A stretch of DNA of 29,915 nucleotides from a virus. A program made the position numbers and the translations under genes. The DNA lies in the IMG/VR virus record IMGVR_UViG_3300028027_000169, positions 1 through 29,915 of that record; one strand, given 5' to 3'. Shown piece after piece: positions 1-29,915 of the stretch (position 1 is its first letter; each line of letters opens with the position of its first letter). Under the pieces are notes generated by a model. That model was not told where the DNA came from. It saw nothing but the letters and a program-made list of their open reading frames with translations, and made no database searches.

Positions 1-495
1 GCTGTTGAAGGTATTTTCTTTTCAGGTTCATTCTGTTCAATCTTTTGGCTAAAGAAACGTGGGTTAATGCCGGGTTTAACATTTTCTAATGAGTTGATTT
101 CACGTGACGAAGGAATGCACTGTGACTTTGCTTGCCATTTATCTAACAATCACATTCAAAATAAATTATCAGAAGATAAGATTAAAGAAATTATCGTTAG
201 TGCATTAGCAATTGAAAAGGAATTTATCTTGGAAGCACTACCGGTTCGTTTAATTGGTATGAACTCTGATTTAATGTCACAGTATCTTGAGTTTGTTACA
301 GATAGATTATTAACAGCATTAGGATGTTCAAAGGTATACAATTCGGAAAATCCTTTTGATTTTATGCAGAACATTGCATTGCAAGGTAAAACTAACTTCT
401 TTGAGAAACGCGTTGCTGAGTATCAAAAAGCGGGAGTTAATAATAAAAGTGATGAAAGCATTGAAGATGCATTTAACGGAGATATAGATTTTTAA
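1..495 (+). CDS. nrdB: Ribonucleoside-diphosphate reductase small subunit (class Ia, NrdB), 5'-truncated
   Basis: This is the C-terminal 164 residues of the class Ia ribonucleotide reductase radical-generating subunit; the frame is open from base 1, so the gene starts outside the window. Seen: window residues E3 (AVEGIFF), E37 and H40 ([11 protein letters not shown]) have the same spacing as diiron ligands E204, E238 and H241 of Escherichia coli NrdB. The tail ends in FNGDIDF, an F..D.DF pattern like the R2 C-terminal peptide that docks into the large subunit in eukaryote-like class Ia enzymes. The first in-frame Met, at 67, is internal to the conserved core and is not the start. The TAA at 493-495 lies 3 nt before nrdA, so the two are probably co-transcribed. 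Family role: it supplies the tyrosyl radical for reducing ribonucleotides to deoxyribonucleotides in the cytoplasm. The other iron ligands and the radical tyrosine lie upstream and cannot be checked here. Confidence 0.96.
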
Positions 496-498
496 AAT

Positions 499-2922
499 AT
501 GAAAGTAAAAAAACGCGACGGTTCCCTTGAGGAAATGAGATATGACAAGATTACTAAACGGATTAGTATCTTATGTCACGATTTAAATATGGAATACATT
601 GACCCTACCTATGTTACATTAAAAGTAACACAAGGTATCTATGATGGTATTTCAACAATTGAATTAGATAAATTGGCGGCAGAGACTGCGGTTGCAATGA
701 CCACAACACACCCTGATTATTCTAAGTTGGCCGGTAGAATTGAAGTATCAAGTTTACACAAGTCAACACCAAAAAAGTTTTCACAGTGCATTAGAGAATT
801 ACATTCATTTATTGAGCCAAGAACAGGAAAGCAGTCATCATTAATTGATACGCAACTTTATAAGTTTGTCCTTGAAAATAGAGAAACTATTGATGCTGCA
901 ATTGTTATGGATAGAGATTTTGATTTCGATTATTTTGGTATCAAAACTTTAGAACGTTCTTATCTTATTAAGATTGGACAAAAAATTGTAGAAAGACCAC
1001 AATACCTATATATGAGAGTCGCGTTAGGTATTTGTAACTTTAATCTTGAAGAAGGTTTGAGAATCTATCACGATTTGTCAAAACATCTTTATACACACGC
1101 AACACCAACATTATTTAATGCAGGAACTCCAAGACCACAGATGTCTTCTTGTTTCTTAATTGGTAACAAAGGTGATGACATTAACGGACTATTTGATACA
1201 TTAGGTGATGTTGCAAAGATTTCTAAGTGGGCGGGTGGTATTGGATTACACGTACATGATGTTCGTGCTAAAGGTTCATATATTAAGGGAACCGGTGGAG
1301 AATCTGATGGTTTATTACCAATGATGAAAACTTATAATGAAGTTGCTCGTTGGATTAACCAAGGTGGTAAGCGTAAAGGTTCATTTGCGGTATATTTGGA
1401 ACCATGGCATGCAGATGTTATGGAGTTCATTGAATTAAGAAAGAACCATGGTAAGGAAGAAATGAGAGCAAGAGATTTGTTCTTGGCTTTATGGACTCCC
1501 GATTTGTTTATGAAACGTGTTGAAGAAGACGGTAATTGGACATTGTTCTCACCTGATGAAGCACCGGGTTTATCTGATGTATATGATACACCGGAAGACA
1601 AGAAATTCACAGAGTTATATGAATCATACGAACAACAAGGTTTGGGTCGTCAAACAATCAAAGCAAGAAAGTTAATGGATGCAATCCTAACTGCGCAGAT
1701 TGAGACCGGTGTTCCATACATGTTATATAAGGATGCTGCGAACTATAAATCAAATCAAAAGAACTTGGGTACTATTAAGTCATCTAACTTATGTACTGAA
1801 ATCATTGAGTATAGCTCACCAACAGAGCAAGCTGTTTGTAATTTAGCATCGATTGCATTACCAAAGTATATTGTTGACGAGGAATTTGACCATCAGTTAT
1901 TATATGATGCAACATATCAAATTGTTAAGAACTTAAACAATGTAATTGATTTAAACTTTTATCCAACTGCGGAGACAAAGTTATCAAACTTTAAACACAG
2001 ACCGGTTGGTTTAGGTGTTCAAGGTTTAGCTGACGTTTTTTGTATCTTAGGATTACCATTTGAATCAGATGACGCAGATAAATTACAAACAGATATTTTC
2101 GAAACAATTTATTTTGCGGCATTAACGTCTTCAAAAGATTTGGCAAAATTACACGGTGCGTATGAGTCAATTGATGGGTCACCAATTTCACGTGGAGAAT
2201 TTCAATATCAAATGTGGGGTAAAACAGATGAAGATACTTCAGGTCGTTGGGATTGGAAATCATTACGTAAAGAAGTTGTAAACAATGGTGTTAGAAACTC
2301 ATTATTAGTTGCACCGATGCCAACAGCATCTACAGCACAAATTTTGGGTAACAACGAATGTTTTGAACCATTTACAACAAACTTATATGCAAGAAGAACA
2401 TTGGGTGGTGAGTTTATTGTAATTAACCAACACTTAGTTAAAGATTTATTGAAGTTTGATTTATGGAACGAAGAGATTAAAAATAAAATCATTATGGAAA
2501 ATGGTTCTATTCAAAACATCCCTGAGATTCCAACTGAATTGAAAGAAATCTATAAAACAGTATGGGAGATGTCACAAAAGAAAATATTGAACATGGCAGC
2601 AAACCGTAGTGTTTATATTGACCAATCTCAATCAATGAACTTATTTATTAGTGGGGTGAATAAAGCTAAGTTATTGGCGGCACACTTACACGGATGGAAG
2701 TTGGGGTTAAAAACGGGTATGTACTACTTACGTTCTACATCTGCTGTCGACGCTATGAAGGGATTAGGTATTGATACTTCAACAGTTAAGCCTGCAGAAC
2801 CATCACAAGTTTTTCCAACACCCAATAATAATTCACTGATTAGTGAAAGCACACCGGAGGTTGAGATGACTATTGAAAGACCGTCTGACTCACCATTTGA
2901 CTGTGAAGGTTGTGGTTCTTGA
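499..2922 (+). CDS. nrdA: Ribonucleoside-diphosphate reductase large subunit (class Ia, NrdA)
   Basis: This 807-residue protein is the catalytic subunit that reduces ribonucleoside diphosphates with NrdB. Residues 1 to about 95 look like an ATP-cone (MKVKKRDGSLEEMRYDKITK), the usual allosteric activity site. Catalytic residues are all present: C218 (MSSCFLIG) and C447 (AVCNLAS) as the redox pair, and N430, C432, E434 in SNLCTEI, with C432 as the thiyl cysteine. The PMPTASTAQILGNNECFEP loop and the MYYLRS tyrosine pair for radical transfer are intact. The C-terminus CEGCGS (C802, C805) is the usual swinging dithiol that re-reduces the active site via thioredoxin or glutaredoxin. Length is normal for an R1 protein. 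The ATG is 3 nt after the nrdB stop and has no Shine-Dalgarno sequence. A terminator 28 nt after the stop ends the unit. It appears fully functional. Confidence 0.98.
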   Translation: MKVKKRDGSLEEMRYDKITKRISILCHDLNMEYIDPTYVTLKVTQGIYDGISTIELDKLAAETAVAMTTTHPDYSKLAGRIEVSSLHKSTPKKFSQCIRELHSFIEPRTGKQSSLIDTQLYKFVLENRETIDAAIVMDRDFDFDYFGIKTLERSYLIKIGQKIVERPQYLYMRVALGICNFNLEEGLRIYHDLSKHLYTHATPTLFNAGTPRPQMSSCFLIGNKGDDINGLFDTLGDVAKISKWAGGIGLHVHDVRAKGSYIKGTGGESDGLLPMMKTYNEVARWINQGGKRKGSFAVYLEPWHADVMEFIELRKNHGKEEMRARDLFLALWTPDLFMKRVEEDGNWTLFSPDEAPGLSDVYDTPEDKKFTELYESYEQQGLGRQTIKARKLMDAILTAQIETGVPYMLYKDAANYKSNQKNLGTIKSSNLCTEIIEYSSPTEQAVCNLASIALPKYIVDEEFDHQLLYDATYQIVKNLNNVIDLNFYPTAETKLSNFKHRPVGLGVQGLADVFCILGLPFESDDADKLQTDIFETIYFAALTSSKDLAKLHGAYESIDGSPISRGEFQYQMWGKTDEDTSGRWDWKSLRKEVVNNGVRNSLLVAPMPTASTAQILGNNECFEPFTTNLYARRTLGGEFIVINQHLVKDLLKFDLWNEEIKNKIIMENGSIQNIPEIPTELKEIYKTVWEMSQKKILNMAANRSVYIDQSQSMNLFISGVNKAKLLAAHLHGWKLGLKTGMYYLRSTSAVDAMKGLGIDTSTVKPAEPSQVFPTPNNNSLISESTPEVEMTIERPSDSPFDCEGCGS

Positions 2923-2950
2923 TAAATTATAATACATCAACATAAACATA

Positions 2951-2977
2951 ATCCCGGCTTAGGTCGGGATTTTTTAT
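2951..2977 (+). terminator. Intrinsic terminator after nrdA
   Basis: An 8-bp stem (ATCCCGGC at 2951-2958 with GTCGGGAT at 2963-2970, one G-T wobble) closes a TTAG loop. It is followed directly by a T-rich tract (TTTTTATTTATT). It separates the RNR unit from the tail genes and is the only convincing terminator in the window. Confidence 0.88.
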
Positions 2978-3001
2978 TTATTACCATTTCTATATTGTTT
3001 A

Positions 3002-3009
3002 TATTTATA
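3002..3009 (+). promoter_or_regulatory. TATTTATA element before the gp25-like gene
   Basis: TATTTATA ends 3 nt before the ATG at 3013 and lies just after the nrdA terminator, where a new promoter would be needed. It is one of seven such elements in the window. Reading it as a promoter or leader signal is inference. Confidence 0.45.
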
Positions 3010-3012
3010 GGT

Positions 3013-3465
3013 ATGGCAGTAAAATATGGAATAGAATTTCCTTTCAGAGAAAGTCGTGATGGTAGTTTTGTAAAGATGACATTATCACCTGAAAGAGAAA
3101 TTAGAACAAATCTTATTCATCTATTATTAACTAGAAAGGGTTCAAGATATTTCTTACCTGATTTTGGTACCCGTTTATATCAATTTATCTTTGACCAAAA
3201 CGATGCGGTAACATTCGATTTAATTGAAAGTGAAATAAGAGATTCGGTTAGAAAATATATCCCCAATCTTGATATTACAAGATTAGATGTTATGTCGGCG
3301 GAAGATGACCCCGATGGAACACGTTCATTTAATCAAGATGAGGACGAAAGATTATTTAGAGTATCTGACGCCTCAACTAAACCATATACTGCGGTGGTTA
3401 AAATAGAATACACGGTTAATAACGGAGCATTTACATCTTCGGATTTTGTAATTATCAACATTTAA
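3013..3465 (+). CDS. Baseplate wedge protein, gp25-like
   Basis: This 150-residue protein matches the GPW/gp25 family of phage and contractile-injection baseplate proteins. Seen: REIRTNLIHLLLTRKGSRYFLPDFGTRLYQFIF at about residues 34-66, the family core in which a helix with a TxxGxR turn precedes PDFG. In T4 the homologous protein joins gp6 and gp53 in the baseplate wedge and contacts the sheath-initiating region. I chose the ATG at 3013 (MAVKYGIEFPF). A TTG at 2995 would only add MFIFIG, which is translated from the upstream TATTTATA element. The gene is 1 nt from the gp6-like gene, so the two are surely co-transcribed. The C-terminal part (residues about 95-150) is strand-rich and extends beyond the minimal domain. 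Confidence 0.9.
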   Translation: MAVKYGIEFPFRESRDGSFVKMTLSPEREIRTNLIHLLLTRKGSRYFLPDFGTRLYQFIFDQNDAVTFDLIESEIRDSVRKYIPNLDITRLDVMSAEDDPDGTRSFNQDEDERLFRVSDASTKPYTAVVKIEYTVNNGAFTSSDFVIINI

Positions 3466-3466
3466 A

Positions 3467-5299
3467 ATGGCAAAAAAGATTTCATACGCAACAAGAGATT
3501 TTGCGGGATTAAGACAAGAATTAGTAAACCTAACAAAAGAGTATTATCCTGACTTAGTAAAAAATACTAACGACGCATCAATATTTTCAGTGTTATTGGA
3601 CTTAAATGCTGCGGTTGCCGATAACTTACACTTTCACATTGATAGAGTTTGGCAAGAAACTATGTTGGATTTTGCACAACAAAGACAATCATTATTTCAT
3701 ATTGCAAAAACATATGGTATTAAGATACCGGGTAATAGACCATCAGTTGCATTGTGTGATTTCTCAATAAATGTTCCGGTTCGTGGTGATAAGGAAGATG
3801 AAAGATATCTTGGTGTTTTAAAAGCGGGTGCTCAAGTATCGGGTGCGGGTCAGGTATTTGAAACATTGGAAGATATTGACTTCTCAAATCCTTTTAACAC
3901 TAAAGGTGAACCCAATAGATTAAAAATACCAAATTTTGATAGCAACAATACATTAATTTCATATACAATCACAAAAAGAGATGCTGTTGTTAACGGTGTT
4001 ACAAGAATTTACAGAAGAGTAATGACTGAGTTAGACCAAAGACCATTCTTTAAAATATTTTTACCCGAACAAAATATTTTAGGTGTGACATCTGTTATAC
4101 ATAAAGAAGGAACAAGTTTTGGTGCTAACCCAACAAGTTCGGAATTTGAATCGGGTGCCAATAGATGGTACGAAGTAAAAAGTTTAATTGAAGATACATT
4201 ATTCTTACCTGACCCAACAACCGCATCTGACAAAGATAATTTCAAAGCAGGTACGTATGTTCCCGTGAAAAATAAGTTTATCACAGAATTCACACCGGAA
4301 AGTTATTTCTCACTTACATTTGGTTCAGGAACTGTTGACCCATTAGATAATCTTGATGATTATATGAATGGTTCAATGAAAGTTAATTTAGGAACTTATC
4401 TAAATAATATTTCATTAGGCACAATACCTAAAGCAAACACAACATTGTTTGTTAGATATCGTATTGGTGGCGGTAAAGATTCCAACTTAGGTGTTGACGT
4501 AATATCAAATGTTGATAATATTGAATTCAATATAAGTGGTCCATTATCGTCAATTAATTCTCAAGTTGAACAATCATTACGTGTTACCAATGTAACACCT
4601 GCTGTTGGTGGTGCAGACCAACCAACAATTGAAGAGCTAAGAAACATGATTGGTTACAACTTTTCTGCACAAAATAGAGCGGTAACTTTAAATGATTATA
4701 AATCGTTAATTGAAACTATGCCCGGTACATTTGGTGCACCGGCAAAGGTTAATGTAATGGAAGAAGACAACAAGGTTAGGGTTAAACTATTATCATATGA
4801 TGATAATGGTAATTTAACTGACATAGTTTCAAACACCTTAAAAGATAATATCATTAACTACCTTTCAGAATACAGAATGATTAATGATTATATTGACATT
4901 CAAAGTGGTGAGGTTATTGACTTGGGCTTAGAGATTGATTTAATCACGGACAAAAACGCAACAACAACCGATGTGGTTAAGACAACCATTCAAAATGTAA
5001 TTACTTTCTTTGCAATTGAAAAACGCAAAATGGGTGACCCGCTATTTGTTGGTGACTTAATGAGAGAAATTGGTAATGTTACCGGTGTTGTTAACGTAAT
5101 TGATATACGTGTTTATGGTAAAACCGGTGGTGATTATTCATTGTCTGAGGTTTCACAAGCTTATAAAGTTGCTTCGACAAAAGAAATACAACAGTACGAC
5201 ATGACAATTAACATGAAATCCAATCAAATTTATCAAATTAGATTTCCTAACGTTGACATAAAAGTACGTACTAAAACTGTAGGAACGACTACATTTTAA
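3467..5299 (+). CDS. Baseplate wedge protein, gp6-like (baseplate J superfamily)
   Basis: This 610-residue protein resembles the T4 gp6 / P2 J baseplate family, the main wedge protein whose dimers form the baseplate ring. Seen: an N-terminal helical part with SYATRDFAGLRQELVNLTKEYYPD, followed by the DNLHFHIDRVWQETMLDFAQQRQSLFHIAKTYG segment. A central beta-rich insertion follows (about 110-350). The C-terminal J-like half (about 385-560) includes APAKVNVMEEDNKVRVKLLSYDDNG and the GDLMREIGNVTGVVNVIDIRV strand-helix end typical of the family. The start is 1 nt after the gp25-like stop and has no ribosome binding site, suggesting translational coupling. The order gp25-gp6 matches other T4-related tail modules. 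The family call rests on motif and context recognition, not on an alignment. Confidence 0.82.
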   Translation: MAKKISYATRDFAGLRQELVNLTKEYYPDLVKNTNDASIFSVLLDLNAAVADNLHFHIDRVWQETMLDFAQQRQSLFHIAKTYGIKIPGNRPSVALCDFSINVPVRGDKEDERYLGVLKAGAQVSGAGQVFETLEDIDFSNPFNTKGEPNRLKIPNFDSNNTLISYTITKRDAVVNGVTRIYRRVMTELDQRPFFKIFLPEQNILGVTSVIHKEGTSFGANPTSSEFESGANRWYEVKSLIEDTLFLPDPTTASDKDNFKAGTYVPVKNKFITEFTPESYFSLTFGSGTVDPLDNLDDYMNGSMKVNLGTYLNNISLGTIPKANTTLFVRYRIGGGKDSNLGVDVISNVDNIEFNISGPLSSINSQVEQSLRVTNVTPAVGGADQPTIEELRNMIGYNFSAQNRAVTLNDYKSLIETMPGTFGAPAKVNVMEEDNKVRVKLLSYDDNGNLTDIVSNTLKDNIINYLSEYRMINDYIDIQSGEVIDLGLEIDLITDKNATTTDVVKTTIQNVITFFAIEKRKMGDPLFVGDLMREIGNVTGVVNVIDIRVYGKTGGDYSLSEVSQAYKVASTKEIQQYDMTINMKSNQIYQIRFPNVDIKVRTKTVGTTTF

Positions 5300-5318
5300 A
5301 ATGTTTTTTGTTTATAAT

Positions 5319-5343
5319 AATAGAAAATCGTTAGCTTTCTATT
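5319..5343 (+). promoter_or_regulatory. Perfect 8-bp hairpin ahead of the split baseplate gene
   Basis: AATAGAAA (5319-5326) and TTTCTATT (5336-5343) are perfect inverted repeats around a 9-nt loop. The right arm ends 9 nt before the ATG at 5353. No T-run follows it, so it is not a standard terminator. A similar hairpin precedes the gene at 21480. Confidence 0.4.
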
Positions 5344-5347
5344 TATT
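5340..5347 (+). promoter_or_regulatory. TATTTATT element before the split baseplate gene
   Basis: TATTTATT ends 5 nt before the ATG at 5353 and partly overlaps the right arm of the hairpin at 5319-5343. It differs by one base from the TATTTATA element found at other gene starts. Confidence 0.35.
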
Positions 5348-5352
5348 ATAGT

Positions 5353-7176
5353 ATGATACAAAAACACAGAATCTCCACCAATATTGGGGAAGACCAATTA
5401 GTTACAGTTGAGTTAAAGCAGGATTACGATTTTCTTGAGATTTTATCATTAAAATTTACTCAACAAGACGTATATACTTCAATCTGTGCCGACTATGGTG
5501 TTGTTTGTGGTAGAATTACCGCCAACAATGGTTTGGGTATCCCTAACGCAAGAGTATCAATTTTCATTCCACTATCAGATTCAGATTCCGAAGACCCCGT
5601 AATTTCTAAATTGTATCCTTACACTTCGGTGGATATGAGAAACGATGAAAATTATCGTTACAATTTATTACCCGCAAGAAAACAACATGGAGGACACATT
5701 CCAACCGGTACATTTCCTGACCAAAGAGATATTTTAACAAGAGAAGAGGTATTAGAAGTTTACGAAAAATATTATAGATATACGGTAAGAACAAATGATG
5801 CGGGTGACTTTATGATATGGGGTGTACCGGTTGGGGAGCAAAACATCCACGTGGATGTTGACTTATCCGACATTAGTTGTTTTTCATTTAGACCGGATGA
5901 CTTTATTAGAAAAGGTGCGGGTGTTGATGACTTCAAATCGACATATGAATTTAAATCTTCATCAGATATTGATTCGTTACCACAAATAGTTTCATTTGAC
6001 AAATCATTAACAGTTTACCCATTTTGGGGTAATCAAGACTTATGTGAGTTAGGTATCTCAAGAGTTGATTTTGACTTATCATCTTTGGGTATTAAGATAG
6101 AACCTATGGCTTATTTCATTGGTTCAGTTTATACGGATTCAGGAAACGTGGCAGTCGGTAAAGGGTGTGGTCCATCTAATAGAATGGGGGAAAAATGTTC
6201 ATTAATTACTGGTGGTGCAAAAATTGAAGCCATTCGTTTTAAAAATGCAATGGACACATTGAATAGACCAATACTTGAAGAATTTGAATTAAAAGAAGAT
6301 GTTGATGAAGAAGGTTCATTTGTTATGAATTTACCGATGAACTCAGAATATCTATATACAAACGAATTTGGCGAAAATGAAATTACTAACGACCCAAACA
6401 AAGGTGTGCCAACATCGGCTTGTTATCGTTTTAGGATAACAATGAACGATACACAATCCAATGGTAGTCGTTCTATGGGTTCTTATTTGGTACCCAACAT
6501 TAGAGAGTACAGTAATGAAGACCAAGATTTATCATATAACTTCTCATTAAATTGGGAAGATTATCCAACAGGTGCCACAAATAATGATGTTATTTTTAGT
6601 AACATACAAGGTTCTTTTTACCCAAAAGATTATTTTTTTAGATTAACTTACAATAAGGTATATACCTTATCATCATTTATGGGTTCTTATTTCAGTTCAA
6701 ATGGACTTGGAACACATACATATCTTGGTATTAAAGAGATAGCACCAAAGAAAGAAGACGATTGCGAAAGTTCAATCGTTACACCACCCGCAAACTGGGG
6801 TATGATGAATATTAATTTTGCAATATTACTTGCAATCACAATTAATATTTTTGAAAGAATTATATATCAAGCATATATTGCAGTCATTCAAGTTTTGATA
6901 TTACCATTTCAAAAAATTGTTGAATTTGGTCGGTTTAAGGTACTTGGATATAAATTTGATTTATTTGGTGGATTAGATTATGTTATAGAAGAATTACAGG
7001 ACTTTGGAACTGTTCAATTAGGTATAACACCGTATCCCGATTGTGTGCAATGTAATAATATTAATGGTGAGGAAGTTACAAGAACATCAAATGGAATTAC
7101 GAGCCCAACACAAATATATACCGTAGTTAAACGAGGTACTATTTATCCCGATAGTTTTTTATTCGGGTACAGGTAG
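5353..7176 (+). CDS. Large structural (probable baseplate wedge, gp7-position) protein, N-terminal part of a frame-split gene
   Basis: This 607-codon frame is probably only the first half of a protein of about 1298 residues that continues in the next frame to 9250. Seen: residues about 47-175 hold a transthyretin/carboxypeptidase-regulatory-like beta domain. VVCGRITANNGLGIPNARVSIFIPL opens it, and YRYTVRTNDAGDFMIWGVPVGEQNIHVDVD closes it after a long insertion. A strongly hydrophobic stretch, INFAILLAITINIF and following, lies at about 484-525. The last few residues (FLFGYR) before the TAG at 7174-7176 come after a run of six T (7155-7160) and look like out-of-frame sequence. The position right after the gp6-like gene is where T4 has gene 7 (gp7, 1032 residues), so a wedge role is a reasonable inference. 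Direct sequence similarity to gp7 is not something I can see. Confidence 0.7.
   Translation: MIQKHRISTNIGEDQLVTVELKQDYDFLEILSLKFTQQDVYTSICADYGVVCGRITANNGLGIPNARVSIFIPLSDSDSEDPVISKLYPYTSVDMRNDENYRYNLLPARKQHGGHIPTGTFPDQRDILTREEVLEVYEKYYRYTVRTNDAGDFMIWGVPVGEQNIHVDVDLSDISCFSFRPDDFIRKGAGVDDFKSTYEFKSSSDIDSLPQIVSFDKSLTVYPFWGNQDLCELGISRVDFDLSSLGIKIEPMAYFIGSVYTDSGNVAVGKGCGPSNRMGEKCSLITGGAKIEAIRFKNAMDTLNRPILEEFELKEDVDEEGSFVMNLPMNSEYLYTNEFGENEITNDPNKGVPTSACYRFRITMNDTQSNGSRSMGSYLVPNIREYSNEDQDLSYNFSLNWEDYPTGATNNDVIFSNIQGSFYPKDYFFRLTYNKVYTLSSFMGSYFSSNGLGTHTYLGIKEIAPKKEDDCESSIVTPPANWGMMNINFAILLAITINIFERIIYQAYIAVIQVLILPFQKIVEFGRFKVLGYKFDLFGGLDYVIEELQDFGTVQLGITPYPDCVQCNNINGEEVTRTSNGITSPTQIYTVVKRGTIYPDSFLFGYR
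7155..7176 (+). other. Frame-change site (+1) in the split baseplate gene
   Basis: The upstream frame runs to TAG at 7174-7176, while the downstream frame is open from 7127 with no stop until 9250. Removing one T from the run at 7155-7160 would read DSFYSGTGSNSITNPD without a break. It could be an assembly indel, a real mutation or programmed +1 frameshifting; the sequence alone does not decide. Confidence 0.75.
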
Positions 7177-9250
7177 TAATAGTATTACTAATCCCGATAC
7201 GAGTACTAATAAGTTATACCTAACAATACCAAGCGGTGTTTATCCCCCGCCATCAAATGCTTCGGGCGAACCAACATGGAGTCAAGTTGTACAAAATCCC
7301 TCAAAATATTACATTAGATTAAATGGGGTTGGATTTGGAAATCCACTTGGAATTTATGCATATACAAACACAAATAACCCAAGTGACACTAACACATATT
7401 ATTACACGGATAATTCGATTTACGATTACACCGTACCATCAAACAATAATAAAGGTGTGACATTTGAATTATTTGATACAACACAGGTGCCAACAAATTC
7501 TCCATTATCAAATACGTCATCGGCAAGTGAATCATTACCAACGGGCTGCTCTCAATATATGACATTATATAATGAATCGTATGCTAAAGAAACATATTGT
7601 GTTAACGGATTTACTTCAACATATGACGAATTAAAAACTGTTACAAGAACCACCGGTTTTAGTTGTAGTGGGGGTAAAAATCCTGCAGGTCAAGTAATAT
7701 ATAGTAGCAAAGGTAATGAATGTTCAAGATGTATAACGTGGTCAGGATATTCTGAATTTAGAAACGGTTTATATACAATCATACCTTTTGCTGAAAGTAA
7801 GAATTGGGGTGCAAATATTGCGGCAATTGATGAATACTGTAGAAGAAAATTGGTTGGAAAGTTATTCTGTGAGGGTTTAGTAAATTATTCGTTCTTAGAT
7901 AATTGGTTGTCAGGTTCATTGTATTTCTTTCCATTTAAATCAAGAGTTGTTTGGGATGACGAAGAAAATTTAGACATTAGCGATTACGCAACTTCATACT
8001 GTAAAGATTTAGTTTATTACAAAGTAGGAACAAAAGAAAATCCCGATAAGAGATTTTATTATCGTTCGTCTTGGTATAACCCTGTAACAAATAAATTTGA
8101 CTCAGCAAGAGGAACATTGGCACACCCAACAACACTTGTTGATTTAGGTCCAAGAGACGAGTTTATTAAGGAGATATGTATTGACCCTAACTTAGACCCG
8201 AACTGCTCTGTGGTAAGGAATATAGGCCCAACATCGTATCAGGATATAAGACCTATCTTGGGATTATATATTAACTATAAATTAGATGTTGCAACTCCCG
8301 CAATCACTGGCGATATCTACGCATTTTTTAGGAACGAAGGATTTGATTCAAGATTACCATTCAAAATGCAAGGTCAAGTTTTAAATGGTGATATCCTACA
8401 ATTGATGTCAATGAATAGTGAAGCGGGTATAGATGGTTTTGATTTGTTAAGCAAGAAATATGAAATGTATAATCCTATACTTTTAGACCCCGATGTTTAT
8501 ACTGAATTCTTTAAATCAGATAATGGTAGTGCAAATGGTCCATTACCTGTGCAATTAAAATTAGATGAAACTGACGGATATCGTGTTAGAGCTTGTTTAA
8601 ATGAACCTGGTAGATTAACAGAATCTTCGCAGGTTGTTCCATTTTATTTATGGGAAAAAAATGGTACCGGATTTGGTACCGGCGTTGACCAAGCTTGGTA
8701 CTATCCTTCACCTGTAAATGGAAGCACCGTTGAAGCGCAACCATTACAAGGTATGACTTATAATTACAATTACAGCGGTGATACGACTCATCCTTATTTG
8801 TTATTACCAATGACCAAAGAATATAGTGGCGATGTTATTAAATTAAATGCTATCGCTAATCCATTGGTTGCTTCCACATTTAATATAGAACATTTTAATT
8901 ACGACATATACGGTAATTTTAACACAACCGGATTTACCACACATCAAATTTATGATGAACAAGAGGAAGGATTTACATTCCTTTATATTATTGGTGGTAA
9001 CGGAACATTAAGCGGAGCTACGGTTGGTAAACTGTATACTAGAAAAGGTAATACAGGGAGTTGGAATGTAATTGATTGGGACAATACAGTTGATTTTATA
9101 TTACCACCGACATCAAGAAACTATAGTGGAACAAGACAAATATTGTCAACACCATACCTTTATTATTTTGGATTGAAACCGGGTAAAACTGCGGTTGATA
9201 AATTTATTAAAAGATTTGGACCTTTAGGTGCATTCCCGTCTGCTGAATAA
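7157..9250 (+). CDS. Large structural protein, C-terminal part of the frame-split gene
   Basis: This is about 698 codons in the frame one base ahead of the preceding one. The frame is open from 7127, carries protein-like sequence throughout (for example NPDTSTNKLYLTIPSG and PTWSQVVQNPSKYYIRLNG) and has no ATG before 7559. The first possible alternative start is GTG at 7457. Such a long open stretch without a start supports continuity with the upstream frame. Content: beta-rich, with many Tyr, Gly and Asn and scattered Cys. There is an acidic, aromatic region around ESKNWGANIAAIDEYCRRKL and later KPGKTAVDKFIKRFGPLG near the C-terminus. No known domain is recognised. The TAA overlaps the next ATG by one base (9250). 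If an independent start existed, translation would begin at 7457 and the protein would be 597 residues. Confidence 0.7.
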   Translation, partial: FYSGTGSNSITNPDTSTNKLYLTIPSGVYPPPSNASGEPTWSQVVQNPSKYYIRLNGVGFGNPLGIYAYTNTNNPSDTNTYYYTDNSIYDYTVPSNNNKGVTFELFDTTQVPTNSPLSNTSSASESLPTGCSQYMTLYNESYAKETYCVNGFTSTYDELKTVTRTTGFSCSGGKNPAGQVIYSSKGNECSRCITWSGYSEFRNGLYTIIPFAESKNWGANIAAIDEYCRRKLVGKLFCEGLVNYSFLDNWLSGSLYFFPFKSRVVWDDEENLDISDYATSYCKDLVYYKVGTKENPDKRFYYRSSWYNPVTNKFDSARGTLAHPTTLVDLGPRDEFIKEICIDPNLDPNCSVVRNIGPTSYQDIRPILGLYINYKLDVATPAITGDIYAFFRNEGFDSRLPFKMQGQVLNGDILQLMSMNSEAGIDGFDLLSKKYEMYNPILLDPDVYTEFFKSDNGSANGPLPVQLKLDETDGYRVRACLNEPGRLTESSQVVPFYLWEKNGTGFGTGVDQAWYYPSPVNGSTVEAQPLQGMTYNYNYSGDTTHPYLLLPMTKEYSGDVIKLNAIANPLVASTFNIEHFNYDIYGNFNTTGFTTHQIYDEQEEGFTFLYIIGGNGTLSGATVGKLYTRKGNTGSWNVIDWDNTVDFILPPTSRNYSGTRQILSTPYLYYFGLKPGKTAVDKFIKRFGPLGAFPSAE

Positions 9251-10998
9251 TGGAAGAGAAAAAAGAAATAATTTTACCAAGTAAAAGATACGCTAATGCG
9301 GATGACCAAGAATTATCAATTAAGTTAAATCTTGAGACATCAGAATCTTTATTAAGAATTGGTGATAGAGATATCATTTTAGATGTTGCAAAATTATATG
9401 ATGATGAAAGAAATCGAAGTGTAAACTATAAGATATTTGGTAAAATGAATATGGTATTCCGTAATATGTACAGCGGAAATAGCAATTACGAATATCTTAA
9501 AGAAAGACTTTATTTAGTTGGTGATGGTAGTAACAATGATTTCACCGGTTTTATTCCATATGACGAGTTTGCATTCTTAAGAAGGGACTTATATAGAGAG
9601 GTAACATTAGTTCCAACTGGTACAACATTAGGCGGAGATTATAACCCATCAACAATAACATCAGGCTCGACACAACACACCACGGTTACTGCAATGAGTG
9701 CGCCATATCAAAATTGGAACATTTATTTATCGTACGCATATACCGGAGATACTCAATTCCCAATGAAATATTCATTAAGTGGGGGTACAACACATGAATT
9801 TGTTGCATCAGATGGTATACCATTTAGAGTGACCGGCAATACCAAAACATTTATATTAACAAGTCCTGTACCTCACGGTTTAAGTAGCGGTGAATATGTC
9901 ATCATAAACGGTAAAACATATTATGTTAATAATGTGGGAAATGAAATTTATGATTCCGAGAATTATGTGATAGTGCTTAATAAATCTCAATTTACATCGA
10001 CGGATGTTGATACATTAAACGCTTCATTAGTTGTTACAGGTAAAAGGTGTTTAGATAGAAACAATGTAAGTGGTTCCACATCAACATATTATGTAAGAAA
10101 ACATAAAACATTGACAAATACATCGGGATACATTTTAGATAATGTTGGTTTTGAGAATCCAATATTTGAACATGAAAGAAAATTATTGATAGAAAATAGT
10201 AATGGTGTAAATGATGTTCTTGTTGAAAGAAATAGACCTGAATCGGTTTTATTTGATTTTAAAGTGCCACTTGTATTAAGTGGATTAACAAACAATTTAG
10301 GATTTACACCAACCGAAGTTTTTGTTACAACAATTTATAGAAACGGAAATGGTTATTTTAATTATCCACCAAAGGTGGGATATAAATTTAATTTTCACGA
10401 TTCTTGGGTCGACGAACAATTTGATGGTGACACATCAAAAGAAACTAACATTGGTAGTGATACATTTACTAAATCGGGTTTCACATTTACATATGGCGAA
10501 GAGATACCAACGGGCACAACCTTAGTTGGTGATTTTGTTGAGTATAACAAAAAGGAAATAAAAGAAAGAGTAATCAGTGGCACATTTCATAAGATATATA
10601 ATCCAACCACACTATTTGATTATGGACAAACCGACAGTGAGGTTTACTCAGGTGCCACAGAAACAAACCCAATCGGTTTATATTATCAAGTACACCATAG
10701 GGTTAAGCTAAGAGAATTATCACCTTATTTAGAAACTGCAAAAACAAATCAGATTTATAATCTACCTGAGAATACGGTTTATGATAAAGATGAAAATGTA
10801 TGGAGATGGAGAGATTTATATTCACACGGATATATTGACCCAAATGGTTATGGTACAAATTTCCCATATGTTAATAATATTCATTACATAAAAAATGAAA
10901 TTAATCTTTATCTAAGAAACGAAAGATATTACACCAATAAACAAAATGGAGTTGCAAGTTTCAATTCAAGAACAAATACAAACAATTTAATCTGTTAA
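9250..10998 (+). CDS. Unrecognised virion structural protein (582 aa)
   Basis: I do not recognise a family. Its place between the baseplate wedge genes and the fibre genes, and its composition (rich in Tyr, Asn, Thr and Gly, predominantly beta, no signal peptide, no membrane segment), suggest a baseplate or tail-tip protein. Seen: a charged N-terminal region to about residue 70 (MEEKKEIILPSKRYANADDQELSIKL), then a beta-rich middle with loops such as TSGSTQHTT. The C-terminal segment at about 515-570 is aromatic and looks conserved (NVWRWRDLYSHGYIDPNGYG, then INLYLRNERYY). The ATG overlaps the previous stop in a TAATG arrangement, and the gene's own TAA overlaps the next ATG the same way. The three genes are therefore likely translated in a coupled fashion. 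T4 has gene 8 in the corresponding place, but no similarity is evident. Confidence 0.8.
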   Translation: MEEKKEIILPSKRYANADDQELSIKLNLETSESLLRIGDRDIILDVAKLYDDERNRSVNYKIFGKMNMVFRNMYSGNSNYEYLKERLYLVGDGSNNDFTGFIPYDEFAFLRRDLYREVTLVPTGTTLGGDYNPSTITSGSTQHTTVTAMSAPYQNWNIYLSYAYTGDTQFPMKYSLSGGTTHEFVASDGIPFRVTGNTKTFILTSPVPHGLSSGEYVIINGKTYYVNNVGNEIYDSENYVIVLNKSQFTSTDVDTLNASLVVTGKRCLDRNNVSGSTSTYYVRKHKTLTNTSGYILDNVGFENPIFEHERKLLIENSNGVNDVLVERNRPESVLFDFKVPLVLSGLTNNLGFTPTEVFVTTIYRNGNGYFNYPPKVGYKFNFHDSWVDEQFDGDTSKETNIGSDTFTKSGFTFTYGEEIPTGTTLVGDFVEYNKKEIKERVISGTFHKIYNPTTLFDYGQTDSEVYSGATETNPIGLYYQVHHRVKLRELSPYLETAKTNQIYNLPENTVYDKDENVWRWRDLYSHGYIDPNGYGTNFPYVNNIHYIKNEINLYLRNERYYTNKQNGVASFNSRTNTNNLIC

Positions 10999-11810
10999 TG
11001 GAAATTTTAAGAAAACCGGGTGATTATAATGTAATTCTTAATCAAGAAAATGACTTTCAAACAAATTTAGGTTGGGAGGAAGGTATGGATATTTTTGAAG
11101 ACGAGGTATTATCAACAATAATAAATCCAATTGACAATTATGAAACGGTTAGATACATTCACAAATCATATAGCGGTTTAACGGAAAATAGTAACGATAT
11201 GCAATGTGATATTTGGTATAAATTTTATTTTATTGATTCAAATAACACATATACCAATGGTTTAGATTATAGTTTGGTAGGTATTGCACCAAAAGATAAT
11301 GCAAATATGATAAAAACTTCTACTGAAAGTTATTTTAGGTTGGAATATTTTAAAACACCAAATAATGAACCACCAACCAGAATAAATAGAAAGTTGGTTT
11401 TTTCAAAAAATTTGCAATTACCAATAGGTGAAAAATTTTATTACAACACACTTAGACAAAATATACACGTTCCTGTTTTTATGGGTTCAAATTATAGAAA
11501 CAAAGAAAACATGTACCTATTTTGGTTTCAAGACGACACTGTTTTAAGTGATTCAACATTAAGTGGCGATACATTTTTTATGACTGCAAAATTTTTGAAT
11601 GCAAATGATGGTTCAATCATAGATTTTACAACAACAGGGTTAACTGCGAATCAACAAATTGTTGAACAAAGAGACATGTACTATAAAATTGTCATAGATA
11701 AAACAGATTATTCATACAAAGTGTACAATTACACCGGTGGCACAACAACGGAAAATAATTTAGTTGGAAGGGGTATGGATAATTCAATTAAATTTTTTGA
11801 AAAACGATAG
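10998..11810 (+). CDS. Unrecognised virion structural protein (270 aa)
   Basis: This small protein begins on the last base of the previous stop codon (TAATG) and so belongs to the same translational unit. Seen: an acidic N-terminal helix-like segment (GWEEGMDIFEDEVLSTIINPIDNYETVRYIHKSY), then alternating strand-like segments rich in Tyr, Phe and Asn. These include SYFRLEYFKTPNNEPPTRINRKLVFSKNLQLP and ENMYLFWFQDD. There are no Cys pairs, membrane segments or catalytic motifs. The middle region looks like a compact beta fold. From context it is probably a baseplate or fibre-attachment component that links the wedge to the long fibres downstream. That role is inferred from position only. Confidence 0.8.
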   Translation: MEILRKPGDYNVILNQENDFQTNLGWEEGMDIFEDEVLSTIINPIDNYETVRYIHKSYSGLTENSNDMQCDIWYKFYFIDSNNTYTNGLDYSLVGIAPKDNANMIKTSTESYFRLEYFKTPNNEPPTRINRKLVFSKNLQLPIGEKFYYNTLRQNIHVPVFMGSNYRNKENMYLFWFQDDTVLSDSTLSGDTFFMTAKFLNANDGSIIDFTTTGLTANQQIVEQRDMYYKIVIDKTDYSYKVYNYTGGTTTENNLVGRGMDNSIKFFEKR

Positions 11811-11824
11811 TTATAGTAATATAG

Positions 11825-14800
11825 ATGAAAAAAAATAAGTATACCATTAGACGTAAAAACATTTTAAATGTTAGACTGGTCTCTTTGACCGGACAGACTT
11901 GGTATGATATTAGTGATTACGAAACTCTTATTCCTTGGAGTGGCAATACTGGAGTTATGCCAACAGGCTCAACACCTTTTAATGGATATGTTGTTTATAA
12001 TGTTTCAGGTAATACAGGTAACACTTTAACTCAAAATTATTATAAATGGGGTATACCAACAGATAACACATGGAATTTAATGGTTGGTGCACCAATAACT
12101 AATTTAACTTCTACATCATTAAGAAACCCAACAGATGAATACGGTGCTTTAATTACCGGCACGACATTATATAATACCGGAACAACATTTAATATCGGAT
12201 ATTATGAATGGGTCAGTTCGTGGAATTTATTTAATCAAACATCGGGCGAAACATATAATGAAATTAATGGCGTATTAAACGGTAAAATCTACGATAACCA
12301 ACAACTTCCATTATACTTAGAAGCGACCGCAGATGAAATGGGTTCCATGGTTGCATTTGATGGTGCGGTTGGTGTTGAATCAACACAAAATCAAATTAAT
12401 GCAAACTTTATTTACGAAGTTGATTGTAATAAAGTTACTGTAATTAATACAACCAATCTAAATAATATTGCGGGTGTCGGTGAAATTATATTTACGGTAG
12501 ATTGGGGTGATGGAACCACATCGCCAATTGGCGTTGAAGGTATTTGTTCGGGAATTAATTGTCATAAAGCATTTAAAACATATACAACTAATGGTAGTAA
12601 AAACATTACCGTTAGATTAGATTCACCTTGGACTAATAATACATTATCTAAGTCGACAATGATTGATTGCAATGCTTTAGTGTCACCAACACCGCCGGCA
12701 ACAAGAACACCAACACCATCAATTACTGCAACACATACATTAACTCCAACATCAACACCAACAAATACTGTTACACCATCTATGACTCGTACACCAAGAC
12801 CTACGGTTACGAGAACACCAACAATGACACCATCAATGACACCAACGTTATCTATTGGTGCCACACCATCAATGACGCCATCAATAACACCAACAATTCT
12901 TTGTGTGTTTGAAATTGATATTGATGTAATATCAATATCGCAAGGTGATGGATGTTCAACATTATATACGGGCGGATATTCACCGGTACCACAAGAATTT
13001 GTTTTAGATATGTTACCTGCTGCGGGTACATTTACGTTTAATTTCACCGGTGGTACAATAACAGATACATTTAACATATATTACCCTGAGAACGTATTAT
13101 TAACAGGATACACATCAGTATCTAATGTGGCGGGTGGTCCATACGTATTATCTGTTGATGGTTCATCAGATAAAGTAAAAGTGGTTGTTAACCCTGTTGA
13201 TAATGGTCAAATTGAAACATTGTGGTCATTTATTGTTGGTTGTATCGTGCCGATTACACCAACTCCAACACCTACAAGAACTATTACCCCAACTGCGACG
13301 CCAACGGCAACTCCAACCATTACACCAACACATACGGTTACACCAACATCAACGCCTACAAAAACATTAACACCAACTCCATCTGTAACAAGGAATTATC
13401 TATGTAGTGATGTTGTGACAGGTAAGTATTCACCTGTTGTTCAAACATTCTTTATTAGTGCCGGTTCGTTACCGGGCGTTAGTGTATTTGAATATGGTAC
13501 GTATACGATTAATGATACGTTTCAATTATATTACCCATCAACAAGTTTAACGCCAACTTCAACATTTAGCGGAACTGGTTTTGGTAATATTACCGTGACC
13601 GGTTCTACATTAGCCGACAATATTATAAAAATTGTAATTGACGGTACCTCAGATGTTGAAACACAATGGTATTTTAATTTATATTGTGCAAATGTTTCTG
13701 TTTCGCCATCGGCAACAAAAACAGTAACACCTACTCCAACAATTACACCTACTAATACCAAAACATTAACACCTACACCTACTAAAACACCGGGTGCAAG
13801 TTTATCACCAACACCTACAAGAACACCGGCTTCTACTGTAACTCCAACAAGTACGGTTACTAATACACCTACAATCACACCAACTTCGACGATTACGCCG
13901 ACCAACACACCATCTAATACAGGAACACCGGCGGTCACAAGAACACCGACACGTACCGCTACACCAACAGCAACAATTTCACCTACACCAACAATTACTA
14001 AAACTCCAACAACAAGTGTAACGCCATCACCTGGTTCATCATCCTCGCCTACACCTACAATAACTCCAACTAATACGATTACACCAACGCGCACTGTTAC
14101 GCCAACAAATACCGTTACACCAACAGCTACAGTTACCCCAACAAACACGGTTACACCAACTCCTTCGGTAACCGCAACAATAACGCCAACATCGACAATT
14201 ACACCATCGTCGACAGCAACAATAACACCAACAAGTACATCAACAGTAACACCAACTGCGAGTGTCACCGCAACCATAACCCCTACGAGCACTATTACAC
14301 CAACACCAACGGCAACTGAAACGCCATCAGTAAGCGACACGCCAACCCCTACACCGACATCAACGATTACGCCAACATCAAGCGTAACACCTACCGTTAC
14401 GCCAACAAACACCATTACGCCAACAATCACACCTACCAATACAGTTACACCAACTGAAACAGTAACCCCTACACCGTCTGTAACTAATAGTGAAACACCT
14501 ACACCTACCCCAACAGAAACGGTTACACCTACAGGCACACCAACCCCAACAGCGACCGAAACACCGACAATGACCGCAACACCAAGTGTTACGCCGTCCG
14601 AGACAATTACGCCAACACCAACAGAAACACCAACGCCAACACCGTCTGTAACGTCTTCTTATGGTTCTTCACCAACACCAACGGAAACTATTACACCTAC
14701 CCCAACATTAACGCCAACAGGTACACCAACCCCAAGTGTAACCACAACAGTTACACCAACCAATACCATTACCCCCACCAACACACCAACAACAACTGAG

Positions 14801-15286
14801 AGTGAGACACCTACTCCAACTCCAACAAGCACGGTTACACCAACAAATACTGTAACACCAACACCTTCTGAGTCAGAAACTCCAACTCCGACACCGACAA
14901 GTACGGTTACACCAACAAATACTATAACACCAACTGAGACACCAACTCAAACTGCAACACCAACAATTACCCCAACAAATACAATTACACCAACGGAGAC
15001 CGTTACTCCTACATCAACGATTACACCAACTCAAACTGCAACACCATCTGTTACACCAACCAATACTATTACCCCAACCACCACACCAACAATAACAGAA
15101 AGTGAAACACCGACGCCTACACCAACCAATACGATTACACCAACAAGTACAATTACACCAACAAGTACAATTACACCAACACCTACCAATACACCAATAT
15201 CAACACAATCCGCACCACCATGCGACATCACATATAATGTGGTACCGTTTGATATGACTTGTGATATTACATATAATGTAATATAA
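11825..15286 (+). CDS. Giant modular fibre-like protein with Thr-Pro stalks and PKD-like domain
   Basis: This 1153-residue protein looks like beads on long stalks. Residues 1 to about 190 form a unique N-terminal part, probably for virion attachment. Residues about 195-285 resemble a PKD-like beta sandwich with VDWGDGTTS near 227. Three Thr-Pro stalks follow: about 287-356, 477-523 and 626-1132. Between them lie two related domains, at about 357-475 and 524-620, that share YSPV.Q.F..., T..DTF..YYP and ..ETQW.F...C. The last stalk has a six-residue rhythm, T-P-T-x-T-(V/I), with x mostly N, S, E, Q, A or P. The protein ends in two copies of CDITYNV (C1133 starts the first). No catalytic motif or signal peptide is seen. 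The start follows a 14-nt gap without a Shine-Dalgarno sequence. A receptor- or glycan-binding fibre is the best inference. Confidence 0.85.
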   Translation: MKKNKYTIRRKNILNVRLVSLTGQTWYDISDYETLIPWSGNTGVMPTGSTPFNGYVVYNVSGNTGNTLTQNYYKWGIPTDNTWNLMVGAPITNLTSTSLRNPTDEYGALITGTTLYNTGTTFNIGYYEWVSSWNLFNQTSGETYNEINGVLNGKIYDNQQLPLYLEATADEMGSMVAFDGAVGVESTQNQINANFIYEVDCNKVTVINTTNLNNIAGVGEIIFTVDWGDGTTSPIGVEGICSGINCHKAFKTYTTNGSKNITVRLDSPWTNNTLSKSTMIDCNALVSPTPPATRTPTPSITATHTLTPTSTPTNTVTPSMTRTPRPTVTRTPTMTPSMTPTLSIGATPSMTPSITPTILCVFEIDIDVISISQGDGCSTLYTGGYSPVPQEFVLDMLPAAGTFTFNFTGGTITDTFNIYYPENVLLTGYTSVSNVAGGPYVLSVDGSSDKVKVVVNPVDNGQIETLWSFIVGCIVPITPTPTPTRTITPTATPTATPTITPTHTVTPTSTPTKTLTPTPSVTRNYLCSDVVTGKYSPVVQTFFISAGSLPGVSVFEYGTYTINDTFQLYYPSTSLTPTSTFSGTGFGNITVTGSTLADNIIKIVIDGTSDVETQWYFNLYCANVSVSPSATKTVTPTPTITPTNTKTLTPTPTKTPGASLSPTPTRTPASTVTPTSTVTNTPTITPTSTITPTNTPSNTGTPAVTRTPTRTATPTATISPTPTITKTPTTSVTPSPGSSSSPTPTITPTNTITPTRTVTPTNTVTPTATVTPTNTVTPTPSVTATITPTSTITPSSTATITPTSTSTVTPTASVTATITPTSTITPTPTATETPSVSDTPTPTPTSTITPTSSVTPTVTPTNTITPTITPTNTVTPTETVTPTPSVTNSETPTPTPTETVTPTGTPTPTATETPTMTATPSVTPSETITPTPTETPTPTPSVTSSYGSSPTPTETITPTPTLTPTGTPTPSVTTTVTPTNTITPTNTPTTTESETPTPTPTSTVTPTNTVTPTPSESETPTPTPTSTVTPTNTITPTETPTQTATPTITPTNTITPTETVTPTSTITPTQTATPSVTPTNTITPTTTPTITESETPTPTPTNTITPTSTITPTSTITPTPTNTPISTQSAPPCDITYNVVPFDMTCDITYNVI
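12683..12893 (+). repeat. Thr-Pro stalk 1 of the first fibre protein
   Basis: About 70 codons of mostly Thr, Pro and Ser with scattered Met, Arg and Ala (TPTMTPSMTPT type). It joins the PKD-like domain to the first of the two related domains. Confidence 0.85.
13253..13393 (+). repeat. Thr-Pro stalk 2 of the first fibre protein
   Basis: About 47 codons of TPT-type sequence between the two related YSPV domains. It is too short to give a clear higher-order period. Confidence 0.85.
13702..15220 (+). repeat. Long Thr-Pro stalk 3 of the first fibre protein, six-residue period
   Basis: About 506 codons made almost only of Thr, Pro, Ser, Val and Ile, with Asn, Glu, Gln and Ala at the variable site of an 18-nt (six-codon) unit. 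The top strand is nearly free of G and T outside third positions and the Val/Ile codons. Third positions vary between neighbouring units, so the DNA is less repetitive than the protein. Confidence 0.9.
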
Positions 15287-15300
15287 AAATAAAAAAAAAC

Positions 15301-15308
15301 TATTTATA
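15301..15308 (+). promoter_or_regulatory. TATTTATA element before the second fibre gene
   Basis: TATTTATA follows an A-rich tract and ends 4 nt before the ATG at 15313. It is the same element as at 20789, where the flanking sequence (AAACTATTTATAA) is also alike. Confidence 0.45.
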
Positions 15309-15312
15309 AAAA

Positions 15313-17865
15313 ATGGCAACAACAGTTCAAATATTAACAACAAATTATAGCGGTCAAACCGCCACAATTACATTTTCACCATGTAGTGGAGGAACTGTCA
15401 ATTTAGGTTCACATATTTTGCCATACAATTATGTAAGTGACAACTATTTGGGTGATTATTCTTTATTTTTTGCCGATTTTAATCAAACTTGTACGTTTAA
15501 TATTCCATGTGTAACACCAACACCAACATCGACCGTTACACCAACTAACACACAAACACCTACAAATACTGTTACACCAACTGAAACTGTAACACCAACA
15601 AGTACAGTTACACCAACAAACACAGTAACTCCGACATCAACGTTGTCAGAAACTCCAACACCTACTGCAACAAGCACAATTACACCCACAAATACAATAA
15701 CCCCAACGCAAACACCAACAAATACAATTACTCCGTCAACTTCAGTATCGGAAACTCCAACACCCACACCTACAAATACTATTACACCAACACAAACACC
15801 AACTGAAACTGTAACACCAACAAGTACAGTTACACCAACAAACACAGTAACACCAACACCAACGGAGACTGTTACACCAACCGGTACAGTTACACCAACA
15901 GCAACTATAACAAGCACACCAACAGTTACACCAAGTGTTACTAACCCGCTTGATGGTGTAAATTATTTTATATCGGCAGATGCGTATGAAGTATGTTATA
16001 ATCAATCTATTAATCAAATAACAATATATGATGCGGATGTAATCGCTATTAATGATGTTTTATATCAATCACCATTAGGTATTGATACTTGGACAATTTC
16101 TGAATTACAAGCATTGTATGGAACAGGATTTACAACATTCTATATAAGAAAGAGCGACGGTACCGGTGACGTGTTTATAGTTACGGATAACGGAAATGGT
16201 GACGCTTTTGTTTCGACTTCAACTATCTGTGTAAGTCAAACACCAACCCCAACCCCTACACCAACATCTACAGTTACACCAACTGCAACAGAAACACCAA
16301 GTCAAACACCAACAAATACCATTACACCTACGAATACCGTGACACCAACTAGTACTGTGACACCAACTAGTACAGTAACACCATCAATTTCGACATCAGA
16401 AACACCAACTCCGACACCAACATCTACTATTACACCAACCGCAACAGAGACACCAAGTCAAACACCTACAAGCACAATTACACCAACAAATACTATTACA
16501 CCAACACAAACACCAACTGAAACTGTAACACCAACAAGTACAGTAACGCCAACACAAACACCAACCGAAACCGTAACACCAACTGAAAGTGTAACACCAA
16601 CACCAACAAATACAGTTACACCAACAAATACAGTTACACCAACAAATACAGTAACACCATCGACTTCAACGTCGGAAACACCAACTCCTACACCGACAAG
16701 TACAGTTACACCTACCAATACCATAACGCCAACAGCAACTACAACAATGACACCAACAATGACGCAATCAATTGATTGTATTGTTGGAGCCACATTTACT
16801 GAAATTTACGAGGTACCTTCACCAACACCAACACCAACCCCGACAGTAACTGCAACACCAACTAACACTGTTACACCAACACCAACCCCTTCAATTAATA
16901 CATCACCAACACCAACAATTAGTGTTACCCCATCAATAACACCAATACCAACAAGTTCGTCATTCCCAACCGTACCAAATTATAGTGGACAATTAACTAT
17001 TACTCAATCAATCTGTTTAGCGTCCGACCCCGCATTTGTTAGTGTTTATTATAGAAATTATGATGGACATAGTGATAAATTAAATTGGTTAAATATTAAA
17101 AATGCTACAGAAAATTCATATCGTAATTCTAATGAATTACATGTTAAACAAATCTATAATGTTGCGGGTCAACAATTATTACAACGTTATGGCGGTGTAA
17201 ATAATGATGATTATGCAAGAATAGATTTAAGTTACTATACGGGCACAATTATACCGGGGAACATGTATTTTGTAAAATATGATGTTTATTGTATATCAGA
17301 TACTCATTGTGGGTGTACTGGAAGTACTTTAGCACTGTATGAAGAAGTTAGTCAGTTTGTAGTTTATAACTTAGGCGTTGGGGATTCAACTTCATCACTT
17401 GTTAAGTTTAGCACCAATACAAGTGGAGAATATGCGTGTTATCCGTTTAATGAAACAAAAGAAATATATTACAATATTGCACAAACAAATATTAGTTCAG
17501 GTGCACCTTTGTCAGTTGGGTCAACAATCTACACAAATTCAATGAAGACAGTAACAGCACCTGCGGGTGCGTATGTTATGAGAAACAATAACAAATATAT
17601 TGTAAACTCAAGTGGTGTGGTAACATCAATTGAAACCAATGCTTGTACAACCCCACCAACATTCTCACTTGAATTTAAGAAACCAACATTTGGACCATTT
17701 TTAATTGGTAATTCACAATTTCCATTAGTTGTGGGTAATTCTTACAATTTATATAACGGAGATTGTGCTGTAGCTACGTTAAGAGGTACTGTACAAAGTA
17801 AAACGGGTACTGCCGGCAATATAATGATAACATTAACAAATTGGACATTCTATTGTGATAACTAA
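15313..17865 (+). CDS. Giant modular fibre-like protein with NPLD domain and Thr-Pro stalks
   Basis: This 850-residue protein has the same build as its neighbours. Residues 1-66 are a small N-terminal domain ending in CTFNIPC. A Thr-Pro stalk runs to about 207. Residues about 208-307 form a domain starting SVTNPLDGVNYFISADAYEVCY and ending near TDNGNGDAFVS; it recurs twice in the next gene. A second stalk (about 310-485) ends at a short segment, IDCIVGATFTEIYEVPS, and a third stalk runs to about 552. The C-terminal 298 residues are unique, beta-rich and Cys-containing (CISDTHCGCTGS, and a final WTFYCDN) and are the likely receptor-binding or tip region. No known enzyme motif is visible. The gene has its own TATTTATA element and a 26-nt gap from the previous gene, so it may be transcribed separately. 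Virion location is inferred from context. Confidence 0.85.
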   Translation: MATTVQILTTNYSGQTATITFSPCSGGTVNLGSHILPYNYVSDNYLGDYSLFFADFNQTCTFNIPCVTPTPTSTVTPTNTQTPTNTVTPTETVTPTSTVTPTNTVTPTSTLSETPTPTATSTITPTNTITPTQTPTNTITPSTSVSETPTPTPTNTITPTQTPTETVTPTSTVTPTNTVTPTPTETVTPTGTVTPTATITSTPTVTPSVTNPLDGVNYFISADAYEVCYNQSINQITIYDADVIAINDVLYQSPLGIDTWTISELQALYGTGFTTFYIRKSDGTGDVFIVTDNGNGDAFVSTSTICVSQTPTPTPTPTSTVTPTATETPSQTPTNTITPTNTVTPTSTVTPTSTVTPSISTSETPTPTPTSTITPTATETPSQTPTSTITPTNTITPTQTPTETVTPTSTVTPTQTPTETVTPTESVTPTPTNTVTPTNTVTPTNTVTPSTSTSETPTPTPTSTVTPTNTITPTATTTMTPTMTQSIDCIVGATFTEIYEVPSPTPTPTPTVTATPTNTVTPTPTPSINTSPTPTISVTPSITPIPTSSSFPTVPNYSGQLTITQSICLASDPAFVSVYYRNYDGHSDKLNWLNIKNATENSYRNSNELHVKQIYNVAGQQLLQRYGGVNNDDYARIDLSYYTGTIIPGNMYFVKYDVYCISDTHCGCTGSTLALYEEVSQFVVYNLGVGDSTSSLVKFSTNTSGEYACYPFNETKEIYYNIAQTNISSGAPLSVGSTIYTNSMKTVTAPAGAYVMRNNNKYIVNSSGVVTSIETNACTTPPTFSLEFKKPTFGPFLIGNSQFPLVVGNSYNLYNGDCAVATLRGTVQSKTGTAGNIMITLTNWTFYCDN
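15574..15629 (+). repeat. 56-bp direct repeat, copy 1
   Basis: A stretch of about 56 bases starting ACACCAACTGAAACTG is repeated without mismatch at 15796-15851, 222 bp (74 codons) downstream in the same frame. Recombination between copies would remove or duplicate stalk length without breaking the frame. Confidence 0.85.
15796..15851 (+). repeat. 56-bp direct repeat, copy 2
   Basis: Second copy of the repeat at 15574-15629, in the same orientation and frame. Confidence 0.85.
16240..16968 (+). repeat. Thr-Pro stalks 2 and 3 of the second fibre protein
   Basis: TPT-type repeat runs from about 16240 to 16770 and from 16816 to 16968. The short non-repeat segment IDCIVGATFTEIYEVPS interrupts them. 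Within the first run, an ACAAATACAGTTACACCA unit is nearly perfectly repeated three times around 16606-16660. Confidence 0.85.
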
Positions 17866-17873
17866 AAAAATTA

Positions 17874-17881
17874 TATTTATA
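17874..17881 (+). promoter_or_regulatory. TATTTATA element before the third fibre gene
   Basis: TATTTATA ends 9 nt before the ATG at 17891, in the 25-nt gap after the previous stop. No other recognisable signal fits in this gap. Confidence 0.42.
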
Positions 17882-17890
17882 AAATAACAA

Positions 17891-20776
17891 ATGGCAAGAT
17901 ATTTTTATGTAAAAATTACTTCGGGAACATCACAAGGACCTTACAACATATATTATGATGGTATAAGTACCAACTATGCAACTTTAGTTTACGGTGGCGG
18001 TAACGCTGTAAATGTTTCATTTATTGATTTAACAACTCATTTAGGTGTTCTTGTTTCTGTACCTAACGGTACGTCAAGCGTAACACTTTTAAATACAAAA
18101 GAAAATTGTTCATTTGACGTTACATATTCTGTACCAAGCCCAACACCAAGCCCAACGCCAACAGTTACCCCAACAAGTACAATCACACCAACAGAAACGC
18201 CAACAAGCACGGTTACACCAACAGCAACAATAACACCAACAAATACTGTTACACCAACAGCAACAATAACACCAACAAATACTGTTACACCAACACCAAC
18301 TATTACACCGAGTGTAACAAATCCACTAGATGGTTCTAATTACTTTATTGCATCTGATTCATATTCAGTGGTATATAACCCAATTGAACAAATAACAATA
18401 TACGATGCTGATACAATTGGAATAAATGATATTCTTTATCAGATACCAACGGGAGCTGATGTTTGGACAATAGCTGAGATTCAAACAATTTTAGGTACAG
18501 GTTTCACAACATTCTACATTAGAAAAACTGATTATACGGGTGATGTTTTCACAGTTACAGATAACGGAAGTGGGGCTGCGTTTGTTAGTGCGGCGGAACC
18601 ACCAGTATCGTCTACACCAACACCAACTCAAACACCTACGCCAACAAATACAATTACTCCAACAGAAACCGCAACACCAACAAGCACGGTTACACCAACA
18701 CCAACGGCTACACCAACAATTACGCCAACTCAAACTGTTACTCCAACAGAAACTGTTACACCGACAAATACTGTAACACCAACATCAACAGTTACTCCGT
18801 CTATTACACCGACAAATACAGTTACGCCTACAAATACAATTACACCAACAGAAACACCAACAAATACTATAACTCCAACACCGAGTATCACTACAACTAT
18901 TACACCTACTAATACAGTAACACCAACAGAAACTGTTACACCAACACCAAGTATTACTGCGACTATTACACCTACTAATACAGTAACACCAACAGAAACT
19001 GTTACACCAACACCAACTATCACTACTTCAATTACACCAACAGAAACTACTACACCAACACCAACTATTACACCTTCAATTACACCAACAGAAACTGTTA
19101 CACCAACAAGTACGGCTACGCCAACAAACACAATTACACCGACAAATACTGCTACGCCAACAAGTACGATTACTCCAACACCAACCATGACAATGACACC
19201 TACTCCAACAGTAACACCAAGTGTTACTAATCCATTGGATGGTTTCAATTATTTTGTGTCAACAGATGCATATTCGGTATGTCATAGCCCGATACAACAA
19301 TTAACATTCTATGATGCGGATACGATAGCAGTAAATGATATTTTATATCAAGTACCTGATGGGACTGATGTTTATACAATAGCAGAATTGCAAGTAATTT
19401 TTGGTACGGGATTCACAACATTCTTTATTAGAAAAACCGATTATACTGGTGACGTTTATACAGTAACAGATAATGGTAGTGGAACTGCATTTGTTAGTGC
19501 GTCGGCACCTTGCGTATCATCTACGCCAACACCAACACAAACAAGCACACCTACTGTGACGCCAACAGTAACGGTTACACCTACGTCAACCACCACACCA
19601 ACAAATACAATTACGCCAACAAGTACCGTAACACCATCAATTACACCTACAAATACCGTTACACCAACAAACACTGTAACACCAACAAGCACTATCACAC
19701 CATCAATTACTCCTACAAACACCGTTACACCAACAAACACGGTAACCCCAACACGTACAGTTACACCAACGGCTCAACCAACTACCACGCCAACGGCTCA
19801 ACCAACATCTACACCAACGGCTCAACCAACTACCACACCAACGGCTCAACCAACATCTACACCAACGGCTCAACCAACTACCACACCAACGGCTCAGCCA
19901 ACATCCACGCCAACGGCTCAACCAACATCTACACCAACGGCTCAACCAACATCCACGCCAACGGCTCAACCAACATCCACGCCAACAGCGCAACCAACCC
20001 CAAGTCCGGCTGCGAGATATAGATATTTAAGATATACATATGATACGTTAACTTGTTTAACAACAAGTGAACCTACAGCCGTTTGGTCTTATAGTAATGT
20101 TGGAAGCGGTTTTTATAATACATTAGATGGTGATTTTTATTTATCCACCACATTTCACACTGATGACTCAATACAAATCACAATAGGTGTTCAATTAAGT
20201 TGTATACCACCTTCAGTTACACCAACACGTACACCAACACGTACACCAACTCCAACACCTACACCCGCTGCTATTACGGCAACAATTACAAGTTCAAATG
20301 TTTCATGTAATGGTGGGTCTAACGGCTCAATTACCGTAACCAATGTTGCGGGCGGATTTGGTGGACCATATCAGACTAAGCTAAATGCGGGAGGAACATA
20401 TACAACATGGACATCATCAACCACATATAGTAGTTTGGCGGCAGACTCTTATACTATTTATGTAAAGGATAGTGCATCAAGAGAAGTTACATTTGGGGTA
20501 ACAATAACACAACCAAATTCTCTTGGAATTTTTGCACAAAAAACTGCGTTTGACCAAATTTATGCTTCCGTTTCAGGTGGAGCTTCTGGTTCCAAAACGT
20601 TTGAATTATATGTAGACTACGACTCACCATATGAAATCGGTGGCGGTAGCTTGGTTGATACATTATATGACTCATCTAGTGTTACATTTAATAGTGTTGT
20701 AGCAGGATACTATTATGTTAAGGTTACAGATAATAATGGTTGTTCGGAAACAACGGCTTATATGATAACAATCTAA
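17891..20776 (+). CDS. Giant modular fibre-like protein with two NPLD domains and SprB-like C-terminus
   Basis: This 961-residue protein is built of modules. Residues 1 to about 78 form a small N-terminal domain ending CSFDVTYSVPSPTPT. Two copies of the SVTNPLDG domain lie at about 141-241 and 444-545. Each has YFI/YFV, a YDAD.I..ND.LYQ.P core, TGFTTF.IRKTDYTGDV and TDNGSG.AFVS. Three Thr-Pro stalks separate the parts; the last includes ten tandem PTAQPT(T/S)T units at residues 626-705. A bridging domain spans about 710-775. The end (about 795-961) has two SprB-like repeats: SNVSCNGGSNGSITVTNVAGG...YTIYVKDS and a second closing YYYVKVTDNNGCSETT. SprB repeats are typical of Bacteroidota surface adhesins. 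The gene is likely an adhesin-like tail fibre. No enzyme motif is seen. Confidence 0.86.
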   Translation: MARYFYVKITSGTSQGPYNIYYDGISTNYATLVYGGGNAVNVSFIDLTTHLGVLVSVPNGTSSVTLLNTKENCSFDVTYSVPSPTPSPTPTVTPTSTITPTETPTSTVTPTATITPTNTVTPTATITPTNTVTPTPTITPSVTNPLDGSNYFIASDSYSVVYNPIEQITIYDADTIGINDILYQIPTGADVWTIAEIQTILGTGFTTFYIRKTDYTGDVFTVTDNGSGAAFVSAAEPPVSSTPTPTQTPTPTNTITPTETATPTSTVTPTPTATPTITPTQTVTPTETVTPTNTVTPTSTVTPSITPTNTVTPTNTITPTETPTNTITPTPSITTTITPTNTVTPTETVTPTPSITATITPTNTVTPTETVTPTPTITTSITPTETTTPTPTITPSITPTETVTPTSTATPTNTITPTNTATPTSTITPTPTMTMTPTPTVTPSVTNPLDGFNYFVSTDAYSVCHSPIQQLTFYDADTIAVNDILYQVPDGTDVYTIAELQVIFGTGFTTFFIRKTDYTGDVYTVTDNGSGTAFVSASAPCVSSTPTPTQTSTPTVTPTVTVTPTSTTTPTNTITPTSTVTPSITPTNTVTPTNTVTPTSTITPSITPTNTVTPTNTVTPTRTVTPTAQPTTTPTAQPTSTPTAQPTTTPTAQPTSTPTAQPTTTPTAQPTSTPTAQPTSTPTAQPTSTPTAQPTSTPTAQPTPSPAARYRYLRYTYDTLTCLTTSEPTAVWSYSNVGSGFYNTLDGDFYLSTTFHTDDSIQITIGVQLSCIPPSVTPTRTPTRTPTPTPTPAAITATITSSNVSCNGGSNGSITVTNVAGGFGGPYQTKLNAGGTYTTWTSSTTYSSLAADSYTIYVKDSASREVTFGVTITQPNSLGIFAQKTAFDQIYASVSGGASGSKTFELYVDYDSPYEIGGGSLVDTLYDSSSVTFNSVVAGYYYVKVTDNNGCSETTAYMITI
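18612..19219 (+). repeat. Thr-Pro stalk between the two NPLD domains
   Basis: About 200 codons of TPTxT(V/I) repeat linking the two copies of the NPLD domain. It contains a 66-bp tandem duplication at 18899-19030. Confidence 0.88.
18899..19030 (+). repeat. 66-bp tandem duplication inside a stalk
   Basis: Two adjacent 22-codon units, 18899-18964 and 18965-19030, each read ITPTNTVTPTETVTPTP followed by a variable end (SITAT or TITTS). Differences lie in the last few codons. It looks like a recent in-frame duplication. Confidence 0.85.
19766..20005 (+). repeat. 24-bp minisatellite, ten units (PTAQPT[T/S]T)
   Basis: Ten head-to-tail 24-nt units, each coding for PTAQPTTT or PTAQPTST, the last diverged to PTAQPTPS. 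The first part (CCAACGGCTCAACCAAC) is almost invariant; changes fall mainly in codons 6-8. Units 1-6 alternate TTT and TST types, so a 48-bp pair may be the older duplication unit. The frame is kept for any change in copy number. Confidence 0.95.
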
Positions 20777-20788
20777 TATTAAAAAAAC

Positions 20789-20796
20789 TATTTATA
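20789..20796 (+). promoter_or_regulatory. TATTTATA element before the gene at 20801
   Basis: TATTTATA ends 4 nt before the ATG at 20801 and is preceded by a run of A, as at 15301. Confidence 0.45.
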
Positions 20797-20800
20797 ATAT

Positions 20801-21400
20801 ATGGCATTTAATATAACCGCAACATATAAGGATATACCACGTGAGACAATAGGTCCGTTTATTGCTACGTTGGAAACATTCTTATCATCAGGTTTTACAT
20901 TTACTTCAGGAAGTACATACCAATTAATTAGTACCACAGGTGGAACTAGTACGGGTGTTGTTGAAGCATTAAACGTTGGTCCCGTTTACACTATATTAAA
21001 AAATGATTTAACTCACCAAGAATTAATCGATGGTTATACATTTAATCAATTAAGATGTCGTGATTTATATTTGGTGTTTCAGTCAACAGATGTGTGTTAT
21101 TCAAGTTATCGTGCTAATTTATTTGGAGCAAATGGCACACCAACTTTAAGATTAAAAGCATTTAATAACAGTGATGGTAATAGTGTTACAAGCACCTTAA
21201 CAGTTACACCAATTGGAAATGCAACACCGCCCTCACCATCCACAATCACGGTGTCAACATCCGCACCTTCAACAGGTACTGTTTACGAAGAAATTCAATT
21301 GGGTCAAGGTAAGTATGATTTTACTTTCAATATTACATCGACACTTGCAAGTGTTGATAGATACGTACAACTTGAATTTATTGAGTGTGGCTCATTATAA
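20801..21400 (+). CDS. Unrecognised virion protein (199 aa)
   Basis: This 199-residue protein follows the fibre genes and carries its own upstream TATTTATA element. I recognise no family. Seen: MAFNITATYKDIPRETIGPFIATLETFLSSGFTFTSG at the N-terminus, then a helix-poor, Thr/Ser-rich beta-type sequence. A short Pro/Ser linker (ATPPSPSTITVSTSAPSTGT) at about 146-165 precedes a closing beta segment, GKYDFTFNITSTLASVDRYVQLEFIECGSL. It has no membrane segment and no long Thr-Pro stalk. The linker could be the remnant or the smallest form of the stalks seen in the neighbours. A small fibre accessory or tip protein is possible; this is inference from position. Confidence 0.75.
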   Translation: MAFNITATYKDIPRETIGPFIATLETFLSSGFTFTSGSTYQLISTTGGTSTGVVEALNVGPVYTILKNDLTHQELIDGYTFNQLRCRDLYLVFQSTDVCYSSYRANLFGANGTPTLRLKAFNNSDGNSVTSTLTVTPIGNATPPSPSTITVSTSAPSTGTVYEEIQLGQGKYDFTFNITSTLASVDRYVQLEFIECGSL

Positions 21401-21442
21401 AAGATTTATTTACATCATTTTATTCATTATATTAATCCAAAA

Positions 21443-21469
21443 GTATTCTAAAGATATTTACTAGAATAC
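21443..21469 (+). promoter_or_regulatory. Perfect 8-bp hairpin ahead of the gene at 21480
   Basis: GTATTCTA (21443-21450) and TAGAATAC (21462-21469) are perfect inverted repeats around an 11-nt loop. The right arm ends 10 nt before the ATG at 21480. The geometry is close to that of the hairpin at 5319-5343, but the arms differ in sequence. The 79-nt gap it sits in holds nothing else I can name. Confidence 0.42.
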
Positions 21470-21479
21470 ATTATTAATT

Positions 21480-21986
21480 ATGCTACTTGAATTAGGTTCA
21501 TTAACATTTACATTACCATATGGTACTGGTCAAACAGTAAACCAAGGTTATGAAAATGATTTAGATTATACCGCATACACCGGTAACACTAATTTTACGG
21601 GTATAACGTATTATAATGCAATTGGTTTAAGTAAACTATCCGAATATAAAAAGTATGGAGGGAATGGCCATACTATAGCATTAAATATTGTTGACAATAT
21701 AACAGGTTACACTATTGATAACATTTATTATAAGGATTACCCTGAGGGTTACACAATTTTAACCGGTAACACGGTCGGATTTACAAAAGAAGAAGTAATT
21801 TTTGAAGTATTATCTCGTAACGAACATTTTTTAGGTTTTGTTGAAGAACCAACAATTTATTCCGATGTTTTTGTTGAACGCGGTAAACAAGGTGTTATGG
21901 AGATGAATTTAAGATTAGGTGAAATTGAAAACATGGGGGAATTAAGTGTATATGGAAATGGTTATTTTAAAGTGAAAAAACAATAA
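21480..21986 (+). CDS. Unrecognised virion protein (168 aa)
   Basis: This 168-residue protein has no recognised family. Seen: an N-terminal beta segment (MLLELGSLTFTLPYGTGQTVNQGYENDLDY), then YYNAIGLSKLSEYKKYGG. The C-terminal region looks well ordered: FVEEPTIYSDVFVERGKQGVMEMNLRLGEIENMGELSVYGNGYFKV. The tail of mixed charged and hydrophobic residues with Gly turns suggests a compact beta structural protein. The phrase DVFVERGKQGVMEMNLRL looks like a conserved assembly contact. The leader is 79 nt long and contains a perfect hairpin close to the ATG, so this gene may be expressed separately from the one before. From context it is a tail or baseplate component. No catalytic motif is seen. Confidence 0.78.
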   Translation: MLLELGSLTFTLPYGTGQTVNQGYENDLDYTAYTGNTNFTGITYYNAIGLSKLSEYKKYGGNGHTIALNIVDNITGYTIDNIYYKDYPEGYTILTGNTVGFTKEEVIFEVLSRNEHFLGFVEEPTIYSDVFVERGKQGVMEMNLRLGEIENMGELSVYGNGYFKVKKQ

Positions 21987-21992
21987 GATTTA

Positions 21993-22000
21993 TATTTATT
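21993..22000 (+). promoter_or_regulatory. TATTTATT element before the gene at 22013
   Basis: TATTTATT ends 12 nt before the ATG at 22013, the widest spacing of the set. An A-rich stretch (AAATAAAAAGAA) fills the gap. Confidence 0.38.
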
Positions 22001-22012
22001 AAATAAAAAGAA

Positions 22013-22936
22013 ATGGCAGTAGGTTCATATGGTATAGTTAGACCGGCAGACGTATCCCCAGCAGATGTTGAGATATTTTATCATTATACATCAGGTAGAA
22101 CGGCTACGGCACCGGTAACACTAAAGAAATTAATATCAACAGATGTTTTAACACCCGTATTTCATAATTCCGATACAACGGATGACGGAGCAGCACCAAA
22201 TGCTGAGATATTGGGTGGTTTATATAACTTAAAGTTAAATGCAAGTGATTTTGCTAACTTAGGAATATATACATTACACATAAGACCAAAACAAATTAGA
22301 ACAACAATTACGGATTGTGGTGTTTTAGCTTCACTTCCATCAGTTAGAGGATTGGTTATTGATACATCAAATGTACCGGCGGCAGATAGAAACAAATTCA
22401 CACCACAAGGAATGGTCGGTTATCGTGTTGAATATATTAATACAACAGATAACAGAACAAAAATACCGAATTTTTATAGAGTTGTAACATCATCATTTTA
22501 TTGTCAACCAATTACTTCCAATCTAACAAATACAACTGACAAAGCTGTAAGATATCAATATACTGACCAAGTAAGTAACTTAATATTCATGACGATTACA
22601 CCTTCGTCATCACCATCGAGTAGACCAAATGTTATTCCATTTATTGGACAACCGGGTCAAAAAATCATATTAACCAATACGTTTGTTAATCCAACAACAA
22701 TTGAGGTTGATATGGTTGAACATGATGCATCTACATTAGCTCACGCATTGTACGGTAATCAAACTAAAGCGATTACTCCGGGTATCTACACAATCTACGA
22801 TGATAATAACCAAATTTACAAACAATACAATCTATACGAAATCAAAGACGAATTTAGTGAGACACTATATGAGGTTCGTGAAGAAAGAACGGATATTGAT
22901 GAAACATTAGGATTAGATAACATTACTGACGTATAA
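22013..22936 (+). CDS. Unrecognised virion structural protein (307 aa)
   Basis: This 307-residue protein is likely co-translated with the giant gene that follows, because its stop overlaps that ATG by one base (TAATG). Seen: the N-terminus MAVGSYGIVRPADVSPADVEIFYHYTSGR reads like a beta domain, and GGLYNLKLNASDFANLGIYTLHIRPKQIRTTI has the shape of an Ig-like strand pair. A Pro/Ser turn (TPSSSPSSRPNVIPFIGQPGQK) lies at about 198-220. The C-terminal 70 residues are acidic (YEIKDEFSETLYEVREERTDIDETLGLDNITDV) and may form a helix that contacts another baseplate protein. There are no Cys clusters, membrane segments or enzyme motifs. Placed before the tail-protein-I-like gene, it is probably a baseplate-periphery component. 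The family is not recognised. Confidence 0.8.
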   Translation: MAVGSYGIVRPADVSPADVEIFYHYTSGRTATAPVTLKKLISTDVLTPVFHNSDTTDDGAAPNAEILGGLYNLKLNASDFANLGIYTLHIRPKQIRTTITDCGVLASLPSVRGLVIDTSNVPAADRNKFTPQGMVGYRVEYINTTDNRTKIPNFYRVVTSSFYCQPITSNLTNTTDKAVRYQYTDQVSNLIFMTITPSSSPSSRPNVIPFIGQPGQKIILTNTFVNPTTIEVDMVEHDASTLAHALYGNQTKAITPGIYTIYDDNNQIYKQYNLYEIKDEFSETLYEVREERTDIDETLGLDNITDV

Positions 22937-25900
22937 TGGCAAAAGTAGTTAAGTATAAAGTTCCGAGTCAGGCCGCTAGTGGGGCACAAACGTTTAGTGA
23001 CAATTTAGTCGGTATTCAAATTACCGATGGTAGTAGTCAATTGACTAATACCAACTTTGCACTCGACAGAGCAACACCTGAAAAAGATAGTAAAAGTTTT
23101 TCAAGCGTACCATTTTCTGATTTCTTAACGTTAGACACTTTAAAAGAAGAAACTAATGCACCAAAAACAAATACATCAAAAACAACAAAAGATGTTATTA
23201 AGTTTAGACCATCAAGAAGTGATGCGGGACGTTCATTATTTGGTTCATTAAAAGAAAGAATAAACATTTCACTTGGTAGAATAATTGCTAAGTTTCCTGC
23301 GTCGTTATTAGCTGATAGCTCAACAGTAACAAAAACAACAAACTATACTGCGGAGAATATTTCATATGATAGTGTAACTAAAATTACTCAATTCGAATCA
23401 CAACAATCAATTTTTTACAATCCTTTTGAAATTATATTAACAAAGCCTAATAGCAATGTCATAATTGAGACCGATAACCCTGTTAGAGATTTTTATTCAG
23501 CGTTTAAAAATTATGTGTTAATATATCAAGGTGTTTCATACAACATCACAAATTATACCGAACCAACTTTTGATAATAACTTTGTTTTAACGTTAGAAGT
23601 TGAGGGTAATTTATTTAGTGGATACACTGATGTAAATTTTGATTATGTTATTAAACCAAATGATAGCATCATTGAGGAATTCTTTAAAAATTTAGATGAC
23701 CTTGAGGAATTATTACTTAATAGAGAATCAAATCCAATATACACTTCAAGTTTCAGAGTACCAAGAGACAATTACGATAACAGTGCAACTGATTTAGTTG
23801 GTGTTAACGTATCATGGCCGGTATCAAAAGATGGTTGGAATCCACAAATTGTGGGTATTGAATACAATCAATTTGTTCAAAGCTTATTTGATTTATCGGA
23901 TGAGATTGATGATTATAAGTCTAATTTAATTGTTAGATTCTTAACATCACCACAACTATTTGAATTCGACACGGAAGATAAAAGAGCTGAGTCCGTATTC
24001 CAATTATATGGTCAAAGCTTTGATAGTGTAAAAAAATACATTGATAACATTGCGTTCATGAGACATGTGAGTTACGATGCTATCAATAACATACCTGACA
24101 TGTTGTTAAAAAACTTGTCACAAAACTTGGGACTTGATACCGTAAATCTTTTCGATGAGAAAAGTTTAAACGATATTCTTTACACAAGACAAGATAGTAA
24201 CTATTCAGGTGTTGCTGTTGGTAAGAATTTAATTGAATCAGAATACGAATTCTATAGAAGAATTTTAATTAACTTAGCTCAATTATATAAGTCAAAAGGT
24301 ACACGTAAAACTTTAGAATTCTTTTTAAAATTCTTGGGTGCGCCGGAGCCAATGATTAAAATCAATGAGTATGTTTATGAGGTAACAAAATTACCAAACA
24401 TATCAACATTAGAGGATGATTTGTATGATGTTATTAATGACATTAAAACAGATTTTGTAATTACAGGTTTTTCTGCGAGTACATACACATATTTGACAGG
24501 TACAACAACTTCGTCAAGTGCATTAACAAGAGACGAATATCCAATTGATGAGAATGGTTTACCAAGAAAAGCGTATACCTCAAACGGTAATTTATATTTC
24601 CAAAAAGGTTCAGGTTGGTATGACATAACATTACAGCACCGGTCACCATTAATCTTAGATGAAGCGAATTCACAGTTAACGGGTAGATTAAAATTTACCA
24701 AAACCAAAAATGCACCCTATACTTACGGTGAAGATTACTTTGATGTTTTTAGAAATTTACCCGGCTTAGATTATGGTTTTGACTTAGAATCCAAAGTTGA
24801 TAATTTAAAAATCAAAAACAGTTCTAATGACCAAGAATCGTCATTAATATTAAATAGAAAAAATATTAGCGTTTACTTATCACCATCACAAACAATTGAT
24901 TATGATATTTGGAGACAATCAAAGAATGGTACCGTTAATTTTGGTGGATTAACACCACAAACAGGCATAACATTCGCAGAATTTATTGATAATGTATTAT
25001 CAAACGTCATCAAAAATTCACACTCAGTTAGATACGAAAAGACATACATTAGCTTAGAAGATGTCTACAATGCTTATGTTAGTACGGTAGAAGTACCATA
25101 TGATTTTATAACCCTTAATGAGTTTGTCAACAAAATGAGTCCATATTGGGTGCAAGTTGTAGAACAATTTATCCCCGCAACCACATTATGGACTGGTGGT
25201 AACGTTATTGAGAACGGTAAATTAGGTCGTTCGAAATTTAAATACAGAAAGCCATGTCAATTAGTTGAAATTATTGATGATGTTTATCCTGAAATTGGAT
25301 TTAGAACATACGTTAATGAAATCATCACGGATGTTAGCACAGGATTTCAACTACAATTTGGCGATTCAAATAAAGATGGTTATATAAGAATATTCCCAAC
25401 ATTTGAAATTGATGGGGTTAAGTACTCAGGAAACACAAGTGACACATCAACATATGTAGTTTTAAGTGGAACAACATCAAGCACAACAACATCACCCAAA
25501 CGAGCAAGTTTATATTGTGGAACAGCGGGAAATACTTTAGATGTTGGAGCGGAAGGTGCTGATGCGTATGATAGTACTTATTGTATTGACTTAGACGCAT
25601 TACATATATTATGGAAAGATGCAATTGTTGGTGCAATTAATTACATAAACAACAATTTTGGGTTTAATATTGATAATGTTGGTAAAAATACGGTTTATGG
25701 TAATAGTATTGGCAATTCAGCATTAACGGGCACAACAAATGGACCGTTATTATCGTATGAATTCTTTACTGATGATAATGGTAATGAAAAAATTAAATTC
25801 AAGTCATATAAATATGGACCAAATAGTTGTACCATAGTGAATTCATTTAATTTCTTTATGGGGTCACCATTATATTATCCAATTACATACGATGCGGTTA

Positions 25901-27744
25901 CACCGTTACCGACACCGTCAATGACGATGACGCCAACAATGACAATGACGATGACGCCAACTCAGACATCGACAATGACAATGACACCAACTCCGTCAAC
26001 AACACTTGCACCAACACCATCGATGACGATGACACCAACTCCGTCAACTACACTTGGACCAACACCATCGATGACGATGACACCTACTCAGACACCAACG
26101 ATGACAATGACAATGACACCATCGATGACACCAACGATGACAATGACAATGACATCAACTCCGTCAGCCACACCTGGTCCAACACCATCATATGGTATAA
26201 GTCTAAGTCCAGATAGTCGGGATGACTTAGGAGGTGCATTTACTGCAACAGTAACTGCCGCGAATATTTCATTCCCTCAAACGCTTTATATCACCATATT
26301 AAGCACATCTGGAACGGTTGATTTAAATGACTTTCAAAATAATTTTCCATCAACAATTACATTGAATCAATCGGGACAAGAATATTCATTCTCATTAGCT
26401 GAAGACCAATTAACCGAAGGTACTGAGAAATTTAAATTAGAACTTAGAAGTGGAAGTGCCTCTGGAACGGTATTGTCCACCTCAAATGAAGTGACAATTA
26501 TCGACGGTTCATTAAGTCCTGTTTATTATCAATTATCACCTTGTGCAGGTGGTTCTGATGTTTATTCAATACTTAAACCACCGGGAACATTTACTAGCGG
26601 ACAGAGAGTAGTGGGAAGTTCTGAAACCTATTATGCTGCGGGAAATACATTTACCGTGGACCCCGACCCTAATGGAACTAAGTATGATGTTGATGCCGTT
26701 TCACCAAGTATCAATGGTTGTCCTGAAGTGACACCACCACCTGAAAATAGAACCGCATATGTTACTGCGTGGACAAGAGATACAGTTGATTTAACAACAA
26801 TTAAGTCGGAAGTATGTGGTGTAGACGAACAACAATTAGCTATAAATCTTGGATATACTCAATTAAATAGTGGTAACCTTTATGTAGATGAAACAAGTAT
26901 CACATCAGGAACAACATATCAATTATACACTAGTAATGTAGCAACCAATGGTGCAACACCTGATGGTGGTGGTAAATGGTATGCAATTAAAATACAAGGA
27001 GCTTCAGGTAACTTTACAATGGTAGCATCAATTAATAGTAGTGGAATTATACAAGACTGGACACCATGTAGCACACCAGTACCATCATTATCAATGACAC
27101 CATCACTGACGCCAACTCCACCACCATCGACTGAACCTACTTATTTAACATCTCGTGGGCCAAGATGGGAATGTGATAATGGTACTGTTTACCAATACGA
27201 TATATATGAAAATACTAATTCATACTTTACAGGAAATCAATTTAGTAATGGAACAGGTGGAACTCTAACATTCTCAGGAATAACGTCAATGTTAACTTCA
27301 GAACCAATCACCACACCTAATTGGGTTGATTCGGGTTCACCATATTGTATAAATGGGACTGAATATCAACTAAAAATTGATAATAATCCATGTTCATCAG
27401 AATATAATACAACGGATGAAGTTGCAACAGGAGATAACTCAGAATGTTGGCAATTATCTGATGTTTATTATACAACATGTGCCAACGCAAACTCCGCGTC
27501 TGAACCATATCAATCATACGTGTTAAATGATACTTACAAATACACAACCTTTAATGTTTCAGGAAATTGGGAAAATCTTGGAACATTTATGCAAGGTGAT
27601 TGGTATTTTGTTGATTCCTACGGGGCACATAGAAGAACATTCTATACTGGTGATAATTTAGAATTGTTAGGAACAATTACTAATACAGACTTAAGTGAAT
27701 GTACGACTAGTGGCGGTGGTGGTGACCCACTTCCACCAGGTTGA
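22936..27744 (+). CDS. Giant tail protein: tail-protein-I-like N-terminal half fused to Met/Thr/Pro stalk, Calx-beta-like and C-terminal domains
   Basis: This 1602-residue protein starts on the last base of the preceding stop codon. Residues about 240-485 look like a baseplate/tail protein of the P2 I kind. FYRRILINLAQLYKSKGTRKTLEFFLKFLGAPEPMIKINEYVYEV at about 436-480 carries the SKGT..(T/S)(L/I)E(F/L) motif common in such proteins. A beta-rich region continues to about 985. A stalk at about 990-1085 is rich in Met as well as Thr and Pro. Residues about 1086-1190 resemble a Calx-beta domain, with the tell-tale end EGTEKFKLELRSGSASG...VTIID. Two further Cys-containing domains follow, separated by a short TPSLTPTPPPSTEPT linker, and the tail is GGGGDPLPPG. 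It may anchor a fibre to the baseplate as one chain. The domain calls are by eye. Confidence 0.8.
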   Translation: MAKVVKYKVPSQAASGAQTFSDNLVGIQITDGSSQLTNTNFALDRATPEKDSKSFSSVPFSDFLTLDTLKEETNAPKTNTSKTTKDVIKFRPSRSDAGRSLFGSLKERINISLGRIIAKFPASLLADSSTVTKTTNYTAENISYDSVTKITQFESQQSIFYNPFEIILTKPNSNVIIETDNPVRDFYSAFKNYVLIYQGVSYNITNYTEPTFDNNFVLTLEVEGNLFSGYTDVNFDYVIKPNDSIIEEFFKNLDDLEELLLNRESNPIYTSSFRVPRDNYDNSATDLVGVNVSWPVSKDGWNPQIVGIEYNQFVQSLFDLSDEIDDYKSNLIVRFLTSPQLFEFDTEDKRAESVFQLYGQSFDSVKKYIDNIAFMRHVSYDAINNIPDMLLKNLSQNLGLDTVNLFDEKSLNDILYTRQDSNYSGVAVGKNLIESEYEFYRRILINLAQLYKSKGTRKTLEFFLKFLGAPEPMIKINEYVYEVTKLPNISTLEDDLYDVINDIKTDFVITGFSASTYTYLTGTTTSSSALTRDEYPIDENGLPRKAYTSNGNLYFQKGSGWYDITLQHRSPLILDEANSQLTGRLKFTKTKNAPYTYGEDYFDVFRNLPGLDYGFDLESKVDNLKIKNSSNDQESSLILNRKNISVYLSPSQTIDYDIWRQSKNGTVNFGGLTPQTGITFAEFIDNVLSNVIKNSHSVRYEKTYISLEDVYNAYVSTVEVPYDFITLNEFVNKMSPYWVQVVEQFIPATTLWTGGNVIENGKLGRSKFKYRKPCQLVEIIDDVYPEIGFRTYVNEIITDVSTGFQLQFGDSNKDGYIRIFPTFEIDGVKYSGNTSDTSTYVVLSGTTSSTTTSPKRASLYCGTAGNTLDVGAEGADAYDSTYCIDLDALHILWKDAIVGAINYINNNFGFNIDNVGKNTVYGNSIGNSALTGTTNGPLLSYEFFTDDNGNEKIKFKSYKYGPNSCTIVNSFNFFMGSPLYYPITYDAVTPLPTPSMTMTPTMTMTMTPTQTSTMTMTPTPSTTLAPTPSMTMTPTPSTTLGPTPSMTMTPTQTPTMTMTMTPSMTPTMTMTMTSTPSATPGPTPSYGISLSPDSRDDLGGAFTATVTAANISFPQTLYITILSTSGTVDLNDFQNNFPSTITLNQSGQEYSFSLAEDQLTEGTEKFKLELRSGSASGTVLSTSNEVTIIDGSLSPVYYQLSPCAGGSDVYSILKPPGTFTSGQRVVGSSETYYAAGNTFTVDPDPNGTKYDVDAVSPSINGCPEVTPPPENRTAYVTAWTRDTVDLTTIKSEVCGVDEQQLAINLGYTQLNSGNLYVDETSITSGTTYQLYTSNVATNGATPDGGGKWYAIKIQGASGNFTMVASINSSGIIQDWTPCSTPVPSLSMTPSLTPTPPPSTEPTYLTSRGPRWECDNGTVYQYDIYENTNSYFTGNQFSNGTGGTLTFSGITSMLTSEPITTPNWVDSGSPYCINGTEYQLKIDNNPCSSEYNTTDEVATGDNSECWQLSDVYYTTCANANSASEPYQSYVLNDTYKYTTFNVSGNWENLGTFMQGDWYFVDSYGAHRRTFYTGDNLELLGTITNTDLSECTTSGGGGDPLPPG
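25903..26190 (+). repeat. Met/Thr/Pro-rich stalk
   Basis: About 96 codons of Thr, Pro and Met with Ser and Gln. Runs such as TMTMTMTPT replace the Val/Ile position of the other stalks with Met. It links the tail-protein-I-like half to the Calx-beta-like domain. Confidence 0.88.
25984..26079 (+). repeat. 48-bp tandem repeat, two units
   Basis: Units 25984-26031 and 26032-26079 each code for TPTPSTTL(A/G)PTPSMTM and differ at two bases. It is a recent in-frame duplication within the Met-rich stalk. Confidence 0.9.
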
Positions 27745-27762
27745 TAAAAATAATAAAATTAA

Positions 27763-27770
27763 TATTTATA
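27763..27770 (+). promoter_or_regulatory. TATTTATA element before the gene at 27777
   Basis: TATTTATA ends 6 nt before the ATG at 27777. The following TATA-rich bases (ATATAT) match those after the element at 20789. Confidence 0.45.
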
Positions 27771-27776
27771 ATATAT

Positions 27777-29831
27777 ATGAGCTTTTTAAACGGTAATAAT
27801 TCAGAATATCTATCAGCAAGATTAACACAATCAGGTAGAAGAGCAATTGCAAAGGGTGATTTTAAAATAAGTTACTTTTCAATTGGTGATTCGGAATTTG
27901 TGTATACTAATCCATTTTCTGGAATTACGGGTAATGTAATAACAGGTACAACACATCAAGGAGTATTTGCACCGTTAGATAAAGATTCACAAATTAAGTA
28001 TCCATTTTTATTTGATTCAACAAATGCTACACAATATGGTGTACCTGTAACAGGTTCAACGGTTGAAACAATTAGAAATCTAATGGAACCTGCGGGTTTT
28101 GTATCAGAATATAATTTACTTGAGGATGAATCTACGGTTCAATGTTTAAATAATACGATTAATTATTCTGGTATCACAGGTGCTTCATCGTTATTAGTAA
28201 CAATATCAACAGGCACAACTTACGCAAATTGTCAATATATTACATTAGCGTTGAATAAGTTTAATGGTGATATCATCACCGGTGATACTAATTCACAAAT
28301 TTATAAAGTAGTTTCGGTTACAGGAGTAACACCAACAACACAATTAATAGTGTTAGATAGAGCAACACCAAATTTATCGGGATTAACGGGAACAGCACAA
28401 GTAGTGTGTAATAGTTGTGACATGGCATCAACTGATAATGAAGACCCGTGGACATTAAATGTTGTATGGTCACAAAAACCAATAGGTTTTAGCACAGTAG
28501 ATGAAAGTATATCAGGTTTCACAAGTAGTAAATATATTTCAACAAAAGAATTTTTGGGTTATAATTCAACAGGACAAACATTTGTAAACTTAACGGGTGG
28601 AACAATAACAAAACCAACATCATACATTAATTCATTTGGTGAAGAGATTGAAATAATACCGACTGAACAAAAATCAATAGGTTTAATTCATTATTCGAAA
28701 CTTGGTGACCTTGAAATTGACCCTGATAGATTTTTTAAATATGACGATTATATTAGTATGGCTACCGGTTCTACAATTACTTTAGATGGTTCAGACGACT
28801 ACGAATATTTCCAAGTGTATCTTCCATTTTTGTCATATCATAGAAGTACAGGAACAACAATAGGTACAATTTTTACTGCAGATGACGAACCAAAATTAGT
28901 TAAGTCAGCTATTAATCAAAATTTCTCATTACGTTATAGAGATTTACTTGATGAGAATGGATACAAAGTTGGTAAGATTTTTGTTGACAAGAAGGTTGTG
29001 GTATTTGATGACGAAGAAATTGTTGCGGCATTAGATTATAAATCAAATAGAACATATACATTACCGGCACCAAAAGTAGGATTAACACCTTCAGATAGTA
29101 ATGCCGCAAATTCAACACTGAGTGGAACTACTGGTCAAACATTATGGGTAACGTATATGCTGTCAAATGGTACGGGGTCAACAACATTAAATGGTTTACC
29201 TTGTAATTATTTCACAAAAATCACGGGAACTACAACACCTTCAAATGTTACTGTTAAGTTTAACGGTGGATTTAACTTTATGAAAATATCAATGAATGAT
29301 ATTAAAAACGGATTTGTCTTTAATAAGTTTTACATATTAACACAAATGGTTGGAAATGGTGAACAACCACTATCAGATGATTGGAATTATATTGATTTTA
29401 CATCAGAAGCGGGTGGAGATGGTAATAATCCATTAGACCCAACAGACTTAACGGGTGTAACATTTACTATCAATAAAACCAAGTATAGTGGTGGTGCCGC
29501 ATTCGATATTGAAGATTTCATGGGTTCAATACCAAATGAGCCATCTACTTCACCACAATTTGGTGATGAGCAACCATTCCCTGGTTATGTAAAGTTAGTG
29601 AGAGCTACAGATATTGAAGAGATGAATTTCTTAATTAATTTACCAAATCTTAAGTTTACAACATCACAAAACCCAACAAGATTTAATAATGGTGTAGAAA
29701 CAACAACTAAAAAATATATTACCGAAGTAATATTACTTAACGAAAGCAAAGAGACATTATTAGTTGCAAAGACCGCAAAACCAATCGAAAGAGTTGGAAC
29801 ACAAGTTTTTGCTGTTAAATTAGACTTCTAA
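27777..29831 (+). CDS. Virion structural protein with N-terminal SEYLSARLTQSGRRAIAKG motif (684 aa)
   Basis: I chose the ATG at 27777 (MSFLNGNNSEYLSARL). A TTG at 27741 would overlap the previous stop and add 12 residues translated from the AT-rich leader and its TATTTATA element, so I reject it. Seen: residues about 9-40, SEYLSARLTQSGRRAIAKGDFKISYFSIGDSEFVYT, match a pattern I associate with structural proteins of T4-related phages, where N-termini of the type YLSARLT..GR..IA.G.F....F.(I/V)GDSE recur. The middle is Gly/Thr-rich and beta-like, and the closing KKYITEVILLNESKETLLVAKTAKPIERVGTQVFAVKLDF looks conserved. Its role is unknown. A baseplate-periphery or fibre-related component fits the neighbourhood. 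No Thr-Pro stalk, Cys cluster or catalytic motif is seen. Confidence 0.82.
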   Translation: MSFLNGNNSEYLSARLTQSGRRAIAKGDFKISYFSIGDSEFVYTNPFSGITGNVITGTTHQGVFAPLDKDSQIKYPFLFDSTNATQYGVPVTGSTVETIRNLMEPAGFVSEYNLLEDESTVQCLNNTINYSGITGASSLLVTISTGTTYANCQYITLALNKFNGDIITGDTNSQIYKVVSVTGVTPTTQLIVLDRATPNLSGLTGTAQVVCNSCDMASTDNEDPWTLNVVWSQKPIGFSTVDESISGFTSSKYISTKEFLGYNSTGQTFVNLTGGTITKPTSYINSFGEEIEIIPTEQKSIGLIHYSKLGDLEIDPDRFFKYDDYISMATGSTITLDGSDDYEYFQVYLPFLSYHRSTGTTIGTIFTADDEPKLVKSAINQNFSLRYRDLLDENGYKVGKIFVDKKVVVFDDEEIVAALDYKSNRTYTLPAPKVGLTPSDSNAANSTLSGTTGQTLWVTYMLSNGTGSTTLNGLPCNYFTKITGTTTPSNVTVKFNGGFNFMKISMNDIKNGFVFNKFYILTQMVGNGEQPLSDDWNYIDFTSEAGGDGNNPLDPTDLTGVTFTINKTKYSGGAAFDIEDFMGSIPNEPSTSPQFGDEQPFPGYVKLVRATDIEEMNFLINLPNLKFTTSQNPTRFNNGVETTTKKYITEVILLNESKETLLVAKTAKPIERVGTQVFAVKLDF

Positions 29832-29870
29832 GACTTTACTATTCATATTTTATTATTTAATATAGTTTAT

Positions 29871-29915
29871 ATGAATAAAAAAATACTTGAGTCGGCTAAA
29901 ATTCTTGGATTAGAC
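29871..29915 (+). CDS. Start of a further gene, truncated by the window end
   Basis: An ATG at 29871 begins MNKKILESAKILGLD and stays open to the last base (15 codons). The 39-nt AT-rich leader after the previous stop resembles the other gene starts (TATTATTTAATATAGTTTAT just before the ATG), though the exact TATTTATA element is absent. The short helical beginning gives no family clue. Confidence 0.5.
   Translation, partial: MNKKILESAKILGLD

Follow-up and report, generated by a model that had tools for sequence, protein, structure and literature searches.

The locus described here raises two questions: whether two similar segments in a Thr/Pro-rich viral protein are copies of a single domain, and what such a domain might do on a phage fibre. 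The window, by which we mean the whole stretch of virus DNA analysed (29,915 bases, positions 1-29,915 of IMG/VR record IMGVR_UViG_3300028027_000169), is probably a fragment of a longer virus genome, and its lineage is one of uncultivated phages.

Gene neighbourhood and layout of the first fibre protein

The first fibre gene lies in a tail cluster, as indicated by upstream matches to two PHROGs annotated as baseplate wedge subunit (phrog_261, E = 2e-17, and phrog_6, E = 2.5e-21), which we take to be the genes named gp25 and gp6. Downstream of the wedge genes are three Thr/Pro-rich open frames (11825-15286, 15313-17865 and 17891-20776), referred to here as fibres 1 to 3, and a large conserved tail protein is encoded at 22936-27744 on the plus strand, with Thr-Pro stretches of its own. 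From gene position and composition we infer that the first-fibre protein is a virion fibre. The neighbouring gene at 9250-10998 has relatives at 52 IMG/VR loci, three of which lie in records 251-311 kb long. A tblastn search with its protein found no match at E 1e-3 in 50,697 GenBank phage records, a set that may lack the window's own record and very close ones, and a second neighbouring protein used as query at the same threshold likewise returned nothing from these records.

The first fibre protein (ORF 11825-15286, plus strand, 1153 aa) carries both of the segments in question in frame. Its N-terminal part (11825-12685), delimited by hmmsearch over 54 sequences, includes a WGDGT stretch that is presumably PKD-like, and Pfam gave no match to this region (12407-12670). 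A Thr-Pro stalk follows at 12686-12895, its ends approximate and drawn from composition and sequence, and leads into the first module, D1 (12896-13249, containing Cys377 and Cys473 of the ORF), a Thr-Pro linker (13250-13381) and the second module, D2 (13394-13693, or 13382-13693 with wider limits, containing Cys527 and Cys621). The original prediction, which had placed the paired domains at 12894-13690, was off at its start, since 12894 is out of frame and its reading meets 13 stops; the remaining coordinates stand. After D2 comes a long distal Thr-Pro stalk (13694-15211), variable among relatives, in which Thr occupies almost each second position and a weaker additional period of six is present; our guess is that it forms an extended or beta-like rod, perhaps O-glycosylated. 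The protein closes with a short Cys-containing tail (15212-15286) in which CDITYNV occurs twice. A similar CSFDVTYSV closes the N-terminal domain of fibre 3, and the fibre 1 tail may thus be a remnant of a domain of that kind.

Two copies of one domain family

The two segments of about 100 residues had been said to share three motifs, and all three are present in both (YSPVPQEF and YSPVVQTF, TITDTFNIYYP and TINDTFQLYYP, and ETLWSFIVGC and ETQWYFNLYC, in D1 and D2, respectively). The linker at 13250-13381 is the Thr-Pro stalk that was described as parting them. BLASTP aligns the two at 51.6 bits, with 31 of 97 positions identical, and the local alignment score of 126 is well beyond that expected by chance (shuffle mean 33.5, maximum 77). 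The proposed internal duplication is borne out by the profiles of D1 and D2 orthologues (four rows each), which align in hhalign with a probability of 98.8% and E = 1.3e-16, and by the separate clades that D1 and D2 form. The protein that holds both segments has a biased composition, and for this reason we weighed the possibility that their likeness reflects chance or convergence of Thr-rich beta sequence. This is ruled out, and has practically no probability in our estimate, because none of 2000 shuffles reached the observed score, because of the profile-profile E value, and because a profile of the two copies picks up four further copies in the relative L033 with domain E values of at most 1.3e-8. 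One domain family, duplicated long ago, gave both D1 and D2; we call it the YSPV module.

Distribution of the module among relatives

The profile built from both copies, the search that the original prediction had proposed, recovered the pair in L005, L006, L007, L008 (almost identical to the window) and L009, and the four copies in L033; L068, also with four copies, was added by scanning with those of L033. Of 50 whole records, 7 show a match (E 0.1 or better). The other 43 have no match, although these records are fragments and a non-match need not mean that the module is lacking. L068 was itself found through the YSPV module, and among the 49 records found via the neighbouring gene the number with a match is 6. 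A match on the minus strand of L026 (E = 0.0076) was excluded from the set. One divergent copy with a similar W-to-C ending lies in the large tail gene of the L053 record (E = 2.2e-6 and 3.2e-5). In this L053/L088 copy, a single YSPV-like domain (L088 4137-4520), a DTDGDGY loop resembles a calcium-binding loop, though its EF-hand match is weak (E = 0.19). A single GenBank phage match to this copy, 40 residues long at E = 0.7, was taken as chance.

Four columns, C, G, P and C, do not vary across 16 aligned copies, one further G and three F are near-invariant, and the two invariant Cys lie at the two ends of every copy. The YSPV string falls outside the invariant columns and is not a signature of the family. 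In a midpoint-rooted tree of 18 rows (16 of them different, L008 left out), the five D1 copies form one clade (97/94) and the five D2 copies another (97/98), with the L033 and L068 copies apart from both (99/97). This indicates that the duplication came before the divergence of the five pair-bearing sequences, which amount to four distinct ones, the L005 and L009 copies being identical. The pair is old, and the window and four relatives retain both copies.

Synonymous change exceeds non-synonymous change in both modules in all three sequence pairs compared, with dN/dS of about 0.14-0.32 for D1 and D2, although in three of the six comparisons dS exceeds 1. Between the closing Cys of D1 and the opening Cys of D2 the linker spans 53 residues in all five sequences (four distinct linkers), and the stretch after D2 measures 532, 975, 907 and 1257 residues in the four sequences that a contig end does not truncate.

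The family appears to be undescribed in the libraries that we searched. For the 16 members, no Pfam family scored above its cut-off, and no NCBIfam family did so either (best E 0.043, in one member); Pfam PPC, CUB and GOLD gave zero matches among them at E 10, a search in which the HMMER filters drop weak matches. Single modules found at best a weak PHROG match (E = 0.0051, in one of the 16 members; no cut-off was available for PHROGs here). A 266-aa stretch matched phrog_15511 at E = 1.5e-4 over residues 119-215, which correspond to the linker and about the first half of D2; since D2 alone has no PHROG match, we read this as a match to the stalk. The PPC model PF04151 found nothing in three large phage records. 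In the 50,697 GenBank phage records, tblastn gave no match to the D1-D2 stretch at E 0.01 or to the L033 modules at E 1. Scans of bacterial genome contigs based on short patterns, which distant kin would escape, found no YSPV relatives. A PDB sequence search brought up SAKe6FE (E = 3e-5 and 1.8e-4), a likeness of about 30 residues in which no single stretch passed, and this was judged to be chance. Among literature titles and abstract openings we saw no description of the module, which does not prove its absence.

Predicted fold

An AlphaFold2 model of D1, linker and D2 (257 residues, 9 rows) has a mean pLDDT of 67.1, with good confidence in D2, moderate confidence in D1 (ten-residue block means 41-78) and low confidence in the linker. 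It places eight strands in D1 and eight corresponding strands in D2, with one short extra strand just ahead of D2. The folds of the two copies, which might have been predicted to differ, agree in having an identical strand order, the feature by which the models were compared. D2 modelled alone (16 rows) is an eight-strand jelly-roll with pLDDT 88.3 and pTM 0.82.

Among the fold families listed by VIA-align, D2 matches SIDT1 (Z 11.2), the PPC domain 5sv5 (Z 11.0, rmsd 2.2 over 95 residues), the collagen-binding domain 3jqw (Z 10.5), a single domain of 5iku (Z 10.4), the GOLD domain 7rrm (Z 10.1) and the CUB-bearing Kremen (Z 9.5), with identities to D2 of 6-12%. The SIDT1 matches, with Z up to 11.2, are tied with PPC and indicate the fold class only. 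Scores for PPC, GOLD, CUB and SIDT1 differ by no more than about 2 Z units, and the fold singles out none of them. Foldseek gives a TM of 0.72 (TMq) for D2 against 5sv5 and finds no PDB chain for D2 at E 1e-3; against viral models, nine matches reach E 1e-3 or better, the best being an uncultured Caudovirales protein (6.2e-6), and a Flavobacterium phage protein (2.7e-4) is also among them. By its predicted fold, the YSPV module would be a jelly-roll of PPC/CUB/GOLD type, and we do not file it as a member of PPC.

The Cys pair allows a different reading, in which the two residues form inter-subunit or inter-domain disulfides and lock the fibre covalently, as in Bacillus endospore appendages (ENA). 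Invariant Cys at both domain ends would suit such a role, one of the 16 members weakly matches PF13157 (Enas; E = 0.0058), and the fold searches also return the ENA chain 7a02 (Z 8.7 for the pair model; Foldseek E = 8.9e-3, TMq 0.39 for D2). However, the PF13157 match comes from that single member and, at 17.1 bits, is under the curated cut-off of 22, PPC, GOLD and CUB chains outscore ENA, and an intradomain clasp of N- to C-terminus would account for the two Cys equally well. We regard covalent locking of the ENA kind as very improbable.

Modules in different tail genes

The original prediction saw in the paired domains a module type unrelated to the NPLD domain, and support for a mix-and-match fibre. 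At the profile level the first point holds, as a YSPV profile of 16 rows and an NPLD profile of 6 rows do not align (probability 0.1%, five columns aligned). As an account of evolutionary history the second is also upheld, with YSPV, NPLD, SprB-containing and other modules residing in differing host genes. The YSPV modules lie in the first-fibre gene of the window, L005, L006, L007, L008 and L009, whereas in L033 and L068 four copies each are carried, as two back-to-back pairs, by the homologue of the large tail gene (22936-27744). Profiles of the first-fibre and large-tail N-terminal parts have no ORF in common among the matches listed. The presence of YSPV in a different tail gene of two relatives marks it as a shuffled module. 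Taken jointly, the homology, fold class and shuffling of the YSPV modules are in our judgement close to certain.

NPLD modules are found in fibre 2 (15943-16230) and twice in fibre 3 (18320-18604 and 19229-19513), all on the plus strand, and by profile NPLD occurs in fibres 2 and 3 and also in the first fibre of L010. The fibre 2 copy (15949-16233) has a weak match to the carbohydrate-binding CBM30 (E = 0.045, 14.1 bits, cut-off 27). The C-terminal module of fibre 3 (20255-20773, plus strand) contains a SprB repeat (PF13573, 31.3 bits, cut-off 28), an assignment made by Pfam in the two sequences tested; by profile this module is present not just in fibre-3 genes, since L053 has it in the first fibre and L056 in the large tail gene. 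The fibre-2 C-terminal module likewise turns up by profile in the window's fibre 2, and L009 and L010 have it in the first fibre. The L010 record also has, in a gene whose N-terminus is of the fibre-3 type, modules resembling those that end the large tail protein of the window. Two further arrangements were seen in other records: L090 (8142-10925) combines a fibre-3-type N-terminus with the C-terminal module of the large tail protein and four matches to the profile of the module that lies near 26.2 kb in that protein of the window, and a fibre-3-type gene of L087 has five profile hits of the fibre-3 C-terminal (SprB) module in a row. A Calx-beta-like identity was considered for the modules near 26.2 kb and dropped, as Pfam has no match to 26179-26724.

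Single-linkage clustering of 268 non-stalk segments agrees with the profiles and adds two smaller clusters that occur in more than one gene. The clustering left out L008, L051 and minus-strand frames, 39 of its clusters hold a single segment, and 126 segments have no host-gene label; it chained the SprB cluster to genes of the 10998 type, and we do not rely on this chaining.

Recent exchange of modules by repeat-mediated recombination through identical stalk DNA is not supported, because the sharing of stalk DNA mostly falls within that of synonymous shuffles. Among the six pairs formed by the four fibre and tail genes, only fibres 1 and 3 exceed the maximum of 15 shuffles, and their excess is confined to shared 18-mers (67 vs 41); the five other pairs are below or within the shuffles. 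Repeats inside fibre 2, fibre 3 and the large gene exceed the synonymous shuffles, and those inside fibre 1 equal their maximum.

The proposed anchor gene

The N-terminal part of the first fibre (11825-12685) and a small protein encoded at 21480-21986 (plus strand) are homologues of the N-terminal and C-terminal halves, respectively, of a protein that most relatives encode as one gene. Of 54 sequences, among which are near-duplicates, 36 have a single open frame of 259-488 aa that joins both halves, and in many of these one-frame proteins an NPLG-like motif lies at the junction; in 13 of the 54 the second half was beyond reach or not found. A separate second-half gene downstream of the fibres is present in the window, L009, L010 and L053, and the extended records of L007 and L013 show the split state as well. 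In L055 the anchor gene looks broken into overlapping frames. L026 has the first-fibre N-terminal part twice in a row (12961-13587 and 13660-14436), one copy on a short Thr-Pro protein and the other fused to the second half. This unrooted comparison fits either history, an insertion of the fibres into a single gene or a later fusion of two.

We judge evenly balanced the broader proposal that these genes form a general-purpose chassis of baseplate anchor and Thr-Pro stalk, on which at least five unrelated module families (YSPV, NPLD, SprB-containing, fibre-2 C-terminal and large-tail-protein end modules) would be interchangeable over at least four tail-cluster genes. In the branch of the window, the fibre cluster lies between the halves of the one-gene protein, as if inserted.

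Possible function

We propose that the N-terminal part of the first fibre would anchor the protein on the baseplate or tail, and that the Thr-Pro stalk would hold the compact modules off the virion at a fixed spacing. The YSPV modules may contact the host surface, either a glycan or a surface protein, giving multivalent and probably reversible attachment, and exchange of modules between fibre genes could retune host range. This explanation, in which duplicated jelly-rolls on a Thr-Pro stalk serve as shuffled host-contact modules, is the one that we favour, with fair but limited confidence. In its favour we count the homology and retention of both copies, the excess of synonymous change, the constant linker, the fold matches, the presence of YSPV and other modules in more than one host gene, the baseplate wedge neighbours and the SprB repeat of fibre 3. 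Against it count the PDB matches of Foldseek, none of which reaches E 1e-3, the moderate confidence of the D1 model and the small share of records (7 of 50, all fragments) with a match.

The main rival to host binding is a purely structural role. The PPC/CUB/GOLD fold serves many purposes, pure spacing among them, and the YSPV modules could be structural beads that make stretches of the Thr-Pro stalk rigid, trimerise them or cap them and determine the length of the stalk, with no contact with the host. The constant linker would be expected of such beads, as would the Cys pair, invariant in 16 of 16 copies as in a clamped, stability-first domain, and the multiplied copies of L033 and L068. On the other hand, 43 of the 50 records, fragments as they are, have no match to the module, and spacers have no obvious need to be replaced in homologous genes by unrelated NPLD, SprB-containing and other modules. 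A role confined to structure is possible in our estimate but the less probable of the two; that the modules would recognise a ligand on a surface, and not just make the fibre rigid, seems slightly favoured.

SprB is a surface-adhesin repeat linked to Bacteroidota. The SprB repeat of fibre 3, together with a prediction published for aquatic jumbo phages (PMC12619734), would point to a host among the Bacteroidota.

Relation to known systems

The jelly-roll of D2 is common to PPC domains (PF04151) and to the collagen-binding domains of collagenases (5sv5, 3jqw, 5iku). Collagen-binding domains occur in tandem, as do D1 and D2, but the arrangement of the pair is not common to both, the tandem 5iku fitting the D1-D2 model with an rmsd of 11.6 over 190 residues. 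Unlike PPC, the YSPV module has an invariant terminal Cys pair and lies on a likely phage fibre rather than on a protease. CUB and GOLD score in the same jelly-roll class as D2, too close to PPC to be told apart from it, and the 16 YSPV members are without a match to their Pfam profiles; the endospore appendage family PF13157 matched one of 16 members below the cut-off, as given above. The SprB repeat (PF13573) changes host gene in the same cluster too, as a module distinct from YSPV.

Modular phage fibres as such are already a known kind. In the mosaicism of phage receptor-binding proteins, homologous domains are common to otherwise unrelated tail proteins, according to Smug et al. 2023 (PMC10684548). 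The YSPV module, found in two different host genes, resembles those mosaics, but differs from them in that the changes take place within one lineage, among its fibre and tail genes, with long Thr-Pro stalks as joints. Moraphages are described, in the passages of PMC12619734 that we drew on, as uncultivated aquatic phages with genomes of up to 307 kb, gp25 and gp6, and predicted Bacteroidota hosts. Baseplate wedge genes are present in both systems, and three records here measure 251-311 kb; those passages do not treat fibre modules (PMC12619734). Our guess, which sets the window beside the moraphages by description and not by sequence, is that it belongs to their lineage.

One uncultivated lineage provides a worked example of fibre diversification in which small folded modules, borne on the same kind of Thr-Pro stalk, are spread over different fibre and tail genes. 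The analysis defines a domain family with a predicted fold that is not clearly in the libraries used, and the alignment of 16 copies makes the YSPV module findable in other phages.
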